Assembly (NCBI RefSeq): GCF_002210105.1
Contig: NZ_AQQU01000010.1
Span: forward strand, 62,001-126,000
DNA: 64,000 nucleotides
Direction: 5' to 3'
Source of the DNA: Oceanicola sp. 22II-s10i
GTDB taxonomy: Bacteria; Pseudomonadota; Alphaproteobacteria; Rhodobacterales; Rhodobacteraceae
This document shows, in pieces, positions 1 through 64,000 of this stretch (position 1 is its first letter; every line of letters begins with the position of its first letter). Position numbers and translations under genes: made by a program. Below the pieces are notes generated by a model. The model saw nothing but the letters and a program-made list of their open reading frames with translations. It was not told the origin of the DNA and did no database searches.

Positions 1-98
1 CGGCGGCGACGCAGGTCGTCGAGCAGGGTCTGGAACTCGGCGGCGTTGCGTTTGAATTCGTCCGACGCGGTGGAGACTGCGGAGGTGATGACGCTCAT
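1..98 (-). CDS. Acyl-CoA carboxylase carboxyltransferase (beta) subunit, N-terminal fragment
   Basis: Only the first 32 codons lie in the window; the gene continues off the left edge. The start at 98 has a purine-rich ribosome site (GGGAAAGGGG) a few bases upstream. The residues resemble the N-terminal helix of carboxyltransferase beta subunits such as methylcrotonyl- or geranyl-CoA carboxylase (an ASDEFKRNAAEFQTLLDDLR-like stretch). It follows an HMG-CoA-lyase-like gene and a crotonase on the same strand, the usual company of a carboxylase that acts on an unsaturated branched acyl-CoA. The assignment rests on a short fragment plus context, so it is tentative. Confidence 0.5.
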   Translation of the reverse strand, partial: MSVITSAVSTASDEFKRNAAEFQTLLDDLRRR

Positions 99-256
99 GA
101 GCCGGCCCCTTTCCCGTGCCGGTCGGCGGTCAGGATGGCGGGACGGTCCCGATCGCCGGGGCCAGGCCCCGGCGATCCGGGGCGTCTGTAAGTGTCTTGC
201 TGTGTCATCTGGCCCTTCGGCGATCTGGAAGTCTCATGCGCGTTTCGCGGGTGGCG

Positions 257-1042
257 TCAGGTGCCGGTCCATTTCGGGGCACGCTTTTCGGCGAACGCCC
301 GCGGACCTTCCTGCGCATCGTTGCTGGCATAGACGTCGCGATAGATGTGCCATGCCGTCTCCGCCGCGTTGTCGGCACCGACACTCATGGCGGTGAGGAT
401 CGCGCGCTTGCCGGCCGCGACCGACATGGGCGCGTTGTCGCGAATGCGTTCGGCCAGGTCCTGCGCGCGCCGCAGAACGGCCTCGCGGTCGGGTTCGAGG
501 TAGTTGATGAACCCGAGCTTCTCGAGCTTCTCGATCGGGTACATGTCGCCGGTCATGGTCATTTCCATCAGGATCGGCTCGGGCAGCATCCAGACCAGCG
601 GCATGCCCCAGGGCGACCCGCGGCCGATCTTGGTTTCGGTGATCCCGATGGTCGCCCCGGACTGGCCGACCCGGATGTCGGAATTGAGGCTGAGCAGCAT
701 GCCGCCCGCCGCCACGTGACCCGACATTGCGGCAATGATCGGCACCTTCACCCGGCGCATCCGGGTCTGGAACGCATCGCGGTGGTAGGTGAGGATGTCC
801 TCGCCCGTCTCCGCCTTCATCCGCGCGGCTTCTTTCAGATCGAGCCCGGCACAGAAGGTTCCGCAATCGGCCGAGGTCAGGATGACCACGCGGATCTCCG
901 GCGTCTGGTCGATCTTCTCCCAGATCTTGCCCAGCCCGTTCGAGACCGAAATGGAAAGCGCGTTCCGCGCCTCGGGCCTGTTGATTGAGACGGTCGCGAT
1001 ACCGTCCTTCACGTCGAACAGAAGATCATCCTTCTGGTCCAT
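257..1042 (-). CDS. Enoyl-CoA hydratase/isomerase family protein
   Basis: 261-residue crotonase-fold enzyme expected to hydrate an enoyl-CoA in the cytosol. Visible hallmarks are the N-terminal INRPEARNALS stretch, the first oxyanion-hole segment CAGLDLKEA, the second glycine-rich segment GHVAAGGM, and the C-terminal FAEKRAPKWTG tail typical of the family. A longer reading frame runs upstream, but the ATG at 1042 is preferred because GGGAG precedes it at good spacing and the first beta strand follows at once. It lies between the lyase gene (62 bp upstream) and the carboxylase fragment, so it may hydrate the carboxylated enoyl-CoA before the lyase step (inference). The exact substrate is unknown. 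Confidence 0.85.
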   Translation of the reverse strand: MDQKDDLLFDVKDGIATVSINRPEARNALSISVSNGLGKIWEKIDQTPEIRVVILTSADCGTFCAGLDLKEAARMKAETGEDILTYHRDAFQTRMRRVKVPIIAAMSGHVAAGGMLLSLNSDIRVGQSGATIGITETKIGRGSPWGMPLVWMLPEPILMEMTMTGDMYPIEKLEKLGFINYLEPDREAVLRRAQDLAERIRDNAPMSVAAGKRAILTAMSVGADNAAETAWHIYRDVYASNDAQEGPRAFAEKRAPKWTGT

Positions 1043-1103
1043 GCCTGTTCTCCCTCGTTTTGCCCGGCTGCGCCGGGACATGTCTGCCGGTTGTCCGGCG
1101 CCT

Positions 1104-2057
1104 TCAGGCGGCACGCCGCGCGGGCATGCCGTAATGCATGAGCTTGCCGGTCAGCGGGCGGCCGATGATCTCTTCGGCCATGGCCGCCGCGGCGAGGAGC
1201 GCTTCGAGGTCCAGTCCGGTGTCGATGCCCATCTCCTCGCACATGAAGGCCATGTCCTCGGTGCAGATGTTCCCCGCGCCCTGAACATCGGACGCCTTGC
1301 TGAAGGGACATCCCCCCAGCCCGGCGACCGAGCTGTCGAAGAGCGACACGCCCATTTGCAGCGCGGCCAGCACGTTGCCGGCCCCGACGCCGCGGGTGTC
1401 GTGAAGGTGTGTGCCGATGCGGGCATCGGGGACCAGCTCGCGCACCGCCCCGATCATCCGGCGGATCGCCTCGGGATTGCCCCAGCCGACGGTGTCGGCC
1501 AGATAGATCGCGGGCATCGGCACGTTGAGATCCGCGCACAGGTCGACGAGGTATCGGACGTTGTCGAGCACCCGGTCCTGCGGCACGTCGCCTTCGAAAT
1601 TGCAGCCGAAGGCGGTCAGGATATAGGCCTTGTCCAGCGGCACATCGTTGTCGAGGTATAGCTGCGCCCATTTGCCTTGGGCGTCCCGGTTCTCGGCCAC
1701 CGTGCAGTTGTTGTTCATCTTGCAGAACGTGTCGGTGGTGTAGAAGATCAGCTTGCCTTCCATGTCGCAGCCCGGCGTCTGCAGGGCGCGCTGGAATCCC
1801 TTCTCGTTCAACCACAGGCCGGTGTAGCGCACATCGTCGCGCCGGCGGATCATGTCGAAGAGTTCAGGCGTGTCGGCCATCGTCGGCACGGCCTTGGGGC
1901 TGACGAAGGAACCCACCTGGATCTGCTTGAGCCCGGTGTCGGCCAGCGCTTCGACGAACCGCGCGCGCTGCTCCAGCGGATAGCTGCGCTTTTCGATCTG
2001 GAACCCCTCGCGCGGGCCTTCCTCGTGGAATTCCACCACCTTCGGATAATCGCTCAT
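1104..2057 (-). CDS. Hydroxymethylglutaryl-CoA lyase-like (HMGL/DRE-TIM family) enzyme
   Basis: 317-residue TIM-barrel lyase of the HMGL family, which cleaves a 3-hydroxy-3-methyl(or alkyl)glutaryl-CoA to acetyl-CoA plus a ketoacid using a divalent metal. The start carries the EEGPREGFQ variant of the family's EVGPRDGLQ motif. The metal-binding HLHDT segment is present, and GLGGCPFSKASDVQGAGNICTED matches the C-terminal catalytic glycine/cysteine loop. It is the first gene of the minus-strand operon and diverges from the tandem ligase gene across a 193 bp promoter region. The relaxed first motif suggests a substrate different from plain HMG-CoA, for example a longer-branched analogue (inference). 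Confidence 0.8.
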   Translation of the reverse strand: MSDYPKVVEFHEEGPREGFQIEKRSYPLEQRARFVEALADTGLKQIQVGSFVSPKAVPTMADTPELFDMIRRRDDVRYTGLWLNEKGFQRALQTPGCDMEGKLIFYTTDTFCKMNNNCTVAENRDAQGKWAQLYLDNDVPLDKAYILTAFGCNFEGDVPQDRVLDNVRYLVDLCADLNVPMPAIYLADTVGWGNPEAIRRMIGAVRELVPDARIGTHLHDTRGVGAGNVLAALQMGVSLFDSSVAGLGGCPFSKASDVQGAGNICTEDMAFMCEEMGIDTGLDLEALLAAAAMAEEIIGRPLTGKLMHYGMPARRAA

Positions 2058-2108
2058 CCCGAGTCCTCCAATTGCCTCGTCGCCTCGCTTCTCGTGGTGA
2101 ATCAGGCG

Positions 2109-2118
2109 AACACGTGTT
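2109..2118. promoter_or_regulatory. Palindrome AACACGTGTT in a divergent promoter region
   Basis: The 193 bp between the lyase gene (minus) and the tandem ligase gene (plus) must hold both promoters. It contains the perfect 10-bp palindrome AACACGTGTT, an AT-rich stretch around 2150-2185, and an AAGGAGGG ribosome site just before the ligase ATG. The palindrome lies about 50 bp upstream of the lyase start and may be an operator, for instance for the TetR regulator at 8415. No protein-site link can be shown from sequence. Confidence 0.3.
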
Positions 2119-2250
2119 TGTCTAAACGTCTCGGATGGATTCGGTCAACACAAAATATTCCCATATTTTTCCGCAAATAATCGCACTTGCCATAGAGAAA
2201 TACCGCGTGGTAGGAGAACAACCGTTCGTTTTCTAAAAGGAGGGCAGATC

Positions 2251-5200
2251 ATGTCCGACCATGTCGCACATGCGATGTCCGCGCCTGATCGACTGAAAGC
2301 GATGGCCATGGCCACGGCCGAAAACGGGGCTGGTCGAATCGCAGTTGCAGACGCTGATCGCGCGCTCGGCCACGCGGCGTTTCTTGATGCAGCGGCGAGG
2401 GCTGGACGCGGGCTCCTCGATCACGGCGTGACCCTCGGCGACCGGGTTGCCATCCGTTCCGAAAACAGGATCGCCGCCCTGCAGGCGATCTGGGCGTGCG
2501 CCTGGATCGGGGCGATCGCCGTGCCGATGAACACCCGGCTCAGCGATGACGAGGCCGAGGCAATTCTGGACGACTGCGATCCGGTGATGATGATCGCCGA
2601 GGCGCATTTGCTGCCTGGTTCGCGCCCCGGCATGACAAGGGTCGATATCGCGGCCGAGCGGGACGGAGTGGACGGCGCGCTGGCGTTCGGAGAGCTCTGC
2701 GCCGGGCCCGCCGCGTCGCCCGCACCCACGTCCGGCGACGATCCCTTCTGCATCCTCTACACCGCTGCGGCCAGCGGACGGGCCCGCGGCGCGGTGCTTA
2801 CGCATGCGAACATCTGTGCCGGTGCCGACCAGCTCGTCACGGCACTCGACATCGGCGCCGACGATGGCGCCCTCGGCGCGCTGCCGCTCTACCACGCGGC
2901 GGGGCTGACGCTCTGTGTTGCGATGCTTCTGGCGGGCGGCAGGACGGTTCTGACCGCCGGGTTCGACGCGGAACAGGCCGCGCGGCTGGTTCACGAGGGG
3001 CAGGCGACGGTGATGGGGACGTTCTCACCAATGCTGACGCGGATGCTGGACAGTGCGGCCGAGAACGGCTTCGACCTGGCGGCGCTGAAGGCGGTCTTCG
3101 GACTGGAAAGCGCCGAAACGATCGCCCGCCTGAACGCAGCCGCGCCAGCCGCCGACTTCCATGCCGCCTACGGACAGACGCAGACGGCCGGACTGGTATC
3201 GAGCCATCCCTGGCGCGAGGTTCCGGGCAGCGCCGGCCGGCCAATGCATCTGACCGAAATTCGCATAGCAGACGAGACCGGGGAAGCCTGCCCGACAGGC
3301 AGCACGGGCCGGATCATGGTGCGCGGTCCGTCGGTGTTCGCCGGATACTGGGATCAGATCGGCAATAATAGCATCCCGCAGGAAAGCGGCGGCAAGGATG
3401 CTTGGCACGACACCGGTGATCTTGGCCGCATGACCCAAGATGGCACGCTCTGGTTCGAAGGGCAGGCGCCGGCGCACAGGCTGATCAAGTCGGGCGGGGA
3501 GAACGTCTATCCCGCCGAAGTCGAACGTGCCCTTCTGGAACATGCGGACGTGCGCGAAGCCTTCGTCTTTGGTCTGCCTGACGCGGAGTGGGGCGAAACC
3601 GTCGCCGCACTCTGCGTGGGCACGCCGGGGGCAAAAACAAATCTCGGGCGCGACTCGGAGCTCTCGGCTTTTGTCGGCAAGCGGATCGCGGGGTTCAAAC
3701 GCCCGCGCCGGATCGCATTCGTGGACGCCCTGCCGGTCACGGCGGAAGGCGAACGGGATGTCGAGGCCGCCCGGCGGGTCGTCGAGCAAACGCCGACCGG
3801 AGCCACGGACCCGCACCCGTCGTCCGCCGAACCCTATCAATGGGTTCCGAGCGCGGAGCGGATCGAGGGGTCGGTGCTGACGCGGTTCCTGCGCCACACC
3901 GGTTCATCGGATTTCGATACGCTTTCAGCACGTGCGGATGCCGATCCGGGCTGGATCACCGAGCAGGTGCTCGAGTTCTGCGATTTCCGCTTTTTCCGTC
4001 CCTATAGCCGGATCCTCGATACGTCGGCGGGGGTGGAACATGCCCGCTGGTGCGTCGACGGCACGACGAACATTGTCCTGAACTGCATCGACAGGCACAG
4101 GGACACGCCGACATGGACCGCCCCCTACCTGGTGTGGGAGGGCGAAGACGGCGACAGGACCACGCTGACCTATGCCGAAGTCGATGCCGAAGTCGGGCGG
4201 CTGGCGAACGCGCTGATCGCCCTCGGGGTCGGCGCCGACGACCGCGTCGCACTGTACATGCCCAATGTGCCCGAAGCGGTCGTCGCGCTCTTTGCCGTCT
4301 GCAAGATCGGGGCGATCGCCGTCCCACTCTTCTCGGGGTTCGGCGAACAGCCTTTGATCGCACGCCTTCAGGACGCCGAGGTTTCGGTGGTCCTGACCGC
4401 CGAGGGCGGCTGGCGCAAGGGGGCGTTCATCCAGATGAAGGCACCGCTCGACAGCGCGCTGCAGCATTGCCCGGACGTCCGTTCGGTGCTGGTGCTGGCA
4501 CGCCCCGGTGCCGAGGGAACGCCTGCCCCGACGGCGGGGCGCGATCACGACTGGGCCACGCTCTGCGCCGCGCAGTCGCCCGCGTGCGAGACCGCCGAAC
4601 TGCCCGCCGAGGCACCGGCGATCCTGCTGTATACATCCGGCACCACCAGCAAGCCCAAGGGCTGTATCTGGACGCATGTCAGCTTCCTGGCCTCCATGGC
4701 GTTGCGCGACATGCACATCTGCGGCGATTTCCGTGCCGACGACCGCTTCTTCTTCATGAGCGACATGGGCTGGATGGTCGGGCCGATGTCCGCGCTGTTG
4801 CCCGCCTATTTCGGCGCCAGCCTGCTGCTGGCCGAAGGCGCGCCGGACCACCCCGGCCGCGACAGGTTCTGGCGGCTGGTCGATGAACACCGGGTCAGCT
4901 ACCTGGGCGTGTCGCCGACCATCGTCCGGGGACTGATGCGCCATGGCCCCGAAGACGCCCGCAGCTTTGCGTTCGACCGCCTTCGCATGACCTGTTCGGG
5001 CGGAGAGCCGTGGACCGAAGCGGCGTGGCTGTGGTTCTTCGACCATGTCTGCCGCCGCGACGCGCCGATCATCAACCTTGTCGGCGGCACCGAGGTCTGC
5101 GGCTGCAATTTCGTCGGGACGGTGCACCATCCGCAGCGGCCCGGCTCCTTCGGCGCGCGCGGCCTTGGCTGCGGCGTGGACATCGTGGACGACGGCGGCC

Positions 5201-5787
5201 ATCCGGTGGCCGACGGGCAGGTCGGCGAGCTCGTGCTCCGGAATCCCGGCATCGGGATGACGAAAGGTCTGTGGCGCGACGAAGAGCGCTATCTCGACAC
5301 CTACTGGCGCACGCTGCCCGGCATCTGGGTGCATGGCGACTTCGCCCGGCGCGATCCGGACGGGCTCTACTACCTGCTCGGGCGCAGCGACGACACGATC
5401 AAGGTGTCCGGCAAGCGCACCGGCCCGGCCGAAATCGAATCCGCCCTGACCGAAACCGGCGAGGTGAGCGAGGCCGCCGTCGTCGGCGTGCCGGATCCGG
5501 TATCTGGCAGCGCACTGGTGTGCGTCTGCGTCCCGATGCCGGGCTATGAGGCGGATGGCGGGCTTCCCAAGCGTCTTTCGGATGCGGTCGTGTCCCGTAT
5601 GGGGCGCACGTACCGGCCACGCCACGTGCTGCTGGCCGAGGACCTGCCCAAGACACGAAACCTCAAGATCATGCGCCGCGTCATCCGCGCGATCCTCCTG
5701 CGCGAGGATCCGGGCGACCTTTCGGCCATCAGCAATCCCGAAAGCATCGACGCGCTGAAATCCGCGTCCAAGGAGTACGAAGCATGA
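2251..5787 (+). CDS. Tandem two-module ANL (AMP-forming) acyl-CoA synthetase
   Basis: 1178 residues, about twice the usual size. Module 1 (about residues 20-510) has the fold motifs of a medium-chain acyl-CoA ligase (TGD; SGGENVYPAEVE), but its P-loop reads TAAASGRARGA at 171-181 instead of TSGTTGxPKG, and the A10 catalytic lysine is Glu501. Module 2 (about 560-1170) resembles acetyl/acetoacetyl-CoA synthetases, with an intact YTSGTTSKPKG at 794-804, GDFARRDPDG and the A10 lysine at 1139. The A10 motif there is NLK rather than the usual SGK. The frame is open throughout the junction, so this is one polypeptide. The next gene overlaps its stop by 4 bp. Module 2 is probably the working ligase; module 1 may bind a nucleotide or acyl group without catalysis (inference). 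Confidence 0.85.
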   Translation: MSDHVAHAMSAPDRLKAMAMATAENGAGRIAVADADRALGHAAFLDAAARAGRGLLDHGVTLGDRVAIRSENRIAALQAIWACAWIGAIAVPMNTRLSDDEAEAILDDCDPVMMIAEAHLLPGSRPGMTRVDIAAERDGVDGALAFGELCAGPAASPAPTSGDDPFCILYTAAASGRARGAVLTHANICAGADQLVTALDIGADDGALGALPLYHAAGLTLCVAMLLAGGRTVLTAGFDAEQAARLVHEGQATVMGTFSPMLTRMLDSAAENGFDLAALKAVFGLESAETIARLNAAAPAADFHAAYGQTQTAGLVSSHPWREVPGSAGRPMHLTEIRIADETGEACPTGSTGRIMVRGPSVFAGYWDQIGNNSIPQESGGKDAWHDTGDLGRMTQDGTLWFEGQAPAHRLIKSGGENVYPAEVERALLEHADVREAFVFGLPDAEWGETVAALCVGTPGAKTNLGRDSELSAFVGKRIAGFKRPRRIAFVDALPVTAEGERDVEAARRVVEQTPTGATDPHPSSAEPYQWVPSAERIEGSVLTRFLRHTGSSDFDTLSARADADPGWITEQVLEFCDFRFFRPYSRILDTSAGVEHARWCVDGTTNIVLNCIDRHRDTPTWTAPYLVWEGEDGDRTTLTYAEVDAEVGRLANALIALGVGADDRVALYMPNVPEAVVALFAVCKIGAIAVPLFSGFGEQPLIARLQDAEVSVVLTAEGGWRKGAFIQMKAPLDSALQHCPDVRSVLVLARPGAEGTPAPTAGRDHDWATLCAAQSPACETAELPAEAPAILLYTSGTTSKPKGCIWTHVSFLASMALRDMHICGDFRADDRFFFMSDMGWMVGPMSALLPAYFGASLLLAEGAPDHPGRDRFWRLVDEHRVSYLGVSPTIVRGLMRHGPEDARSFAFDRLRMTCSGGEPWTEAAWLWFFDHVCRRDAPIINLVGGTEVCGCNFVGTVHHPQRPGSFGARGLGCGVDIVDDGGHPVADGQVGELVLRNPGIGMTKGLWRDEERYLDTYWRTLPGIWVHGDFARRDPDGLYYLLGRSDDTIKVSGKRTGPAEIESALTETGEVSEAAVVGVPDPVSGSALVCVCVPMPGYEADGGLPKRLSDAVVSRMGRTYRPRHVLLAEDLPKTRNLKIMRRVIRAILLREDPGDLSAISNPESIDALKSASKEYEA

Positions 5788-6923
5788 CAACAAGCGAGAT
5801 GATCCCGGCCCGCCGGGCGGTGTTTACCGAATTGGGCGAAGATTCCCGTGAGGCGATCGAGAAGTTCCTGCGGATCGAGGAACAGCCTGCGCCGGATCCG
5901 GCGGATTGCCGGCCCGACGAGGTGATCGTCCGCGTCGAGAGCTGCGCCGTCTCGTGGATCGACCTCGTCATGGCGACGGGCCAATACCAGCACCGCTGCT
6001 ATCCGCCCTACATCCCCGGTGTCGAATACAGCGGCACCGTCCTCTGGGCGGGGTCGGCCGTGGACGCCTCGCAGATCGCGGTCGGCGATCGTGTGCTGAG
6101 CGACTTCATCGCCTGCGGTCCGCGATCGAAAACCGAATACCAGTCCGCAGGCGGCTTTGCCGGATACGCCGTCGTGCCGGCCGCCGCATTGTGTCGGATC
6201 CCCGAGGGCCTGGACTTCGACCAGGCCGCGAACCTGCTGGCCAGCTACGAAACGGCCTATCATTGCCTGATCACACGCGGCCAGATGCAGCCGGGCGAGA
6301 CGGTCCTGATCCACGGCGCGTCAGGCGCTTCGGGCCTGGCCGCCGTGCAGATCTGCCGGATGATGGGCGTGAACGTCATCGCGACCGGCCGCTACGACGA
6401 CAAGCTCGAGATCGTGCGCGGGCAGGGGGCGGATCACACGATCAACACCCGCAATCCGGACGGCTCGCCGGGCCTGCGGTCCTTCCGTGACGAAGTGAAG
6501 GATCTGACCGGCGGCAAGGGCGTGGACCTCGTGTTCGACACTGTTGGCGGCGATATCTCGCTCGAGAGCCTGCGCTGCGTTTCCTTCGGGGCGCGGTTCC
6601 TGATCGTCGGCTGGACGGCCACGCCGGACGTGGCCGATGGCAAGGGACGGCGCGGGTCGCCCAGGGCGAACCTGCTGCCGACCAACCTCATGCAGATGAA
6701 GGGCCTGACCGTGATGGGGTGTCCCGCCGTCATCACCATCGAACGGAACCCGGCCCTGCGGGAACCCCGCAAGTCGCACATCCTCGAATGGGCCGGAGCG
6801 GGCAAGATCGCTCCGCTGGTTTCAAAGACCTTCGCGATGGACGAGGCCCGCGAGGCATTGCTTGCGCGCTGGACCGGCGGCTTCACCGGCGGCATGGCCC
6901 TGCGTCCCTGGGAAGGTGCCTGA
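5784..6923 (+). CDS. MDR-superfamily NAD(P)H:quinone oxidoreductase / enoyl-CoA reductase-like
   Basis: 379-residue zinc-independent medium-chain dehydrogenase/reductase. The GroES-like N-terminal domain contains PYIPGVEYSGTV. The Rossmann segment carries VLIHGASGASGLAAVQICRMMG, the family's AxxGxxGxxxxQ nucleotide site. A second glycine-rich stretch is LVFDTVGGD. The ATG overlaps the ligase stop codon (ATGA), which implies translational coupling and a shared pathway. It may reduce an enoyl-CoA or a conjugated carbonyl produced from the ligase product (inference). No structural-zinc cysteine cluster is visible. Confidence 0.8.
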   Translation: MTTSEMIPARRAVFTELGEDSREAIEKFLRIEEQPAPDPADCRPDEVIVRVESCAVSWIDLVMATGQYQHRCYPPYIPGVEYSGTVLWAGSAVDASQIAVGDRVLSDFIACGPRSKTEYQSAGGFAGYAVVPAAALCRIPEGLDFDQAANLLASYETAYHCLITRGQMQPGETVLIHGASGASGLAAVQICRMMGVNVIATGRYDDKLEIVRGQGADHTINTRNPDGSPGLRSFRDEVKDLTGGKGVDLVFDTVGGDISLESLRCVSFGARFLIVGWTATPDVADGKGRRGSPRANLLPTNLMQMKGLTVMGCPAVITIERNPALREPRKSHILEWAGAGKIAPLVSKTFAMDEAREALLARWTGGFTGGMALRPWEGA

Positions 6924-7101
6924 CCGGGTTCGGCCACCCGACGATCGAGCGCGTTCGCCGCAGCACGGCGGGGGTTAGACCTCTCCCATGTGCGGCAGAC
7001 GCGCTCGGTTTGGGCTCCAAGCCACTGAGCCCCGAAAGGCATCGCTCCACCCAATCTCATGCGGTGCCGAACGCGATTTCGCGCGCCGGATAGAGTTTCC
7101 G

Positions 7102-7151
7102 TCCCGATGACACGCATCAACATCGGGAGTGAGCGCGTGACGCGCTTTTTT
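7102..7151 (+). terminator. Tandem hairpins, the second a Rho-independent terminator
   Basis: In the 393 bp gap after the ligase-reductase operon, TCCCGATG (7102-7109) pairs perfectly with CATCGGGA (7121-7128) across an 11-base loop. Three bases later AGCGCG (7132-7137) pairs with CGCGCT (7141-7146) over a TGA loop and is followed by six T. The second hairpin has classic terminator form for plus-strand transcription. The rest of the gap holds no gene I can support. Confidence 0.6.
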
Positions 7152-7316
7152 GATCGCGCCCGTCCTCCTGCATGACCACCGGCATTCAAGAATGGCACCC
7201 GGCACCCACGCGTGCACCACGACAGTTCGCCGGACGAGGCGCTTGACCGGTCCATGGATTCTACATAGAGATAGAAAATATCAGCTCCATGGTGGAGCCC
7301 AGGAGGAGCAGCCCAG

Positions 7317-8129
7317 ATGACGTTCGCCCAGTTGGCCATCGCACCCGAAGACACCAAGACGCTCAGGATCGAGAAGCGCGACGGCGTCGCCGTGGTGACG
7401 TTCACACGTCCCAGCGAGCAGAACCCGCTTTCGGAAGAACTGCTGTTCGAACTGACCGCCACGCTCCAGTCGCTGGAGGCTGATCGCGACCTTCACGCCG
7501 TCATCCTGACGGGCGAGGGCAGGAGTTTCTGCGCGGGCGCGCAACTGGGTGTCATCGTTCATCCCGACGGCGTCGACTCCGAAATGCAATACATGCTGGT
7601 ACGGGCCTTCAACCGCCTCGCACAGCTGATCCGCGGCATTGACCTGCCGGTGATTGCGGCGGTGAACGGCAATGCCGTCGGCGGCGGCGCGGCCCTGGCG
7701 CTGTGCTGCGATATCGCCATCGCTGCCGAGAGCGCGCGCTATTATTTCGCCTTTGGACGTGTCGGCGCTTCGTCCTGCGACATGGGGTGCAGCTACATGC
7801 TCCCGCGTGTGGTGGGCTCTGTCGTGGCGCGTCACTGGATGCTGACGGGCAAGGAACTCGACGCGCAGGAAGGCCTCAAGCATGGCCTGTTCGTCGACGT
7901 CGTTCCCGATGGCGAACTGCTGGATGCCGCATTGGCAATCGCAGCCCGCATCCGCGAAGCGACACCCCGCGTCGCGGCCGGCGCCACCAAGATCGCCACC
8001 ATGCGCGGCGAGACGACCGAATTCGACGCCTGCATGGATTACGAGGCCTTCATCCAGACCTTCCTCTTCACACGAGACGAGCACAAGACACGCCTCTCGG
8101 ACCTGATGAAAAAGTTGAAGAAGATCTGA
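7317..8129 (+). CDS. Enoyl-CoA hydratase/isomerase family protein
   Basis: 270-residue crotonase, distinct in sequence from the one at 257-1042. Hallmarks are VVTFTRPSEQNPLS, the oxyanion-hole segment FCAGAQLG, and VNGNAVGGGAALALCCDIAIA. A cysteine-rich insert SSCDMGCSYMLPR replaces the usual PGAGGTQRLPR loop. An AGGAGG ribosome site precedes the ATG. The C-terminal tail is lysine-rich (LMKKLKKI). It stands alone downstream of a terminator and probably has its own promoter in the AT-rich stretch near 7260-7285. The substrate is unknown; the neighbourhood suggests acyl-CoA beta-oxidation. Confidence 0.8.
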   Translation: MTFAQLAIAPEDTKTLRIEKRDGVAVVTFTRPSEQNPLSEELLFELTATLQSLEADRDLHAVILTGEGRSFCAGAQLGVIVHPDGVDSEMQYMLVRAFNRLAQLIRGIDLPVIAAVNGNAVGGGAALALCCDIAIAAESARYYFAFGRVGASSCDMGCSYMLPRVVGSVVARHWMLTGKELDAQEGLKHGLFVDVVPDGELLDAALAIAARIREATPRVAAGATKIATMRGETTEFDACMDYEAFIQTFLFTRDEHKTRLSDLMKKLKKI

Positions 8130-8414
8130 GCCATTGGGCTGGAGGCCGTTATGCACTGCTCACCGGCGCCGAGCCGATCTCGCCGCCGGGCCTGGCACGC
8201 ATTCTACGGCACTGTCGAAATCGTTCCAGCCCTTCGCCATGTACGCAACCGCGGAAAGTCAACGGCAACCGGCTGCACGGCTGTCGGTTTGGGGTGGCGC
8301 CCATAGGGCACGTTCTGCTAACTCTCCCGTTGCCTGTCCGACCGCCGGGTAGCTATCCGCTGACCTGGCAGCTTAAAGGCGCCTCGCGTTCCGAGCCATC
8401 ACAGGGATATATGG

Positions 8415-9086
8415 ATGACGGTCCAGACTTCAGGAAACACGTCGGCTGCTGAGAGCGTTTCCGGAGCGGCCAAGAAGACCCGGAAGTCCGAAAAGACTCG
8501 CCGCAAGATCCTGGATGCGGCGGCCTATTGCCTGAACCATCAGGGCTATGCGCTCATCTCGATGCAGACGATCGCCGAGCACATCAATATCCGCGCGGCC
8601 AGCATCTACTACTACTTCGACAACAAAGACGATCTTGTCGACGAGGTCCTGCGCATCGGCATGGAGGTCGTCTTTGACAAGGTGCGGGACGCGGTCGAGA
8701 GCCTGGACGCCGACGCGACCTGCCGAGAGCGTGTGGAGGCTGCGACGCTCGCGCATCTCACGGCCCTGCTGGATTATGGCGACTACACCTCCGCCAACAT
8801 CCGCAACTTCTCGCTGGTTCCCATGGAGCTCAGGCGGAACAACCTTGCCGTGCGGCGGGCCTATGCGAATTTCTGGCGCGAGCTGTTCGAGCACGGCAGG
8901 CAGAGCGGGGAAATCAACGCAGACGTCGATCTCACTTTGACAAGGCTGCTGCTTATCGGTGGCATCAACTGGTCGACGGACTGGTACAATCCTCGCAAGC
9001 TGCCAGTGGAGCAGATCAGCAAGGAAGTCTGTCGGATTTTCTTCGACGGCGTCGCCGCCCCGCCGACAAGCCAAGATCCGGTCTGA
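8415..9086 (+). CDS. TetR/AcrR family transcriptional regulator
   Basis: 223 residues. The N-terminal helix-turn-helix spans about residues 25-70, with TRRKILDAAAYCLNHQGYALISMQTIAEHINIRAASIYYYFDNKDDLVDEVL showing the typical TetR pattern, including the YYYF signature at the end of the recognition helix. The C-terminal ligand/dimer domain has no specific match I can name. It lies between acyl-CoA genes and is a plausible regulator of them, sensing an acyl-CoA (inference from family habits). The 285 bp upstream of it shows no further gene. Confidence 0.85.
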   Translation: MTVQTSGNTSAAESVSGAAKKTRKSEKTRRKILDAAAYCLNHQGYALISMQTIAEHINIRAASIYYYFDNKDDLVDEVLRIGMEVVFDKVRDAVESLDADATCRERVEAATLAHLTALLDYGDYTSANIRNFSLVPMELRRNNLAVRRAYANFWRELFEHGRQSGEINADVDLTLTRLLLIGGINWSTDWYNPRKLPVEQISKEVCRIFFDGVAAPPTSQDPV

Positions 9087-9422
9087 CCCGACCTCACCGC
9101 ATCTTCATCCGAAATGCGCTGAGTGATATCGGCGTGCCAGCTCACTGAGAGGTTGGGACGGCGCATCCGATCCGACGGTGCCGCCGAGCACTCGCCTCGA
9201 GAATGAGGTTGACGGGCTTTCCCTAGAAAACCTACAATTCATTAGAAATTTCGCATCGAGAGGCGCTGCGGGGCCATGAGCTTCGCCGGGATGCTTTCGC
9301 CCGATACAGGGGCCCCGATATTCACCCAGGCCGGCGTCTACTTCACCGCTGCAACCTGCATCAATCACGCCTTCCCATTGGCGAGGTGCGGCGCGCGCCT
9401 TGAGCGTGGAGGAACGAGCAGG
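9087..9422. other. Intergenic region with a TTAGAAA element upstream of the SDR gene
   Basis: 336 bp without a supportable gene. An AT-rich patch at about 9220-9255 includes CATTAGAAATTTCG, close in sequence to the half of the palindrome at 10514-10529. The last 15 bases carry GGAGG, the ribosome site for the SDR start at 9423. An upstream extension of the SDR reading frame (from 9276) has no ribosome site and no SDR-like residues, so I treat it as non-coding. Confidence 0.4.
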
Positions 9423-10259
9423 ATGACAAGCCTTCGACCCGAACACGCAGTCGTCGTCACAGGTGCCAGTCGAGGCATCGGCGCTCAGATTGCCCGGGCG
9501 CTGCATGCACGCGGGGCCGCGGTCGCCTGCCTGTCTCGCGGGGGAACCGTACCTGAAGGAGTGGCTTCGACCGCTCTTCAGCCGGACGGTCTTCCCATGG
9601 ATCAAGGCAGAAACCCCACTTCGGGTCCGGCGCTACGCGGCTACGCTGTGGATATCACCGACGCCACCGCACTGGCTGACGTCTTCAACCGTATCGCGAA
9701 GGATTTCGGCGGCATCCGAGCACTTGTGAACAACGCAGGCGTGCATGAAGGCGGTCGATCGGCCAGGGTCTCAAACGCGGCTTTCCTCCGGATGCTCGAA
9801 GTGAACGCGCTCGGCGTGTTTGCCGCCGCGCGGGAGGTATATCCGCACCTGATCGAACAGGGTGGTGACATCATCAATATCGGCTCGGTCTTCGAGACTC
9901 TGGGTGCACCGATGAATGCCTGCTACAGCGCCTCGAAGGCTGCGGCCGGCGCGCTCACACGGGCACTGGCGGCCGAATGGGGACCGCACGGGATCAACGT
10001 GGTCGATCTCGCACCCGGTTATGTCGAAACCGACATGAACCGCGACTACATGGCGCGACCCGATGTCCGTGCCTATCTGCGCCGCCAGACCACGCTGGGC
10101 CGCGCACTGAGCGCAGAAGAGGTTGGCGTGCTGACCGCGCAACTGCTCGAGATGGATCTGGCCCTGCTCAACGGCCAGACGATCCGTGCCGATGGCGGTC
10201 ACACGGTCTGCCATGGGCTGCTTGAGAACCCGGATGTCGGGTCGAATGCTGCGGGCTGA
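9423..10259 (+). CDS. Short-chain dehydrogenase/reductase (SDR)
   Basis: 278-residue classical SDR, an NAD(P)-dependent oxidoreductase acting in the cytosol. The cofactor motif TGASRGIG lies near the N-terminus, the NNAG motif follows, and the catalytic YSASK sits in the expected place with an upstream serine (NIGSVFET). The start at 9423 is chosen because GGAGG precedes it and the first beta strand HAVVVTGAS begins within ten residues. An insertion of about 30 residues after the second strand (GGTVPEGVASTALQPDGLP) is longer than in most SDRs. The substrate is probably a 3-hydroxyacyl-CoA or an alcohol of the surrounding pathway (inference). Confidence 0.85.
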   Translation: MTSLRPEHAVVVTGASRGIGAQIARALHARGAAVACLSRGGTVPEGVASTALQPDGLPMDQGRNPTSGPALRGYAVDITDATALADVFNRIAKDFGGIRALVNNAGVHEGGRSARVSNAAFLRMLEVNALGVFAAAREVYPHLIEQGGDIINIGSVFETLGAPMNACYSASKAAAGALTRALAAEWGPHGINVVDLAPGYVETDMNRDYMARPDVRAYLRRQTTLGRALSAEEVGVLTAQLLEMDLALLNGQTIRADGGHTVCHGLLENPDVGSNAAG

Positions 10260-10758
10260 CTGCCCGTTCCCGACTGCGCAACGCTGAGCGGTCCTGCACG
10301 GCCCGCGCGACCAAAAACATACCATGCGTTAGAAACCTCACCGAGTATTTCGGCAGGGAAACGCGCTGGAAAGACCGTATGACAGGCTGTCAGCGCCAAT
10401 TGAATCACGGCCTTTTCCTAAGAAACGCAGCGCACCTCCTGCGATCCGGCACGGTGGCTCAAACATGACGCTTGACGCGATGGCGTCCCCTCCATACAAA
10501 CTATTTTTACACTGCATTAGAAATAATGCGCGGTGAGGCCGATCTGCAGGAGGGCGGCCCTCTGCCCAGGACGTGGCTGCAGAGACAGCAGGAACGAGAG
10601 GCAGCCGCCGGTGACCGACTACGGTCCGACAGCGGCATGCAGGGGAGGCATCATGGAACATTCAAGGATCGGTCTGGCCGGTCGCAGCCCACCCGTGGCC
10701 GCAGCTGTGAATACTCGCCGCGACCCGCGAAGCCCTATCTTGCGACCCTCACCAAAGT
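10260..10758. promoter_or_regulatory. Long leader with inverted repeat GCATTA-GAAA-TAATGC at 10514-10529
   Basis: About 500 bp between the SDR and the broken ligase. The clearest element is a perfect 6-bp inverted repeat, GCATTA and TAATGC around GAAA at 10514-10529, inside an AT-rich patch that also holds CTATTTTTAC. A related ATGCGTTAGAAACC stretch lies at about 10323. The repeat is a candidate operator or promoter element for the ligase-dehydrogenase genes, possibly for the TetR protein at 8415. A small leader frame is listed separately. Confidence 0.4.
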
Positions 10759-10769
10759 ATGGACATTGA
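10653..10769 (+). CDS. Possible 38-residue leader ORF upstream of the acyl-CoA ligase
   Basis: An ATG at 10653 follows a strong ribosome site (AGGGGAGG, 10641-10648) and opens a 38-codon frame beginning MEHSRIGLAG and ending KYGH. Its TGA (10767-10769) is one base before the ligase ATG at 10771, which itself lacks a good ribosome site. The arrangement fits translational coupling or leader control. No homology is recognised, and its reality rests only on the ribosome site and spacing. Confidence 0.35.
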   Translation: MEHSRIGLAGRSPPVAAAVNTRRDPRSPILRPSPKYGH

Positions 10770-10770
10770 A

Positions 10771-12350
10771 ATGACCTCTCCTCTGCCCCAGACGATCGAC
10801 GCCGTCTTCGCGGCAACTGCCGAAATGGCAGGTGACCGCCCGCATTTCGATATTCCAAGCCGCGGCGAGGCTGCGACCTATGCCGAGACATGGGACCGGG
10901 CGCGGCGCCTGGCCGGTGTTTTTGCAGCCGCGGGCCTTGGAAGAGGCGACCGCATCGCCTGTCTGCTGGGAAATCAGCGCGAGATTTACGAGTTCTACGT
11001 AGCGGCCTCGATGGTGGGCGCCGTGATCGTGCCCATCAACACCCAGACCGCCGCCAACGAAATCCGTCGCCTCGTTTCCGATTGCGGGCCAAGGGGCGTG
11101 GTCGCCTCGGCGCGCCTGCTGACCGAGATCGGGGAGGACCCCTTCGGCGAACTCGAGGTCCGACTGTCCACCGACGGTCCGGTCGCAGGTTATACAGACT
11201 ATGCCGAGGCGATCTCCGATCAGGCACCGCTGAAGGAGCGCGCTCCGACCCTTCGGACGCTTGCCTGATCATCTATAGCTCCGGCACCACAGGCACGCCC
11301 AAGGGTATCGTGCTGCAACATGACCGGCTGCTGCTCAACGCCCGCCGGATGATCGCCCGTATGGAGTATGAGGCGTCGGACGTTTTTCTGGCCGTGCTGC
11401 CCTCGTTCCACCTGTTCGGGTTCAGCTACGATTTCCTCTATCCCGCCATCACCCATGCGCGGGTGGTGGTGATGGACAGCTTTTCCGTGGAGCCCGCTCT
11501 CGACCTGATCGAAGGCGAGAAGGTGACGGTGATCGCTGCCGTTCCGACCCTTTATGCCCGGATGTTCGACCAGACCGCGATCCAGGGCCGTGATCTCAGT
11601 TCGATCCGCCTGACCGCTGTCGGTGGCGGGCCGGTGTCGCCCACGCTGAAGACCCGCATCAACAAGCGCATCGGGGCGGCTGTCTGCGAGTCCTACGGCA
11701 TGACCGAGATCAGCACCGTCGCCACGAGCGAACTGCCCGGCCGCGACCATCCCGAAGGGTCATGCGGGACGATGATGGAGGGCGTGGAGACCCGCATCGT
11801 CGATGAAGAGAACCACGACGTGCCCTTGGGCGAAGCGGGCGAAATCTGGTTCCGCTCCGGTACGTTCATGCAATGCTACTGGAACCAGCCCGAGCTGACC
11901 GCGACCACGATCAAGGACGGCTGGCTGCGCACCGGGGATATCGGCAAGCTCGACGAAGAGGGCAACCTCTACATCCTCGACCGCAAGAAGGACATGATCG
12001 TCTCCAACGGGTTCAACGTCTACCCCAAGGAGGTCGAGAACGCCTGCCTGTCACATCCGGCGGTGGAGTCGGCCGGGGTTGTCGGCCTGCCGGACGAAAT
12101 CAAGGGCGAGGTCATCCACGCGCTTGTCGTGCTGAGACCGGGCGTGACCGCAAGCGGCGAGGAAATCCTGCGCCATTGCGAGATCGAACTGGCCCGCTAC
12201 AAGCGTCCCCGTGGCCTGATCGTGATCGACGCGCTCCCCCTGACCGCGACAGGCAAGGTGCGCCGCTTCAAGCTGCGCGAGATTGCCGAACGCGAAATCC
12301 AGGCCGGCCGCAGCGTGTCGCTGCCCCGTGCGACCGTCAAGAACGACTGA
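10771..12350 (+). pseudogene. AMP-forming acyl-CoA ligase broken by a frameshift
   Basis: The coding signal changes frame between about 11220 and 11260, consistent with loss of one base. The first part (about 165 residues; RGDRIACLLGNQREIYEFYVA, VIVPINTQTA) ends in a stop at 11268. The second part continues in another frame with an intact P-loop IIYSSGTTGTPKG, SYGMTEIS, WLRTGDIGKLDEEG, DRKKDMIVSNGFNVYPKEVE and the catalytic PLTATGK. Everything except the frame is conserved, so this is either a recent single-base mutation or a sequencing error. If real, neither half alone makes a complete ligase. The start at 10771 (or 10759) lies beside the stop of a small leader frame. Confidence 0.75.
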
Positions 12351-12666
12351 TGTTTGCCGATGCACCGGAGCCTACGGGGCAGGGCGGCGCGCTCTGTCGC
12401 CGACGACCAGCAAGCTGGCGCGATCGGCGTGCCGCTCGCCGGCCGGACCGCTTTGCCCCGCAGCGAAATGCACGTTCGCAAACGGCGCAGCCGGATCGCG
12501 GAGCTGACAGCCCGCTCCCCCGGCAATCTGGCGCCAGTTTCCCTGATGAACAGCCGCAGGCCCTGTTCCTAAGCGCCTTTGTCCGATGCGTGAGGCAACG
12601 CGCGCCAGCGCAGCCTTTCGATGCCGGACATCCCACCAATATTGATCCAGACCGAGGACCTCGCCC
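12351..12666. other. Intergenic region, nothing recognised
   Basis: 316 bp between the broken ligase and the acyl-CoA dehydrogenase. Small reading frames here lack ribosome sites and protein-like composition. No clear inverted repeat, terminator or operator was found. A modest GAGGA lies before the dehydrogenase ATG. Confidence 0.3.
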
Positions 12667-13830
12667 ATGAGATCACCGCACTTCACCGAAGAGCACGAAC
12701 AGTTCCGCCGCCAGCTTCGTCGCTTCGTATCCGAGCGGATCACCCCCTTCGGCGAAGAGTGGGAGCGCGAGCAGAAGATCCCGCGCGAGCTGTTCCGCGA
12801 GATGGGCGAGCTCGGCTTCCTCGGCGTCCGCTTCCCCGAGGAACTGGGCGGCTCGGACATGGGCATGTTCGGCCTGCTGGTGCTGGCCGAGGAACTGGCG
12901 CGCTCCACGTGGGGCGGCGTGACAGTCGCGGTGATGGTGCATACCGCCATGGCCTCGCCGCATCTGCTGACGGCTGGCACCCCGGAGCAGCTCGAACGCT
13001 ACGCCGAGGACCTGATCATGGGCCGCAAGGTCTGTGGCATTGCGGTCAGTGAGCCGGAAGCGGGCTCGGACGTTGCGGGCATGCGCACCCGCGCATGGCG
13101 CGACGGGGACGATTGGGTGATCAACGGATCCAAGTTCTGGATCACCAACGGCGCCTATGGCGACGTGTTCTTCGTCGCGGCCCGCACTGACCCGGACTCC
13201 CGCGGGGCGCGAGGCCTTTCGATGTTCATCGTCGAGAAGGGCACGCCGGGGTTCAGCGTGGGGCGGCGTCTGGAAAAGATGGGCGACTGGTGTTCGGACA
13301 CGGCCGAGCTGATATTCGACAACGTCCGCGTCCCGCAGGAGAACCTGCTGGGCGAGGAAGGGAAGGGCTTCTACTCGGTCATGAAGAACTTCCAGTCCGA
13401 ACGCATCGCGCTTGGCGGGATGTCCACCGGCGAGGCGTCGGTGGCAATGAAGCGGACCATCGACTATCTTCGCGAACGCGTGGCCTTCGGCTCTCCCCTG
13501 ATCGAAAAGCAGGCCATCCGCCTGCGTCTGGCCGAACTTCACGCCAAGCTGGAGGCGGCCAAGCAGCTCACCTATTACGCCGCCTGGCTGCATGACAACG
13601 GCCTTGAATCCGCGCGCGAGGTGTCGATGGTCAAGGCCCTTTGCCCCGAGGTGACCAACGAGGTCATGTATGCCTGCCAGCAGTATCACGGCGGAATGGG
13701 CTATATCCGCGAGGGCGTGATCGAGCGCATGGTGCGCGACGCGCGCCTGCACGCCATCGGCGGCGGCGCCACAGAGGTGATGCTGGAGGAAATCGCCAAG
13801 CGCTGGCACGACGTTCCCTATTGGGACTGA
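12667..13830 (+). CDS. Acyl-CoA dehydrogenase
   Basis: 387-residue flavoenzyme of the ACAD family, catalysing alpha,beta-dehydrogenation of an acyl-CoA with FAD and passing electrons to ETF. The signature ISEPEAGSDVA-type segment appears as AVSEPEAGSDVAGM, followed by WVINGSKFWITNGAYGD. The C-terminal YHGGMGYIREGVIERMVRDARLHAIGGGATEVM is the usual FAD- and CoA-binding end. It probably provides the enoyl-CoA for the hydratases in this region. The substrate is not evident; with a carboxylase, a hydratase and a lyase nearby, a branched or terpenoid acyl-CoA is a reasonable guess. Confidence 0.9.
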   Translation: MRSPHFTEEHEQFRRQLRRFVSERITPFGEEWEREQKIPRELFREMGELGFLGVRFPEELGGSDMGMFGLLVLAEELARSTWGGVTVAVMVHTAMASPHLLTAGTPEQLERYAEDLIMGRKVCGIAVSEPEAGSDVAGMRTRAWRDGDDWVINGSKFWITNGAYGDVFFVAARTDPDSRGARGLSMFIVEKGTPGFSVGRRLEKMGDWCSDTAELIFDNVRVPQENLLGEEGKGFYSVMKNFQSERIALGGMSTGEASVAMKRTIDYLRERVAFGSPLIEKQAIRLRLAELHAKLEAAKQLTYYAAWLHDNGLESAREVSMVKALCPEVTNEVMYACQQYHGGMGYIREGVIERMVRDARLHAIGGGATEVMLEEIAKRWHDVPYWD

Positions 13831-14106
13831 CGCGCCCACGTCTGTCCCGTCCCGCGGCGGAGGAATGTGAATTGTGCGGGCCCGAATACGCCATTCAACC
13901 AGAGCCACCGACCCTTCCGATGGCGCAGGGCCGACGCACAAGTGCCGGGGCCATCGAGCCCCGGCCGGCAGTCGCGCGCGTGCAGCAGTCACTCGCAAAC
14001 ACTTTCGACAGGCGCACATCGGCGTCGACACCTCTTTCCAGCTGGAAGTACGGGGTAGGTTGGGACGATCCTGTCCGCCGAAGCACCGAATAGAGAGGGC
14101 ATCTCG

Positions 14107-15150
14107 ATGACCACGCAACCCGATCTCAGATTTCCTTTCAGCGAGATGCCAGACTTCGGGGACGTCATCGAGATTGCCGACGGCCTCCTGTGGCTGCGCA
14201 TTCCGCTGCCCTACCGTCTGGATCATGTGAACATCTATCTCGTCCGGGATCACGGGGGATGGGCCGTCATCGACACGGGCATCAAGACACCGGACGCCAT
14301 TGCGGCATGGGAACGGTACTTTTCGGGCCCGCTTGCTGGCGCCACGATCACGAAGGTCATCATCACCCATCACCATCCCGATCACATTGGTCTTGCCGGG
14401 TGGATGTGCGACCGTTTCGACGCGCCGATGTTGTCCACCTACTCGACATACATGGGCAGCAAGGTGATCTCTCTCGGCGAAAGCGAGAAGCAGACCCGCA
14501 GCAACTTCGATTTCTACATAAGCCATGGCATGTCGAGCGAAGGCGCGGGGATCGTGGCCATTCAGGGTAACGATTACCTGCGCAGGGTCGGCGAACTGCC
14601 GGACTCGTTCCTGCGACTGGTCATGCCCGACATCCTCGCAATCGGGGACCGGACGTTCCGCGTGGTAACCGGTGACGGGCATGCGCACGAGCAATTGCTG
14701 CTCTACTGCGAAGACGAAAAGCTGCTTTTCGCCGCCGATCAGGTTCTCGAGAAGATTTCGCCCAATGTCAGCGTCTACGCAAGCGAGCGGCACGGCGACC
14801 CCCTGGGGCACTTTCTGCGATCGCTGAGGTTTCTCAGTGCCGAGATCCCGTCCGATACGCTTGTCCTGCCCGGCCACAGGCGCCCGTTCTACGGGCTGCA
14901 TTCACGGTGCCGGGAACTGGAAATCCACCACGAAGAGCGCTGCGATCTTATCCGCCAGGCCTGCGCGGTTCGCCCTCACACCAACGCCGAGCTCGTCCCG
15001 ATCCTCTTCCCTCGGGAACTCGATCCGCACCAGATGAGCTTTGCGTTCACCGAAACACTGGCGCATGTGAACAGGCTCGTCCGTCGCGGTGAGGTGGAGA
15101 CGGTGCGGCAGGGCGACATCCTGATCAACCGGCTCTCCGGGCAGGCCTGA
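14107..15150 (+). CDS. MBL-fold metallo-hydrolase
   Basis: 347 residues. The metallo-beta-lactamase motif THHHPDH is present (H88, H90, D92, H93), followed by further probable metal ligands in GDGHAHEQ and FAADQ, and a late histidine in LPGHRRPF. This points to a dinuclear zinc hydrolase, possibly acting on a thioester or lactone. A good AGAGAGGG ribosome site precedes the ATG. The C-terminal 90 residues form a helical extension (ELEIHHEERCDLIRQA) seen in MBL proteins that accompany acyl-CoA genes. The gene has its own 276 bp upstream region with no other gene in it. Confidence 0.8.
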   Translation: MTTQPDLRFPFSEMPDFGDVIEIADGLLWLRIPLPYRLDHVNIYLVRDHGGWAVIDTGIKTPDAIAAWERYFSGPLAGATITKVIITHHHPDHIGLAGWMCDRFDAPMLSTYSTYMGSKVISLGESEKQTRSNFDFYISHGMSSEGAGIVAIQGNDYLRRVGELPDSFLRLVMPDILAIGDRTFRVVTGDGHAHEQLLLYCEDEKLLFAADQVLEKISPNVSVYASERHGDPLGHFLRSLRFLSAEIPSDTLVLPGHRRPFYGLHSRCRELEIHHEERCDLIRQACAVRPHTNAELVPILFPRELDPHQMSFAFTETLAHVNRLVRRGEVETVRQGDILINRLSGQA

Positions 15151-15453
15151 ACCTGGCACCTGCGGATCAGAAGACATGCCATCAATCGGGCCCGCGGCAA
15201 ACACCACGAAGGTTTGGACTGCGGGCATTGGACCCTGGCCTCTGGCGGGAAACCGCGCGGCAGGTCACTGAGCCGCAGCCGAGGTCATCGGCAGGGCATC
15301 CGCATCGGCCAGTCCCGGCAAGTTCAACCGGCGCAACAGGACCTCTGTCGCGCCGAGCCTGAAATCGGGCAAGGGAAAGGGCGTTGCCCTCAGCCAGACC
15401 GGAACGGCCGACGTGACTGTCAGCCATCAGCCCGGCACTCAAGAGTCGCACAA

Positions 15454-15515
15454 AAATCTATTACAGCGTAGATTTATGAGAAGATTCCCAGCTTGAATCT
15501 ATTTTACTGTAGATT
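15454..15515. promoter_or_regulatory. Two matched inverted repeats (AATCTA-N8-TAGATT) before a LuxR-type gene
   Basis: In the 484 bp gap between the MBL gene and the LuxR-type regulator are AAATCTA-N8-TAGATTT at 15454-15475 and AATCTA-N8-TAGATT at 15496-15515. The arms are identical and their centres lie 41 bp apart, about four helical turns. Size and symmetry resemble lux-box-type sites for dimeric LuxR proteins. They sit about 120-180 bp upstream of the regulator's start, in the window's most AT-rich stretch, so autoregulation is likely (inference). Confidence 0.6.
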
Positions 15516-15634
15516 TTTAATCGTTATTTTTCCGCATTTTAACGAATATCGCACGTCGAAAAATTCTTACGCACATATATTTTTGTTGAACTGAATCGCG
15601 GTGAGGCCCAGTGTTTCCCTGGGGAGGACTACTC

Positions 15635-16420
15635 ATGCTTGACCGCGCTTGTACTGGCCCGGACATATCGACGAACGGACATCCAACGAGTTTGACGTCC
15701 ATTGCGATGAACGTTCAGCTGGTCGGGACACCGTCTTTCGCGGAGGGGCTCTACCATTCGGTCTGCTCGGTGTTTGACGCGGACGCGTGTCGGCTGCTTT
15801 TCCTCGACCGCGGCGACATCTTGGTCGCGGGACAGTCGGGACATCAGGACCTGTTCGGCACGAGACCCGAGTTCACCCCCATGACGCTGCGGATGCTGCT
15901 TCGGGACGCCCGGACAGACGGCACGGTGGTGTCCATTTCGGGCGAGGATGCGCCACGCGGTTACGACCTGAACCGGCACCAGCGCGTGATCATCGCGGGT
16001 TCGGCGGGCAGCCTGCTTTCCGCCATCCATATCCTGCGGGATGACACGCGTCTTGAGCTGCGTCCCGATCAGATCGCCAACCTCCGTCAGCTGTCACCGC
16101 TCCTGCATTCGCTGGCCTCCCGTCACATAGAGCTGGCGCACAAGCGCCAGCAGAGTGTCGCTCCGCTGGAAACGCTGGACCAGATTGAAGCATTCGTCGC
16201 AGGCACCAACCTGCTGACACCCAGAGAAGGTCAGGTCTGCGCACGAATCCTCTACGGGATGTCGACCTGCGGGATTTCCCTCGACCTGGAGATCGGCAAG
16301 GAAAGTGTCTTTACATACCGGAAACGCGCGTACCGTCGCCTCTGTATCAGCAGCCAGAGGGAGCTCATGATGTGGTATCTGGATGCATACGATCGCGAGC
16401 TTTCGAGAGCGGCGGCGTGA
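15635..16420 (+). CDS. LuxR-family transcriptional regulator
   Basis: 261 residues. The C-terminal 65 residues are a LuxR/GerE-type helix-turn-helix (LLTPREGQVCARILYGMSTCGISLDLEIGKESVFTYRKRAYRRL), with the TPRE entry motif and a variant recognition helix. The N-terminal 180 residues match no ligand domain I recognise and lack the aromatic pattern of acyl-homoserine-lactone pockets. The start at 15635 is supported by GGGGAGG 8 bases upstream; an upstream GTG is less likely. Two perfect palindromes precede the gene. It probably senses a metabolite of the adjacent pathway (inference). Confidence 0.8.
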   Translation: MLDRACTGPDISTNGHPTSLTSIAMNVQLVGTPSFAEGLYHSVCSVFDADACRLLFLDRGDILVAGQSGHQDLFGTRPEFTPMTLRMLLRDARTDGTVVSISGEDAPRGYDLNRHQRVIIAGSAGSLLSAIHILRDDTRLELRPDQIANLRQLSPLLHSLASRHIELAHKRQQSVAPLETLDQIEAFVAGTNLLTPREGQVCARILYGMSTCGISLDLEIGKESVFTYRKRAYRRLCISSQRELMMWYLDAYDRELSRAAA

Positions 16421-16654
16421 ATGATAGCCCGGCCGAAGGTGATCGCGCGACGCGCCGGCGGGGGCAGGGGTTCGATGGCGGTCCGCGCCGATCCATCAGA
16501 TGTCGGCGGCGTAGCGGTCCCTGACGATATCCGCAGCAAGAACCCGGACCGCCGGGCCGATCCGGTTCTTGGACACGCGACCGGTGAGGGCTACGCGAAA
16601 CGCGGAATCAACGTTATGTAATTTCCACTCCTGCCCTCAGACGCCAGCTCAGCT

Positions 16655-17029
16655 TCAACTGAACACCACCGACTGGTTCGACAGGCGGATCGTCTGCTGG
16701 AACGAGCCTTCGTTCACGACCCACTTTCTGATCGTGTAACTGCGGATGCCCTGTGCGTGAAACGGATCGCTGTCGGCAATGGCACGTGCTTCTTCGAAGT
16801 CCTGCGCGCGGATCACGATCAAGCCAGCCACAGGAATGTCCGAGCCCTCTTCGAAGAGCGGACCGGCACTGAACAGGATACCGCGCTGCTCGAGTTCGAT
16901 TTGGTGCCGGATATGATCGGGCAGAACGGCGCGCGTCCGGTCGGACCGCGCCGGAGATGTCTCGATGGCATAGAGCTCCAGCGATCTCAAACCCGCCGTC
17001 ACTTCAGCTTCTGTACGGTTCTGGTCCAT
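16655..17029 (-). CDS. YciI-like (YCII-domain) protein
   Basis: 124-residue small protein of the YCII/dimeric alpha-beta-barrel type. The core reads YAIETSPARSDRTRAVLPDHIRHQIELEQRGILFSAGPLFEEGSDIPVAGLIVIRAQDFEEARAIADSDPFHAQGI, with the typical conserved histidine, GPL and DPF features. Members are often small isomerases or decarboxylase-like enzymes in aromatic catabolism, though many have no known activity. It is the last gene of the minus-strand run after tctC, separated from it by a GC-rich hairpin. Confidence 0.75.
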   Translation of the reverse strand: MDQNRTEAEVTAGLRSLELYAIETSPARSDRTRAVLPDHIRHQIELEQRGILFSAGPLFEEGSDIPVAGLIVIRAQDFEEARAIADSDPFHAQGIRSYTIRKWVVNEGSFQQTIRLSNQSVVFS

Positions 17030-17046
17030 CCTGTCCCCCTGGGCGA

Positions 17047-17071
17047 CCGGCGCCGGGATGACCGGCGCCGG
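17047..17071 (-). promoter_or_regulatory. GC-rich hairpin between tctC and the YciI-like gene
   Basis: Two copies of the self-complementary CCGGCGCCGG (17047-17056 and 17062-17071) are separated by five bases and can form a 10-bp stem. There is no T-run, so it is not a simple terminator. Its place after the solute-binding-protein gene suggests transcript stabilisation or partial read-through to the YciI-like gene (inference). Confidence 0.5.
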
Positions 17072-17080
17072 AGCATATAG

Positions 17081-18037
17081 TCACTTCCGTTCGATACCGA
17101 CGGAGTCGATGACCTCGTTCCAGGTCTTGACCTGACCGGCCACCATGTCGCGGAACTCTTCCGGGGACTGCGGGCTCGGCACACCGCCGAGCGCGGTCAG
17201 CTGAGTGCTGACGGCCTCGCTCTCGATCGCTTTGACGGCCGCATCATGCAGCTTTGCGGTGATATCCGCCGGAAGACCCGCAGGCGCGCCGAGGCCCAGC
17301 CAGGAGAAAACGTTGAAACCCGGTGCGACGGTGTCGCCAAGGGTCGGAACGTCCGGCGTTGTCGGCCACGGACGATCCCAGGACACGGCCAGCAGATCGA
17401 CCTCGCCCGAGGCCGCCTGGCTCAGCACGCTGGTTCCGGCAGAGACGATCATGTCGACCTCACCGCCCAGAAGCGCGGCCAGCGCACCGGCATCGCCCTT
17501 GTAGGGGATGTGGAGGAAGTTGCCGCCCGTGGTCTTGGCCATGAGCTCTCCGGTCAGGTGCTGGGTCGTCCCGACACCGGCAGAGCCCCATTTGACCCGG
17601 CCGTCCTTAGCCGCGGCAACCAGAGCCTCCACATTCTCATAGGCGCCGGGACGGGCGGCGATGAAGAACGGGAAGAAGGAGATGCGGGTGATGAAGGTGA
17701 AGTCCTCGACCGCGTCGAAGTTCAGGCTCCGGTAGAGCGCGCCCGATACCGAATGCCCGCCGACCATCAGCTGCAGCGTGTAGCCGGCCGGATCGGAATG
17801 CGCGACAAAGTCCGACCCGACGTTGCCACCCGCACCGGGCTTCGGCTCGACGACGAAGGGCTGGCCCAGTTCCAGGCTCATCGGCTCGGCGATCAGGCGC
17901 GCCACGGTGTCCGCGTTCCCGCCCGGCCCGAAGCCGTGGATGATGCGGACCGGATGGTCCGGATAGCCTTCCGCCCAGGCCGGAGCGGTGGCGCTGGCCA
18001 GCACGACGGCCAGCCCTGTGAGCATCTTCTTGATCAT
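17081..18037 (-). CDS. tctC: Tripartite tricarboxylate transporter substrate-binding protein (TctC/Bug family)
   Basis: 318 residues with a signal peptide (positively charged start, hydrophobic stretch, AxA cleavage near PAWAEG). The mature protein has the family pattern YPDHPVRIIHGFGPGGNADTVARLIAEPMS and VEPKPGAGGNVGSDFVA. It binds a carboxylate or aromatic acid in the periplasm and delivers it to TctAB. Its ATG overlaps the tctA stop by 4 bp. Being encoded with ring-cleavage enzymes, it may import an aromatic acid (inference). Confidence 0.9.
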   Translation of the reverse strand: MIKKMLTGLAVVLASATAPAWAEGYPDHPVRIIHGFGPGGNADTVARLIAEPMSLELGQPFVVEPKPGAGGNVGSDFVAHSDPAGYTLQLMVGGHSVSGALYRSLNFDAVEDFTFITRISFFPFFIAARPGAYENVEALVAAAKDGRVKWGSAGVGTTQHLTGELMAKTTGGNFLHIPYKGDAGALAALLGGEVDMIVSAGTSVLSQAASGEVDLLAVSWDRPWPTTPDVPTLGDTVAPGFNVFSWLGLGAPAGLPADITAKLHDAAVKAIESEAVSTQLTALGGVPSPQSPEEFRDMVAGQVKTWNEVIDSVGIERK

Positions 18038-19575
18038 TGGTCTCTCTCCCGTGTGTTCGCCCCTTCGGGCAGGTGATCGCCTGACGTTCCGCGCAGCCTC
18101 CGGACGGCGGGCCCGATGAGCGGTGTGACAAGCAGAAGAACGGTGCCCGCCATGAAGACGGCGCTGATCGGACGGGTGAAGAACACGGTCACGTCGCCAT
18201 CGTTCAGCAGCATCGAACGGCGCAGGTATTCCTCCATCATCGGGCCCAGGATGAAGCCCAGAAGGATCGGCGGCAGCGGATAGTCGGCGCGCTTCAGGAC
18301 AGCCCCGGCGACGCCAAAGAGCAGCGCGGTCCAGACGTCCACGACAGAGTTGCGAAAGCTGTAGACGCCGACGCTGACGAACGCGAGGATACCCGGAAAC
18401 AGCAGCCAGTAGGGTATGCTCAGCAGCCGGACCCAGACCCGGATCAATGGCAGATTGATCAGCAGAAGCAGCACGTTGCCGACGATGAAGCTGGCAATCA
18501 CGCCCCAGAACAGCGAGGGGTGGTCGGTGATCACCGTCGGTCCGGGTACGATCCCGTTGATGATCAGCGCGCCCAGCATCAGGGCCATCACCGCATCGCC
18601 GGGGATGCCGAGCGTCAGTGTCGGAATGAACCCGGTGATCGCGGCCGCGTTGTTGGAGGACTCGGGCGCGACCAGCCCCTCCTTCTTGCCCTTGCCGAAT
18701 TCCCGCGGGGTCCTGGAGAGCCGCATCTCGACCGCATAGGCCACGAAGGAGGCGATGGCAGCACCTGTGCCCGGCAGCGTCCCGAACGCCGATCCGATCC
18801 CCGCCCCGCGCGACGCCGGCGCGAAGAAACCGCGCATCGTCTCCCGATTTGGCAGGAACTGGGCCCAGCCGGTCTTGAGCGCGATGGCGTTGCCCCCGCG
18901 TGACCCGGCGGGCGTGGAGATGATCTCGGCAACCCCGAAAAGCCCGATGGCGAGTGCGACCAGCGAAATGCCATCCGCAATCTCGGGGATCAGGACATAG
19001 CGGTAGGCCCCGGTGTTCACATCCGTTCCGATCATGCCGAGCAGCACGCCGAAGACCAGCATCGCGATCGCCCTGTGCATCGCGCCGCTCGACACCACCG
19101 AGGCTCCGATCATCCCCAGTGTGATCAGCGAGAAGTATTCCGGCGCCCCGAACTGCAACGCGATCCGGGCCAGCGGCATGGCCCCCAGCACAAGGATCGT
19201 CACGCCCACCACCGACCCGAAGAGCGAGGCCAAAGCGGCGAGCATGAGAGCGTGCCCCGCCTCGCCCTTCTTGGCCATCGGGTGACCGTCGAAACAGGTC
19301 ACGACGGAAGACGGCGTCCCCGGCAATGACAGCAGGATCGACGCAATCGACCCGCCGTATTGCGAGCCGTAATAGATGCCCGCAAGCATGATCATCGACT
19401 GCGTCGCATCGAGGTAGAATGTGATCGGCAGCAACAGTGAAATCGCCGTCATCGCGCCGACGCCCGGCAACACACCGACCGCCTGCCCCAGAACGACGCC
19501 AAGCAGCGCGTAGCTCAGGTTCTGCATTTGCAGCGCAGTCGCGAAACCGAGGCTCAGTCCGTCGAGGAGTTCCAT
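18034..19575 (-). CDS. tctA: Tripartite tricarboxylate transporter large membrane subunit TctA
   Basis: 513 residues with many hydrophobic segments. Family motifs are GVLPGVGAMTAISLLLPITFYLD, GGSIASILLSLPGTPSSVVTCFDGHPMA and the repeated GALPGTGAAIASF-type loop (FGTLPGTGAAIASFVAYAVE) that forms the inverted-repeat transport core. It lies 4 bp after tctB and overlaps tctC, the usual tctBAC order. Confidence 0.92.
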   Translation of the reverse strand: MELLDGLSLGFATALQMQNLSYALLGVVLGQAVGVLPGVGAMTAISLLLPITFYLDATQSMIMLAGIYYGSQYGGSIASILLSLPGTPSSVVTCFDGHPMAKKGEAGHALMLAALASLFGSVVGVTILVLGAMPLARIALQFGAPEYFSLITLGMIGASVVSSGAMHRAIAMLVFGVLLGMIGTDVNTGAYRYVLIPEIADGISLVALAIGLFGVAEIISTPAGSRGGNAIALKTGWAQFLPNRETMRGFFAPASRGAGIGSAFGTLPGTGAAIASFVAYAVEMRLSRTPREFGKGKKEGLVAPESSNNAAAITGFIPTLTLGIPGDAVMALMLGALIINGIVPGPTVITDHPSLFWGVIASFIVGNVLLLLINLPLIRVWVRLLSIPYWLLFPGILAFVSVGVYSFRNSVVDVWTALLFGVAGAVLKRADYPLPPILLGFILGPMMEEYLRRSMLLNDGDVTVFFTRPISAVFMAGTVLLLVTPLIGPAVRRLRGTSGDHLPEGANTRERDQ

Positions 19576-19579
19576 CGGC

Positions 19580-20026
19580 CTACCAGAATGCAGAGATCGG
19601 CAGCCCGAGGCCGCGCAGGAAAACGAGGTAGCAGGCGGCGGTCAGCCCGACCGCGTAGACCACCGCGATAACCGGATGCGCCCGGACATCCGCAGCCAGC
19701 GCAACCATGGTGGACACAAGGATGGCGGGGACAAAGCCGAGGGGGTTCAACAACAGCGCGAACGCCAGAAGCGACCCGATCACGCAGGCGAACCGGGGCA
19801 GGTCGACCGGGGTTTCGGCGTCCCCGGTCTCTGCGACGGACCGCCGCCCGACGAGATCGACGAGCGCAAAGCCAATGAGCCCCAGACCGAGGAAGAACGG
19901 GAAGGTGCCCGCGCCGAAATAGTCGATGGAGCCAAGACCGTAGCCATAGGCCGCCGCCGAGAAACCGAGGCCGAGCGCGATAAGCGCCACGTTCACGAAG
20001 AGATGTGCAGGAAATGTGTGAGACAT
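19580..20026 (-). CDS. tctB: Tripartite tricarboxylate transporter small membrane subunit TctB
   Basis: 148 residues with about four predicted membrane helices (VNVALIALGLGFSAAAYGYGLG; FFLGLGLIGFALVDLVG; LLAFALLLNPLGFVPAILVSTMVALA; AVVYAVGLTAACYLVFLRGL), typical of TctB. The start at 20026 is chosen over a longer frame because GGGAGGGAG precedes it and the upstream residues are not protein-like. It begins 26 bp after the FMN reductase gene. Confidence 0.85.
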   Translation of the reverse strand: MSHTFPAHLFVNVALIALGLGFSAAAYGYGLGSIDYFGAGTFPFFLGLGLIGFALVDLVGRRSVAETGDAETPVDLPRFACVIGSLLAFALLLNPLGFVPAILVSTMVALAADVRAHPVIAVVYAVGLTAACYLVFLRGLGLPISAFW

Positions 20027-20052
20027 TGGACCGATCTCCCTCCCGTCCGCTC

Positions 20053-20625
20053 TCAGCGCCTTATGAATTCGTTGAAGGCTTTCAGTCGCGCCGTGACGAA
20101 GTCTGCCGTGGCCGGATCCGAAATGCTGTCGCCCTCCAGCTTCTGGGCGACGCCGGAAATCTGAACCTCGGGCCTTGCCAGGATGCGGGTGTCCAGCGCG
20201 TGCAACACGTTTCGGATCGGCGCATGTGCCCGCGCCCCGCCCAGCAGTCCGGGTGAGCATGTCAGCAGGATCACCGGCTTGTCCTCGAGCGGCTGCGGCT
20301 TGAGCCGCGACAGCCAGTCCAGCGCGTTCTTCAACACGCCGGGGATCGACCAGTTGTACTCCGGGGACACGATGGCGAACGCATCCGACTTCGAGATCAA
20401 GCCAGCGAGTTCCGTGACCGCCTGCGGGACTTCTTCGTCGAGGATGTCCTGATCGTAGAGGGGCAGCAAACCGACCGACGGCAACAGTTCGACCCGCAGG
20501 TCGGAGGGCGCGAGCGCGGACAGGCTGCGGGCCAGGCGACCGCTGAACGCCGCCTTGCGCAGGCTTCCGACCATCACGGAGACGGTCCGGATATCGTCAG
20601 CCCCAGAATCGACGAAGCCAGTCAT
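20053..20625 (-). CDS. NADPH-dependent FMN reductase family protein
   Basis: 190-residue flavodoxin-like reductase. The family features are SVMVGSLRKAAFSGRLARSL (phosphate-binding loop), LPLYDQDI and the SPEYNWSIPGVLKNALDWLSR motif. It would supply reduced FMN to a flavin-dependent monooxygenase, or act as a quinone reductase. The start at 20625 is supported by GAGGGGGGA; the longer frame upstream is rejected. It heads the minus-strand operon reductase-tctB-tctA-tctC-yciI. A TTTCGAAA element sits about 85 bp upstream. Confidence 0.85.
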   Translation of the reverse strand: MTGFVDSGADDIRTVSVMVGSLRKAAFSGRLARSLSALAPSDLRVELLPSVGLLPLYDQDILDEEVPQAVTELAGLISKSDAFAIVSPEYNWSIPGVLKNALDWLSRLKPQPLEDKPVILLTCSPGLLGGARAHAPIRNVLHALDTRILARPEVQISGVAQKLEGDSISDPATADFVTARLKAFNEFIRR

Positions 20626-20706
20626 CGGCGAGTCCCCCCTCATTGCCGCGGTAGCCCTCCCCGGAACAGCGGCGACCTTACGGCCATCATCAGACTTATT
20701 CGCAAT

Positions 20707-20714
20707 TTTCGAAA
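20707..20714. promoter_or_regulatory. TTTCGAAA element A (reductase-tct promoter)
   Basis: TTTTCGAAAAA within CGCAATTTTCGAAAAAGC. Read on the other strand it matches the element before the dioxygenase gene almost base for base (CTTTTTCGAAAATTG). It lies upstream of the reductase-tct operon and may be the operator of the GntR/FCD regulator encoded next door (inference). Confidence 0.5.
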
Positions 20715-20844
20715 AAGCAAACACTTTTCGCAATGCGTGCGGCATCGCCACAGACCCCGCGGTCGCGAGGCTGCCGGACCCGTTTGCAAACGATGCTGTG
20801 ATGATTTCAGTTCGGAACGGCGCGGACGTCGGCGGAGCTAACGT

Positions 20845-21543
20845 CTAAACGGCTTCGCCCTGCGGGCCGCGGAACAGGTGTCCTGCAAAGGTAATCACGT
20901 TGTCCGTCGTCTCTCGGATATGCTGCTCGATCAGGTCGAGCGCGACGGGTTCACGGTCCAGGACCGCGTCCATGATGGCCTTGTGCTCAATCTCTTTCGG
21001 ACGCCACTGGGTGCGGAACTGGGAGGACATCCGCCGGTAACGATGCGCCCGCTCGAAAAGCTTCTCCCGCATTTCAAGAAGCACCGGAGACCCGCTGGCA
21101 CAGACCAGTGAATGGTGGAAGCCACTGTGGAGCTGCGCCCACTCCGGATCGAAATAATAGTGGTCTCCCAGACGGTTCTGCAGGCGATCCATCCTGTGAT
21201 AGGTCGCCAGTATATGCGCCTCCCAGGCGTCATCGCCCTTCTCCATCGAAAGGCGCAGGTTTTCCCGTTCCAGCAGGACGCGGGCGTTCGTCAGGTCCTG
21301 AAGGTCCTCGATGGAGACCGGTGCGACGACAAAGCCGCGCTGTCCTTCGGACGTCACGAGGCTCTCCGCCGCCAGCCGCGCCAAAGCCTCGCGCAGGGTC
21401 GAGAAACTGACTTCGTAGCGCTCCCGAAGGGCTTCGAACTTCAGCTTGGAGCCGGGTTCGAGCTCGCAGCTCAGGATGTCGTCGCGCAGACGCTGGAGCA
21501 CATCGCTCGCCCGCGTTTCACCCTTTTGCCGGACCTGCTCCAT
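20845..21543 (-). CDS. GntR family (FadR/FCD subfamily) transcriptional regulator
   Basis: 232 residues. The N-terminal winged helix has the GntR pattern LRDDILSCELEPGSKLKFEALRERYEVSFSTLREALARLAAESLVTSEGQRGFVVAPVS. The C-terminal FCD domain carries probable metal-binding histidines (GFHHSLV, EHKAIMDA, IEQHIRETT). It lies between the transport operon and the divergent ring-cleavage genes and is the natural candidate regulator of both. It is similar in layout to the second GntR gene at 32806, suggesting related effectors. Confidence 0.88.
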   Translation of the reverse strand: MEQVRQKGETRASDVLQRLRDDILSCELEPGSKLKFEALRERYEVSFSTLREALARLAAESLVTSEGQRGFVVAPVSIEDLQDLTNARVLLERENLRLSMEKGDDAWEAHILATYHRMDRLQNRLGDHYYFDPEWAQLHSGFHHSLVCASGSPVLLEMREKLFERAHRYRRMSSQFRTQWRPKEIEHKAIMDAVLDREPVALDLIEQHIRETTDNVITFAGHLFRGPQGEAV

Positions 21544-21640
21544 GATGTGTTCCTGCCTGAACCATAGTGCCCCGACCCTGAACGGTCGGAGCCTCTTGCC
21601 TGTGTATCAACATAGATGCGCATATGAAACTCAGCAATAT

Positions 21641-21702
21641 TTTCGAAATTGTTGATGTGTTGCGCAAGACATGATTATCGTCATAGGCGTATAATTTCGA
21701 AA
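21641..21702. promoter_or_regulatory. TTTCGAAA elements B1 and B2 in the gntR/FAH divergent promoter
   Basis: TTTCGAAA occurs at 21641-21648 (in ATATTTTCGAAATTGTTG) and at 21695-21702 (in ATAATTTCGAAAACG), with centres 54 bp apart. B2 ends 12 bp before the FAH-hydrolase ATG, an ideal repressor position. ATCAACA and TGTTGAT flank B1 as a wider dyad. The flanking bases match elements A and C. Confidence 0.55.
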
Positions 21703-21714
21703 ACGAGAGCAGGG

Positions 21715-22572
21715 ATGCGCCTGATCAGCTTCCTTCACGCCGGTGACGCAGGGTACGGAGCGATCTCTGATGATGTCGTCCACCGGCTTGATTCGACGGC
21801 CGGTGCCCCGGTCGATCTCAGGGCATGGCTCGCCCTGCCGAGGCACCGGCAACAGATGCCGGCGGACGCCGAGACGCTGCCGCTTGCAGGGCTTCACCTG
21901 CTTCCGCCGATTCCAAGACCGGGAAAGATCTTCTGCATCGCGACCAACTTTCACGAACCGGCACGGCAGGGAAAGCCCGATCCGGAATACCCGCTGATCT
22001 TCATGCGGATTGCAGAAGCCCAGGTCGGCCACGGACAGCCGATCCTGAAGCCGTCCGTGTCCGAAAAGTTCGACTTCGAAGGCGAGCTGGCCGTCGTTAT
22101 CGGCCTGCCCGGCCACAAGATATCAAGGGTTGACGCGATGCGGCACGTCGCAGGCTTTGCCTGTTTCAACGACGGCAGCGTGCGTGACTGGCAGAAGCAT
22201 TCGACCCAGTTCACACCCGGCAAGAACTTTGCCCGCAGCGGCGCCTTCGGGCCTTCGCTGGTCACGGTCGACGAAGTCCCGGACCCCTCTGCTCTGCGGC
22301 TGGAAACGCGGGTCAACGGCGTGGTGAAGCAGGCGATCCGGATGGCGGACATGATCTTCGATATCCCTTGGCTCATCAGCTACATCTCGACCTTCGCGCC
22401 GCTGCAAACCGGCGACGTCATCGCGACCGGCACACCCTCCGGCTTCGGAAGCACACGGACCCCGCCCGAGTTTCTCAACGCCGGTGACCTCGTCGAGATC
22501 GAGATTCCCGGCGTGGGCCTGCTGGCGAATCCGGTCGCTCAGGACAGCGACGCCACCGGTTTCTTTTCGTAA
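21715..22572 (+). CDS. Fumarylacetoacetate hydrolase (FAH) family protein
   Basis: 285 residues. FAH/hydratase-isomerase signatures are present: IPRPGKIFCIATNFHEPA, FDFEGELAVVIG (metal-binding acidic residues), FACFNDGSVRDWQKHSTQFTPGKNFARSGAFGPSLV and DVIATGTPSGFGSTRTPPEFL. Such enzymes hydrolyse or hydrate 2-oxo dienoates and acylpyruvates in lower aromatic pathways. The ATG at 21715 follows AGAGCAGGG; the longer frame from 21649 runs through the operator and is not preferred. It is followed by the dioxygenase gene. Confidence 0.87.
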   Translation: MRLISFLHAGDAGYGAISDDVVHRLDSTAGAPVDLRAWLALPRHRQQMPADAETLPLAGLHLLPPIPRPGKIFCIATNFHEPARQGKPDPEYPLIFMRIAEAQVGHGQPILKPSVSEKFDFEGELAVVIGLPGHKISRVDAMRHVAGFACFNDGSVRDWQKHSTQFTPGKNFARSGAFGPSLVTVDEVPDPSALRLETRVNGVVKQAIRMADMIFDIPWLISYISTFAPLQTGDVIATGTPSGFGSTRTPPEFLNAGDLVEIEIPGVGLLANPVAQDSDATGFFS

Positions 22573-22582
22573 TTATCATCTT

Positions 22583-22590
22583 TTTCGAAA
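22583..22590. promoter_or_regulatory. TTTCGAAA element C (dioxygenase promoter)
   Basis: TTTTTCGAAAATTGTTG at 22581-22597, just after the FAH gene stop and 72 bp before the dioxygenase ATG. It shares 15 or more bases with elements A (reverse) and B1, so it is unlikely to be chance. It suggests that the dioxygenase gene has its own regulated promoter. Confidence 0.5.
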
Positions 22591-22661
22591 ATTGTTGCCG
22601 TCGCCGCAAAAGCTGTCTAAGAAACTTGGAACACTCGGTGACCGGAGGGGGAGGACCGACG

Positions 22662-23564
22662 ATGAAACAGCTCGTTTTCGCCATAGGCCACGTCAAACTG
22701 AACACGACGGACATGGACGCTCTGGTGAAGGACTCGACCGATGTCCTTGGCCTGCGCGTGACGAATCGCACGGACAGCGAGGTCTGGCTCAGCGCCAACG
22801 GGCGCGCAGCGGAACTGGTCGTTGTCCGGGCCGACGAAAAGAGCTTCCACACCATCGGCCTCGAAGCCCTGACAGCAGATGACGTGGCCGCCGCGAAGGC
22901 CAATGTCGAAGGCGCCGGCTGCCGCATCCTCTCGGACGAACCCAGCCTGTCCTGCATGGACGCGGGCGTCACGTTCGCCACCCCCGAAGGCTTGCGGTTC
23001 GAGATCCACACGCCGACGCGCGATGACCTGTATCGCCCGCGTTACGATACCGTTGGTGTCGGACCGCGCCGTCTCGACCACGTCAACCTGATCTCTCCGA
23101 ACCCCGACGCGACACGGCACCAGCTGACGGCGATCTGCGGGATGCGGATGTCCGAAAAGCTGGCCAACGACTCGCTGACCTGGATGTATGGCGGCAACCG
23201 GCAGCACCACATCCTCGGGCTGGTGAAGGGCGCGGTAGGGGTGCACCACTACTCGTTCGAGTTCCCCGAATTCAATATGTACTGCCGCCTCGGCGACATC
23301 CTCGACCGGCATGACCGTCAGCTGATCTGGGGACCCGGCCGTCACCGCCCCGGCGACAACACCTACGCGTACTACTACGACCCGGCGGGCTGCATCGTCG
23401 AATGCTCGGGCCCGATGGCCATCATTCCCGACGACGCGCATTTCCAGCCGCGGATCATCACCAACCTCGAGCGTCCGGGCAACGTGCGCGAAATGAACGT
23501 GTGGGGCACCCCGGCTCCGCTCGAATGGCGCGAGGCGCATTTCCCCTTCCAGTCGCTCGACTGA
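22662..23564 (+). CDS. VOC-family extradiol ring-cleavage dioxygenase-like protein
   Basis: 300 residues with two vicinal-oxygen-chelate halves. The first half begins IGHVKLNTTDMDALVKDSTDVLGLRV. The second begins LDHVNLISPNPDATRHQL and contains VHHYSFEF and YAYYYDPAGCIVECSGP. H (LDHVN), H (GVHHYSF) and E (IVECSG) make the Fe(II) 2-His-1-Glu triad expected of catechol 2,3-dioxygenase-type enzymes. A strong GGAGGGGGAGG ribosome site sets the start at 22662. The likely role is meta-cleavage of a catechol; the substrate is unknown. Confidence 0.83.
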   Translation: MKQLVFAIGHVKLNTTDMDALVKDSTDVLGLRVTNRTDSEVWLSANGRAAELVVVRADEKSFHTIGLEALTADDVAAAKANVEGAGCRILSDEPSLSCMDAGVTFATPEGLRFEIHTPTRDDLYRPRYDTVGVGPRRLDHVNLISPNPDATRHQLTAICGMRMSEKLANDSLTWMYGGNRQHHILGLVKGAVGVHHYSFEFPEFNMYCRLGDILDRHDRQLIWGPGRHRPGDNTYAYYYDPAGCIVECSGPMAIIPDDAHFQPRIITNLERPGNVREMNVWGTPAPLEWREAHFPFQSLD

Positions 23565-23646
23565 CCAAGACGCCCGGCGCGGCTCTGGCCGAGCTGCCGG
23601 GTGACCTTCGACGCCGCTCCGCGGCCCTCAGGACAGGAATTCTGCA

Positions 23647-24525
23647 ATGCAGGAAAACGTAACCTTCGAATCCGACGGACTGAAACTCTCCGGTGTGATC
23701 CACGTCCCGGAAGGCTACGACGGCACGCCCCTGCCCGCCTTCATCGTGTGCCATGGATTCGTCGGCTCGAAAGACGAAAGCCACGCACAGATCCAGGCGG
23801 AGATGATGGAGAGCTTCGGCTACGTCGCCCTGCGCTTCGACTTCCGCTGCTGCGGCGATTCCGAGGGCGAGCGTGCGCAGGTCCGCTGCTTCGATCAGGT
23901 GGCCGACGCCAAGAACGCCCTGACCTGGCTGGCCAAGCGGCCCGAAGTCGATCCGAAGAAGATCGGCATCACCGGCCACAGCTTCGGCGCCGCCGTCTCC
24001 GTTTACACCGCCGGTGTCGACGACCGCGTCGCCTGCTGCCTCTCCTCCTGCGGTTGGGGCGACGGGGAACGCAAGTTCCGCGCCCAGCATCCGACGCCCG
24101 AGGCATGGGCGAAATTTACCGGCATCCTCAACGATGGCCGCGCGCACAAGCAGGCAACCGGCGAAAGCGCGTGGATGTCCCGTTTCGACGCCGTGCCGAT
24201 CCCGCCGGCTCTGCGCAAGAACCTCTCGCCCAAGGCGATCATGGAAATCCCGACCGAAACCGCGTGGTCGATGATGAACTTCCGGGCCGATGACGTGGTG
24301 GCGAATATCGCGCCCCGCCCGCTGCTGCTGTTCCACACGGCACATGACACGATCACCCCGACCATCGAATCCGTCCGGATGTTCGAGAAGGCCGGGCAGC
24401 CGACGGAACTGATGCTTGTCGACACGACGGCGCACTTCCCGCTGGCCCCGAGCGACGCGCCACGCACCAAGATGATGATGAAGGGCTGGCTCGACAAATT
24501 CTTCCCTTCGCCGCTGACCACCTGA
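23647..24525 (+). CDS. Alpha/beta hydrolase
   Basis: 292 residues of the serine hydrolase fold. The nucleophile elbow is GHSFGA, the oxyanion segment CHGFVGSKDESH, and the late acid and histidine are in HTAHDTITP and DTTAHFPLAP. It may hydrolyse the meta-cleavage product or an ester/lactone entering the pathway (inference). It follows the dioxygenase by 82 bp on the same strand and is itself followed by the Ldh-type dehydrogenase after 15 bp. Confidence 0.85.
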   Translation: MQENVTFESDGLKLSGVIHVPEGYDGTPLPAFIVCHGFVGSKDESHAQIQAEMMESFGYVALRFDFRCCGDSEGERAQVRCFDQVADAKNALTWLAKRPEVDPKKIGITGHSFGAAVSVYTAGVDDRVACCLSSCGWGDGERKFRAQHPTPEAWAKFTGILNDGRAHKQATGESAWMSRFDAVPIPPALRKNLSPKAIMEIPTETAWSMMNFRADDVVANIAPRPLLLFHTAHDTITPTIESVRMFEKAGQPTELMLVDTTAHFPLAPSDAPRTKMMMKGWLDKFFPSPLTT

Positions 24526-24540
24526 TCCGGAGACCCGCGT

Positions 24541-25581
24541 ATGCCGACAATCAGCGCCGAGGCCCTGACCGGGTTCGCCCACGCCCTGCTGACCGCCGGA
24601 GGCTTCGCAGAGGACTCGGCGCGGCAGACCGCCAGTCTTCTGGTCTGGGCGAACCTGCGCGGCATCGAAAGTCACGGCGTGCTGCGCATCCCGCGCTATA
24701 TCGAGATGGTGAAGCTGGGGTTGGTCGTCCCGGACTCGGTCCCCCGGACAGTGCGCGGCAAAGGCGCGATCGCAGTCCTCGACGGAGGGCGCTGCGCTGG
24801 CGCCGTCGGCATGAACGCGGCGGTAAAGTCTGCGGCGACGCTGGCTGCGACGCATGGCATCGGCTGGTGCGCGGCACGGAACATCTCGCACTGCGGGGCG
24901 CTCGGCTACTTCACCGGGGCACTGGCGGGGCAAGGATTGATCGGCATCGCGATGTCCGCATCCAAGCCGCTGATGAGCTACTTCGGCTCCCGCGACGCCG
25001 CGCTTTCGACCAACCCGATCTCCATCGCGGCCCCGGTGGCAGGCGGGGCACCAGTGATCCTGGACATGTCGACCTCTGCCGTCGCGCTCGGCAAGGTCAC
25101 TGCGGCCAAGGACAAGGGCATCGAAGTCCCCGAGGGATGGGGCATCGACAAGGACGGCAACCCGACAACCGATCCGGCCAAGATCGCGGTCCTCTTGCCG
25201 ATGGCCGGCCCAAAAGGGTCCGGTCTTTCCTTGATGATCGAAGTGCTGGCGAGCGTATTGGCCGGCCTGCCGGTCATTGGTCCCATTCTTGGCGGGTCCG
25301 GGTCCGGGTCCGAGCCCTTCAACGGTCTCGTCATCGCCGCCGATCCGGAGGCATTTGGATCAGCGAGTGATTTCCAGATCGCCATGACTGAACTTTCAGA
25401 CGGAATTCATGGGCTTCGGTCCAGCACCGACGCGCCAATTCTTCTACCGGGCGAAAGGGGCGCGAGAACCGCAGCCATCAGGCAGCGTGACGGCATTCCG
25501 ATTTCGCCAGGCACCGCGGAACGGCTGATCAAGTCAGCAACCGAATTGGCCGTGGACGTGCCGGCCGACCTTCGCACATGA
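24541..25581 (+). CDS. Ldh family oxidoreductase (malate/L-sulfolactate/ureidoglycolate dehydrogenase type)
   Basis: 346 residues, NAD(P)-dependent 2-hydroxyacid dehydrogenase of the non-Rossmann Ldh family. Motifs are ANLRGIESHGVLRIPRYIEMVK, RNISHCGALGYFTGALAGQGLIGIAMSASKPLM and LSTNPISIAAP. The catalytic histidine lies in ESHG. A triple in-frame hexamer GGGTCC (25294-25311) encodes a GSGSGS loop at LGGSGSGSEP and could vary by slippage. It probably oxidises or reduces a 2-hydroxy acid formed downstream of ring cleavage (inference). Confidence 0.85.
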   Translation: MPTISAEALTGFAHALLTAGGFAEDSARQTASLLVWANLRGIESHGVLRIPRYIEMVKLGLVVPDSVPRTVRGKGAIAVLDGGRCAGAVGMNAAVKSAATLAATHGIGWCAARNISHCGALGYFTGALAGQGLIGIAMSASKPLMSYFGSRDAALSTNPISIAAPVAGGAPVILDMSTSAVALGKVTAAKDKGIEVPEGWGIDKDGNPTTDPAKIAVLLPMAGPKGSGLSLMIEVLASVLAGLPVIGPILGGSGSGSEPFNGLVIAADPEAFGSASDFQIAMTELSDGIHGLRSSTDAPILLPGERGARTAAIRQRDGIPISPGTAERLIKSATELAVDVPADLRT

Positions 25582-25837
25582 CTCTGTCGCTGCACGGGCG
25601 AACTGAAACCGCCTGATCCCGTCTGGCTGACACCGGCGGTCGCAGTGACTGACATCATGTGACCGTCAGCTCAATGTCCGGCGCGGCGCGACCAGAGTCA
25701 TTTTCCGGATAAACGGGGCATTCGCCTTCGTGCGTTCGCTGCCGGATACAACAGGCGGGTCCCGGTTTCCGTCCGCCGCCTCGCGCAGGGGGGGCGGGAC
25801 GCTCCAGTCCTTCGACCGTGGTTCTCAGGATAGCGCG

Positions 25838-26500
25838 CTAACCCTCTGTGGCAGGCTTCGAAACGATCCCGAGGATCGCCTCCACGATCTGCTGGCGAAG
25901 GGTCGTCTGGGCCGCGTCTTCGAACAACGCGGCGCCAAAGATCGCAGAAAACGTCGGACGGTTCGACACGTTGAAGAAGCTGAACGCGCTGATCTGCCAG
26001 TGCAGGCTGAGCGGGTCGATACCTGCGCGGAAGACACCCTGGGCCTGACCGCGGCGGCAGATCACCGCCAACTTCTCGATAGCCGCGACATTCAGGTCGC
26101 GTATCACTTCGGACGCCGCCAGATGTTCCGCGTTGTGGATGTTCTCGATCATCACCATGCGGATGAAGTCGGGGTTCTCGCGGTGATGGTCAAAGGTGAA
26201 GGCGACGAGTTTGGCCAGGGCTTCCCTCGGCGGCAGGTGATCGAGGTCGAGGGTCGCTTCGCCTTCGCGGACCTTGAGATAGGCAGCCTCCAGCGCGCGG
26301 GTGTACAGGCCCAGCTTGTCCCCGAAGTAGTAATAGATCATGCGCTTGGACGTGCGCGTGCGTGAAGCGATGGTATCCACGCGCGTCCCGGACAGCCCGT
26401 TCGAAGCGAATTCCGACACCGCCACCGCAAGGATGTCCTGCTTCACCGCATCCGGGTTTTGCGTCCAGCCGCGCCGCTCTGAAGTGGTGTTCATCGTCAT
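25838..26500 (-). CDS. TetR/AcrR family transcriptional regulator
   Basis: 220 residues. The HTH spans about residues 18-65 (VKQDILAVAVSEFASNGLSGTRVDTIASRTRTSKRMIYYYFGDKLGLYTRALEAAY), with the YYYF signature. The C-terminal domain resembles the TetR_C type found in regulators of aromatic or quinate genes. It diverges from the AroE-like gene, and the intergenic region carries a near-perfect 22-bp palindrome, so it very likely controls the shikimate/quinate operon and itself (inference). Confidence 0.88.
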   Translation of the reverse strand: MTMNTTSERRGWTQNPDAVKQDILAVAVSEFASNGLSGTRVDTIASRTRTSKRMIYYYFGDKLGLYTRALEAAYLKVREGEATLDLDHLPPREALAKLVAFTFDHHRENPDFIRMVMIENIHNAEHLAASEVIRDLNVAAIEKLAVICRRGQAQGVFRAGIDPLSLHWQISAFSFFNVSNRPTFSAIFGAALFEDAAQTTLRQQIVEAILGIVSKPATEG

Positions 26501-26557
26501 TCCGCTCCTCTACCCGACCGTTACCAGAATTCAAATGATCCGGTTAGTACATTTCAC

Positions 26558-26586
26558 TTGACGAATTGTACCGCGCGGAACAATTT
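26558..26586 (+). promoter_or_regulatory. Promoter with TetR-type operator in the -35/-10 spacer
   Basis: TTGACG (26558-26563) and CAATTT (26581-26586) are 17 bp apart. Filling the spacer is AATTGT-A-CCGCGCGG-A-ACAATT (26564-26585), a 22-bp palindrome with one mismatched pair. A second overlapping dyad pairs GTACATTTC (26548-26556) with GAATTGTAC. A bound TetR dimer would block RNA polymerase directly. The -10 is weak. Confidence 0.6.
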
Positions 26587-26618
26587 GAGGGCCAAGGCAG
26601 GAGGGGAGGCCCGCGACC

Positions 26619-27485
26619 ATGCCGCTCGCGCATGTGGAACATGGCAAGGCATCCGGCGATACGGCCCTGCGCATGGGGCTTGTCGGACGTGGCATCGCCT
26701 TGTCGCGGACACCCGCGATGCACGAGGCCGAGGCCGCGGCGCAGGGGCTGACCTGCCGCTACGATCTGCTCGATACCGATGCCGGGACCGAAGGCTCGCT
26801 GGCCGAGATCATCGACCGCGCCGAAGCGGCCGGATTTGCCGGGCTGAACATCACGTTTCCCTACAAGCAGACGGTCATCGAACACCTGCACCAGTTGTCC
26901 GATGCCGCGCGCCGGATCGGGGCGGTCAACACGATCGTCTTCCGGGATGGGCAAAGGTTCGGACACAACACGGATTTCTGGGGGTTTTCGCAAAGCCTCC
27001 GGACCGGTCTGCCGGGCGCGGACCTTTCGGACGTGCTGCTGATCGGGGCCGGTGGCGCGGGCGGCGCTCTGGCCCACGCCCTCGCAGACCTCGGCGTCGG
27101 TCGGCTGCGGATCCTCGACGTGCGTGAGCAAGCCGCGGCGACGCTGGCGCAGGAAATCGGGCCCGTGGCAGAGGCCGTAACCGACGCGGCCGCGGTGGCC
27201 GGAGAGGTGCGCGGCATCGTCAATGCGACCCCGGTCGGCATGGCGAAACTGCCGGGCACACCGATAGATACCGCGCTGCTCGACCCGCAGCACTGGGTGG
27301 CCGACATCATCTATTTCCCGCTCGAGACCGCCTTCCTGCGCGCCGCCCGCACACTTGGCTGCCAGACGCTGAGCGGCGAGGGCATGGCCGTCTTTCAGGC
27401 CGTGCGGGCGTTCGAGCTGTTCATCGGCCGCCCCGCCGATGCGGACCGGATGCGCGCGACCTTTCGCAAGCTGGGGGCGGTGTGA
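26619..27485 (+). CDS. Shikimate/quinate dehydrogenase (AroE/YdiB/QuiB-like)
   Basis: 288 residues. N-terminal substrate domain motifs are LSRTPAMHEAEAAAQGL (shikimate-binding serine/threonine), LNITFPYKQTVI (catalytic lysine) and HNTDFWGF (catalytic aspartate). The Rossmann segment is LLIGAGGAGGALAHALADLG. The C-terminus has GMAVFQAVRAFELFIGRP. An AGGAGGGGAGG ribosome site supports the start. It heads an operon with a dehydroshikimate dehydratase and a transporter, so it probably oxidises shikimate or quinate for catabolism rather than serving aromatic amino-acid synthesis. It overlaps the next frame's possible GTG start. Confidence 0.87.
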   Translation: MPLAHVEHGKASGDTALRMGLVGRGIALSRTPAMHEAEAAAQGLTCRYDLLDTDAGTEGSLAEIIDRAEAAGFAGLNITFPYKQTVIEHLHQLSDAARRIGAVNTIVFRDGQRFGHNTDFWGFSQSLRTGLPGADLSDVLLIGAGGAGGALAHALADLGVGRLRILDVREQAAATLAQEIGPVAEAVTDAAAVAGEVRGIVNATPVGMAKLPGTPIDTALLDPQHWVADIIYFPLETAFLRAARTLGCQTLSGEGMAVFQAVRAFELFIGRPADADRMRATFRKLGAV

Positions 27486-27487
27486 AG

Positions 27488-29371
27488 ATGAAAACCGGGA
27501 TCGCCACCGTCTCCATCTCCGGCAACCTCGAGGAAAAGATCGAAGCCATTGCCGGCGCCGGTTTCGACGGGATCGAGATATTCGAGCAGGATTTCATCGC
27601 CGACACCCGCAGCCCCCGCGCGGTCGGACAGCGGATCCGGGATGCGGGGCTTGAAACGATGTTGTTCCAGCCGTTCCGCGATTTCGAGGGTCTGCCCGGC
27701 GCCCTGCGGGCCAAGGCCTTCGACCGGGCGGAGCGGAAGTTCGACCTGATGCAGGAGCTGGGCTGCGATCTCGTCCTGGTCTGTTCCTCGGTCCACCCCG
27801 CCGCACTGGGCGGGATCGATCGGGCCGCGGCGGATTTCGCGGACCTCGGCGAACGAGCGGCCGCGCGCGGGCTGCGGATCGGGTATGAGGCACTGGCCTG
27901 GGGCCGCTACGTCAATGACCACCGCGACGCATGGGAGATCGTGCGACGTGCGGATCATCCGAATGTCGGGCTGATCCTCGACAGTTTCCACACGCTCGGT
28001 CGCGGCATCGACCCCGAGACGATCCGACGTATCCCCGGCGACAGGATTTTCTTCGTGCAGCTGGCGGACGCGCCGCAGATCACCATGGACCTGCTCTACT
28101 GGTCGCGCCACTTCCGGAACATGCCGGGCGAAGGCGATCTGCGCGTGACGGACTTCATGCGGGCGGTGATGGCGACGGGCTATGCCGGGCCGATCAGTCT
28201 GGAGATCTTCAACGACCAGTTCCGCGGCGGGTCTCCGGCAACGATCGCGAAGGACGGGCACCGGTCGCTGATCGCCCTGATGGACGACGTGCGGCGGGCC
28301 GAACCCGAGGCGGTGCCGGACCTCGCCGCCCTGCCCGAGCCGGTGACCATCCTGCAGACCGCCTTTGTCGAATTCGCCGCGAAGGGGCCTGAGCTGGAGG
28401 CGCTCGAGGCACTGCTGACGCGCCTCGGGTTTCGACGGGCGGGACGCCACCTGTCAAAGGCCGTGACGCTCTGGCAGCAGGGCGACATCCGGATCGTGCT
28501 GAACGCCGAGAACGAGGGTCATGCCAGCACGGCCTGGAACGCGCGGGGCACGACGGTCTGCGACATCGGACTCTATGTCGGGTCCGCGCGGGACACAGTG
28601 ACGCGCGCGACGGCACTTGGGGCAAAGCCTTTCTCGCAGCCGCTCGGCCCCGGCGAATTGCCGATCCCGGCCATCCGCGGTCTGGGCGGCAGCGTCATGC
28701 ACTTCATCGACGACGGTGCGCTGTCGGCGGTCTGGGACGTGGAATTCCTGCCCGAAGAGGGCCTGAACACGGGCGCTGGCCTGACCCGGATCGACCACAT
28801 CGCCCAGACCATGACCTATGACGAAATGCTGTCCTGGTCGCTGTTCTACACGACGCTGTTCGACATGGTGAAAGCGCCCATGGTCGATGTCGTCGATCCG
28901 GACGGACTGGTCCGGAGCCGCGCCATCGCCACGCCCTCGGGGGCGTTCCGCATCACGCTGAACGGCGCGGAAACCCACCGGACGATCGCCGGATCCTTCC
29001 TGGCGGAGGGGTTCGGGGGGTCCGTCCAGCATATCGCGCTGTCCACCGACGACATCTTTGCGACCGCCGCCATGCTGCGCGAACGCGGGTTCGAGGTGCT
29101 GGAGATGTCTCCGAACTACTTCGACGACCTTGCGGCTCGGTTCGACATCGAGCCCGAAACGCTGGCGCGGATGAGGGCCGAGAACATCCTCTATGATGCT
29201 GACGACAAAGGGGAATTCTTTCAGCTCTACTCGCGACCATTCGCGGGACAGCTGTTCTTCGAAATTGTCGAGCGACGCGGCGCCTATGACGGTTACGGAG
29301 CACCGAATGCACCGTTCCGCATTGCCGCACAGAAGCGGTTCCAGCGGACAAAGGGGATGCCGGCAACCTGA
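27488..29371 (+). CDS. quiC: 3-dehydroshikimate dehydratase fused to an HPPD-like domain (QuiC type)
   Basis: 627 residues from ATG 27488 (a GTG at 27482 overlapping the previous stop is an alternative). Residues 1-270 form a sugar-phosphate-isomerase-like TIM barrel with the metal ligands Glu134, Asp165, Gln191 and Glu239. They convert 3-dehydroshikimate to protocatechuate. Residues 290-627 form a 4-hydroxyphenylpyruvate-dioxygenase-like VOC domain that keeps a His-His-Glu set (DHIAQT, QHIALS, FFEIVE). The fusion is known from Pseudomonas-type QuiC enzymes; the function of the second domain is not settled. GGGGGCGG serves as the ribosome site for the ATG. Confidence 0.88.
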   Translation: MKTGIATVSISGNLEEKIEAIAGAGFDGIEIFEQDFIADTRSPRAVGQRIRDAGLETMLFQPFRDFEGLPGALRAKAFDRAERKFDLMQELGCDLVLVCSSVHPAALGGIDRAAADFADLGERAAARGLRIGYEALAWGRYVNDHRDAWEIVRRADHPNVGLILDSFHTLGRGIDPETIRRIPGDRIFFVQLADAPQITMDLLYWSRHFRNMPGEGDLRVTDFMRAVMATGYAGPISLEIFNDQFRGGSPATIAKDGHRSLIALMDDVRRAEPEAVPDLAALPEPVTILQTAFVEFAAKGPELEALEALLTRLGFRRAGRHLSKAVTLWQQGDIRIVLNAENEGHASTAWNARGTTVCDIGLYVGSARDTVTRATALGAKPFSQPLGPGELPIPAIRGLGGSVMHFIDDGALSAVWDVEFLPEEGLNTGAGLTRIDHIAQTMTYDEMLSWSLFYTTLFDMVKAPMVDVVDPDGLVRSRAIATPSGAFRITLNGAETHRTIAGSFLAEGFGGSVQHIALSTDDIFATAAMLRERGFEVLEMSPNYFDDLAARFDIEPETLARMRAENILYDADDKGEFFQLYSRPFAGQLFFEIVERRGAYDGYGAPNAPFRIAAQKRFQRTKGMPAT

Positions 29372-29386
29372 CAGAACGCCTGAAGC

Positions 29387-29412
29387 GTATGATGGAATAT
29401 GTTTTATCATAC
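29387..29412. promoter_or_regulatory. Inverted repeat GTATGAT-N12-ATCATAC before dctP
   Basis: Perfect 7-bp arms in the 92 bp between quiC and dctP. No T-run follows on either strand, so it is not a terminator. It could be an operator for the GntR regulator at 32806 or an mRNA processing hairpin. An AGGGAGG ribosome site follows for dctP. Confidence 0.45.
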
Positions 29413-29463
29413 AAAAAATGAAGAACGCCATGTATTGGTGAACACGTCAAAGGGAGGAAACTT

Positions 29464-30456
29464 ATGACACATCTCAACCGCCGCACCGCCCTCGCGGTTG
29501 CCCTTGCTGCCACAACTGCCGTTGCGCTGCCGGGCCTCGGTATCGCCCAGGACAAGCCGACGCTGCGCCTGTCCTCGGTCGTGTCCGAGAATGACATCCG
29601 GGCCGAGGCCTTCGCGGAAATCGCCAGCGCCGTCTCCGACACCTTCGACATGCAGGTGTTCAACGGCGCAACGCTCGTCGCACAGGGGTCCGAGATGACC
29701 TCGATCCAGCGCGGCAACCTGGAAATGGGCCTGATCGCCCCCCAGACCATTGCAGAGCAGATCCCCGCATGGTCCATCGTGACCTCGGCCTATCTCTTCA
29801 GCGATGCCGCCCATCTCAAGGCGACCTTCGAGAGCGAAGTCGGGGAGGAACTCAAGGCGATGGCGGCCGAGGCCGGCATCCATGTCCTCGCCCCGGTCTA
29901 TTTCGGCACGCGTCAGGTGAACCTCGCCCCCGAGAAAGAGGTGATGAAGCCCGAGGACCTGAACGGTATCACCATGCGGATGCCCGGTGGCGACGCCTGG
30001 CAGTTCCTGGGTGAGGCGATTGGCGCGAACCCGACACCGCTGGCCTATGCCGAGGTCTACACGGCGCTGCAGACCGGCGCGATCGACGGGCAGGACAACC
30101 CGCTGCCCAACGACTACAACATGAAGTTCTACGAGGTGACGAGCCAGATCGTCCTGACCGGGCACCTGATCGGCTTCGACGTGCTGGCCATTTCACAGAA
30201 GCTCTGGGACGAGTTCTCGGACGCGCAGAAGGAAACCCTCCAGTCCGCGGTCGATACGGCCATCGCAAAGTCCACGCAGCGGCACCTTGATCGTGAGGTC
30301 GAGCTGGTCCAGTTCTTCAAGGACGAAGGCCTGAAGGTCTATGAACCCGACCGGATCGCCTTCCGCGACTATGCGCAGAAGAAGTATCTCGAATCGGAAT
30401 TTGCAGCGAGCTGGCCGGACGGCATGATCGATCGCATCAACGCACTCGCCAAGTAA
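29464..30456 (+). CDS. dctP: TRAP transporter solute-binding protein (DctP family)
   Basis: 330 residues with a signal peptide (NRRTALAVALAATTAVALPGLGIAQ). The mature part has DctP-family features: ADAEVFNG-like MQVFNGATLVAQGSEMTSIQRGNLEMG, the carboxylate-binding arginine region NGITMRMPGGDAWQFLGEAIGANPTPLAYAEVYTALQTGAIDGQDNP, and a C-terminal helix. It should capture an organic acid in the periplasm. Operon context suggests quinate, shikimate or dehydroshikimate (inference). Confidence 0.92.
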   Translation: MTHLNRRTALAVALAATTAVALPGLGIAQDKPTLRLSSVVSENDIRAEAFAEIASAVSDTFDMQVFNGATLVAQGSEMTSIQRGNLEMGLIAPQTIAEQIPAWSIVTSAYLFSDAAHLKATFESEVGEELKAMAAEAGIHVLAPVYFGTRQVNLAPEKEVMKPEDLNGITMRMPGGDAWQFLGEAIGANPTPLAYAEVYTALQTGAIDGQDNPLPNDYNMKFYEVTSQIVLTGHLIGFDVLAISQKLWDEFSDAQKETLQSAVDTAIAKSTQRHLDREVELVQFFKDEGLKVYEPDRIAFRDYAQKKYLESEFAASWPDGMIDRINALAK

Positions 30457-30472
30457 TACCGTTTCCGGACCG

Positions 30473-30505
30473 ACGCCGGGCCCGCGAACCCGCCGGGCCC
30501 GGCGT
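30473..30505 (+). promoter_or_regulatory. Strong hairpin between dctP and dctQ
   Basis: ACGCCGGGCCCG (30473-30484) and CGGGCCCGGCGT (30494-30505) form a perfect 12-bp stem with a 9-base loop. There is no T-run. Such hairpins after a binding-protein gene usually protect its mRNA and keep it more abundant than the membrane subunits. Confidence 0.65.
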
Positions 30506-30519
30506 ATCGAAAGACGGCC

Positions 30520-31047
30520 ATGATCACATCCACTTCAAGACCGATCCGCATCGCGCGCGCCGTGGCAGATGCCGTTCCCGCGCTGCTGCTGACGGCGATG
30601 TTCATATGTTTCATCATTCAGGTCTTCATGCGCTACGTGATGAACAGCCCCGTGGGCTGGACGGTCGAGGTCTGCGTCATCGCCTGGCTCTGGATCCTGC
30701 TCTGGGGCCAGTCGGTTTCGGCCGAGGAACGCGACGAAATCCGGTTTGACATCGTCTATGGCAGCGTCTCGCCCGAGGTGCGCCGGTGGTGCCGGGTGGT
30801 CTTCTCGGTCCTGCTGGTCGGCATCTACGCATGGTCGCTGCCGGCGCTCTGGGACTTCGTCACCTTCATGAAGATCCAGAAAACCTCCTACCTCGATATC
30901 CGGTTCAACTGGGTCTATTCGATCGCGCTGATCTTCTCGGTCGTGACCATCCTGCGCTACCTGTGGATCTTCTGGCAGGCCGTCACGGGGCGGGAGACGG
31001 GCCTGAGTTCCATCGAGGACATCGGCCGCAAGGACCTCTCGGAATGA
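30520..31047 (+). CDS. dctQ: TRAP transporter small membrane subunit (DctQ family)
   Basis: 175 residues with four predicted membrane helices (AVPALLLTAMFICFIIQVFMRYVM; VEVCVIAWLWILLWGQ; VVFSVLLVGIYAWSLPALWDF; IALIFSVVTILRYLWIFW). The AEERDEIRFDIVYG loop after helix 2 is typical of DctQ. The last codons overlap the dctM start (ATGA). Confidence 0.88.
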   Translation: MITSTSRPIRIARAVADAVPALLLTAMFICFIIQVFMRYVMNSPVGWTVEVCVIAWLWILLWGQSVSAEERDEIRFDIVYGSVSPEVRRWCRVVFSVLLVGIYAWSLPALWDFVTFMKIQKTSYLDIRFNWVYSIALIFSVVTILRYLWIFWQAVTGRETGLSSIEDIGRKDLSE

Positions 31048-32339
31048 GCGGGGAATTCGGCGTTGCCGTCGCCCTCATCATCCTCTCTGCCCTGATCGGC
31101 CTGCCGATCGGCCATGCCATGCTGGCCTCGTCGGTCTTCTATCTGCTGATGCAGGGGCAGGATATGTCCATCGCCTTCGAGCAGATGTTGACCGGGCTCT
31201 ACGGCTCCTACGTGCTGCTGGCGATTCCGCTCTTCATCTTCGCCGCCGACCTGATGAACGTCGGCTCGCTCTCGGACCGGCTGCTGGACTTCTGCCGTGC
31301 CCTCGTCGGCCGGTTCCGCGGCGGGCTGGGGCATGTGAACGTGGTCTCCTCGCTGATCTTCTCGGGGATGTCCGGGTCGGCCATCGCGGATGCGGTCGGC
31401 ATGGGGCGGATCATCATCAACCTGATGACCAAGGACGGCAAGTATCCCGGCGCCTATGCCGGAGCCATCACCGCAGCCTCGGCGATCATCGGACCGATCA
31501 TCCCGCCGTCGATCCCGATGGTGCTGTTCGCGCTGGTCTCGGACACCTCGATCGGCTTCCTGTTCCTGGGCGGGGTGGTGCCGGGCCTGATCCTCGGCGT
31601 GCTCCTCATGGCGATGAACGCCTGGCAGGCCCGGATCCACGACTACCCGGTCGAAGAGGCCGTGCCGCTGCGCGAGCTGCCGCGGATCACCCTGCGCGCC
31701 GTGCCGGCCCTGCTGATGCCGGTCATCCTGCTGGTCGGCATCTACGGCGGCATCACCACCCCGACCGAGGCCGCCGCGCTGGCCGCGCTTTACGCCTTCC
31801 TCGTCTCGACCGTCTTCTACCGATCGGTATCGCTGCGGCTGGCCTATGAAACCGTCCGCCAGAGCGCCAAGTCCACCGCGGCCGTCGGCTTCCTGATCGC
31901 GGGGGCACTGGCCTTCAACTACGTCGTGACCATCGAGCAGGTGCCCAACGTGATCCGCGGCGCCCTGGGCGAGACCGAGCTGACCCGCATCCAGTTCCTG
32001 CTGATGGTCAACGCGATGCTGCTGGTCCTGGGCTGCCTGCTGGAGGCCAACGCCATCCTGCTGGTGATCGTGCCGATCTTCCTGCCGACTGCCGTCGCAC
32101 TTGGGGTGGACCCGGTGCATTTCGGGGTGATCGTCGTGGTCAACACGATGATCGGGCTGGCGACGCCGCCCTATGGCCTGCTGCTTTTCGTCGTGACCTC
32201 GATCACCCGCGCGCCGATCCGCGAGACGATCCGCCACCTGCTGCCCTTCCTCGCGATCATGATCGCCGGGCTGGCCATCATCACCTTCCTGCCGGACCTC
32301 GTGCTGTGGTTGCCGCGCCTTTACGGCTACGGCGGATGA
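31044..32339 (+). CDS. dctM: TRAP transporter large membrane subunit (DctM family)
   Basis: 431 residues, strongly hydrophobic with about 12 helices. DctM features are GLPIGHAMLASSVFY, the GSYVLLAIPLFIFAADLMNVG segment, FSGMSGSAIADAVGMG and ITAASAIIGPIIPPSIPMV. A longer frame begins inside dctQ, but the ATG at 31044 gives the normal length and a 4-bp overlap with dctQ. Confidence 0.92.
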   Translation: MSGEFGVAVALIILSALIGLPIGHAMLASSVFYLLMQGQDMSIAFEQMLTGLYGSYVLLAIPLFIFAADLMNVGSLSDRLLDFCRALVGRFRGGLGHVNVVSSLIFSGMSGSAIADAVGMGRIIINLMTKDGKYPGAYAGAITAASAIIGPIIPPSIPMVLFALVSDTSIGFLFLGGVVPGLILGVLLMAMNAWQARIHDYPVEEAVPLRELPRITLRAVPALLMPVILLVGIYGGITTPTEAAALAALYAFLVSTVFYRSVSLRLAYETVRQSAKSTAAVGFLIAGALAFNYVVTIEQVPNVIRGALGETELTRIQFLLMVNAMLLVLGCLLEANAILLVIVPIFLPTAVALGVDPVHFGVIVVVNTMIGLATPPYGLLLFVVTSITRAPIRETIRHLLPFLAIMIAGLAIITFLPDLVLWLPRLYGYGG

Positions 32340-32355
32340 CTTTCTGGAGAAACAG

Positions 32356-32796
32356 ATGACCGACACCATCCTCATCATCAACGGACCCAACCTCGACATG
32401 CTCGGCACCCGCCAGCCCGAGGTTTACGGCTACGACACGCTGGCCGATGTCGAGGCGCTCTGCCAGCGGGTCGCGCAGGACGAAGGGGTCGGGATCGACT
32501 TCCGCCAGAGCGACAGCGAGGCCGAGATCATGAAGTGGATCAAGCAGGGCCGCAGCACCACCGCCGGGCTGCTGATCAACCCGGCCGGCTTCACCTCGAC
32601 ATCTATCGCGATCCTCGACAGCCTGCTGATCTACGATCGCCCGATCATCGAGGTGCATATCTCGCCGCTGTTCCGGCGTGACGAATGGCGGCACCTGTCC
32701 TACCCGTCCAAGGCCGCCTCGGCCAAGATCGAGGGGTTCGGGATCCGCGGCTACGACTTCGCGATCCGGAAGCTGGCCGAATGGGCCCGCGGCTGA
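32356..32796 (+). CDS. aroQ: Type II 3-dehydroquinate dehydratase (AroQ), divergent active site
   Basis: 146 residues, normal length for the flavodoxin-like dodecameric enzyme that interconverts 3-dehydroquinate and 3-dehydroshikimate. IINGPNLDMLGTRQPEVYG holds the lid arginine and catalytic Tyr24. Asn75 and His101 (EVHIS) are kept. The histidine normally found in NPGAxTHTS is Ser81 (NPAGFTSTS), and the usual SNVHxR stretch reads SPLFRR. It ends the transport operon and would feed QuiC from quinate-derived dehydroquinate. The replaced residues may change rate or substrate. Confidence 0.85.
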   Translation: MTDTILIINGPNLDMLGTRQPEVYGYDTLADVEALCQRVAQDEGVGIDFRQSDSEAEIMKWIKQGRSTTAGLLINPAGFTSTSIAILDSLLIYDRPIIEVHISPLFRRDEWRHLSYPSKAASAKIEGFGIRGYDFAIRKLAEWARG

Positions 32797-32805
32797 GGTC
32801 CCGGA

Positions 32806-33501
32806 TCAGCCGAACCCGCCCGAAGACATGATGTGCCGGACCCCGCTGCGGATGTGGCGGGACAATAGGTCGACGGCGGCGTCCGCCCTGCGGCCGATGA
32901 CAAGGTCCCGCAATTCCGCGTGTTCATCGGCTGCGGGTTTGCCCCGGAAGTCCAGCGTCAGCATGTGGTACCGCGCGAAACGGTCGAAGACGGAGGCGTG
33001 GGTGCGTGCCAGCACCGGCAGATCGCAGGCCGAGATCGTGGCGTAGTGGAACCCCCAGTCCGAGGCGACCCATTGCTCCACGGTTGCGGGCTCCTTCGTC
33101 ATCAGCCGCGCTTCCAGCACCGAGAGCTTGTAATGCGCCGCCACGACCCGCGCCTCCCAGTCGAGGTCGCCCCGTGCGATCGAAAGCCGCAATGCATGCG
33201 TTTCGAGCAAGATCCGCAACTCGGCCAGCGCGGCCAGTTCATCGTCGCTCACACCCGCGACCCGGAACCCGCGCTGTCCTTCGGCCGCCACAAGCTCTTC
33301 CACCGCGAGACGGTTGAGAATTTCCCGCAGTGTCGTGACGCTGGCGTCATAGACCTGCTTCATGTGGTCAAGCTTCAGCTTGGCGCCCGGTTTCAGATGA
33401 CCGTTGACGATATGCGAACGGATACGCCGATACGCGATTTCACCGACCGTATCGCCGTCGCGCTGGCCCGTATCGAACCGCAAATCTTCCTGATTTAACA
33501 T
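32806..33501 (-). CDS. GntR family (FadR/FCD subfamily) transcriptional regulator
   Basis: 231 residues from the ATG at 33501. The winged helix reads AYRRIRSHIVNGHLKPGAKLKLDHMKQVYDASVTTLREILNRLAVEELVAAEGQRGFRVAGVS. The FCD domain carries histidines at WGFHYATIS and LLSRHIRSGVRHI. It is encoded tail-to-tail with aroQ, 9 bp away, and may respond to a quinate-pathway acid. It is a close structural cousin of the regulator at 20845. The longer upstream frame lacks a ribosome site. Confidence 0.87.
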   Translation of the reverse strand: MLNQEDLRFDTGQRDGDTVGEIAYRRIRSHIVNGHLKPGAKLKLDHMKQVYDASVTTLREILNRLAVEELVAAEGQRGFRVAGVSDDELAALAELRILLETHALRLSIARGDLDWEARVVAAHYKLSVLEARLMTKEPATVEQWVASDWGFHYATISACDLPVLARTHASVFDRFARYHMLTLDFRGKPAADEHAELRDLVIGRRADAAVDLLSRHIRSGVRHIMSSGGFG

Positions 33502-33609
33502 GCTCACCCGGCCGCCTTCTCGGAGGCCCGAGTATCGAGGCAACCGGACTCGATGTCCATCGGGCCGTTTGCGGCAAGTGGCCCGGAGCGGTTGGCCCTT
33601 GCGGACAGG

Positions 33610-34194
33610 CTATATGCCCGCATCCTCCATCTGCTCCCGATCCGGCAGGTCGCCAAGGCTTTCCAGCCCGAAGGCGACGAGGAACTGCTCGGTGGTGACG
33701 AACGTATAGGGCGCGCCGCGTCGAGGGGACCGGGGCCCGGTGCCGATCAGGCCGCGCGCGTGCAGTCGCCCGATCAGGTCGCGGCTGATCTCACGCCCGA
33801 AGATGTCCTTCAGCCCGTCGCGGGTGATCGGCTGGCGGTAGGCGATGGCGGCCAGGACCGCGACGTCGAATTCACTCAGGGCCGGCACCTGGTCCCCGAC
33901 ATCCGCGGCGGCGCGGATCGCGGGCGCATAGGCGGTCCGTGTCCGGAACATCCAGCCACCCGCGACCTGAACGATCTCGAAGGCCCGCCCCTCCAGATCG
34001 GCGGCGAGGTCCGCGACCAGCAGGTCGACCGAGGCCCCCTGCCCCACGACCCGCGCAAGGTCCTCGCGGGCGACCGGCGCGGCGGAGGCAAAGAGCACCG
34101 CCTCGATCCGGCGCATCCAGTCGCGCCAGCGCAGGTCCGGCGGCAGGTCGGCCAGCTCGCGGTCGAGGTCTGGCTCCGATCTGTCCTTCGCCAT
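33610..34194 (-). CDS. scpB: SMC-Scp complex subunit ScpB-like protein, plasmid type
   Basis: 194 residues with two winged-helix halves of ScpB: RRIEAVLFASAAPVAREDLARVV... and LSEFDVAVLAAIAYRQPITRDGLKDIFGREISRDLIGRLHARGLIGTGPRSPRRGAPYTFVTTEQFLVAFGLESLGDLP. ScpB works with ScpA and SMC in chromosome organisation, but no scpA or smc lies nearby. The gene forms a two-gene operon with DUF1403 (3 bp between them), divergent from a tyrosine recombinase. It may act in segregation or resolution of this replicon (inference). Confidence 0.85.
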   Translation of the reverse strand: MAKDRSEPDLDRELADLPPDLRWRDWMRRIEAVLFASAAPVAREDLARVVGQGASVDLLVADLAADLEGRAFEIVQVAGGWMFRTRTAYAPAIRAAADVGDQVPALSEFDVAVLAAIAYRQPITRDGLKDIFGREISRDLIGRLHARGLIGTGPRSPRRGAPYTFVTTEQFLVAFGLESLGDLPDREQMEDAGI

Positions 34195-34197
34195 CGC

Positions 34198-35082
34198 TCA
34201 GACCCCGTAGAGCCGGAAGGTGTCGCGGCCGGTCAGTTCACGGACGGCGCCGAGGTCGACCAGCCGGTCGCAGAGCCGCCGCGCGGCGCGGTCCGGCATG
34301 GGCAGGGCCGAAGGCGCGACAGCGTCTTGGGCCAGGAACATCGCGACCGCGTCGCCCGCCCCCTTCGCCCGCAGCTTCGGGGCCACCGCTGCCAGATGCG
34401 CCGCCCGGCGCGCGAGGTCGGCGGCCAGGCGCGTGGTCTCGACCGCCGGGGAGACGAGCGCGCGATGACAGGCCAGGCGAAGGTCGCCGCCTTGCCTGCG
34501 CAGGTCGGCGCGCGTCAGCCCTGTGGCCAGCAGCGGCAGGAGGTGAACCCATCCGAGGGCCTGCGCCAGGGCCGCGTCCGCGAGGATCAGCGCGGGGACT
34601 TCGCCACGCGGCACGTCGGTCAGAACCGCCTCCAGCACCATAGCGGCACGGGTCACCGGCGCCCCTGTCCCCGCCTCGAGCCAGGCGGCGATCCGGCCCG
34701 GATCGAGGCCCGGCAAGGCCCGGCCCAGGGTCTTGACCGACACCGGCCGCTCCGCCGCACGCTGCCAGGACAGGTAGATGTCTCCAGCCGGGCCGGGCAG
34801 ATCGCCGGGGCGCAGAAGGTGGACCGCGTCGCGCAGGTCCCCTGCCCGTTCCGGCCGTCCGGAAAACCCGATGCAGGCCTCCGCCGCGCGAAGCGCGCGC
34901 CGGTCCCGCAGCAAGGCTTGGGGGAGGTCATCGCGGTCCAACACAAGATGCAGGTGGTGCAACGCGGCACCCGACAAAAACGCCACATCTTCAGGGGTTT
35001 CGGGACATGCGGAGGTGACCCACGCGGGCATCCGGGCTAGCCTGTCCGTGTCGCTGACGGGATCGTGCCGGGCAAATGTCAT
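34198..35082 (-). CDS. DUF1403 family protein
   Basis: 294 residues, alanine- and leucine-rich, mostly helical. It resembles the DUF1403 family in its SGAALHHLHLVLDRDDLPQALLRDRRALRAAEACIGFSGRPERAGDLRDAVHLLRPGDLPGPAGDIYLSWQ region. The function is unknown. It is followed immediately by scpB and is divergent from the integrase-like gene across a 125 bp region holding a dif-like site. The shared setting suggests a DNA-maintenance role rather than metabolism. Confidence 0.7.
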   Translation of the reverse strand: MTFARHDPVSDTDRLARMPAWVTSACPETPEDVAFLSGAALHHLHLVLDRDDLPQALLRDRRALRAAEACIGFSGRPERAGDLRDAVHLLRPGDLPGPAGDIYLSWQRAAERPVSVKTLGRALPGLDPGRIAAWLEAGTGAPVTRAAMVLEAVLTDVPRGEVPALILADAALAQALGWVHLLPLLATGLTRADLRRQGGDLRLACHRALVSPAVETTRLAADLARRAAHLAAVAPKLRAKGAGDAVAMFLAQDAVAPSALPMPDRAARRLCDRLVDLGAVRELTGRDTFRLYGV

Positions 35083-35158
35083 GCCTGAAGCCTATATCAT
35101 CGCGGCGCTTTCCACCAGATAATAGCACAAGAACCGCCCCGCCTTGCAGTGTCATATC

Positions 35159-35187
35159 ATGTCCAATAAGTTTGCATTATCGGACAT
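35159..35187. other. dif-like inverted repeat: putative recombination site
   Basis: ATGTCCAATAA (35159-35169), a 7-base centre GTTTGCA, and TTATCGGACAT (35177-35187). The arms are 11 bp with one mismatched pair, and the inner ATAA/TTAT bases match XerCD dif sites. It lies 21 bp upstream of a tyrosine recombinase ATG, in the divergent promoter region. It may be the crossover site, an operator, or both. Confidence 0.5.
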
Positions 35188-35207
35188 TGGGGAATATCCT
35201 CCCCGAC

Positions 35208-36305
35208 ATGCCGGAAATTCCCGAGAAACCGAGTTCAGAGCCGCCACACGGGTCGTCGCACAGCGAGGGCGACGAGAGCGATCGCCCCGGCACCGAGGCG
35301 TTGACCCTGCCCTCTCATGTCGCGGGCTCCGGCACCCTCGACCGGCTGGTCGACACCGCCCGCGATTATGCCCGCGCCGCGGCCTCGGAGAACACGCTGC
35401 AGGCCTATGCAGCGGACTGGGCGCAGTTCACCCGCTGGTGCCGGATGAAGGGCGCCGCCCCCCTGCCGCCCTCACCCGAGATGATCGGGCTCTACCTCGC
35501 CGATCTCGCCTCTGGCGCGGGCCACGCCCCTGCCCTCTCGGTCACGACGATCGAACGCCGGTTGTCGGGCCTCGTCTGGAACTACGCGCAGCGCGGCCTT
35601 TCCCTCGACCGCAAGGACCGCCACATCGCCGCCGTGCTGGCCGGGATCCGGCGCCGCCACGCCCGCCCGCCCCGCCGCAAGGATGCGCTCCTGCCCGGTG
35701 ACATCCGCGCCATGGTGGCCACGCTGCCCTTTGACCTGCGCGGGATCCGCGACCGCGCGATCCTGCTTCTCGGCTATGCGGGCGGGCTCAGGCGGTCCGA
35801 GATCACCGGGCTCGACGTGCACCGCGACGACACTCCCGACAGCCGCGGCTGGATCGACATCCTTCCCGAAGGCGCCGTGCTGACCCTCGATGCCAAGACC
35901 GGCTGGCGCGAGGTCGAGGTCGGCCGTGGCTCGTCGGAGGTGAGCTGCCCGGTCCATGCCCTCGAACAGTGGCTGCACTTCGCGCGGATCGACTTTGGCC
36001 CGGTCTTCGTCGCCACCTCCCGCGATGGCAGCCGCGCCTCCGGGCCGCGGCTGAACGACCGCCATGTCGCCCGCCTGATCAAGCAGTGCGTCAAGGCGGC
36101 GGGCCTGCGTCCCGATCTGACCGACGCCGAGCGGAACAGGCTCTATTCCGGCCATTCCCTGCGCGCCGGCCTCGCCTCCTCGGCCGAGGTGGACGAGCGC
36201 CACGTCCAGCGGCATCTCGGCCACGCCTCCGCCGAGATGACCCGCCGCTACCAGCGCCACCGCGACAGGTTCAGGGTGAACCTGACAAAGGCGGCAGGGC
36301 TATAA
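35208..36305 (+). CDS. Tyrosine recombinase/integrase, Xer-like
   Basis: 365 residues from the ATG at 35208. The N-terminal SAM-like DNA-binding domain (about 45-150: TARDYARAAASENTLQAYAADWAQFTRWCR) is followed by the catalytic domain with Arg195 (GGLRRSEI), Lys230 (DAKTG), His316 and Arg319 (GHSLRAG), His339 (HLGHAS) and Tyr348. All catalytic residues are present, so it should be active. A disordered, charged N-terminal extension of about 40 residues precedes the domains. Its place beside scpB, DUF1403 and a dif-like site suggests multimer resolution of the replicon (inference). Confidence 0.88.
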   Translation: MPEIPEKPSSEPPHGSSHSEGDESDRPGTEALTLPSHVAGSGTLDRLVDTARDYARAAASENTLQAYAADWAQFTRWCRMKGAAPLPPSPEMIGLYLADLASGAGHAPALSVTTIERRLSGLVWNYAQRGLSLDRKDRHIAAVLAGIRRRHARPPRRKDALLPGDIRAMVATLPFDLRGIRDRAILLLGYAGGLRRSEITGLDVHRDDTPDSRGWIDILPEGAVLTLDAKTGWREVEVGRGSSEVSCPVHALEQWLHFARIDFGPVFVATSRDGSRASGPRLNDRHVARLIKQCVKAAGLRPDLTDAERNRLYSGHSLRAGLASSAEVDERHVQRHLGHASAEMTRRYQRHRDRFRVNLTKAAGL

Positions 36306-36476
36306 GCTACCGCACCTGCATCACTCCCTCGTCACGCGTGCGGCCTCCGGCAAGCATGGCGGACGGGGCGATGTCTTAAGTCTGTCCAATGTCAGGCACG
36401 CCTCGCGGCGCCAGCTGAGTTCGCCTATCGGTCGATAGTCATGGCATCGCCAGAACGACCCGCAGCTGGACACCAG

Positions 36477-36791
36477 CTACAGGCCCGACGGGTTCCCCTC
36501 AATCTCGTCCAGCAGGTTCTGTCGCGCGTGAATGATCCGCAGGATGTCGAGGAATGCCGTCTCGTCGTCCCGGATGACGATGATATGCGCCCCGTGCGGA
36601 TGTACCCTGACCACGGGGTGCACCCAGTCCAGCCGCCGGCTGATGTTCGGGAACTCGGCCAGTAGCTCGATCTTGGCGATCAGGTCGGTCTGATACCGCA
36701 CCGCCTGTGCCCGCCCCCATTGCGCGACGCCCCGGTCGAAGATCGCGGTCAGGTCGCGGCGGGCCTGCGGACGAAACCGGTAGCCGGTCAC
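36477..36791 (-). CDS. parE: RelE/ParE family toxin
   Basis: 104 residues. The ParE-type fold pattern is seen in YRFRPQARRDLTAIFDRGVAQWGRAQAVRYQTDLIAKIELLAEFPNISRRLDWVHPVVRVHPHGAHIIVIRDDETAFLDILRIIHARQNL. It probably starts with GTG, which overlaps the antitoxin stop codon (GTGA). The family poisons gyrase or cleaves mRNA. It forms a toxin-antitoxin pair that would stabilise the replicon. The 171 bp between it and the recombinase gene holds no gene. Confidence 0.87.
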   Translation of the reverse strand: MTGYRFRPQARRDLTAIFDRGVAQWGRAQAVRYQTDLIAKIELLAEFPNISRRLDWVHPVVRVHPHGAHIIVIRDDETAFLDILRIIHARQNLLDEIEGNPSGL

Positions 36792-37036
36792 GCGCTGTCC
36801 TTGTGCCGCTCCAGCATCTCGGCGAGGAACTGTTCAGGATCGAACGCCTCGGGCGGGCCGCTGGCGATCCCTTCGTCCACCGCCTGCTGCAGCCACGCCC
36901 GCGTGGCGGCGCGGTCCTGATCGCGGCGGATCAGGTCGCGGACATAGTCGCTGGAGTTCGCATAGCGGCCGTCCTGCGTCTGCGCCTCGACCCAGTCCTT
37001 CATCTGTTGCGGCAGCGAGATGTTCATGGTGCTCAT
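36788..37036 (-). CDS. parD: ParD-type antitoxin
   Basis: 82 residues. A ribbon-helix-helix N-terminus (MNISLPQQMKDWVEAQTQDGRYANSSDYVRDLIRRDQDR) is followed by a toxin-wrapping C-terminus rich in acidic and aromatic residues. Antitoxin-first order with a 4-bp overlap to parE is typical. Autoregulation through the RHH domain is expected. The gene begins 45 bp downstream of flhB's stop, at the edge of the flagellar cluster. Confidence 0.88.
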   Translation of the reverse strand: MSTMNISLPQQMKDWVEAQTQDGRYANSSDYVRDLIRRDQDRAATRAWLQQAVDEGIASGPPEAFDPEQFLAEMLERHKDSA

Positions 37037-37081
37037 GTCCGGGGCCTCCTGACCTCTAACATGGCAAGGTTTGCCAAAACG

Positions 37082-38206
37082 TCAATCTTCTTCGCGCAGG
37101 GCTGAGCCTTCGGGCGGGGTGCGGCGGATGTTGCGCTGCATGTCCATGACATAGGCGATGATCGCGGCGACGGCCTCCCAGTGTTCGACCGGGATGGTGC
37201 GGTCGATCTCGGCCACGTCGAACAGCGCGCGGGCCAGCGGGCGGTTTTCCACGATCGGCACCGCGTTGTCGCGCCCCAGACGCCGGATCTGGGCGGCCAT
37301 CAGGTCGGCCCCCTTGGCGACGCAGACCGGCGCGTCGTCGATGCCCTGTTCGTATTTCAGCGCGACGGCGAAATGGGTCGGGTTGGTCAGGATCACCGTG
37401 GCGCGCGGCACCGCCTGCGCGACCCGCTGCTGTGACCGTTCGCGGCGCTGCTGCGCCCGCTTGGCGCGGATGTGCGGATCGCCTTCGCTGTCCTTCATCT
37501 CGTCCCGGACGTCCTGCCGCGTCATCCGCTGCTTCTTGCGCCACTCGATCCGCTTCCACACCGCGTCCCCGATGGCGACCACGGCGACCAGCACCAGCAC
37601 CACGACGAGGATGCGCATGGCGTGTTGCCGTGCGATACCCGGCACCGCCTCGGGCACGACGCCCTGCACCTGCCACAGCTCGGACACCGCCTGGAACGTC
37701 ACCCAGAGCGCGATGGAGCCCACCACCAGCACCTTCACGAGGCTCTTCAGGAACTCGATCAGGTTGTTCAGGGAAAAGAGCCTTTTCAGGCCCGACATGG
37801 GGGAAATCTTGTTCAGCTTGGGCTTCAGCCGCTCGGCCGCGACGACCGTGGGGCCCTGCAGCGCCACGCCCGCCAGCGCGGCGAGGATCATGATGACCAT
37901 GACCGGCACCATCGACGTCCCGACGCCCCGCGCCAGCGCGCCGACCACGCCGCCCGCATCCGCGATGCCCTGCAGATCCTCGCCGATGGTCACGGTCCCC
38001 GCGGTCTCGAACACGCCGCGCATGGCGGCGGCCATCGGCGGCGCGATCACCGGCAGCAGGAAGGCCGTGATGACGAAAAGCGACAGGATCGAGGTGAGGT
38101 TCCCCGCTTCCCGCGATGACGGAACGTCGCCCTTCTCGCGCGCCTTCTGAAGGCGCCGCGGGGTTGGTTCTTCGGTCTTTTCGAGATCGCTGTCGCCCTC
38201 GGCCAT
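37082..38206 (-). CDS. flhB: Flagellar export switch protein FlhB
   Basis: 374 residues. A charged N-terminus (EKTEEPTPRRLQKAREKGDVPSSREAGN) is typical. Four membrane helices follow, then the cytoplasmic domain with the autocleavage site NPTH at 275-278 (ILTNPTHFAVAL). It switches export from hook/rod to filament substrates. It is the last gene of the minus-strand flagellar run. Confidence 0.95.
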   Translation of the reverse strand: MAEGDSDLEKTEEPTPRRLQKAREKGDVPSSREAGNLTSILSLFVITAFLLPVIAPPMAAAMRGVFETAGTVTIGEDLQGIADAGGVVGALARGVGTSMVPVMVIMILAALAGVALQGPTVVAAERLKPKLNKISPMSGLKRLFSLNNLIEFLKSLVKVLVVGSIALWVTFQAVSELWQVQGVVPEAVPGIARQHAMRILVVVLVLVAVVAIGDAVWKRIEWRKKQRMTRQDVRDEMKDSEGDPHIRAKRAQQRRERSQQRVAQAVPRATVILTNPTHFAVALKYEQGIDDAPVCVAKGADLMAAQIRRLGRDNAVPIVENRPLARALFDVAEIDRTIPVEHWEAVAAIIAYVMDMQRNIRRTPPEGSALREED

Positions 38207-38215
38207 ACCGCCCCC

Positions 38216-38971
38216 CTAGAAGGTCAGCAGGCCGAGCCATTCGCCGAACCTTTCGGCGAATTCGCGCAGCATGTAGGGGCTGGCGATCGTCAGCACGATC
38301 AGCCCCGAAACGATCAGCACCGGCCCCGCGACGAAGAACACCGGCAGGTTCGGCATCATCCTGTTGGTCAGGCCCAGCCCGAGGTTCAGCAGGATGCCCA
38401 TCACGTAGAACGGCGCGGCGATGGACATTCCGAGGTAGAAGCTCTGGCCGGTGGCGCGGACGATCTGCTGGGACAGGTCGCCGGGCATGAGCGCCCCGGC
38501 CGGGAAGATCTGGTAGGACATCGCCATCGCCCCGATGATGACGTGGTGCAGGTCGGTGGCGAATATCACCGCCACGCCCCCCAGCATCAGCCCGGTCGAG
38601 ATCAGGGTCGAGCCCTGGAACGACCCCATCGAAGGCGCGAAGGCGTTGGACAGGGACGAAATCAGGCCGACCTGGTAGCCGGCGAACTGCAGCCCGGTCA
38701 GCAGGATGCGCCCGACCATGCCGATCCAGACCCCGATGGTCACCTCGATCGCCAGCGCGCCGGCCAGCTGGCCGAAGGTGTCGAACCGGATCGGCCCCTG
38801 CACGCCCGTCGCGTAGATCACCAGCGCCAGCACGATGGCCATGGCCAGCCGGTGGCGGACGGGGATGAAGGCCTCGCCGAAGGCCGGGATGAACATCAGT
38901 ATCCCGCCGATCCGCGCAAAGACGAGCGCCGCGCCCAGGAACTCGGCGGTCAGGAGCGGCGCGATGTTCAC
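38216..38971 (-). CDS. fliR: Flagellar export gate protein FliR
   Basis: 251 residues with about six membrane helices. FliR features are ARIGGILMFIPAFGEAFIPVRHRLAMAIVLALV, VGRILLTGLQFAGYQVGLISSLSNAF and LGLTNRMMPNLPVFFVAGP. It starts with GTG one base after the flhA stop. It is part of the FliPQR-FlhB gate. Confidence 0.93.
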   Translation of the reverse strand: MNIAPLLTAEFLGAALVFARIGGILMFIPAFGEAFIPVRHRLAMAIVLALVIYATGVQGPIRFDTFGQLAGALAIEVTIGVWIGMVGRILLTGLQFAGYQVGLISSLSNAFAPSMGSFQGSTLISTGLMLGGVAVIFATDLHHVIIGAMAMSYQIFPAGALMPGDLSQQIVRATGQSFYLGMSIAAPFYVMGILLNLGLGLTNRMMPNLPVFFVAGPVLIVSGLIVLTIASPYMLREFAERFGEWLGLLTF

Positions 38972-38972
38972 C

Positions 38973-41066
38973 TCAGGCCCCGATCGTCGCGACGGTGCGC
39001 AGCGACACCTTGCGGTGGATCTCGCTGTGCGACAGCACGACCGTCATCGGGCTGACCCGTTCCAGCATCGACCGGACGAAACTCCGGACCTCGGGGCTGA
39101 CCAGCAGGGCGGGCCATTCGTCCCGCTCGGCAAAGGTCTGGATCGCCTTGCGCGCCTCCAGCACGAATTCCTGCACCCGCTGCGGCGACATGACGAAGTT
39201 GCGCTCGTCCCCTGTCACCCGCAGCGCGTCGAGGAACTCCTTTTCCCACGACCCGGACATGGTGATGACGCTGACGAAACCGGTGTGATCGACCAGGCTC
39301 TTGCAGATCTGGTTGGACAGCCGCCGCCGCACCGTTTCGGTGATCATCATCACGTTCGACGTGCTGCGCTTGGCCTCGGCGATGGCCTCGACGATCAGGG
39401 GCAGGTTGCGGATCGAAACCCGCTCGGCCAGCAGCGCCTGCAGGACGTGCTGGATCAGCACGATGGGGGCATTGCCGGGGATCTCGTTGGCCAGCTTCTG
39501 GTATTCGCGGTCCATGCCCTCGATCAGCGCCTGCGCGGCGCCGTAGGTCATCAGCTCGGGCAGGTGTTCCTTGACCACCTCGGTCAGGTGCGTGGTGATG
39601 ACGCTTTCCGGGTCCACCACCGTCAGCCCCTGCGCCTCGGCCTGCGCGACAAAGCGCGGATCGACCCAGAGCGCGTCCAGCCCGAAGGTCGGATCCTTGG
39701 CCCGTTCGCCCGGAATCGAGACGTCGCCGGGGTTCACGATCATCATCTGCATCGGCCGCACCTCGCCGCGCGCGACCTCGACCCCCTGCACCCGCAGGGC
39801 GTAGGTCCGGGCGGGCAGGATCGCCTCGTCCTTGATCCGGACGGAGGGCAGGACAAAGCCGAATTCGCGGGCAAAGAGGTTGCGCAGGCTCTTGATCTTG
39901 CCGGCCAGCGCGGTGTCCGGGTTCTCGATCAGCGGGACCAGCGCCTCGCCCAGCTCCAGCTTGAGATCGTCGAGCTTGAGCGTGTCCTTGACGTTGTCCT
40001 TGGGCGCGTTCGCCTCGGCATTCGCCTTGGCCGCCTCGGCCCGCGCGGCGTTGCGGGCACTGGCCTGCGCCTGTTTCTGCATCACCCGGCCCAGACCGAC
40101 CATCAGCAGCGACATGAAGCCGAACAGCAGCGCCGGGAAGCCCGGCAGCAGGCCGATCCCGAACAGCAGCGCGGCGGCCATGTAGAGCGCCTTGGGGAAC
40201 TTCGACAGCTGGCCGAGGACCGCCTCGTTCGCCGCGCCCTCGGTCCCGCCCTTGGTCACGATCAGGCCCGCGGCCATCGACACGATCAGCGCGGGGATCT
40301 GGCTGACCAGACCGTCGCCGATGGTCAGGACGGTGTAGTTGTTCGCCGCCTGCCCCACGGTCAGACCGTGCTGCATGATGCCGATCAGGATGCCGCCGAT
40401 CACGTTGATCAGGGTGATGATGATGCCCGCCACCGCGTCGCCGCGCACGAACTTGGACGCACCGTCCATCGCGCCGAAGAACCCGCTTTCGTCCTCCAGC
40501 TCCTTGCGGCGCTTGCGGGCCTGTTCCTCGTCGATCAGGCCCGCGCCGAGGTCGGCGTCGATCGCCATCTGCTTGCCGGGCATGGAGTCGAGCGAGAAGC
40601 GGGCCGAAACCTCGGCGATCCGGGTCGACCCCTTGGTGATCACGATGAAGTTGATGACCACGAGGATGATGAAGACGACGATCCCGATGACGAAACTGCC
40701 GGACACCATGAACCGCGAAAAGCCTTCGATCACGCCGCCGGCCGCATGGGTGCCGGTGTGGCCTTCGGACAGGATCAGGCGGGTCGAGGCGACGTTCAGC
40801 GACAGCCGCAGCATGGTCACGACCAGCAGCAGCGTCGGGAAGGAGTTGAACTCCAGCGGTCTGGGGATCCACAGCGCGACCATCAGGATCAGCACCGAGA
40901 CCGACAGGGACACGGCCAGGCCGAAGTCGAGGATCATCGGCGGCAGCGGCACGAACAGCACCGCCAGAACCAACGTCACGCCGATGGCAAAGCCGACGTC
41001 CCGGTTGGCAAAGCCATGCGCCAGCCAGTTCGGCAGGCCCGTGGTGTTGGTGGTCTGGTCCGCCAT
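38973..41066 (-). CDS. flhA: Flagellar export gate protein FlhA
   Basis: 697 residues. The N-terminal half has about eight membrane helices. The FHIPEP signature is present as RIAEVSARFSLDSMPGKQMAIDADLGAGLIDEEQARKRR. The cytoplasmic C-terminal half has the nonameric-ring domains (PSVRIKDEAILPARTYALRVQGVEVARGEV). It binds chaperone-substrate complexes and couples the proton-motive force to export. It lies between fliR and a lytic transglycosylase gene. Confidence 0.95.
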   Translation of the reverse strand: MADQTTNTTGLPNWLAHGFANRDVGFAIGVTLVLAVLFVPLPPMILDFGLAVSLSVSVLILMVALWIPRPLEFNSFPTLLLVVTMLRLSLNVASTRLILSEGHTGTHAAGGVIEGFSRFMVSGSFVIGIVVFIILVVINFIVITKGSTRIAEVSARFSLDSMPGKQMAIDADLGAGLIDEEQARKRRKELEDESGFFGAMDGASKFVRGDAVAGIIITLINVIGGILIGIMQHGLTVGQAANNYTVLTIGDGLVSQIPALIVSMAAGLIVTKGGTEGAANEAVLGQLSKFPKALYMAAALLFGIGLLPGFPALLFGFMSLLMVGLGRVMQKQAQASARNAARAEAAKANAEANAPKDNVKDTLKLDDLKLELGEALVPLIENPDTALAGKIKSLRNLFAREFGFVLPSVRIKDEAILPARTYALRVQGVEVARGEVRPMQMMIVNPGDVSIPGERAKDPTFGLDALWVDPRFVAQAEAQGLTVVDPESVITTHLTEVVKEHLPELMTYGAAQALIEGMDREYQKLANEIPGNAPIVLIQHVLQALLAERVSIRNLPLIVEAIAEAKRSTSNVMMITETVRRRLSNQICKSLVDHTGFVSVITMSGSWEKEFLDALRVTGDERNFVMSPQRVQEFVLEARKAIQTFAERDEWPALLVSPEVRSFVRSMLERVSPMTVVLSHSEIHRKVSLRTVATIGA

Positions 41067-41069
41067 CGC

Positions 41070-41870
41070 CTAGAACATCCTGCGGAAGGCGGGCAGCACC
41101 GGTTCCAGCGTGCCGCGGGCATAGAGGCTGCGCGCCCCCTGCCCCGCGCCGCCGTCCGGCCCGGCCAGCCATGCGGTCCAGAAATGGCCCTGCGGCAGCG
41201 GTTCGCGCGGGATGGGGGCGGGCGCGCCCTGCCCTGCCCCGGCGGCGGCCGAGGCCATCATGCGGAACTCTTCCAGCCGCTCGTTGGCGATGCCCACGTT
41301 GGTGCGCAGGCGGTCGAGGTAGATCTTCTGGTATTCCTGCGTCGCCGAGTGATAGCGCCCGGCGGCGGCCACCCAGTCCCCGGTGTCGCGATAGAGCGAA
41401 ACCAGCAGCCGCGCGGCATAATCCACGTTGCGCGCCGGATCGAACCCCTCGGCCAGCGTGTCGAAGGCGTCGGGGTGCCAGCGCAGGTTGATCTGCATGC
41501 AGCCCACGTCGACCGAGGCGATGCCCGAGGACAGGCGGTCCTGCACCCATTCCATCGCCTCGCCGGGGCCGCCGAAATAGCGGCCGTCGCCCTCGGCATT
41601 GGCGACCCATGGCCAGACGGTCAGATCGCCGTCCTTCATCATCCCCGCCTCCTGCAACCCGATACCGAGCAGCAGGTTGCCGGGGATCTGGTGGCGCAGC
41701 TGCGCGCGCAGGATCTCGTTCAGGCAGATGCCCCGCGGGTCCGTCGCGGCGACGGCGCGCGCCGCCGGCTCGGGCCGGGCGGAGGGCGTGTAAAAGCCCC
41801 GCCAGTCGGCAAGGGCCCCCTGCCCCGCCAGCAGCAGAACAGTCACGGATACGGCGAAACTCCGCATCAT
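41070..41870 (-). CDS. Lytic transglycosylase-like protein with signal peptide, flagellar
   Basis: 266 residues. A signal peptide (RSFAVSVTVLLLAGQGALA) is followed by an SLT-like domain: IPGNLLLGIGLQEAGM with a probable catalytic glutamate, ASVDVGCMQINLRWHPDAFDTLAEGFDPARNVDYAARLLVSLYRDTGDWVAAAGRYHSATQ. It would cleave peptidoglycan so the rod can pass the cell wall, as SltF-type enzymes do in some alphaproteobacteria. It overlaps fliQ by 4 bp and ends 3 bp before flhA. Confidence 0.85.
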   Translation of the reverse strand: MMRSFAVSVTVLLLAGQGALADWRGFYTPSARPEPAARAVAATDPRGICLNEILRAQLRHQIPGNLLLGIGLQEAGMMKDGDLTVWPWVANAEGDGRYFGGPGEAMEWVQDRLSSGIASVDVGCMQINLRWHPDAFDTLAEGFDPARNVDYAARLLVSLYRDTGDWVAAAGRYHSATQEYQKIYLDRLRTNVGIANERLEEFRMMASAAAGAGQGAPAPIPREPLPQGHFWTAWLAGPDGGAGQGARSLYARGTLEPVLPAFRRMF

Positions 41871-42136
41871 GTGCCCCCGCTGACGATCAGGTCGAACACG
41901 GTGTCCGACAGACCCTTGACGGTCGCATACATGAACGGGAGGAAGATCAGCAGCCCCACGAAGATCGCCACGATCTTGGGCACGAAGGTCAGGGTCATCT
42001 CCTGCACCTGCGTCAGGGCCTGGAAGAACGCGATGAACAGCCCGACGACGAGCGCGATCGCCATGATCGGCCCGGCCGCGAACAGCACCGTCTGGAAGGA
42101 TTCAGACAGGATCGAATAGGTATCCGCTTCGGTCAC
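41867..42136 (-). CDS. fliQ: Flagellar export gate protein FliQ
   Basis: 89 residues, normal length, two membrane helices (TVLFAAGPIMAIALVVGLFIAFFQALTQVQEMTLTFVPKIVAIFVGLLIFLPFMYATV). The TQVQEMTLTFVPK loop is characteristic. It is followed by the transglycosylase gene through ATGA overlap. Confidence 0.94.
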   Translation of the reverse strand: MTEADTYSILSESFQTVLFAAGPIMAIALVVGLFIAFFQALTQVQEMTLTFVPKIVAIFVGLLIFLPFMYATVKGLSDTVFDLIVSGGT

Positions 42137-42155
42137 TGCTGCACCCTTGCCGTCC

Positions 42156-42485
42156 TCAGATCGGCATTCTCATGATTTCCTGGTAGGCCTCGACCAGCTT
42201 GTCCCGGACCGTGACGGCGACCTTGACGGTCGTGTCCAGTTCCAGCGTCGCCTCGACCACCGTCTGCGTCTCGATATCGCCGCGCATCCCGGCCTGGGTC
42301 ACCTGCTCGGCCTGCCGGATCGTCTGGACCGCCTCGGCGCCGGCATCCTTGATCATGTCGGCGAACGAGGACGTCCGCTCCTGCACCGGCAGTTCCGGTG
42401 CGGGCAGGTTGACCTGCATGTCGCGCGAGCTGCGGTAGGCGCCGCTGACGGCAGAGTTGGAAATCAGTGTGGATGTTTCAGACAT
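42156..42485 (-). CDS. fliE: Flagellar hook-basal body protein FliE
   Basis: 109 residues. FliE C-terminal features are SFADMIKDAGAEAVQTIRQAEQVTQAGMRGDIETQTVVEATLELDTTVKVAVTVRDKLVEAYQEIMRMPI. It joins the MS ring to the rod. Its place between flgC and fliQ matches the flgBC-fliE order common in proteobacteria. Confidence 0.93.
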   Translation of the reverse strand: MSETSTLISNSAVSGAYRSSRDMQVNLPAPELPVQERTSSFADMIKDAGAEAVQTIRQAEQVTQAGMRGDIETQTVVEATLELDTTVKVAVTVRDKLVEAYQEIMRMPI

Positions 42486-42496
42486 GGCTCAAAATC

Positions 42497-42907
42497 CTAT
42501 TTCAAAAGGTCGAGCAGCTGCGTCCGCATCCGCCGCCCGGCTTCAAACATGTTCAGATTGGCTTCGTAGCTGCGCGAGGCCTCGCGCATGTTGCTCATTT
42601 CCAGAATGGTCTGGACGTTCGACACCTTGATGAACCCCAGCTCGTCCGCGGCCGGGTGGCCGGGGTCGTAGCGCAGTTCGAACTCGGCATCGTCGCGGGA
42701 AATATCCGCCACACGCACCATCGACGCGCCGCTTTCGCGGTCGATCATCTCTTCGAAGGAAATCACCTTGCGGCGATAGGGCTCCTGCCCCGGCTCGGTC
42801 CCGGTCGAGGCCGAGTTGGCCACGTTTTCCGACACCACCTTGAGCCGCTCGCCCTGCGCCCGCATCCCGCTGGCGGCGATGGAAAGAATGCTGTTCAAAT
42901 TATCCAT
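42497..42907 (-). CDS. flgC: Flagellar basal-body rod protein FlgC
   Basis: 136 residues. The rod/hook N-terminal motif SILSIAASGMRAQGERLKVVSENVANSAS and the C-terminal helix VSNVQTILEMSNMREASRSYEANLNMFEAGRRM are clear. It is a proximal rod component exported by the flagellar apparatus. Its gene sits 12 bp after flgB. Confidence 0.94.
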   Translation of the reverse strand: MDNLNSILSIAASGMRAQGERLKVVSENVANSASTGTEPGQEPYRRKVISFEEMIDRESGASMVRVADISRDDAEFELRYDPGHPAADELGFIKVSNVQTILEMSNMREASRSYEANLNMFEAGRRMRTQLLDLLK

Positions 42908-42919
42908 GACGCGCGCCCC

Positions 42920-43330
42920 TTACCGGACCCCGGTCACGGCCAGCGTCAGCAGGTCGTGACCCTTGCGATACAGCGCCGCGGCCATGCGGTAGCTTTCCGA
43001 AACCTCGACCGCCGTGATCGACTGTTCCTCGAGCGCGACGGTGTTGCCGTCGAGGCTCTGCTCCCAGCTTTCCGTTTCCTGCACCCGGATACCATTCGGC
43101 GCGGAGGTCCCGCCGGCGCCGGTCATGTGCCGGGCATCGGTCGTCCTCAGCCCGCTCGACGCGGTGCTGCGGGCACCGCCCAACATTTCATCAAAGCCCG
43201 AGACATCCTTGGCCTTGAACCCCGGCGTGTCGGCGTTCGCGATGTTCTGCGTGATGACAGCCTGCCGGGTCCCCAGCCAGCGCATCCGCTGGGAAGCCAA
43301 ACTAAAAAATGACATTCCATCAAGTTTCAT
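42920..43330 (-). CDS. flgB: Flagellar basal-body rod protein FlgB
   Basis: 136 residues from the ATG at 43330, chosen because AAGGAAA precedes it and the N-terminus then matches FlgB length (FFSLASQRMRWLGTRQAVITQNIANADTPGFKAKDVSGF). A longer frame reaching into fliI is rejected. The C-terminal helix is TAVEVSESYRMAAALYRKGHDLL. It is the first gene of the minus-strand flagellar operon, divergent from fliI with 67 bp between them. Confidence 0.93.
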   Translation of the reverse strand: MKLDGMSFFSLASQRMRWLGTRQAVITQNIANADTPGFKAKDVSGFDEMLGGARSTASSGLRTTDARHMTGAGGTSAPNGIRVQETESWEQSLDGNTVALEEQSITAVEVSESYRMAAALYRKGHDLLTLAVTGVR

Positions 43331-43384
43331 TGCAGGTTTCCTTTTGATGCGAACAAGGATAGCATGAATAAATCGGATAACACA

Positions 43385-43399
43385 ATGGATAGTATCCAT
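43385..43399. promoter_or_regulatory. Palindrome ATGGATA-G-TATCCAT over the fliI start
   Basis: A perfect 7-bp dyad around one base covers the fliI ribosome site and the first bases of its ATG (43398). Two further GGATA copies lie upstream in the 67 bp flgB-fliI gap (near 43354 and 43373). It may be an operator shared by the divergent flagellar genes or an RNA hairpin limiting fliI translation. Confidence 0.45.
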
Positions 43400-44753
43400 G
43401 CATACCGCTTTTTCGGAACTTGCAAGCGCCACCCGCAACCTTGAACGCACCCATGTGACGGGTCAGGTGCGGGCCGCGCTCGGTCTGGTGTTGACCGTCG
43501 CGGGGCTGGAACGCGCCGTCGGGATCGGGTCGCGCTGCGTGGTGCAGGGGCGCAAGGGCCCCGTGCTGGCCGAAGTGGTGGGGATCGACGAAGCCGGGAC
43601 GCGCCTGCTGCCCTACGGTTCGTGGGAGGGGATCATGACCGGCGATGCCGTGGTCGTGACCCAGGCAGGCGACGAAATCAGACCCGATGACGCCTGGATC
43701 GGGCGGGTGATGGATGCGCTTGGCCGTCCGCTCGATGGCCTCGGTAAGCTGCCCGAGGGGCCGACCCCGCACAGCCTGCGCGCCGCGCCCCCGCCCGCGT
43801 TCCAGCGGCGCCGGGTCGGCGAACGGCTGGACACCGGGGTCAAGGTGATGGACGTGTTCACCCCGATCTGCCAGGGCCAGCGGATGGGGGTCTTTGCCGG
43901 ATCAGGCGTCGGGAAATCGACGCTGATGTCCATGCTCGCCCGGAACGCGCAGGCGGACGTGATCGTCGTCGGCCTCGTCGGTGAACGCGGACGCGAGGTG
44001 CAGGACTTCCTGCAGGACGATCTGGGCGAGGACGGGCTGGCGCGCTCCGTTGTCATCGTCTCGACCGGGGACGAACCGCCGCTGATGCGCCGGCAGGCCG
44101 CCTGGACCGCGACCGCCGTGGCAGAGTATTTCCGCGATCAGGGCAAGCAGGTGCTGCTGCTGATCGACAGCGTGACCCGTTTCGCCATGGCGCAGCGCGA
44201 GATCGGGCTGGCCGGGGGCGAGCCGCCGACCGCCAAGGGCTATCCGCCGACGATCTTTGCCGAGCTGCCGCGGATGATGGAACGCGCCGGGCCGGGGACG
44301 GCCGAGAACGGCGACATCACCGCGCTCTACACGGTGCTGGTCGATGGCGATGACATGGACGACCCGATCGCCGACGCAGTGCGCGGGATCATGGACGGGC
44401 ACATCGTGCTGGACCGGCGGATTGCCGAAACCGGACGCTTCCCGGCGGTGAACCTGCTGCGCTCGGTGTCTCGGATGCTGCCGGACTGCCATTCCCCGGC
44501 GGAGTATTCGGTCTACCGCGCCGCCCGCCGCGCAATCGCCCGCTACACCGATATGGAAGAACTGATCCGCATTGGTGCCTATCGCGAAGGGACGGATGCC
44601 GAGGTGGACAGCGCGATCCGGTTCAACGGCCCCGCCGATACCTTCCTGACGCAGGGCAAGCGCGAGGCCTCGCCTTCGGGGGAAAGTTTCCTCGGGATTC
44701 ACCAGTGCCTGACGGGTGCGGGGATCAAGGTCGATATTCCGCCAGCCGAGTGA
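43398..44753 (+). CDS. fliI: Flagellum-specific export ATPase FliI
   Basis: 451 residues. Walker A GSGVGKST lies at 168-175, followed by VIVVGLVGERGREVQDFLQDDLG, Walker B LLLIDSVTRFAMAQREIGLAGGEPP and the C-terminal helical domain. It powers unloading of substrates at the export gate. It diverges from flgB and runs toward repC. Its usual partner fliJ is not downstream; a fliJ-like gene lies beyond repABC. Confidence 0.95.
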   Translation: MHTAFSELASATRNLERTHVTGQVRAALGLVLTVAGLERAVGIGSRCVVQGRKGPVLAEVVGIDEAGTRLLPYGSWEGIMTGDAVVVTQAGDEIRPDDAWIGRVMDALGRPLDGLGKLPEGPTPHSLRAAPPPAFQRRRVGERLDTGVKVMDVFTPICQGQRMGVFAGSGVGKSTLMSMLARNAQADVIVVGLVGERGREVQDFLQDDLGEDGLARSVVIVSTGDEPPLMRRQAAWTATAVAEYFRDQGKQVLLLIDSVTRFAMAQREIGLAGGEPPTAKGYPPTIFAELPRMMERAGPGTAENGDITALYTVLVDGDDMDDPIADAVRGIMDGHIVLDRRIAETGRFPAVNLLRSVSRMLPDCHSPAEYSVYRAARRAIARYTDMEELIRIGAYREGTDAEVDSAIRFNGPADTFLTQGKREASPSGESFLGIHQCLTGAGIKVDIPPAE

Positions 44754-44765
44754 CCGGTGGGGCGA

Positions 44766-44781
44766 GTTGACAGCTGTCAAC
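44766..44781. repeat. parS-like centromere palindrome 1
   Basis: GTTGACAGCTGTCAAC, a perfect 16-bp palindrome (18 bp with the flanking A and T). It fits the GTTNNNNGCNNNNAAC form known for RepABC partition sites bound by RepB. It lies 13 bp after fliI. Identical copies are at 44837 and 46019. Confidence 0.85.
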
Positions 44782-44836
44782 TTTGCCCCGCCTGGGCTCC
44801 CTGCCCCGCGCTTTCCACCGGCCCCGGCCACCCCGA

Positions 44837-44852
44837 GTTGACAGCTGTCAAC
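44837..44852. repeat. parS-like centromere palindrome 2
   Basis: A second exact copy of GTTGACAGCTGTCAAC, two bases beyond the repC stop codon and 71 bp (centre to centre) from copy 1. The shared flanks (GAGTTG...CAACTTT) suggest duplication of the site. Confidence 0.85.
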
Positions 44853-44854
44853 TT

Positions 44855-45970
44855 TCACGCCGACCGCGCCTGCATGGATCGCACCAGCGTTTCCGGTGAA
44901 AACCCGCCCTCGCCCGCCTTCCGCGCCAGCGTCCTCAGGTAAGCCCCCGGCGACCGTATCGCCCCAATTCTCTGCACGATGGCCGCGACAGTGACAGAGG
45001 CGCCGACGGGCCCCATGAGCCGACACGCCTCCCGCCAAGTTGCAACATCCACGCCGGACATGGGCGCAAGCCCCGCCATCAACCGCGTGAAGTCCTCCCA
45101 GCTTCTGACCGGCCTTACCGCGTAGGGCAGGACATCGGGGCAGGCGTTCAGCACGCCTCGCAGGTCGATATCCAGCGGCCTTTCAGATTCAATAAGGGTT
45201 TTGTCTGAGTCCTGTTTGTGCCGCTCATTTTCGCTGTCACAGGCGCTCAGTTCGATCGTCTCGACAGGCTTGTCCACCTCGGGCCGGACCTCGTCCGTGA
45301 CACGCTCCACAAGCGCCCTCAGCCGGTCGCGCAGCCCGATCAGGTCAACCTCGTCCAGCCTGCGCCGCAGGTCGCGACGGATCAGCCGGCTGGCATCGAA
45401 CAGTGCGTCGCTACCGGCGAACTCGGCCAGCTTCTCGGCATCGCGCAGCAGCAGGATGACCTCCTCGCGCAGCAGGACACAGCGGGCGGCCACGGCCTCC
45501 ACCTGCCGCGCCTCACGCGCGATCTCGGCCGAGCGCACCAGCAGCGGCCTCAGGTCGAAGCCGAAGGCACGCACGACCTCGCCACCCGATCCGGTGCGGG
45601 CATAGCGCTTGCCGTTCGGGCTGTCGTGGCGGGCGATCATCCCGGCCTCCACCAATGCGGCGAGGTGGCGGCGGAGCGTGCTGTCCGGCATCCCGTGGGC
45701 CCGTTCCGACAGCCGCGCGTTCGAGGCGAAGACGATCAGCGAAGCGCCGTCGGTCAGTTCACGCTCGCGGTGAAAGCTCAGCAGGACCTGCAGGACCGAG
45801 AGCGTCCGGTGGCCGAGGCCAAAGGCGCTGGCGGCGGTGGTGAGATCGTCGAGAACCTGCCATTTGTCCACGCCGGGGCAGGGGGCGGGGCGTGCGGCAA
45901 GGGCGGTCAGTTTCACCTGACCAGCCGTCACCGGCCGCCGCCCGAAGGGCGTCGTTGTCACTGTCGTCAT
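44855..45970 (-). CDS. repC: Plasmid replication initiator RepC
   Basis: 371 residues from the ATG at 45970. The N-terminal winged-helix region has FGLGHRTLSVLQVLLSFHRERELTDGASLIVFASNARLSERAHGMPDSTLRRHLAALVEAGMIARHDSPNGKRYARTG, the RepC signature. A charged middle and a C-terminal DNA-binding part follow. RepC starts replication; in this family the origin lies within repC. A longer frame from 46033 would read through a parS copy and lacks a ribosome site, so it is rejected. Confidence 0.93.
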   Translation of the reverse strand: MTTVTTTPFGRRPVTAGQVKLTALAARPAPCPGVDKWQVLDDLTTAASAFGLGHRTLSVLQVLLSFHRERELTDGASLIVFASNARLSERAHGMPDSTLRRHLAALVEAGMIARHDSPNGKRYARTGSGGEVVRAFGFDLRPLLVRSAEIAREARQVEAVAARCVLLREEVILLLRDAEKLAEFAGSDALFDASRLIRRDLRRRLDEVDLIGLRDRLRALVERVTDEVRPEVDKPVETIELSACDSENERHKQDSDKTLIESERPLDIDLRGVLNACPDVLPYAVRPVRSWEDFTRLMAGLAPMSGVDVATWREACRLMGPVGASVTVAAIVQRIGAIRSPGAYLRTLARKAGEGGFSPETLVRSMQARSA

Positions 45971-46018
45971 CGTGATGATACCGGGCAAAACTTTTCGGCC
46001 CGCCGGACGGTGACCGGC

Positions 46019-46034
46019 GTTGACAGCTGTCAAC
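46019..46034. repeat. parS-like palindrome 3, overlapping the ctRNA -35 box
   Basis: The third exact GTTGACAGCTGTCAAC, in the 192 bp repB-repC gap. Its TTGACA (46020-46025) is a consensus -35 for a plus-strand promoter, so RepB bound here could block the counter-transcribed RNA. Confidence 0.8.
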
Positions 46035-46049
46035 TTGAGCGGCTAGATT
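46020..46049 (+). promoter_or_regulatory. Promoter of the repABC counter-transcribed RNA
   Basis: TTGACA (46020-46025) and TAGATT (46044-46049) are separated by 18 bp. It reads opposite to repABC and points into the repB-repC gap toward repB. Expected start of transcription is near 46056. Confidence 0.65.
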
Positions 46050-46055
46050 CGAAGT

Positions 46056-46104
46056 GCGAAAACGAACAGGCCTCTCGGGATGTCATGTCCTGGGGGGCTT
46101 TTTC
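46056..46104 (+). ncRNA. Counter-transcribed RNA (ctRNA) of the repABC operon
   Basis: Predicted RNA of about 50 bases, antisense to the repABC transcript between repB and repC. It ends in a strong terminator: GCCTCTCGGGA (46070-46080) pairs with TCCTGGGGGGC (46088-46098) over a 7-base loop, then TTTTT. Such ctRNAs limit repC expression and set copy number and incompatibility. The prediction rests on promoter, hairpin and position. Confidence 0.7.
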
Positions 46105-46162
46105 TTGTGCTCTGCCTCTGTCGGTCCTCCTGTCTGCTGCTGCTCCCTCGGCCCCACCGGGC

Positions 46163-47104
46163 CTATTCGCCGCGCGCCTTTTTCCAGTCGCGGTGAATCT
46201 CTGCGATGTTCTCGATCAGCCAGTCCTCGAACCCGCCGCTTTCGTCGGCGTCGAAGGTCAGCGTCGTCCTTTTCCCGGCCTTCTTCGCCCGCGCCACGAC
46301 GGTGTCGCCCGCCTTCAGCTCCCTCGGCTGCTTTTTCGGGGCAGGGGGGGCGGCGGGTTTCGCGGTGATGATGGCAAAGGCCTGTTCGAACCGGGCGTCC
46401 GAGGTGTCGGCGTCCAGACCGCGCGCGATCTCGGGCACGAGGTCGGTGAACTGCGGCATATGCTCGGCCAGTTTCATCCAGCGGTCACGTCCGGCGGAGG
46501 GCGCGGGCCCGATGGCGCGCATCAGCTTGACCGGGACGGCCTCGGCCACCGCCAGCATCCGGGAAATGAGCGTCTTGTCGATGTTCAGCGCGTCGCAGAC
46601 GACCTTGCGCTCGAAACTCGCCTCGACCATCTGGCGGGCGAAGTTGGCCTTTTCGATAAAGGTCAGATCGCGGCGCTGGCTGTTTTCCTGCCCCTGCGCG
46701 ACGATCAGGTCGCGGTCGTTGATGTCGCGGATCATCGCCTTGACCGGCTGCTTCAGCGCCTTGAGCGCGGCGACACGGCGGCGGCCATAGACGACCTGGT
46801 AGCGGCCTTCGGTGTTCGGATCGAAGCGCAGCAGCACAGGCACCTGCTGGCCATAGGTCGCCAGCGAGTCCTTCAGCCGCTCGAAGTCCTCGGGATCCTC
46901 GCCCAGCCGGTCCTTGAAGCCGGCATCGTCGATCATGTCGGCATGCACCTCGACCATCGCGCGGCTTTTCAGCTGGGCGATGGACTGGCTGACGGCGCCG
47001 ATCGCGCCCTTGGTGTAGGTCGGGCGCGGGGCAGGGGCCTCGGCCTCCTTGCGGGGCGCGTCCTGCCCCTCCATCAGACCGGAAAGCAGGTTCTTGCGTG
47101 CCAT
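46163..47104 (-). CDS. repB: Plasmid partitioning protein RepB (ParB family)
   Basis: 313 residues. The ParB N-terminal nuclease-like domain (LATYGQQVPVLLRFDPNTEGRYQVVYGRRRVAALKAL, with the GxRR motif) and the HTH part (TFIEKANFARQMVEASFERKVVCDALNIDKTLISRMLAVAEAVP) are clear. It binds the parS-like palindromes and partners RepA. The ATG at 47104 follows the repA stop by one base. Confidence 0.94.
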   Translation of the reverse strand: MARKNLLSGLMEGQDAPRKEAEAPAPRPTYTKGAIGAVSQSIAQLKSRAMVEVHADMIDDAGFKDRLGEDPEDFERLKDSLATYGQQVPVLLRFDPNTEGRYQVVYGRRRVAALKALKQPVKAMIRDINDRDLIVAQGQENSQRRDLTFIEKANFARQMVEASFERKVVCDALNIDKTLISRMLAVAEAVPVKLMRAIGPAPSAGRDRWMKLAEHMPQFTDLVPEIARGLDADTSDARFEQAFAIITAKPAAPPAPKKQPRELKAGDTVVARAKKAGKRTTLTFDADESGGFEDWLIENIAEIHRDWKKARGE

Positions 47105-47105
47105 G

Positions 47106-48278
47106 TCAGCGTCCCCACGCCTGCTGCACAAGGTCCAGTATCTCGCCGTTCACTGCGTTCAGGCTTTCCATCGCCCGTTCATAGGTCGTGCGGGTGAACT
47201 GGCTCTTTTCCACCTCGTACAGAGTCTGTTTCGTGATTCCGGCGTCGGAAATCGCCGTCGATTTCAGGACCGGATGGTTCAGGACATATTCCCCGAACAT
47301 GGAGCGCATGAAGCTCACCATCTGGTTCTGTGGCCCGTCGCCGGGCTCGTATCTCGTCACCACGTAGCGCATCCAGTCATACCCCATGTCGCCGCCAGCC
47401 TCGGCCACGACGCCGAGGAGGTTCGAGGTCATCAGCAGGAACTGGCACATGGACATCACGTCCAGCATCTGCGGATGGACCGTCACCAGAACGGCGGTGG
47501 CCGCCGAAAGCGCCGACATGGTCAGGAAGCCCAGTTGCGGGGGACAATCCATGACCACGAGGTCGTAATCGCCTTCGACTTCGGCCAGCTTGTCCCCAAC
47601 CCTGGTAAAGAAGAGGTTGCCGGACCGTTCGGCCAGCGCGCGGGGGGTTTCGTGTTCGAACTCCATCAGGTCGAGGTTGCCGGGCACGATATCGAGACCG
47701 TGGAAATAGGTCTTCTGCACGATGTCCTTGAGCGCGACCGGATCGTCGTAGCGGATCGCGTCGTAGAGCGTGCCGCCATCCAGCAGGTCGAATTCCGGCT
47801 GGAACCCGTGCAGCGCCGAGAGGCTGGCCTGCGGGTCGAGGTCAATGGCCAGCACGCGATAGCCGTCCAGCGCGGCCTTCTGCGCGAGGTGCGCAGCGGT
47901 CGTGGTCTTGCCGCTGCCGCCCTTGAAGTTGATGACCGTGATCACCTGCAGATGGTCGCCCTTGCGGCGGCCGGGCAGGTAGGTTCCCGGCGTTTTAGTG
48001 CCTTTTTCCAGCAACTGGCGCAGCGCGGCGATATCGGCGAATTCGTAGTAGCGGCGACCGTTCTTGGTCTCGACCTCGGGGCCCTTGCCCTCGAGGTGCA
48101 GCTTGCGCAGATAGGCGTCCTTGACGCCCAGCAGGTTCGCGACCTCGCCACTGGTGAATTTGCGCAGTTCCTTCCGCGCGTTCGGGGGGAACAGCTGTTC
48201 CCGGTGCGCCTGCAGTCGTTCCGACAGACGGGATGCATGATCGCCGACCAGAAGGTCGATGCGTGCGTTTCGGCCCAT
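47106..48278 (-). CDS. repA: Plasmid partitioning protein RepA (ParA family)
   Basis: 390 residues. The N-terminal HTH (TSGEVANLLGVKDAYLRKLHLEGKGPEVETKNGRRYYEFADI) is that of type Ib ParA proteins that autoregulate. The deviant Walker A KGGSGKTT lies at 119-126, followed by IDLDPQASLSALHG and YDLVVMDCPPQLGFLTMSAL. It is the first gene of repABC, and an inverted repeat upstream is its likely operator. Confidence 0.95.
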   Translation of the reverse strand: MGRNARIDLLVGDHASRLSERLQAHREQLFPPNARKELRKFTSGEVANLLGVKDAYLRKLHLEGKGPEVETKNGRRYYEFADIAALRQLLEKGTKTPGTYLPGRRKGDHLQVITVINFKGGSGKTTTAAHLAQKAALDGYRVLAIDLDPQASLSALHGFQPEFDLLDGGTLYDAIRYDDPVALKDIVQKTYFHGLDIVPGNLDLMEFEHETPRALAERSGNLFFTRVGDKLAEVEGDYDLVVMDCPPQLGFLTMSALSAATAVLVTVHPQMLDVMSMCQFLLMTSNLLGVVAEAGGDMGYDWMRYVVTRYEPGDGPQNQMVSFMRSMFGEYVLNHPVLKSTAISDAGITKQTLYEVEKSQFTRTTYERAMESLNAVNGEILDLVQQAWGR

Positions 48279-48298
48279 GGCCTTCTGCCCTCTTGCCC

Positions 48299-48317
48299 AA
48301 AGCGTTTGTTACGCTTT
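48299..48317. promoter_or_regulatory. Inverted repeat AAAGCGT-TTGTT-ACGCTTT upstream of repA
   Basis: Perfect 7-bp arms around five bases, 20 bp before the repA ATG and inside the AT-rich promoter stretch (48301-48350). It is the likely RepA (with RepB) autorepression site. The remainder of the 157 bp gap to the fliJ-like gene shows no gene. Confidence 0.6.
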
Positions 48318-48435
48318 ATGTCGTTTTATTGGCTTTTCTCCGTAATTGAATGCCGCGCTTTGCAGATTCGGGCAAGGGGAATCTGCCACATCTGGTAGGG
48401 CGCGTTGCAATCAGACACTAATGCGCCGCGATCGA

Positions 48436-48864
48436 CTAGCCCTTCCACCGCTGGCGCGCGACCTCGTCCATTTCGGCGGCCTCACGCTTCTTCTCGGCAT
48501 GGCGCAGCTCGGCCATGCGGCTAAGGCGCAGAATTTCATAGGTTTTCTGTTCCGCAAGCGCCGAACGCAGCGCATCCTCGGCCTTGTTCAGGCCGGGGCG
48601 CAGGGTCGCCATCTCGGAGGAAATGCGTTCGATCTCGGCCCGGATCGAGCGGATGAAGCGGCCCAGGTAGATGGCGCCTTCGACGCCTTCGACATGTGAC
48701 TCACCCGAAATCCGCTGTATCAGGGTCTCTTTCTCGGCCTCGAGCTGGGTCATCTTGCCGCGAATCTGACCGGCGGCGCGGGCCTTTTCCTCGGTCTCCA
48801 GCCGCTTGACGCGTTCCATGATGTCCAGCGCCCGGATCCGCCTCCGGTCGGCGTCAGTGGCCAT
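48436..48864 (-). CDS. FliJ-like flagellar coiled-coil protein
   Basis: 142 residues, almost entirely charged alpha-helix with heptad pattern (RVKRLETEEKARAAGQIRGKMTQLEAEKETLIQRI; EQKTYEILRLSRMAELRHAEKKREAAEMDEVARQRW). Length and layout fit FliJ, the stalk-like partner of FliI. It overlaps the preceding small gene by 11 bp and ends toward repA. The assignment depends on coiled-coil form and flagellar context rather than a strict motif. Confidence 0.65.
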   Translation of the reverse strand: MATDADRRRIRALDIMERVKRLETEEKARAAGQIRGKMTQLEAEKETLIQRISGESHVEGVEGAIYLGRFIRSIRAEIERISSEMATLRPGLNKAEDALRSALAEQKTYEILRLSRMAELRHAEKKREAAEMDEVARQRWKG

Positions 48865-49123
48865 TGCCCTTGTCCGCCTTCGCCGCCGCGTCGGGATCGA
48901 CCGGCAGCTTGTTCTCGCCCTTCAGCTTGGCGCGGACCCGTGCCAGCACGTCGAGAGGGTAGCCGTAGCCCGTGGCCGGCATGACGTGGAACCGGCCCGC
49001 CACGGCGGCCGAGGTGACCTCCTTGCCGTCGTCTGCGGGTTCGGGGGCCGAGGGCGTCGCCGCGACGGCGGCCGCGGCCAGAACCGGCGCGGCCAGCAGG
49101 GTGAGGGCGGCGCGCGTCCTCAT
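48854..49123 (-). CDS. Small exported protein of the motA operon, function unknown
   Basis: 89 residues. A signal peptide (RTRAALTLLAAPVLAAAAVAATPSA) precedes about 60 residues containing GRFHVMPATGYGYPLDVLARVRAKLKG and a lysine/alanine-rich tail. No family recognised. It overlaps motA by 4 bp and the fliJ-like gene by 11 bp, so it is translated with them and is likely a periplasmic motility factor (inference). Confidence 0.65.
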   Translation of the reverse strand: MRTRAALTLLAAPVLAAAAVAATPSAPEPADDGKEVTSAAVAGRFHVMPATGYGYPLDVLARVRAKLKGENKLPVDPDAAAKADKGNGH

Positions 49124-49986
49124 GCGGCCGGCAGCTCTTTCTGCGCGGCCTCCACCGTGTAGAAGTCGGGCTGCATCCGGGTCGGGATATTGCCGCGGCC
49201 GATTTCCACGCAGATCGAGGGCGGGAAATCCGACACCATCGCGACAAAAATATCACGGATGATGTTGTAGAAGGCGGCGTCTTCCTCCTCGATCTGGGTC
49301 AGCCGGCCCGAGATCGGGGCGACCATACAATAGGCGATGAACACCCCGAGGAAGGTGCCGACCAGTGCGCCGCCGATCATCTTGCCGAGGATCTCGGGCG
49401 GCTGATCGACCGAAGACATGGTCTTGATCACGCCCAGAACGGCCGCGACGATCCCGATCGCGGGGAGGCCGTCGGCCATCACCTGGATCGCATGGGCCGC
49501 TTCGAGCGATTCATGGTGGTGCTTCTTGATCTTGCGGTTCAGGACATCTTCGGTCGCGTATTTGTCGTCGAACTGCATCGACAGCATGCGGAAACTGTCG
49601 CGGATCAGGTCCTGCGCGAAATGGTCATGGGCAATGCGCGGATAACGCTGGAAAATCTCGGATTCCTTGGGGCTTTCGATGTGGCTGTCCAGCGCCAGGA
49701 TGCCCTTGGCCTTGTAGATGCGCGTGAGCTCGTACATCAGGTTCAGCAGGTCGGTGTAATCCTTGGCCTTCCACTTGGGCCCCTTCATCACCTTGATGAC
49801 GCCCTTGGCCGCGCCCTTGATGACGGACATGGAGTTGGCGATCACGAAGGCGCCGATGGCGGCCCCGCCGATCATCATGCCTTCGAACGGAAGCGCGTGG
49901 ATCACGATATCCATCTTGCCGCCCGAGAGCATGAAGCCCCCGAAGACCAGCCCGAAAACGAGTGCGAGTCCCAGTAACATCGTCAT
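49120..49986 (-). CDS. motA: Flagellar motor stator protein MotA
   Basis: 288 residues from the ATG at 49986 (49980 also possible). Four membrane helices are seen (LLGLALVFGLVFGGFMLSGG; MMIGGAAIGAFVIANS; GLPAIGIVAAVLGVIKTM; MIGGALVGTFLGVFIAYCMVAP). The cytoplasmic loop has charged residues that contact FliG (ALDSHIESPKESEIFQRYPRI). It makes the ion channel with MotB, which is encoded 5 kb away on the other strand. A longer upstream frame runs into the divergent promoter and is rejected. Confidence 0.93.
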   Translation of the reverse strand: MTMLLGLALVFGLVFGGFMLSGGKMDIVIHALPFEGMMIGGAAIGAFVIANSMSVIKGAAKGVIKVMKGPKWKAKDYTDLLNLMYELTRIYKAKGILALDSHIESPKESEIFQRYPRIAHDHFAQDLIRDSFRMLSMQFDDKYATEDVLNRKIKKHHHESLEAAHAIQVMADGLPAIGIVAAVLGVIKTMSSVDQPPEILGKMIGGALVGTFLGVFIAYCMVAPISGRLTQIEEEDAAFYNIIRDIFVAMVSDFPPSICVEIGRGNIPTRMQPDFYTVEAAQKELPAA

Positions 49987-50116
49987 GTCGGTTATCTCTG
50001 CCTGATATGCCCTGCCGGTTGATCCGACTTTGAGTGTGAGCATAGTTAAATTTGACTTCACTTCAAGTATAAACAAGAATAGGATGACCTAGGGGCCAAT
50101 CTATTCGGCAGAAATC

Positions 50117-51238
50117 ATGAACAAAGCAGAAAAGCTTGCATACTTCTTCGAGTCTCGCGACCTGTCCAGCGTGTTCCGCGACTGGCCGGCCGAGATCGGG
50201 CTTGTCCTTTGCATGGATGATGACGGCGGTTGCGAAATGCTCCTTCATCACGTGGCCGAGGGGCGAACGGTCATCCGCAAGGTGGCGTCGGTCCTGAACC
50301 GGCCGCTCGGGCAGTTCGCCGTGGTGCCGCCGGTCGAGGGTCATCCGACCCGGCGCGTGCTGTTCTCGGACGAGCAGAAGCTGCTGGCGCTGGTCGCCGC
50401 CGAAACCGACCTGCCGGAGATGGCGCAGGACTACCTGCTGAACTTCCGCTATGAAAACGAACGCCGCCGCCAGCGGGGCGAGCCGGGCGGGACCGCCCGC
50501 ACCGCGCCGTCGTCGCGCCGGTCCTCGGCCAGCACCCCCCGGTCGCGCTATCGCTACGATCCGGTCAAGGACATCAAGCCGCGCCTGCACCTGAGCGAGA
50601 TTTCTCCCAAGGAACATCCCGCCGCCGCCGGTGACATCTATTACCGCGCGGGCGATCTGAAGGGCGACGAATGCCGGTTCGGCGAGGCGATCATCAGCAT
50701 CGGGTCGCGTGGCGTCCGGCTGACGATCTCGCCCGATTACGTGATGGACGACACGCCCGCGATCCGCGTGATGGATGTCGCCTTCCGTGACGATTTCAGC
50801 CGTTTCCGCCTGCCGCCCGAGGTGGGCCGGATCTGGATGGCGGGCGATCCGCTGATCATTGACATGCCGGTCGAGGCGTTCCCGAGCGGACTGCAGCAGC
50901 GGTTCGCGCTGGCCTCGCGCATGGCCGATATCACCGTCACCCGGCACGGCATGTTCGTGACGCCCGGCGCGCAGGTGCCGCGCCGTCCCGCGCCGCAGTT
51001 CCAGCCGATCCCGCAGATGCAGCGGCAGCCCGAGCCGGAGCCCGAAGTCCAGATCCTCGATCCGATGCCCGCGCCCGCGATGCGCCAGATCCCGCAGCGT
51101 CGCGCCATGCTGACGCCGTTCCGGCTGGCGCTGGTCGCGCTGACCGGCGTGGGCCTGATGACCGGGTCGGTCATGCGCGCGGTCGAACTGCCGGAGATGC
51201 CGTCGGCCTATGTCCAGGTGTTGCGGGCGGTCGAGTGA
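50117..51238 (+). CDS. Unknown protein with C-terminal membrane anchor, flagellar locus
   Basis: 373 residues, no family recognised. Residues 1-110 look like a compact domain (KLAYFFESRDLSSVFRDWPAEIGLVLCMDDDGG). A basic, proline/serine-rich linker follows (110-150), then a beta-rich domain (GDIYYRAGDLKGDECRFGEAIISIGSRGVRLTISPDYVMDD), a proline-rich linker (290-335) and a membrane helix near 340-360 (PFRLALVALTGVGLMTGSVM). It diverges from motA, and its stop overlaps the next gene's GTG. It may tie glycosylation or motor assembly to the membrane. Confidence 0.7.
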   Translation: MNKAEKLAYFFESRDLSSVFRDWPAEIGLVLCMDDDGGCEMLLHHVAEGRTVIRKVASVLNRPLGQFAVVPPVEGHPTRRVLFSDEQKLLALVAAETDLPEMAQDYLLNFRYENERRRQRGEPGGTARTAPSSRRSSASTPRSRYRYDPVKDIKPRLHLSEISPKEHPAAAGDIYYRAGDLKGDECRFGEAIISIGSRGVRLTISPDYVMDDTPAIRVMDVAFRDDFSRFRLPPEVGRIWMAGDPLIIDMPVEAFPSGLQQRFALASRMADITVTRHGMFVTPGAQVPRRPAPQFQPIPQMQRQPEPEPEVQILDPMPAPAMRQIPQRRAMLTPFRLALVALTGVGLMTGSVMRAVELPEMPSAYVQVLRAVE

Positions 51239-52584
51239 TCTGCGCCGTCATAACGCCGGTCGGCCCCGGCCACATGCACCTGCTGCGCGACAGCTGTGCG
51301 CCCTCGGTCGAGCAGGCCAAGGCGTGGAACATGGGGCCGTTTTCCGACGTCCGGCATTATGTCATGGACGACACCGAGGGGCGACACGGCCGCTCTGCCC
51401 GCCGGAACGAGGCGATTGCCCAGGCGGTGGAGGAAGGCGTCGACTGGGTCTTCTTCCTCGATGCCGACGACATCCTGACCCCGAACGCCTTCGAGGCGTT
51501 TGGCCGGGTGATCGCGGCGGAGCCCGACCTCGACGCCGTCTGGGGCCTGATCGTCACGCTCGACGGGGCAGGGGAACCGGAGCTGCGCGAGGGCCAGCCC
51601 GAACGCATCGACACGCGCGAGGCGTTCCTGTCGGTCGAGCCGCATCAGGCTGTGCAGATCGGCGGCTTCTTCCGGACCGACGCGGTGGCGCGCTACGGCT
51701 TCGATACCGCGATGGATACGGGCGAGGATTACAAGCTCTACTGCCAGCTCTGGGCCGGGCACGCTTGTGCCAAGCGGCCCGAGATATTCTTCGTCAACCG
51801 GCGCGGCCAGCATTCGACCGGGCCGCGCAGCGCGACGGGGCAGGACTGGGCCGCCGAGGTCATGCGCCAGTGGCGCGCGCAGCTGGCCGAGGTGCCGGTC
51901 TTTGCGACCTTCGAGGACGGATGCGGCAACCCGGTCAGGATGCGGATCACCAACCCTGCGGACCTGATCCAGAACTCCTACCTGCAGGGCCATTTCTTCG
52001 AGGCGGACTCGCTGGAAAAGCTCAAGACGCTGGTCCGCGCGGAGCGTCCGAACATCGTCGAGGTCGGCGCGAACATAGGCAACCACGTCGTGTGGTACGC
52101 CCGCCATCTGGACGCCGGCCGCATCTACCCGGTGGAGCCGAACCCCGAGGCGCTGCGCCTGCTGGACGCGAATATCGAGGCGAACGCCATCGGTGACCGC
52201 ATCGACCGCCGGGGCTGGGGCCTGGGCGCGGGTGCGGGCGAGGGGCGGTTCGTCACCCAGACCGACAATGCCGACAACCTGGGCGCCACGCGGCTGGTCG
52301 CGGCCGCGGACGGAGGGATCGAGACCCGGTCGCTGGACGTGCTTCTGGGGCAGGACAGGGTCGATTTCATCAAGATCGACGCCGAAGGGATGGAGCTGGA
52401 CGTGCTGCAAGGCGCGGAGGCCCTGATCGCGCGGGACAAGCCGGTGATCTGGGTCGAGGTGCTGCGTCCGAACATCATGGGGTTCGTTCAGGGCTGGTGC
52501 CGCAAGTCCGGTTATCGCGTGATCGACAGCACCCCCTACCGCAACACGGTGGACTATTTCGCCGTACCGAAGGAGTGGGCATGA
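51235..52584 (+). CDS. Glycosyltransferase family 2 - FkbM methyltransferase fusion
   Basis: 449 residues. Residues 1-220 form a GT-A glycosyltransferase with the nucleotide-sugar motif FFLDADD (D76, D78) and a GEDYKLY acid. Residues 240-449 form an FkbM-type methyltransferase with the SAM site EVGANIGNH (276-284), EPNP (301-304) and FIKIDAEGMELDVLQGA. One chain could add and then O-methylate a sugar. It starts with GTG overlapping the previous stop and overlaps the next gene (ATGA). In this setting flagellin or another flagellar protein is a likely target (inference). Confidence 0.83.
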   Translation: MICAVITPVGPGHMHLLRDSCAPSVEQAKAWNMGPFSDVRHYVMDDTEGRHGRSARRNEAIAQAVEEGVDWVFFLDADDILTPNAFEAFGRVIAAEPDLDAVWGLIVTLDGAGEPELREGQPERIDTREAFLSVEPHQAVQIGGFFRTDAVARYGFDTAMDTGEDYKLYCQLWAGHACAKRPEIFFVNRRGQHSTGPRSATGQDWAAEVMRQWRAQLAEVPVFATFEDGCGNPVRMRITNPADLIQNSYLQGHFFEADSLEKLKTLVRAERPNIVEVGANIGNHVVWYARHLDAGRIYPVEPNPEALRLLDANIEANAIGDRIDRRGWGLGAGAGEGRFVTQTDNADNLGATRLVAAADGGIETRSLDVLLGQDRVDFIKIDAEGMELDVLQGAEALIARDKPVIWVEVLRPNIMGFVQGWCRKSGYRVIDSTPYRNTVDYFAVPKEWA

Positions 52585-54434
52585 CCACCCAAGCCCTGTC
52601 CCGCAAGGAAAAGCGCGCCCGCATCGCCAAGGCGTCGAAACTCTACGGCATCAAGGGCGAGGAAAGCCTGATGCTGCACGAGGCCTATCGCGCGCTGAAC
52701 CGGGGCGAGACCGGGACGGCGCTGCAGATGGCGCATCCGGTGACGCAGAGCCATCCGGCGAACCCGCACGGCTGGATCATCCTCGGCGGCGCCGCGCTGA
52801 ACCAGCGTGAGGGTGCGACGGCCAAGGCGTTCTTCGGCAAGGCGGCCGAGGGCGCACCGAAGGATCCCGTTGTGCTGGCGGGGATGGCCAAGGCTCATGT
52901 CCTGTGCGCCGAGGTCGAACCGGCCTGCGATATGGTCGCGCGCGCCGTGGCGGCGGGATCGGACGACGTGTCGCTGGTGCTGCTCTACCTCGATTTCATG
53001 TCCCGCCTCGGGCGGCGGCTCAAGGCGGTCGACGTGGTCGCGCCGATGGCGCGCCGGGTGGCGAATGCCGACCTGTCGTTCCGGCTGGGCAACATGCTGG
53101 TCGAGGCGGACGAGACGGTCCGCGCGATCGAGTTCCTCGACCGGGCCTATCAGATCGACCCGATCCCCGAGGCCTACCAGATCGCGAAGCTGCGGTCGCT
53201 TCTCTATTCCGTGCGGCTGGACGAGGCCGAAGCGATGGCGCGGCAGCTGATCGGGGTCGTCACCGACCGCGACACCGTCTGCCTCGTGCTGCTGACCGTG
53301 CTGCGCGTCCGCCGCCGGCTGGACGAAGCCGAGACGCTGATCGAGAGCTTTGAATTCGCCACGCCCGAAGCCTATGCGCAGGCGCGCGGCATCCTCGCCA
53401 ACATCGAGCAGGACCGCGGCAACACCGCCGCCGCGGATGCCGCCTATGTCGAGGCGCTGCATGTCGCGGGCGATGCGGGGCGGGTCGGCAAGGCCTATGG
53501 CGTGTTCCGCTTCCGCGCGGGCGACTTCGCGGGCGGGCAGTCCTATTTCGATACCCGCTTCCCCGAGGTCCAGCGCCGCCGGATCCCGCTGGACAATGCC
53601 GCGCCCGAAATCCTGGCGCAGCGCAGCCACCTGTGGGTGATGACCGAGCAGGGGATCGGCGACCAGCTGGCGCTGATGCAGCTGCTGCGGCTCGCCCCGC
53701 TGGCCGAGGGCGCGCGGGTGACCTTCGTCGGCGATGCCCGGATGGGGGCGCTGCTGAACGGCAACACGCTGGGGCTGGCGCATCTGCCGCAGGACGATTT
53801 CCTGTCCGGCCGCGTCGCCATTGCCCCGCAGGACGTGATCTATCTGGGCGACCTGACCCGCTACCTGGCCGATCATCCGGCCTCGGCGCACCAGGGGTCG
53901 ACGCTGCGGCCCGATGCCGGGCGGGTGGCGCATCTGCGCAAGGGTTACGAGGCGCAGGCGAACGGGCGGCCGATCGTCGGTGTCGCATGGGCCAGCCGGT
54001 CGCTGATCGGCGCGCTGCGGTCCATCGCGCTGAGCGAGCTGGTCCGCACGCTGCCCGAAGGGGCGCTGGTGGTGAACCTGCAATACGGCGCGACGGACGG
54101 CGACATGGCTGCCGCACGGTCCAAGCGGCCGGACCTGACCTTTGTCACCGACCGCCAGATCGACCAGATGCAGGACCTTGCCGGGTTCGCCGCGCAGATC
54201 GCCGCGCTGGATACGGTCGTCAGCATCGACAACACCACCGTCCACATGGCCGGGGCCATCGGCCATGCGGACACCCATGTCCTGTTGCCCGCCGGATCGG
54301 AATGCATGTGGTACTGGGGCGAAACCGCGGTGACGGATCCGTGGTATGGCTGCCTGACCCTGCACCGCCAGGCCGTCGCGGGTGACTGGTCGGCGCCTCT
54401 GGACACGCTCGGGGCGGCGCTCTCGGGGCGCTGA
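52581..54434 (+). CDS. TPR-repeat protein with C-terminal glycosyltransferase-like domain
   Basis: 617 residues from the ATG at 52581 (AAGGAG upstream). A lysine/arginine-rich start is followed by tetratricopeptide-like helices to about residue 330 (HPANPHGWIILGGAALNQREGATAKAFFGKAAEGAPKDPVVLAGMAKAHV). A GT-B-like domain follows, with ILAQRSHLWVMTEQGIGDQLALMQLL and the late nucleotide-sugar region DTVVSIDNTTVHMAGAIGHADTHVLLP. The type is common in flagellin-modifying loci. It ends the three-gene cassette. Confidence 0.8.
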   Translation: MTTQALSRKEKRARIAKASKLYGIKGEESLMLHEAYRALNRGETGTALQMAHPVTQSHPANPHGWIILGGAALNQREGATAKAFFGKAAEGAPKDPVVLAGMAKAHVLCAEVEPACDMVARAVAAGSDDVSLVLLYLDFMSRLGRRLKAVDVVAPMARRVANADLSFRLGNMLVEADETVRAIEFLDRAYQIDPIPEAYQIAKLRSLLYSVRLDEAEAMARQLIGVVTDRDTVCLVLLTVLRVRRRLDEAETLIESFEFATPEAYAQARGILANIEQDRGNTAAADAAYVEALHVAGDAGRVGKAYGVFRFRAGDFAGGQSYFDTRFPEVQRRRIPLDNAAPEILAQRSHLWVMTEQGIGDQLALMQLLRLAPLAEGARVTFVGDARMGALLNGNTLGLAHLPQDDFLSGRVAIAPQDVIYLGDLTRYLADHPASAHQGSTLRPDAGRVAHLRKGYEAQANGRPIVGVAWASRSLIGALRSIALSELVRTLPEGALVVNLQYGATDGDMAAARSKRPDLTFVTDRQIDQMQDLAGFAAQIAALDTVVSIDNTTVHMAGAIGHADTHVLLPAGSECMWYWGETAVTDPWYGCLTLHRQAVAGDWSAPLDTLGAALSGR

Positions 54435-54635
54435 GCCCCGGAAATTCCACGAATTACCAATGGATTGGCGGCGTTCTGCATGGACCCTGTGGCGCTGTTG
54501 CCACGGCTATCCGGCAGCCACGCAATAAATATCAAGATCCGCGGAACTTTTTGGAAGCTTTCAACAAGGATTAACTTCCGCGGCCTATCTCACCTCTGAA
54601 GCAGGCAAGAAGAACTGCAAGCAGAGGCAGAGAAA

Positions 54636-54932
54636 ATGTTTACAGCGATCCGTCGTTTCACGATGCGGATCCTGCAAACGCAGCGCAAGGCCAACGGGGC
54701 GCAGACCCCGAACGGTGTCGCGTCTGCGGAAGGGCAGGGCAGTCCGAACTTCATCGTGTGCAGGGAAACCGGCGTCCACAAGCCGACCCTGACGCGCCAC
54801 ATCCGCCAGACCCTCGGGATGACGCCCGAGGAATATCGCCGGAAATGGCGTCTCGATCCGTCGACCCCCCTCGTGTCACGCACCTATCTTGCGCAGCGGG
54901 CCGCCGCCCGGAACGCGATCGGTGCAGAATGA
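54636..54932 (+). CDS. MucR/Ros-like small protein with degenerate zinc finger
   Basis: 98 residues. The C-terminal half follows the MucR/Ros pattern (NFIVCRETGVHKPTLTRHIRQTLGMTPEEYRRKWRLDPSTPLVSRTYLAQR), but the CxxC pair is reduced to one cysteine and the second histidine is lost. Metal binding is therefore doubtful. The N-terminus is basic and AT-hook-like. An intact mucR lies 100 bp downstream on the same strand, suggesting duplication and decay or a modulator of MucR (inference). The 201 bp before it carries no gene. Confidence 0.7.
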   Translation: MFTAIRRFTMRILQTQRKANGAQTPNGVASAEGQGSPNFIVCRETGVHKPTLTRHIRQTLGMTPEEYRRKWRLDPSTPLVSRTYLAQRAAARNAIGAE

Positions 54933-55031
54933 TTGCCGCATTTTCGCCCTGCGCGCATGATCTGCGGGTTTCTGAGCTTGGCAATTCACCGAATCGCGGT
55001 GAACTGCGTCAAGAACGGCTAGGATAGACCG

Positions 55032-55433
55032 ATGAACAACAAAGAAGACAACGCGGACACCATCGGCCGTATCGTTGCGGCCTATGCCTCCCGCCCCGAT
55101 GTGACACCGGACGACATCGTCAACCTGTATCGCCGCCTGTCCGGCGACACGGCGCCCGCGCCGGCCATGGCCGAAAGCCCGCTGCAGCCCGCGCTGCCCC
55201 CGGCCCGCGCGGTGACCGAGGACAAGGTCTACTGCCTGTGCTGCGGCCGCGGCTTCAAGATGCTCAAGCGGCACCTCGGCGCGGAACACAACATGACCGA
55301 GGCGGAATACCGGACGGCCTTCGGCCTGCCCGAGGACATGCCGCTGGTCGCGCCCAGCTATTCCCGCAAGAAGGCCGAGCACGCGAAACAGGCGGGCTTT
55401 GGCAAGTACGACCGCTCGCTGGTCGCAGAATAA
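55032..55433 (+). CDS. MucR family transcriptional regulator
   Basis: 133 residues. The N-terminal helices (DTIGRIVAAYASRPDVTPDDIVNLYRRLSGD) and the zinc finger VYCLCCGRGFKMLKRHLGAEHNMTEAEYRTAFGLPEDMPLVAPSYSRKKAEHAKQAG are complete, with a CxxC pair and spaced histidines. MucR proteins are H-NS-like silencers that control motility and exopolysaccharide in alphaproteobacteria. It precedes motB by 18 bp, so it is probably expressed with it. Confidence 0.9.
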   Translation: MNNKEDNADTIGRIVAAYASRPDVTPDDIVNLYRRLSGDTAPAPAMAESPLQPALPPARAVTEDKVYCLCCGRGFKMLKRHLGAEHNMTEAEYRTAFGLPEDMPLVAPSYSRKKAEHAKQAGFGKYDRSLVAE

Positions 55434-55451
55434 GCCGGAGCGCAGGGACAC

Positions 55452-56474
55452 ATGGCGGCATCGAACCAGCCCATCGTCATCAAGAAGATCATCGAGGAAG
55501 GCGGCGGCGGACATCACGGCGGCGCGTGGAAGGTCGCCTATGCGGACTTCATGACCGCGATGATGGCGTTCTTTCTGCTGCTGTGGATCCTCGCCGCCTC
55601 GGACGAGGAAAAGCTGCGCGGGCTGGCCGATTACTTTACCCCCAGCCTGTCGGATTCCGGCGGCCGGGGCGATGGACTGCTGGATGGCAACGTGCTGGGC
55701 CCCGATGGCGTGATGAGCGGGACCGACGGTCCGCATTCGCCGGTCCGCCTGCCGAGCTTCGGTCAGGAGAACCCGCTGGCCGTGTTCGACAGCCGCCTGC
55801 GCGATGAACAGCCGCAGGTGATCGTGGAATACGAAACCCGGCCCGACGGGGTCAAGACCGACACCACCGCCGGATCCGGCGAGGCCGAGATCACACCCGA
55901 CTCCCGCCCCTCGCGCCCGCCGGCGGACCCGGTGGCCGACGCCGCCGAACAGGCCGAGCTGGAACGCGCGCAGGAAGAGCGTGACGCGGAACTCGACCGG
56001 CTCGAGGACCAGATCAAGCAGCAGGTCGCGGGCGACAGCCGGCTTCACGACTTCACGGAAAACCTGCGCTTCGACCGCACGCCCGAAGGGCTGGATATCC
56101 AGATCGTCGACAAGGACGGTCGGTCGATGTTCGACACCGGCTCCAGCCGGATCGAGGAACGGACGCGCCAGCTGTTGCGGATCGTGGGCGAGGCGATCCT
56201 CGACATGGAACATACGCTGACGGTGTCGGGCCACACGGACTCCGTCCCCTATTCCAAGTCCGGCGGCTATTCCAACTGGGAGCTGTCGGCGGACCGCGCC
56301 AATGCCACCCGCCGGGTTCTCACGGACACCGGGGTCAACCCGTCGCGGTTCACCCGCATCTCGGGCCTGGCCGATACGGCGCCGCTGGACCCCGAACATC
56401 CCGACGCGGCGGAAAACCGGCGGATCAGCGTCACGATCAACTATCCCGAGCCGACCTTGTCCAAGATGAGGTGA
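55452..56474 (+). CDS. motB: Flagellar motor stator protein MotB
   Basis: 340 residues. One membrane helix carries the essential ion-binding Asp32 (WKVAYADFMTAMMAFFLLLWIL). A long acidic/proline-rich linker (about 90-200) precedes the OmpA-like peptidoglycan-binding domain (TLTVSGHTDSVPYSKSGGYSNWELSADRANATRRVL). It anchors the stator. It is separated from motA by the glycosylation cassette and the mucR genes, unlike the usual motAB pair. Confidence 0.94.
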   Translation: MAASNQPIVIKKIIEEGGGGHHGGAWKVAYADFMTAMMAFFLLLWILAASDEEKLRGLADYFTPSLSDSGGRGDGLLDGNVLGPDGVMSGTDGPHSPVRLPSFGQENPLAVFDSRLRDEQPQVIVEYETRPDGVKTDTTAGSGEAEITPDSRPSRPPADPVADAAEQAELERAQEERDAELDRLEDQIKQQVAGDSRLHDFTENLRFDRTPEGLDIQIVDKDGRSMFDTGSSRIEERTRQLLRIVGEAILDMEHTLTVSGHTDSVPYSKSGGYSNWELSADRANATRRVLTDTGVNPSRFTRISGLADTAPLDPEHPDAAENRRISVTINYPEPTLSKMR

Positions 56475-56591
56475 GCCCCACATCTAGTGTCGGCCCGATT
56501 GGTAGACAGGGAATGTGCCCCCGTTAACACGCTGCGAAAAAAACTTTCATCTTGCGCGCGTGCCATGACGGCGGCATCACGCGCCGGGTGA

Positions 56592-56641
56592 GTGGCTGAT
56601 TTCCGCCGGTTCTCAGATACTTGACTCTGGAAATCACCCAC
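56592..56641. promoter_or_regulatory. Long inverted repeat in the motB-downstream gap
   Basis: GTGGCTGATTTCC (56592-56604) and GGAAATCACCCAC (56629-56641) pair with one mismatch across 24 bases. The 315 bp gap (56475-56789) also has an A-rich patch (56531-56540). The repeat could be a paired operator or an RNA stem before the unknown gene and the sigma-factor operon. It has no T-run. Confidence 0.5.
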
Positions 56642-56789
56642 CGGATATGGATGGCCGCTGAATTGCAAGACCCATATCTTGCCATCTCGTTCACATATCG
56701 TGTCTTTTCTCGTGACCTCCCCTCACATAGAGTGGAACCGAGGTGATTTGCCCCCGCCATCTGCCTGGCGGGACCTTGGGGAAACTTTC

Positions 56790-57566
56790 ATGCGGACAGA
56801 CGCTCTGCTGCGACGGATATGGCAGGGAGAGGTCGGCGAAGCCGGCCGTCCCGCCGACGTCAAGCTGCGTCCGGTTTTTACCGGAATCGTTCGCGTGCCC
56901 GCGAAAATGCTCGAGTTAGAGACGGATACGCCGTTCCTGATGGCCGACGACGCCGAGCTGATGCCGGCGCTGCCGCTTGGCGACGTGCTGGCCGAGGAAC
57001 TCGACATGGAGGTGCCCTACGGCTCGTTCGTGCTGTTCCTGCCGCGCCGGCCGGGGCGGCCCGATCCGGTGCTCAGGTCCCGCGACTTCGGCGTGCTGAC
57101 CGGCGAGGCGCTGCAGCATGTCACCGGGCACGGCTCGCTGGCCTCGCACCAGGTGACCGGCGGGCTCTACGTGCTGGCGCATTGCGCCGCGCGGCTGGCG
57201 GCGAATGCCACCTCGCAGAACCGCAAGTTCGACACGCGCGCCTTCTGCCTCGGGCTGGGGCAGAGCCTGTCGCGCGCGTGGCGCAGCGACCGGGCCGATC
57301 TGGCGCCTGCGCCGTTCGACCGGCCCGATTTCCTGTGGCAGCCCGAGCTGCGCAGCTACCTGACCGCGCTCGATCCCGCCTTTGCGGCGCCCGACGCGGT
57401 GACCATCCCCTGCGATCTGCTGACCGTCTGCGACCAGCCGGTGGCGCTGGCGGAATGGGTCGCGCGCGTCGACGCGCAGGTCCGCGACCTGATGGCCGCG
57501 CTGGACACGCCGGATCCGGCCGTGCGTGGTCTGAAAGCCATCTCAAGCCGGTTTAATCTTCAGTAA
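56790..57566 (+). CDS. Unknown protein between motB and the sigma factor
   Basis: 258 residues from the ATG at 56790 (GGGGAAAC upstream; an earlier start at 56679 is possible). No family recognised. It looks like one globular alpha/beta protein with FTGIVRVPAKMLELETDTPFLMADDAELMPALPLGDVLAEELDMEVPYGSFVLFLPRRPG and a helical C-terminal half (GGLYVLAHCAARLAANATSQNRKFDTRAFCLGLGQSLSRAW). No signal peptide or membrane helix. Context suggests a flagellar regulator or assembly factor. Confidence 0.7.
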   Translation: MRTDALLRRIWQGEVGEAGRPADVKLRPVFTGIVRVPAKMLELETDTPFLMADDAELMPALPLGDVLAEELDMEVPYGSFVLFLPRRPGRPDPVLRSRDFGVLTGEALQHVTGHGSLASHQVTGGLYVLAHCAARLAANATSQNRKFDTRAFCLGLGQSLSRAWRSDRADLAPAPFDRPDFLWQPELRSYLTALDPAFAAPDAVTIPCDLLTVCDQPVALAEWVARVDAQVRDLMAALDTPDPAVRGLKAISSRFNLQ

Positions 57567-57643
57567 GCCATTCTGAGCTTTCTGCAATTCTTGAACTGTG
57601 CTTATCTATTAGCGCAGGCAAGGAAAAATGTTGGGCACTGTTC

Positions 57644-58396
57644 ATGATGTCCATGTCATACCGAGCTGCAATGCGCGAGCCCCTGCTGGAAGCAGATCAA
57701 GAAAGGGCCGCGATATGCAGCTGGCAGGATCACGGTGACCGTAAGGCACTGGAATTATTGCTGCGCTCTCATGCGCGGCAGGCCTGGTCACAGGCCGCCA
57801 GGTTCACGGACAATCCCGTGCACATGGAAGATCTCGCGTCCGAAGGCTTTATCGGGCTGATGCGGGCGGCGGACAATTTCGACCGCGCGCAGGAGGTCCG
57901 GTTTTCGACCTATGCGGGGTGGTGGGTGATGAACGGGGTGTCCAGCGCGCTGGCGCGGACCAAGACAGTCATCGACGTCCCGTCGCGCACCTATCTGGAC
58001 GCGCATCTAGGCAAGCTGGACGAAGACGAACGGCAACGCGTCCGCATGGCGGTTCAGGGTTGCATCGCCATCGACTATGCCCCGGACGAAGAGGACAACC
58101 CGCGCGGGCGGGACATCCTGATTTCCGACGACGCGGGGCCCGAGGACATCGTGACGGAGGACAGCCGTCACAGGCAGATCTCGGGTCTGATCGGCAGCGC
58201 GCTGGCGCGGATGTCCAAGGAGGAATCCGAGGTCATCCGGCGGCGCAAGCTGCAGCCCGCGCCGGACAGTTACGAAGAGATCGCCTTTGACCTGCGCGTC
58301 ACGCCGGAACGGCTGCGGCAGGTGGAAAAGCGGGCGCTGATGCGGTTGCGGCGGATCCTGATCGACTGCGGATTTTCACGGAGTGTGCTGGCATGA
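57644..58396 (+). CDS. RNA polymerase sigma-70 family factor (RpoH-like), flagellar locus
   Basis: 250 residues. Region 2 appears as HMEDLASEGFIGLMRAADNFDRAQEVRFSTYAGWWVMNGVSSALAR, the core and -10 binding part. Region 4 appears as MSKEESEVIRRRKLQPAPDSYEEIAFDLRVTPERLRQVEKRALMRLRRIL with its HTH. Layout and the AGWWV variant of AxWWI place it near RpoH-type factors rather than FliA. It overlaps fliK by 4 bp, so it is probably a dedicated regulator of this flagellar system (inference). Several ATGs compete as start. Confidence 0.85.
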   Translation: MMSMSYRAAMREPLLEADQERAAICSWQDHGDRKALELLLRSHARQAWSQAARFTDNPVHMEDLASEGFIGLMRAADNFDRAQEVRFSTYAGWWVMNGVSSALARTKTVIDVPSRTYLDAHLGKLDEDERQRVRMAVQGCIAIDYAPDEEDNPRGRDILISDDAGPEDIVTEDSRHRQISGLIGSALARMSKEESEVIRRRKLQPAPDSYEEIAFDLRVTPERLRQVEKRALMRLRRILIDCGFSRSVLA

Positions 58397-59889
58397 ATAT
58401 CTTTGCCATGCCGGGCCAGACCCAGGCGACGGAACAGGGCACGACCCAAGCGGGCAGTACGCTGCCCGAGGGGGCCAGAGGCCTGTTCGCGGCGATCCTG
58501 CCGCTGATGCGGCAGGCGGCGGCCACGGGTGACGAAGCCGGGCCGGACGGAAAGGTCGCCGCGATCTTCGACAAGGCCGCCAGCGCGCTGGCGGCCGACG
58601 ATGCGTCTGATGCCGAAATCGAGACGATTCTGGCGGAAATGGTCAATGGGCTGGCCGCGCACCTGCCGCCGGAACTGGCTGGAAAACTGGCCCCCGCGCT
58701 CGCGGCGACGATGGCGCCGGACGCCGGTTCCGCGCCGGTCGCCCCGGTTCCCGGAGCGGCGGTCAATGTCTTTGCCGCGACACCGCAGGCCGTGCCGCTT
58801 GCTGGTGGCTCGGCGGGTCCGGACAGCCCGGCGGCACAGCCGACGGTTCCGCTTGTTCCGCTCGCGACTGCCGGGCCAACCGGCGCGCCGGTGCTTGCCC
58901 CGGCGAGCGCGGGACCGGTCGGAAGCGAGACACCTCCCGGACAGACCGTCCCGGCGACACAACCGCCGGCGATGGCCGGCGCCGCTCCGGCGGAGTCCAC
59001 TGTCGGCAAGCTCCTGACACAGGCGGTCCAGACGCAGTCGCAGCCCGCACCGGAGGCCGTGCCGCTGGTGCCGACATCGGCGAAACTGACGCTGACCCTG
59101 TCGACCTCGGTCCCGGTGGCACCCGCCACCCCGATCCAGATCGTGCCGCAGCCGATCCCCGCGCGGCGGCTGGCCGAGGCGGTGCCCGAACTGCGGCAGA
59201 TGATCCTTGGCGGCACGAAGCCCGGCGCCCCGGTCCAGACCGGCACCGCCCCTGCCGCATCCAAAGCCGAGCCGGGCGAGTCCGCCACCGCCCTGCTGAC
59301 ACGCATCGTGCAGGCCGCTGCGGCGACCACCACTGCCTCATCCGGCGAGAAACTGGCGCCGAACCTGTTGCCCGACGTGGTTGTCGGTCCGACGCCGGCG
59401 GCCGGTCCCACCATTCCCGCCCCGTTGCAGGTGCCGCCGCTGGCCCCGCCGCCGCCCGCACATATGCCGCATCAGACGGCGGACGTGCGGCAGATCATGC
59501 CGCAGATCCGCGCGCAGGTGGATGACACCGGCCAGATCCGCGTGGCGCTCAGGCCCGAGGGGCTGGGTGTCGTGGAAATCGACCTGGCCAAGGACGACAG
59601 CGGAGAGCTGCGCATCGTGGTCCGGGCAGAAAACCAGTCGGTCCTGACCGCCCTGCGCGGCGACCGCGAAGGGCTGGCGATGATGCTGCGCGATGCGGGG
59701 CACAACGTGGGCGACCGGAACTTCACTTTCGGCGACCTCGGGTCGGGCGATCCCCGGTCGGGCACCCGGTCCGACGCGCGTGGCGAGCCGCGCGGGACAT
59801 TCACCGGCGAAGCGGGCGAGGCGGACGACGATGCCGCGCCCCGGACACAGCGCGTGGCCCTCGATGGCCGCGTCGACATGAGCGTTTAG
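58393..59889 (+). CDS. fliK: Flagellar hook-length control protein FliK
   Basis: 498 residues. A long low-complexity, Ala/Pro-rich N-terminal ruler region (to about 370) precedes the C-terminal Flg_hook domain (IRAQVDDTGQIRVALRPEGLGVVEIDLAKDDSGELRIVVRAENQSVLTALRGDREGLAMMLRDAGHNV). It signals hook completion to FlhB. It overlaps the sigma-factor gene by 4 bp and precedes flgD. Confidence 0.9.
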   Translation: MNIFAMPGQTQATEQGTTQAGSTLPEGARGLFAAILPLMRQAAATGDEAGPDGKVAAIFDKAASALAADDASDAEIETILAEMVNGLAAHLPPELAGKLAPALAATMAPDAGSAPVAPVPGAAVNVFAATPQAVPLAGGSAGPDSPAAQPTVPLVPLATAGPTGAPVLAPASAGPVGSETPPGQTVPATQPPAMAGAAPAESTVGKLLTQAVQTQSQPAPEAVPLVPTSAKLTLTLSTSVPVAPATPIQIVPQPIPARRLAEAVPELRQMILGGTKPGAPVQTGTAPAASKAEPGESATALLTRIVQAAAATTTASSGEKLAPNLLPDVVVGPTPAAGPTIPAPLQVPPLAPPPPAHMPHQTADVRQIMPQIRAQVDDTGQIRVALRPEGLGVVEIDLAKDDSGELRIVVRAENQSVLTALRGDREGLAMMLRDAGHNVGDRNFTFGDLGSGDPRSGTRSDARGEPRGTFTGEAGEADDDAAPRTQRVALDGRVDMSV

Positions 59890-59904
59890 ATAGGAGGTCG
59901 TGAC

Positions 59905-60573
59905 ATGGCGATCGAGACCATCACCAACACCACTGCCACGACGGCGACCGGCGCTTCGGCCACCTCGCTGAACAAGCTGAGCGGGGACTACAACAGTTTC
60001 CTGAAACTGCTGACGGCGCAGATCTCGAACCAGGATCCGCTCAAGCCGATGGACAGCACGACCTTCGTCACCCAGCTCGCACAGCTGAGCCAGGTGGAAC
60101 AGAGCGTCACGACCAACGCGAACCTCGAAAGCATCGCGCAGCAGCTGTCGGGGGTCGGGTCGCTCGCGGGTCTCGGTCTGCTGGGGCGCGATGTGGTCGC
60201 GCCGTCGAACATGATCACGACGGACGGCAACGGCGGGCCGGTGCATTACCGCCTCGCCGCGCCGGCCAACTCGGTGACGCTGACGATCCGCGATGCGCAG
60301 GGGTCGATCGTGCGGGTGCTCAAGGAACTGCCTTCGTCGGACGGCACGCTGAACCGGGCCGACTGGGACGGCATGGATTACGAGGGCGCGCCGGTGCCGG
60401 ACGGGATTTATTCCGCCGAGCTCGAGGCGCTGGACAACGAGGGCAACGTCATTGCGTCCCAGGCCTATACAAAGGCCAAGGTGGAACGGCTGAGTTTCTC
60501 GCAGGGGATCGCCACGCTGGAACTGGCCAACGGCGAAATCGTCACCGCTGGCATGGTCGAAACGATCGAATGA
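59905..60573 (+). CDS. flgD: Flagellar hook assembly scaffold FlgD
   Basis: 222 residues. The N-terminal signature YNSFLKLLTAQISNQDPLKPMDSTTFVTQLAQLSQVEQSV and the FlgD Ig-like part (SVTLTIRDAQGSIVRVLKELPSSDGTLNRADWDGMDYEGAPVPDGIYSAEL) are clear. It caps the growing hook. A GGAGG ribosome site precedes it, 15 bp after fliK. It converges on the fliL-like gene. Confidence 0.95.
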   Translation: MAIETITNTTATTATGASATSLNKLSGDYNSFLKLLTAQISNQDPLKPMDSTTFVTQLAQLSQVEQSVTTNANLESIAQQLSGVGSLAGLGLLGRDVVAPSNMITTDGNGGPVHYRLAAPANSVTLTIRDAQGSIVRVLKELPSSDGTLNRADWDGMDYEGAPVPDGIYSAELEALDNEGNVIASQAYTKAKVERLSFSQGIATLELANGEIVTAGMVETIE

Positions 60574-60576
60574 TCG

Positions 60577-61365
60577 TCAGCTGCGCGGAACGTCGGCCTT
60601 GAACATCGTCAGGAACAGCACTTCGCCGACCTGGTCGCCGAAATCGTTCTTGAGGTCCGCCGACATCGTCTCGGCCAGGTCCTCGGTGTCGATGTTCGCG
60701 CCCTGAAGCGCGGGCGTTCCGGCAATCCGGTGCATCGACATCAGGATCGCATCCCGCAGGCGGGTGGCGTTTTCCGGCATGTTGAAATGCGCGGCACTGT
60801 CGAGGTTGTCGACGGAAACGCCGATGTCCGAAACGATATAGGTGACGCTGGCTGCACGCTGAACGGGCACCGTGACACGGCCAAGCTGGATGACCTTGGA
60901 ATCCTTCAGCTGAAGCGCGGACATGGTGCCGCGCGCTTCGGGACGCAGGTCGACCGCGACGGCGCCGGTGCGCGATTCGGGTTTCGATCCGCCGACCTTG
61001 GGGGCCGACTTGGCGACCGCATGGGCCGCGGATTTGTTGGCCGCGGGGGCGTGATCGTCCTGAGCCGCATGGCCGGTCGCCTTGGCCGGGATCAGCTGGG
61101 CGTCATGCTGAGCCGGGGCGTGGGCGTCGTCCGGATTGTGGCTGGCGGGGCCATGGGTCTCGGCCGCCTTGTGGGTTTCGCCCTGGGCGAGACCGTCCAG
61201 CACCTTTTCCGCATCGGTCCGGCCGTCAGCTTCGGCGTGTTCGATCGCGACCGGTTCCTTGACGTCGAACATCTGTCCGGCGCCGAATCCGGCTGCTCCG
61301 AAAATCACCGGCAGTGCGGCGAGGGCGATGTGGCTCTTCTTCATTGGACTGACACCCGAATCCAT
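60577..61365 (-). CDS. FliL-like flagellar basal-body-associated protein
   Basis: 262 residues (255 if the ATG at 61344 is used). An N-terminal membrane anchor (SHIALAALPVIFGAAGFGAGQMF) is followed by a long Ala/His-rich linker and a C-terminal domain like FliL (VTYIVSDIGVSVDNLDSAAHFNMPENATRLRDAILMSMHRIAGTPALQGANIDTEDLAETMSADLKNDFGDQVGEVLFLTMFKADV). FliL rings support the stator. The stop lies 3 bp from flgD's stop. FliL proteins are usually shorter; the linker accounts for the extra length. Confidence 0.7.
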   Translation of the reverse strand: MDSGVSPMKKSHIALAALPVIFGAAGFGAGQMFDVKEPVAIEHAEADGRTDAEKVLDGLAQGETHKAAETHGPASHNPDDAHAPAQHDAQLIPAKATGHAAQDDHAPAANKSAAHAVAKSAPKVGGSKPESRTGAVAVDLRPEARGTMSALQLKDSKVIQLGRVTVPVQRAASVTYIVSDIGVSVDNLDSAAHFNMPENATRLRDAILMSMHRIAGTPALQGANIDTEDLAETMSADLKNDFGDQVGEVLFLTMFKADVPRS

Positions 61366-61435
61366 ATTGGCTCAGGTGTCAGATATGCTCCCGGAATCCG
61401 GCGAGACTTTTCTTAAATTTTGACGAAACGTGGAT

Positions 61436-62197
61436 TCAATATGGCAGGATGATGTCCATCACGTCCTCGCCATAGCCCCGCGTCTGCTGCCTGCTCAGGC
61501 CGCCACGGCCGCCGTAGACGATGCGCGCCTCGGCGATCTTGTCGTAGGGAATGGTGTTGTCCATCTGGATATCCTGCGGCCGGATGATACCGGCGACCCG
61601 CAGTTCACGCAGTTCCTCGTTGACCATGACCTCCTGCCGGCCGACCACGACCATGTTGCCGTTCGGCAGTTGCTGGACGACCAGCGCCGCGACCTTGAGC
61701 GAGATCGTTTCGCCCCGCTTGATGGAGCCGCTGCCGCCCGACTGTGTGGTCGAGGTGATGTCGACGATGTTGCCCGAGGGCAGGTCGCCCGGCCCGACGC
61801 CCGGCAGGATCTTGTCGATCTGGGTGCCGTAGCCGAAGAATTTCGGGAAGCCGATGGAGCCGCCGCCGTTCCGCGACCGGTCGCTCGCGTTCCTCAGCGT
61901 GGCCTCGTCGTCGATCTCGATCAGGATCGTCAGGATGTCGCCGACCTGCGTCGCGCGCTGGTCGCCGAAGAACCCGGTCGACCCGTGTTCCCAGAGCGAG
62001 GCGCGTTCGGCGCGGTAGGGCACGCGCTCGGGCTTTTCCGGCGGCATGGGGATCGACACGGTCGTCGCGTTGTAGACGTCGTTCTGGTCCAGCCCGATCT
62101 TGCTGACCTCGGGTTCGCGGTCGAAATACTTGCTGTCGCAGGCGGTCAGCGCGGTGGCGGCCAGCAGGGCGACGGCGAAGCGGGGGAGGGTGCTCAT
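61436..62197 (-). CDS. flgH: Flagellar L-ring protein FlgH
   Basis: 253 residues. A lipoprotein signal (LLAATALTAC, Cys20) is followed by FlgH features: SLWEHGSTGFFGDQRATQVGDILTILIEIDDEATLRN and GNMVVVGRQEVMVNEELRELRVAGIIRPQDI. It forms the outer-membrane ring. It overlaps flgA by 4 bp. Confidence 0.94.
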   Translation of the reverse strand: MSTLPRFAVALLAATALTACDSKYFDREPEVSKIGLDQNDVYNATTVSIPMPPEKPERVPYRAERASLWEHGSTGFFGDQRATQVGDILTILIEIDDEATLRNASDRSRNGGGSIGFPKFFGYGTQIDKILPGVGPGDLPSGNIVDITSTTQSGGSGSIKRGETISLKVAALVVQQLPNGNMVVVGRQEVMVNEELRELRVAGIIRPQDIQMDNTIPYDKIAEARIVYGGRGGLSRQQTRGYGEDVMDIILPY

Positions 62198-62865
62198 CGG
62201 ATGATCTCCACGATGCCTTCTGCGCGGGCGACGGCCCGCAACGACTTGTTGCTGACGAGGTTCACGATCCTCAGTTCCTGCCCCCGGTGCGCGTCGTCCA
62301 GCGCGCGGCCCGGTGCGGTCAGGACCATCCGGCCATCGTCGAACTGGATTTCCACCCGGTCGCCGCGCGTGACGACGCGGGGCTGGGTGATGGACTGGGT
62401 CATGACCTGACGGCCCTGCGGCAGCATCCGCTTGACCTCCATCCCGACCAGGTTGCCGGGGTCGGTCACGGAATAGGATCCGATCCGCCGCACTGGCAGT
62501 TCGACCATGGTCACATCCGCCTCGGTCACGATCTCGCCCGGCATCATCCGGCGGTTCGGCACGGGCAGGGTGACCGTCACCAGCGCCAGCCCCTCGATCC
62601 GCGTGACGCGGCCGTCCTCGGTCACGGCGTTCGCCAGAAAGCGCCCGGTCTCGCGGTCCATCCAGAAGGCGGACAGCAGTTCGGCCCGTTCGATATGCGT
62701 GTCGGCCAGCCGGATGCGGATGTGCGCCGCCTCGGGCAGCTCCGCCCCCCAGACCTGCCGGGCGCGCTCCTCGACAAGGAACTCGGGCGTCTCGGCGCGT
62801 GCGCCGACAGCCATGATACCGAAGAGGGCGAAACCGATGAGGAAGAGGAAGCGGATGGAGGTCAT
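62194..62865 (-). CDS. flgA: Flagellar P-ring chaperone FlgA
   Basis: 223 residues with a signal peptide (RFLFLIGFALFGIMAVGARA). The SAF-like C-terminal domain is seen as MMPGEIVTEADVTMVELPVRRIG...GMEVKRMLPQGRQVMTQSITQPRVVTRGDRVEIQFDDGRMVLTAPGRALDDAHRGQELRIVNLVSNKSL. It aids FlgI ring assembly in the periplasm. It sits between flgG and flgH in the order flgF-flgG-flgA-flgH, common in alphaproteobacteria. Confidence 0.93.
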   Translation of the reverse strand: MTSIRFLFLIGFALFGIMAVGARAETPEFLVEERARQVWGAELPEAAHIRIRLADTHIERAELLSAFWMDRETGRFLANAVTEDGRVTRIEGLALVTVTLPVPNRRMMPGEIVTEADVTMVELPVRRIGSYSVTDPGNLVGMEVKRMLPQGRQVMTQSITQPRVVTRGDRVEIQFDDGRMVLTAPGRALDDAHRGQELRIVNLVSNKSLRAVARAEGIVEIIR

Positions 62866-62868
62866 GGC

Positions 62869-63654
62869 CTACTTGATCTGGTTGACGGTATTCATCATCT
62901 GGTCGGCGGTCTCGATGGCCTTGGAGTTCATCTCGTAGGCGCGCTGAGCGACGATCAGGTCGGTGATCTGGCGGACGATGTCGACGTTGGACCCTTCCAG
63001 GAACCCCTGCCGCAGGATGCCGATGCCGGGATCGCCCGGCACGCCCGCGACCGGATCGCCCGAGGCGACGGTGGCCAGCAGCAGGTTGTTCCCGATGGGC
63101 CGCATCCCCGCGTCGTTGACGAAGGTCGACAGCGTTAACTGGCCGACCTCGACCGGGATCGGATCGTTTTCCACATAGGCGGACAGGATGCCGCCCTCGC
63201 TGATCTCGACCCGCGTGGTGTTGTCGGGCAGGGCGATGCCCGGATCGACCTCGAAGCCCTGCTGGTTCACAAGCTGGCCGGCGGGCGACAGGCGGAAGGT
63301 GCCGTCGCGGGTGTAGGCCTGCGTGCCGTCGGGCATGTTGATCGCGAAGTAGCCCCGCCCCTCGATGGCGACGTCCAGCTGGTTTTCGGTCTGGACCAGC
63401 CCGCCCTGCGTGTTCAGCCGGACCGTGCCTGCCGTCCGCACGCCGAGGCCGATGTCGATGCCGGTCGGCCGCGTGGTGCCCTGGTCCGAGGTCGCCGCGC
63501 CCTCGCGGGCGAGGTTCTCGTAGATCAGGTCGGTGAAGGCCGCGCGGGCGGTCTTGAACCCGGTGGTGTTGGCGTTGGCGATGTTGTTCGAGATGACGTC
63601 GACGTTCGTCTGCTGCGCCATCATCCCGGTTGCTGCGATTCCAAGTGCTTTCAT
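62869..63654 (-). CDS. flgG: Flagellar distal rod protein FlgG
   Basis: 261 residues, normal length. The N-terminal motif GIAATGMMAQQTNVDVISNNIANANTTGFKTARAAFTDLIYENL and the C-terminal VDIVRQITDLIVAQRAYEMNSKAIETADQMMNTVNQIK are diagnostic. It builds the distal rod. It ends 3 bp before flgA. Confidence 0.96.
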   Translation of the reverse strand: MKALGIAATGMMAQQTNVDVISNNIANANTTGFKTARAAFTDLIYENLAREGAATSDQGTTRPTGIDIGLGVRTAGTVRLNTQGGLVQTENQLDVAIEGRGYFAINMPDGTQAYTRDGTFRLSPAGQLVNQQGFEVDPGIALPDNTTRVEISEGGILSAYVENDPIPVEVGQLTLSTFVNDAGMRPIGNNLLLATVASGDPVAGVPGDPGIGILRQGFLEGSNVDIVRQITDLIVAQRAYEMNSKAIETADQMMNTVNQIK

Positions 63655-63666
63655 TGTCCCGACCCC

Positions 63667-64000
63667 TTACATCGTGGCCCGGCCGAGACGGCTGAGCATG
63701 TCTTTTTTCAAGCTGTGTTCGCTGTCGATCAGGTCCGCCGCCCGCTGATAGGCGCGCTGGATCATGATCAGGCGGGTCACTTCGCTGATCGGGTCGACGT
63801 TCGACGCCTCGATACTGCCCTGCACCGCTTCGGTCGCCGCCTCCTGCTGGGGCACGCCGACCGCGCCCTGCGGCGCGACGTAAAGGCCGTTGCCCATACG
63901 TTCGTAGCTTTGCAGGTCGGGCAGATCGAACATGCCGATCCGCGCCACCGCGCCGCCGTCGTTGGTCGAGATCGTGCCGTCGGGAGAGATCACGAGGCTG
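63667..64000 (-). CDS. flgF: Flagellar proximal rod protein FlgF, C-terminal part
   Basis: The last 110 codons or so are in the window; the gene continues past the right edge. The C-terminal helix SNVDPISEVTRLIMIQRAYQRAADLIDSEHSLKKDMLSRLG fits rod proteins, and DLQSYERMGNGLYVAPQG fits FlgF. Its position directly before flgG confirms it. No start codon is visible here. Confidence 0.88.
   Translation of the reverse strand, partial: SLVISPDGTISTNDGGAVARIGMFDLPDLQSYERMGNGLYVAPQGAVGVPQQEAATEAVQGSIEASNVDPISEVTRLIMIQRAYQRAADLIDSEHSLKKDMLSRLGRATM

Follow-up and report, generated by a model that had tools for sequence, protein, structure and literature searches.

A conserved gene module on a putative plasmid

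Three genes and an inverted repeat occupy positions 33610-36305 of the window, as we call the whole 64,000-nucleotide stretch analysed here, which comes from the 5.1-Mb, 39-contig assembly of Oceanicola sp. 22II-s10i. On the minus strand lies a gene for a DUF1403 protein (34198..35082; PF07183, E 2.8e-97), followed 3 bases past its stop codon by a gene for an ScpB protein (33610..34194, minus strand; PF04079, E 1.1e-35, 123.1 bits against a cut-off of 27.4). Divergent from these, on the plus strand, is a tyrosine recombinase gene (35208..36305; PF00589, E 1.9e-14), whose start we took at 35208, the position common to its relatives; the longest open reading frame begins at 35076. The same contig encodes the replication initiator RepC, recognised by a PF03428 match at G000:C2:107416-107937 (window 45416-45937) in an open reading frame at 44855..46033 on the minus strand. 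RepB-like and RepA-like frames, named by position and the look of their sequences, lie upstream of RepC on that strand (46163-47131 and 47106-48278, spanning 46163..48278). The presence of RepC supports the view that the module contig is a putative plasmid.

A sequence-only reading of this DNA had grouped the three genes and the repeat into one module, and a survey of related loci bears this out. All 123 of the related loci with DUF1403 have ScpB downstream of it (L008 and L009 were dropped from this count, as tblastn gave no DUF1403 there), the recombinase stands opposite DUF1403 in 102/123, and the repeat keeps a fixed position. No recombinase was found within 4 kb in 21/123 loci; in 15 of them the sequence on that side stops short of 4 kb, and in the other 6 it is long enough. 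Rep genes occur at most 8 kb away in 49 of the 51 loci with full flanks; of the 50 loci in which RepC is visible, 48 have it on the side of the recombinase. DUF1403 matches are present in 482 plasmid records. The loci are not all independent: L013 and L072 come from the same replicon or from similar ones, L024 and L151 mark a single place, and the spacer of L026 is identical to that of L150.

The ScpB of the module belongs to a plasmid-type group. It scores below the NCBIfam ScpB equivalog cut-off (84.8 versus 89.2 bits), and in a tree the plasmid ScpBs form a group separate from other ScpBs; bootstrap values in this tree had yet to stabilise, and it has two long rows. The tree included 25 comparison ScpBs from 25 genomes, which we called chromosomal, location being proven by ScpA for that of contig C7 alone; L200, fragments and one weak row were left out. 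DUF1403 and this ScpB type therefore travel together, given the 123 shared loci and the separate group. The genome has four ScpBs and one ScpA, which adjoins the ScpB of C7; no ScpA was found on the module contig. The earlier description of an ScpB without ScpA is thus right for this replicon.

The DUF1403 protein has a predicted Fic fold

We compared a DUF1403 model of moderate confidence with known structures. The 15 best rows were all Fic proteins, led by 3zcn (Z 18.0, 267 residues aligned, rmsd 4.4), and the next unrelated row reached Z 6.7; the best Foldseek E value, again for a model of moderate confidence, was 1.2e-3. A first model had a pLDDT of 59.7 and gave no significant Foldseek matches. 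In a model of the DUF1403-ScpB read-through, mean pLDDT was about 77 by blocks over residues 31-290 and 73 over 1-290; because the ScpB part is poor, this model is silent on contact between the two proteins. The strict Fic motif, HxFx[DE][AG]N[KG]R, occurs in 0/116 and 0/14 DUF1403 sequences, against 3/3 controls, and a relaxed motif in 1/116. Since profiles of DUF1403 and true Fic proteins aligned just weakly and locally, in the C-terminal part (E 0.15), it is the folds that carry the relation to Fic. HTH_13 matches 12 of 14 DUF1403 members at E up to 1, and falls below its cut-off in the window protein. Modelling therefore makes it probable that DUF1403 has a Fic fold lacking the Fic motif, plus a C-terminal winged helix.

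Other affinities were considered. We rejected the reading of DUF1403 as a kleisin of the ScpA kind, because its profile did not match that of the one ScpA in the genome (E 0.15, probability 0.4%), and comparison with the ScpB profile gave nothing (E 0.52); both results leave room for a distant relation. No sequence relative was found in the PDB at E up to 1. A phage origin was dropped, one scan of viral contigs having returned no DUF1403 relative. The open literature searched makes no mention of DUF1403.

The recombinase resembles Cre

The recombinase had been described as Xer-like, an assignment that we revise. Its closest solved relative in a profile search of the PDB is Cre (E 7.2e-11, versus 2.4e-6 for XerD), and its scores lie far under the XerC and XerD cut-offs (53.9 versus 335.15 and 42.6 versus 329.6 bits). 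R196, K230, H316, R319, H339 and Y348, which we take from motifs to be the catalytic set, are all kept in 92/92 loci, namely those among 116 with a near-full-length recombinase match.

A core repeat at fixed distance from DUF1403

The repeat, a putative crossover site that we call the core, lies at 35159..35187. As the sequence-only reading had it, this is an 11-7-11 inverted repeat: the arms (35159-35169 and 35177-35187) are 91% complementary and enclose a 7-base centre (35170-35176). The repeat does lie near the recombinase, at 20 rather than 21 bases from the ATG at 35208, and it bears only a slight likeness to dif. In the window the pattern is found a single time, where shuffled sequence would give 0.01, and, allowing at most 3 mismatches, it is found at two places in the whole 5.1-Mb assembly, both DUF1403 loci. 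At the genome's third DUF1403 locus the centre of the copy is 6 bp long, which puts it outside the reach of this pattern.

Among 116 close loci the core was detected in 105, and its distance from the DUF1403 start is 76 bp in 103 of these; 103/105 also passed a filter for a 7-bp centre. The repeat is kept beside orthologous recombinases, a point on which the sequence-only reading had staked its claim. Across 394 genomes of the family we found 98 cores, and the reversed control pattern gave 0 in every row listed. Eighty-two cores lie at most 400 bp upstream of DUF1403, all in the same orientation; a recombinase or its remnant was near 7 of 13 inspected among the other 16. One contig has two cores and every other just one. 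The strict core was absent from 30 of 112 DUF1403 rows, a set without second fragments and most below-cut-off rows. In Hyphomicrobiales the repeat recurs with paired arm changes, and a core-like inverted repeat with a 7-bp centre is present in 15/16 distant loci, in a search that favours core-like letters. The two arms change together, although 57% of the distinct cores have no pairing at arm position 7.

The leader between the DUF1403 start codon and the core (35083..35158) is of fixed length and, judged by its sequence, is a probable accessory binding region; it measures 74-77 bases in 12/16 distant loci. When conservation is scored base by base across 80 distinct left flanks, two blocks stand out: a first, GCGGCGCTTT, at 35102..35111 and a second, AACCGCC, at 35132..35138, roughly the inverse of the first. 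Read by eye, the corresponding sequences in some Hyphomicrobiales are GTGCGGTT and AACCGCAC. A promoter scan of 34950-35350 found no consensus promoter, so we make no claim for a -35 box of the recombinase within the core.

Related plasmids show recombination joints at the core

Comparison of natural loci revealed exchange between plasmids, which the sequence-only reading had not foreseen. Among 103 anchored loci, 26 pairs are at least 95% alike to the left of the core and less than 65% alike to its right, and 35 pairs are at least 95% alike to the right and less than 75% to the left. Mean identity over all pairs is 42% in the right flank, 63% in the left flank and 90% in the core. The Dinoroseobacter shibae sister plasmids pDSHI01 and pDSHI03 share 23,603 mismatch-free bases on one side, and identity stops at the core's outer edge. 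D. shibae plasmids also have a serine-type recombinase near the module, which could do the resolving.

Breakpoint analysis agrees with these joints. Of the strongest breakpoints, 17/29 fall within 8 columns of the core, compared with 2.3% expected; at LR >20 and LR >15 the proportions are 18/64 and 18/95, implying that recombination elsewhere also happens. Protein distances of DUF1403 and the recombinase correlate at 0.20, compared with 0.62 within either gene. Some weak coupling across the core persists, because 0.20 exceeds shuffles (p 0.007) and the ScpB-recombinase correlation is higher, at 0.34. For correlations and breakpoints, 87 loci were reduced to 73 by combining those in which both proteins are the same, and L039-L045 (seven loci) were excluded from these analyses and from the core count, joints and spacing. 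It is well supported by these alignments that the core acts as a crossover site at which related plasmids seem to have swapped halves. The joints are evidence of exchange between plasmids, not of multimer resolution.

Transposons also sit beside the core. At 16 places a Tn402-like element of type A lies 26-28 bp away; Mu-transpos_C/rve, TniB and TniQ are present in L049 (type A) and L085, the TniA, TniB, TniQ set that places them in Tn5053/Tn402. The flanks match, as a 5-bp target duplication would, in L095 (type B) and differ in L049, L051, L068, L088 and L115 (type A).

Discussion

From its sequence, the module looks like an undescribed plasmid recombination device, with DUF1403 and the stray ScpB as likely helpers. 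We infer a system for recombination and multimer resolution on RepABC plasmids, and consider it likely that this system is Cre-like and site-specific, with multimer resolution its probable function and DUF1403-ScpB a probable accessory complex. The recombinase would bind both arms of the 29-bp core and exchange strands inside the 7-bp centre. Its everyday task would probably be to resolve plasmid multimers, because core-bearing contigs nearly always have just one core. The paired blocks in the DUF1403 leader are probably bound by DUF1403 itself, which with its dedicated ScpB partner may form a complex that controls the timing of the recombinase or its choice of sites. Where two plasmids with matching cores meet in one cell, the side with recombinase and replication genes would be swapped against that with DUF1403, ScpB and cargo.

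Could the repeat mainly be an operator, bound by the recombinase or DUF1403 and serving the divergent genes between which it lies, with the joints made by ordinary homologous recombination? Breakpoints do exist elsewhere in the module, but the divergence of the flanks leaves homologous recombination only some 29 bp to work on, the D. shibae joint stops exactly at the core edge, and no consensus promoter was seen at the repeat in the promoter scan; we regard this explanation as improbable. Still less probable is that the recombinase is a mobile-element integrase with attachment sites elsewhere and the core one past attachment joint. The superfamily includes integrases, and the inspected cores that have a recombinase or remnant lack an adjacent DUF1403; however, across plasmids from many genera, belonging to two orders, the core keeps a single position between the recombinase gene and DUF1403, and the 3-mismatch pattern finds no further copy in its own genome.

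DUF1403 and ScpB could also serve another plasmid function. A separate maintenance operon outside the recombination reaction, for example one that loads host SMC for partition, is a less likely arrangement that we nevertheless take seriously: ScpB is of the condensin family, and exchange at the core replaces the recombinase side but leaves DUF1403-ScpB in place, so the partners need not match. Against it, the fixed 76-bp spacing and the conserved blocks link the leader of DUF1403 with the core. More speculatively, the module may be a novel recombination machine in which DUF1403, as a DNA-binding protein of Fic fold that has lost catalysis, and the plasmid-type ScpB build a topological gate, perhaps engaging host SMC. 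Such a gate would let the Cre-like recombinase resolve multimers within one plasmid and still allow replication modules to be exchanged between co-resident RepABC plasmids, and a transposon family would have become specialised in finding this tyrosine recombinase complex.

The proposed recombination system has partial counterparts. Like Cre/loxP of the phage-plasmid P1, it has one tyrosine recombinase, symmetric arms around a short centre and a low-copy plasmid setting; unlike the 13-8-13 loxP site, the core is 11-7-11, and it is accompanied by conserved accessory blocks and by DUF1403-ScpB as a divergent operon. XerCD systems of the cer/psi type, with their accessory helpers ArgR and PepA, likewise combine a core with adjoining accessory DNA at fixed spacing, although the recombinase here scores far under the XerC/XerD cut-offs. 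The SMC-ScpA-ScpB condensin shares the ScpB family, whereas the module's ScpB groups apart and has no ScpA on its contig. On Sinorhizobium meliloti pSmeLPU88b, a Cre-like recombinase downstream of repABC is linked to maintenance via concatemer resolution; as here, a tyrosine recombinase adjoins repABC, but it accompanies a toxin-antitoxin pair, and the available text does not mention a site, DUF1403 or ScpB (PMC10194956). That text also places a site-specific recombinase, RinQ, beside repABC of a Rhizobium etli plasmid; unlike ours, it is of the invertase/resolvase (serine) family (PMC10194956). The available portions of PMC13386836 and PMC4447125 do not describe the module.

Among Alphaproteobacterial plasmids, RepABC is called, in the part of the source available, the replicon type of greatest abundance (PMC5613091). 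Recruitment of a different replication module by such plasmids is described for sister plasmids of D. shibae, with no mechanism given in the accessible text (PMC5513947); a defined 29-bp joint makes such a mechanism directly testable. Fixed-distance Tn402-like insertion beside a tyrosine recombinase site would widen res-hunting, described in the literature available in part for resolvase res sites. Finally, DUF1403 gains a context and a probable fold, and ScpB on plasmids a suggested role apart from chromosome condensation.

A conserved gene unit attached to replication genes

All three genes are present in the window as the sequence-only reading had described them, and so is the inverted repeat. 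DUF1403 (34198-35082) and ScpB (33610-34194) are encoded 3 bases apart on the minus strand, and a tyrosine recombinase gene (35208-36305, plus strand) diverges from them. Between lies the core (35159-35187), an 11-7-11 inverted repeat and candidate crossover site. The source assembly (5.1 Mb, 39 contigs; the window is G000:C2:62001-126000) has three DUF1403 genes, on contigs C2, C10 and C16, and five RepC genes, three of which share those contigs. With up to three mismatches allowed, the core pattern occurs across the assembly solely at the C2 and C16 copies of DUF1403; the C10 locus has a core copy with a 6-bp centre. A ParDE-type toxin-antitoxin pair (36477-37036) directly adjoins the recombinase. 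Flagellar genes lie on both sides of the repABC genes (37082-50076), which gives this RepABC replicon a flagellar cluster; the cluster includes FlhB by Pfam match and, by inspection of the sequence, FliR-, FlhA-, FliI- and MotA-like reading frames.

We gathered 125 related loci and confirmed DUF1403 by tblastn in 123. When the proposed co-occurrence of the three genes was surveyed, ScpB followed DUF1403 in all 123 and a recombinase lay opposite within 4 kb in 102; at 15 of the other 21 the available sequence there is shorter than 4 kb. A replication gene was found by tblastn in 65 of 80 loci taken from genome contigs, and in 49 of 51 with full 8-kb flanks; of the 50 loci that show RepC, 48 have it on the side of the recombinase. 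Rep genes are also annotated near all three genes in Paracoccus, Phaeobacter, Dinoroseobacter, Afipia, Bradyrhizobium, Methylosinus and a Ti plasmid. Gene order across these relatives indicates that recombinase, DUF1403 and ScpB are a conserved unit, attached to rep genes. DUF1403 matches 482 plasmid records in PLSDB (at least 80% of the query covered at one place in 299), 84 of 394 sampled genomes of the family (78 above cut-off) and four of 385 in a class-wide sample (three above cut-off, source genome included).

In four loci (L002, L060, L086 and L081) the recombinase match begins at residue 18, and its distance from DUF1403 exceeds the usual one by about 630 bp; the gap of 754-756 suggests an insertion. 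On the Ruegeria TM1040 megaplasmid (L044 4933-5793) the annotated recombinase lacks its catalytic C-terminal part and a core-like site remains.

The core is conserved in place and nearly symmetric

The repeat is kept beside orthologous modules: 105 of 116 close loci have the core, and 103 of these 105 place it 76 bp away from the start of DUF1403. Two blocks in this 76-bp leader (35102-35111 and 35132-35138 in the window) are conserved about equally with the core. Searching the 394 genomes with up to two mismatches yielded 98 cores in 72 genomes; a reversed control pattern gave none among the matches listed. Core and DUF1403 occur together in 67 genomes, core alone in five, DUF1403 alone in 11 and neither in 311; the strict core is absent from 30 of 112 DUF1403 rows. 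Within 400 bp upstream of DUF1403 lie 82 cores, all in one orientation. Among the other 16, 13 were inspected for neighbours: seven have a recombinase or its remnant nearby, another four have DUF1403, tniQ or RepC sequence, and near two no queried gene was found. Two identical cores with RepC (L164 and L165) stand 82.8 kb apart on one contig (G517:C12), perhaps as overlapping ends of one circular plasmid.

In 15 of 16 more distant loci a search that favoured core-like letters found a core-like inverted repeat, its arms pairing at 7 to 10 of the 10 inner positions; in 12 of the 16 the distance to the annotated start of DUF1403 is 74-77 bp. None was found at L045, where DUF1403 is truncated. Across 60 distinct cores the arms change in pairs, with the clearest signal at pairs 2, 4 and 5. 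Arm pairing averages 0.853, compared with 0.819 (sd 0.007) for column shuffles that ignore kinship, none of 2000 reaching as high; in 57% of the distinct cores the bases at arm position 7 do not pair. The alignments describe a core that is near-symmetric and conserved in place.

The core is a recombination joint

Comparison of flanks indicates that the core is a recombination joint, at which exchange between plasmids occurs. The flanks of 103 anchored loci were compared in pairs. Identity is at least 95% over 75 bp left of the core (the DUF1403 side) and below 65% over 40 bp to its right in 26 pairs; in 35 pairs the right side is at least 95% identical and the left below 75%; 18 are identical on both sides. 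These pairs share loci, and some of them include, on the unlike side, the beginning of a transposon that lies 27 bp off. The clearest joint is between pDSHI01 and pDSHI03, both of Dinoroseobacter shibae. From the DUF1403 start the two match without a mismatch for 23,603 bases, up to where the compared stretch ends, and likewise over 105 bases on its upstream side; identity stops at the core's outer edge. Past that edge the two recombinases share 74% protein identity, the repABC genes annotated there differ, and blocks of 78-91% identity reappear farther on. Duplication and recruitment of a new RepABC module are described for D. shibae sister plasmids in the accessible parts of PMC5513947 (see also PMC4886583).

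Protein distances (73 loci, 300 permutations) are weakly coupled between DUF1403 and recombinase (rho 0.20; adjacent halves 0.12) and reach 0.34 between ScpB and recombinase, compared with 0.53 between DUF1403 and ScpB and 0.62 between halves of one gene. The strongest breakpoints, from non-independent pairs, lie within 8 informative columns of the core in 17 of 29 cases (2.3% by chance), and in 18 of 64 and 18 of 95 at weaker thresholds.

One transposon type lies 26-28 bp from the core

Elements that we call type A, with the end TGTCGTTTTAGTTT and Tn402/Tn5053-like genes, adjoin the core; TniA, TniB and TniQ domains were present in both loci tested (L049 and L085). Our first search found 12 beside the core, 11 of them at a distance of 27 bp and the twelfth at 28. 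Later searches bring the number of separate places to 16: the distance is 27 bp at 14 of them, and 26 and 28 bp at one each. Identity among the 12 distinct spacers of 27 bp averages 40%, and they form nine clusters at 70%, so distance rather than sequence seems to fix the position, and several insertions are independent. Allowing three mismatches, the end occurs six times in the 394 genomes: four times 27 bp from a core, once at 26 bp and once at a contig end. A second transposon type lies 41-52 bp from the core in seven loci, two of them alike, and one such element sits inside a type A end. Res-hunting transposons are described, in the portion available of PMC7765201, as exploiting the resolvase of the target site. 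We infer that type A elements sense the recombinase bound to the core.

In the five type A loci with both ends seen, no matching 5-bp repeats flank the element, and in four a clear core-like sequence lies near one end; such sequences may have reshuffled the flanks. Near the right end in L049, L051, L068 and L088 this sequence is ATGTCCGATAATGAAACTATAATCC or close to it, and the transposon may rely on the plasmid recombinase for resolving its own cointegrates. In L040, L159 and L163, on plasmids from Agrobacterium, Rhizobium and Roseibium, tniQ stops right at the ScpB end of the module; therefore a Tn402-like element is also on that side, or carries the module.

A Cre-like recombinase with a proposed accessory pair

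The label Xer-like did not hold for the recombinase, which scores far from the XerC and XerD cut-offs; its nearest solved structure is Cre, and six putative catalytic residues are retained in all 92 near-full-length relatives. In an unrooted tree, one branch (support 100/100) separates 21 module ScpBs, drawn from Rhodobacterales, Hyphomicrobiales and Rhodospirillales, from 25 other ScpBs of the class.

The better DUF1403 model came from a read-through with ScpB (pLDDT averages about 77 over residues 31-290). Its best 15 fold matches are all Fic proteins, led by a Shewanella Fic (Z 18.0 over 267 residues; unrelated rows at most 6.7); Foldseek alone gave a best E of 1.2e-3. For a poorer first model the best 15 rows were likewise Fic alone, with Z at most 8.8. 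The strict Fic motif is absent from all 116 DUF1403 proteins. HTH_13 matches 12 of 14 members (best E 1e-4), and the C-terminal part is a probable helix-turn-helix. This predicted fold, the missing motif and the probable helix-turn-helix make DUF1403 a probable pseudoenzyme of Fic fold that carries a DNA-binding tail. A true Fic protein (HPFEDGNGR motif) is encoded just downstream of DUF1403-ScpB in L006 (9888-11006) and L039 (1927-3042).

A Cre-like recombinase beside repABC is linked to plasmid maintenance in Sinorhizobium meliloti, in the text available of PMC10194956. In the open-licence literature searched we found no mention of DUF1403, nor any paper that brings repABC, a tyrosine recombinase and ScpB together. 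Given this precedent and that literature, we rate Cre-like plasmid recombination as the known kind and the proposed DUF1403-ScpB accessory pair as new.

Beyond the conserved unit, its core, the exchange and the attachment to rep genes, which come from sequence comparison, we infer how the module would work. The recombinase would cut within the 7-bp centre of the core, DUF1403 would bind the two blocks of the leader, and ScpB, on DUF1403 or bridging two complexes, would confer selectivity on the assembly. Multimer resolution would be the normal product; it may be shared or belong to another enzyme, because a second recombinase, annotated 'recombinase family protein' and taken by us to be serine-type, lies near the module in D. 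shibae. Exchange between plasmids would be a by-product, which evolution would use to swap replication modules.
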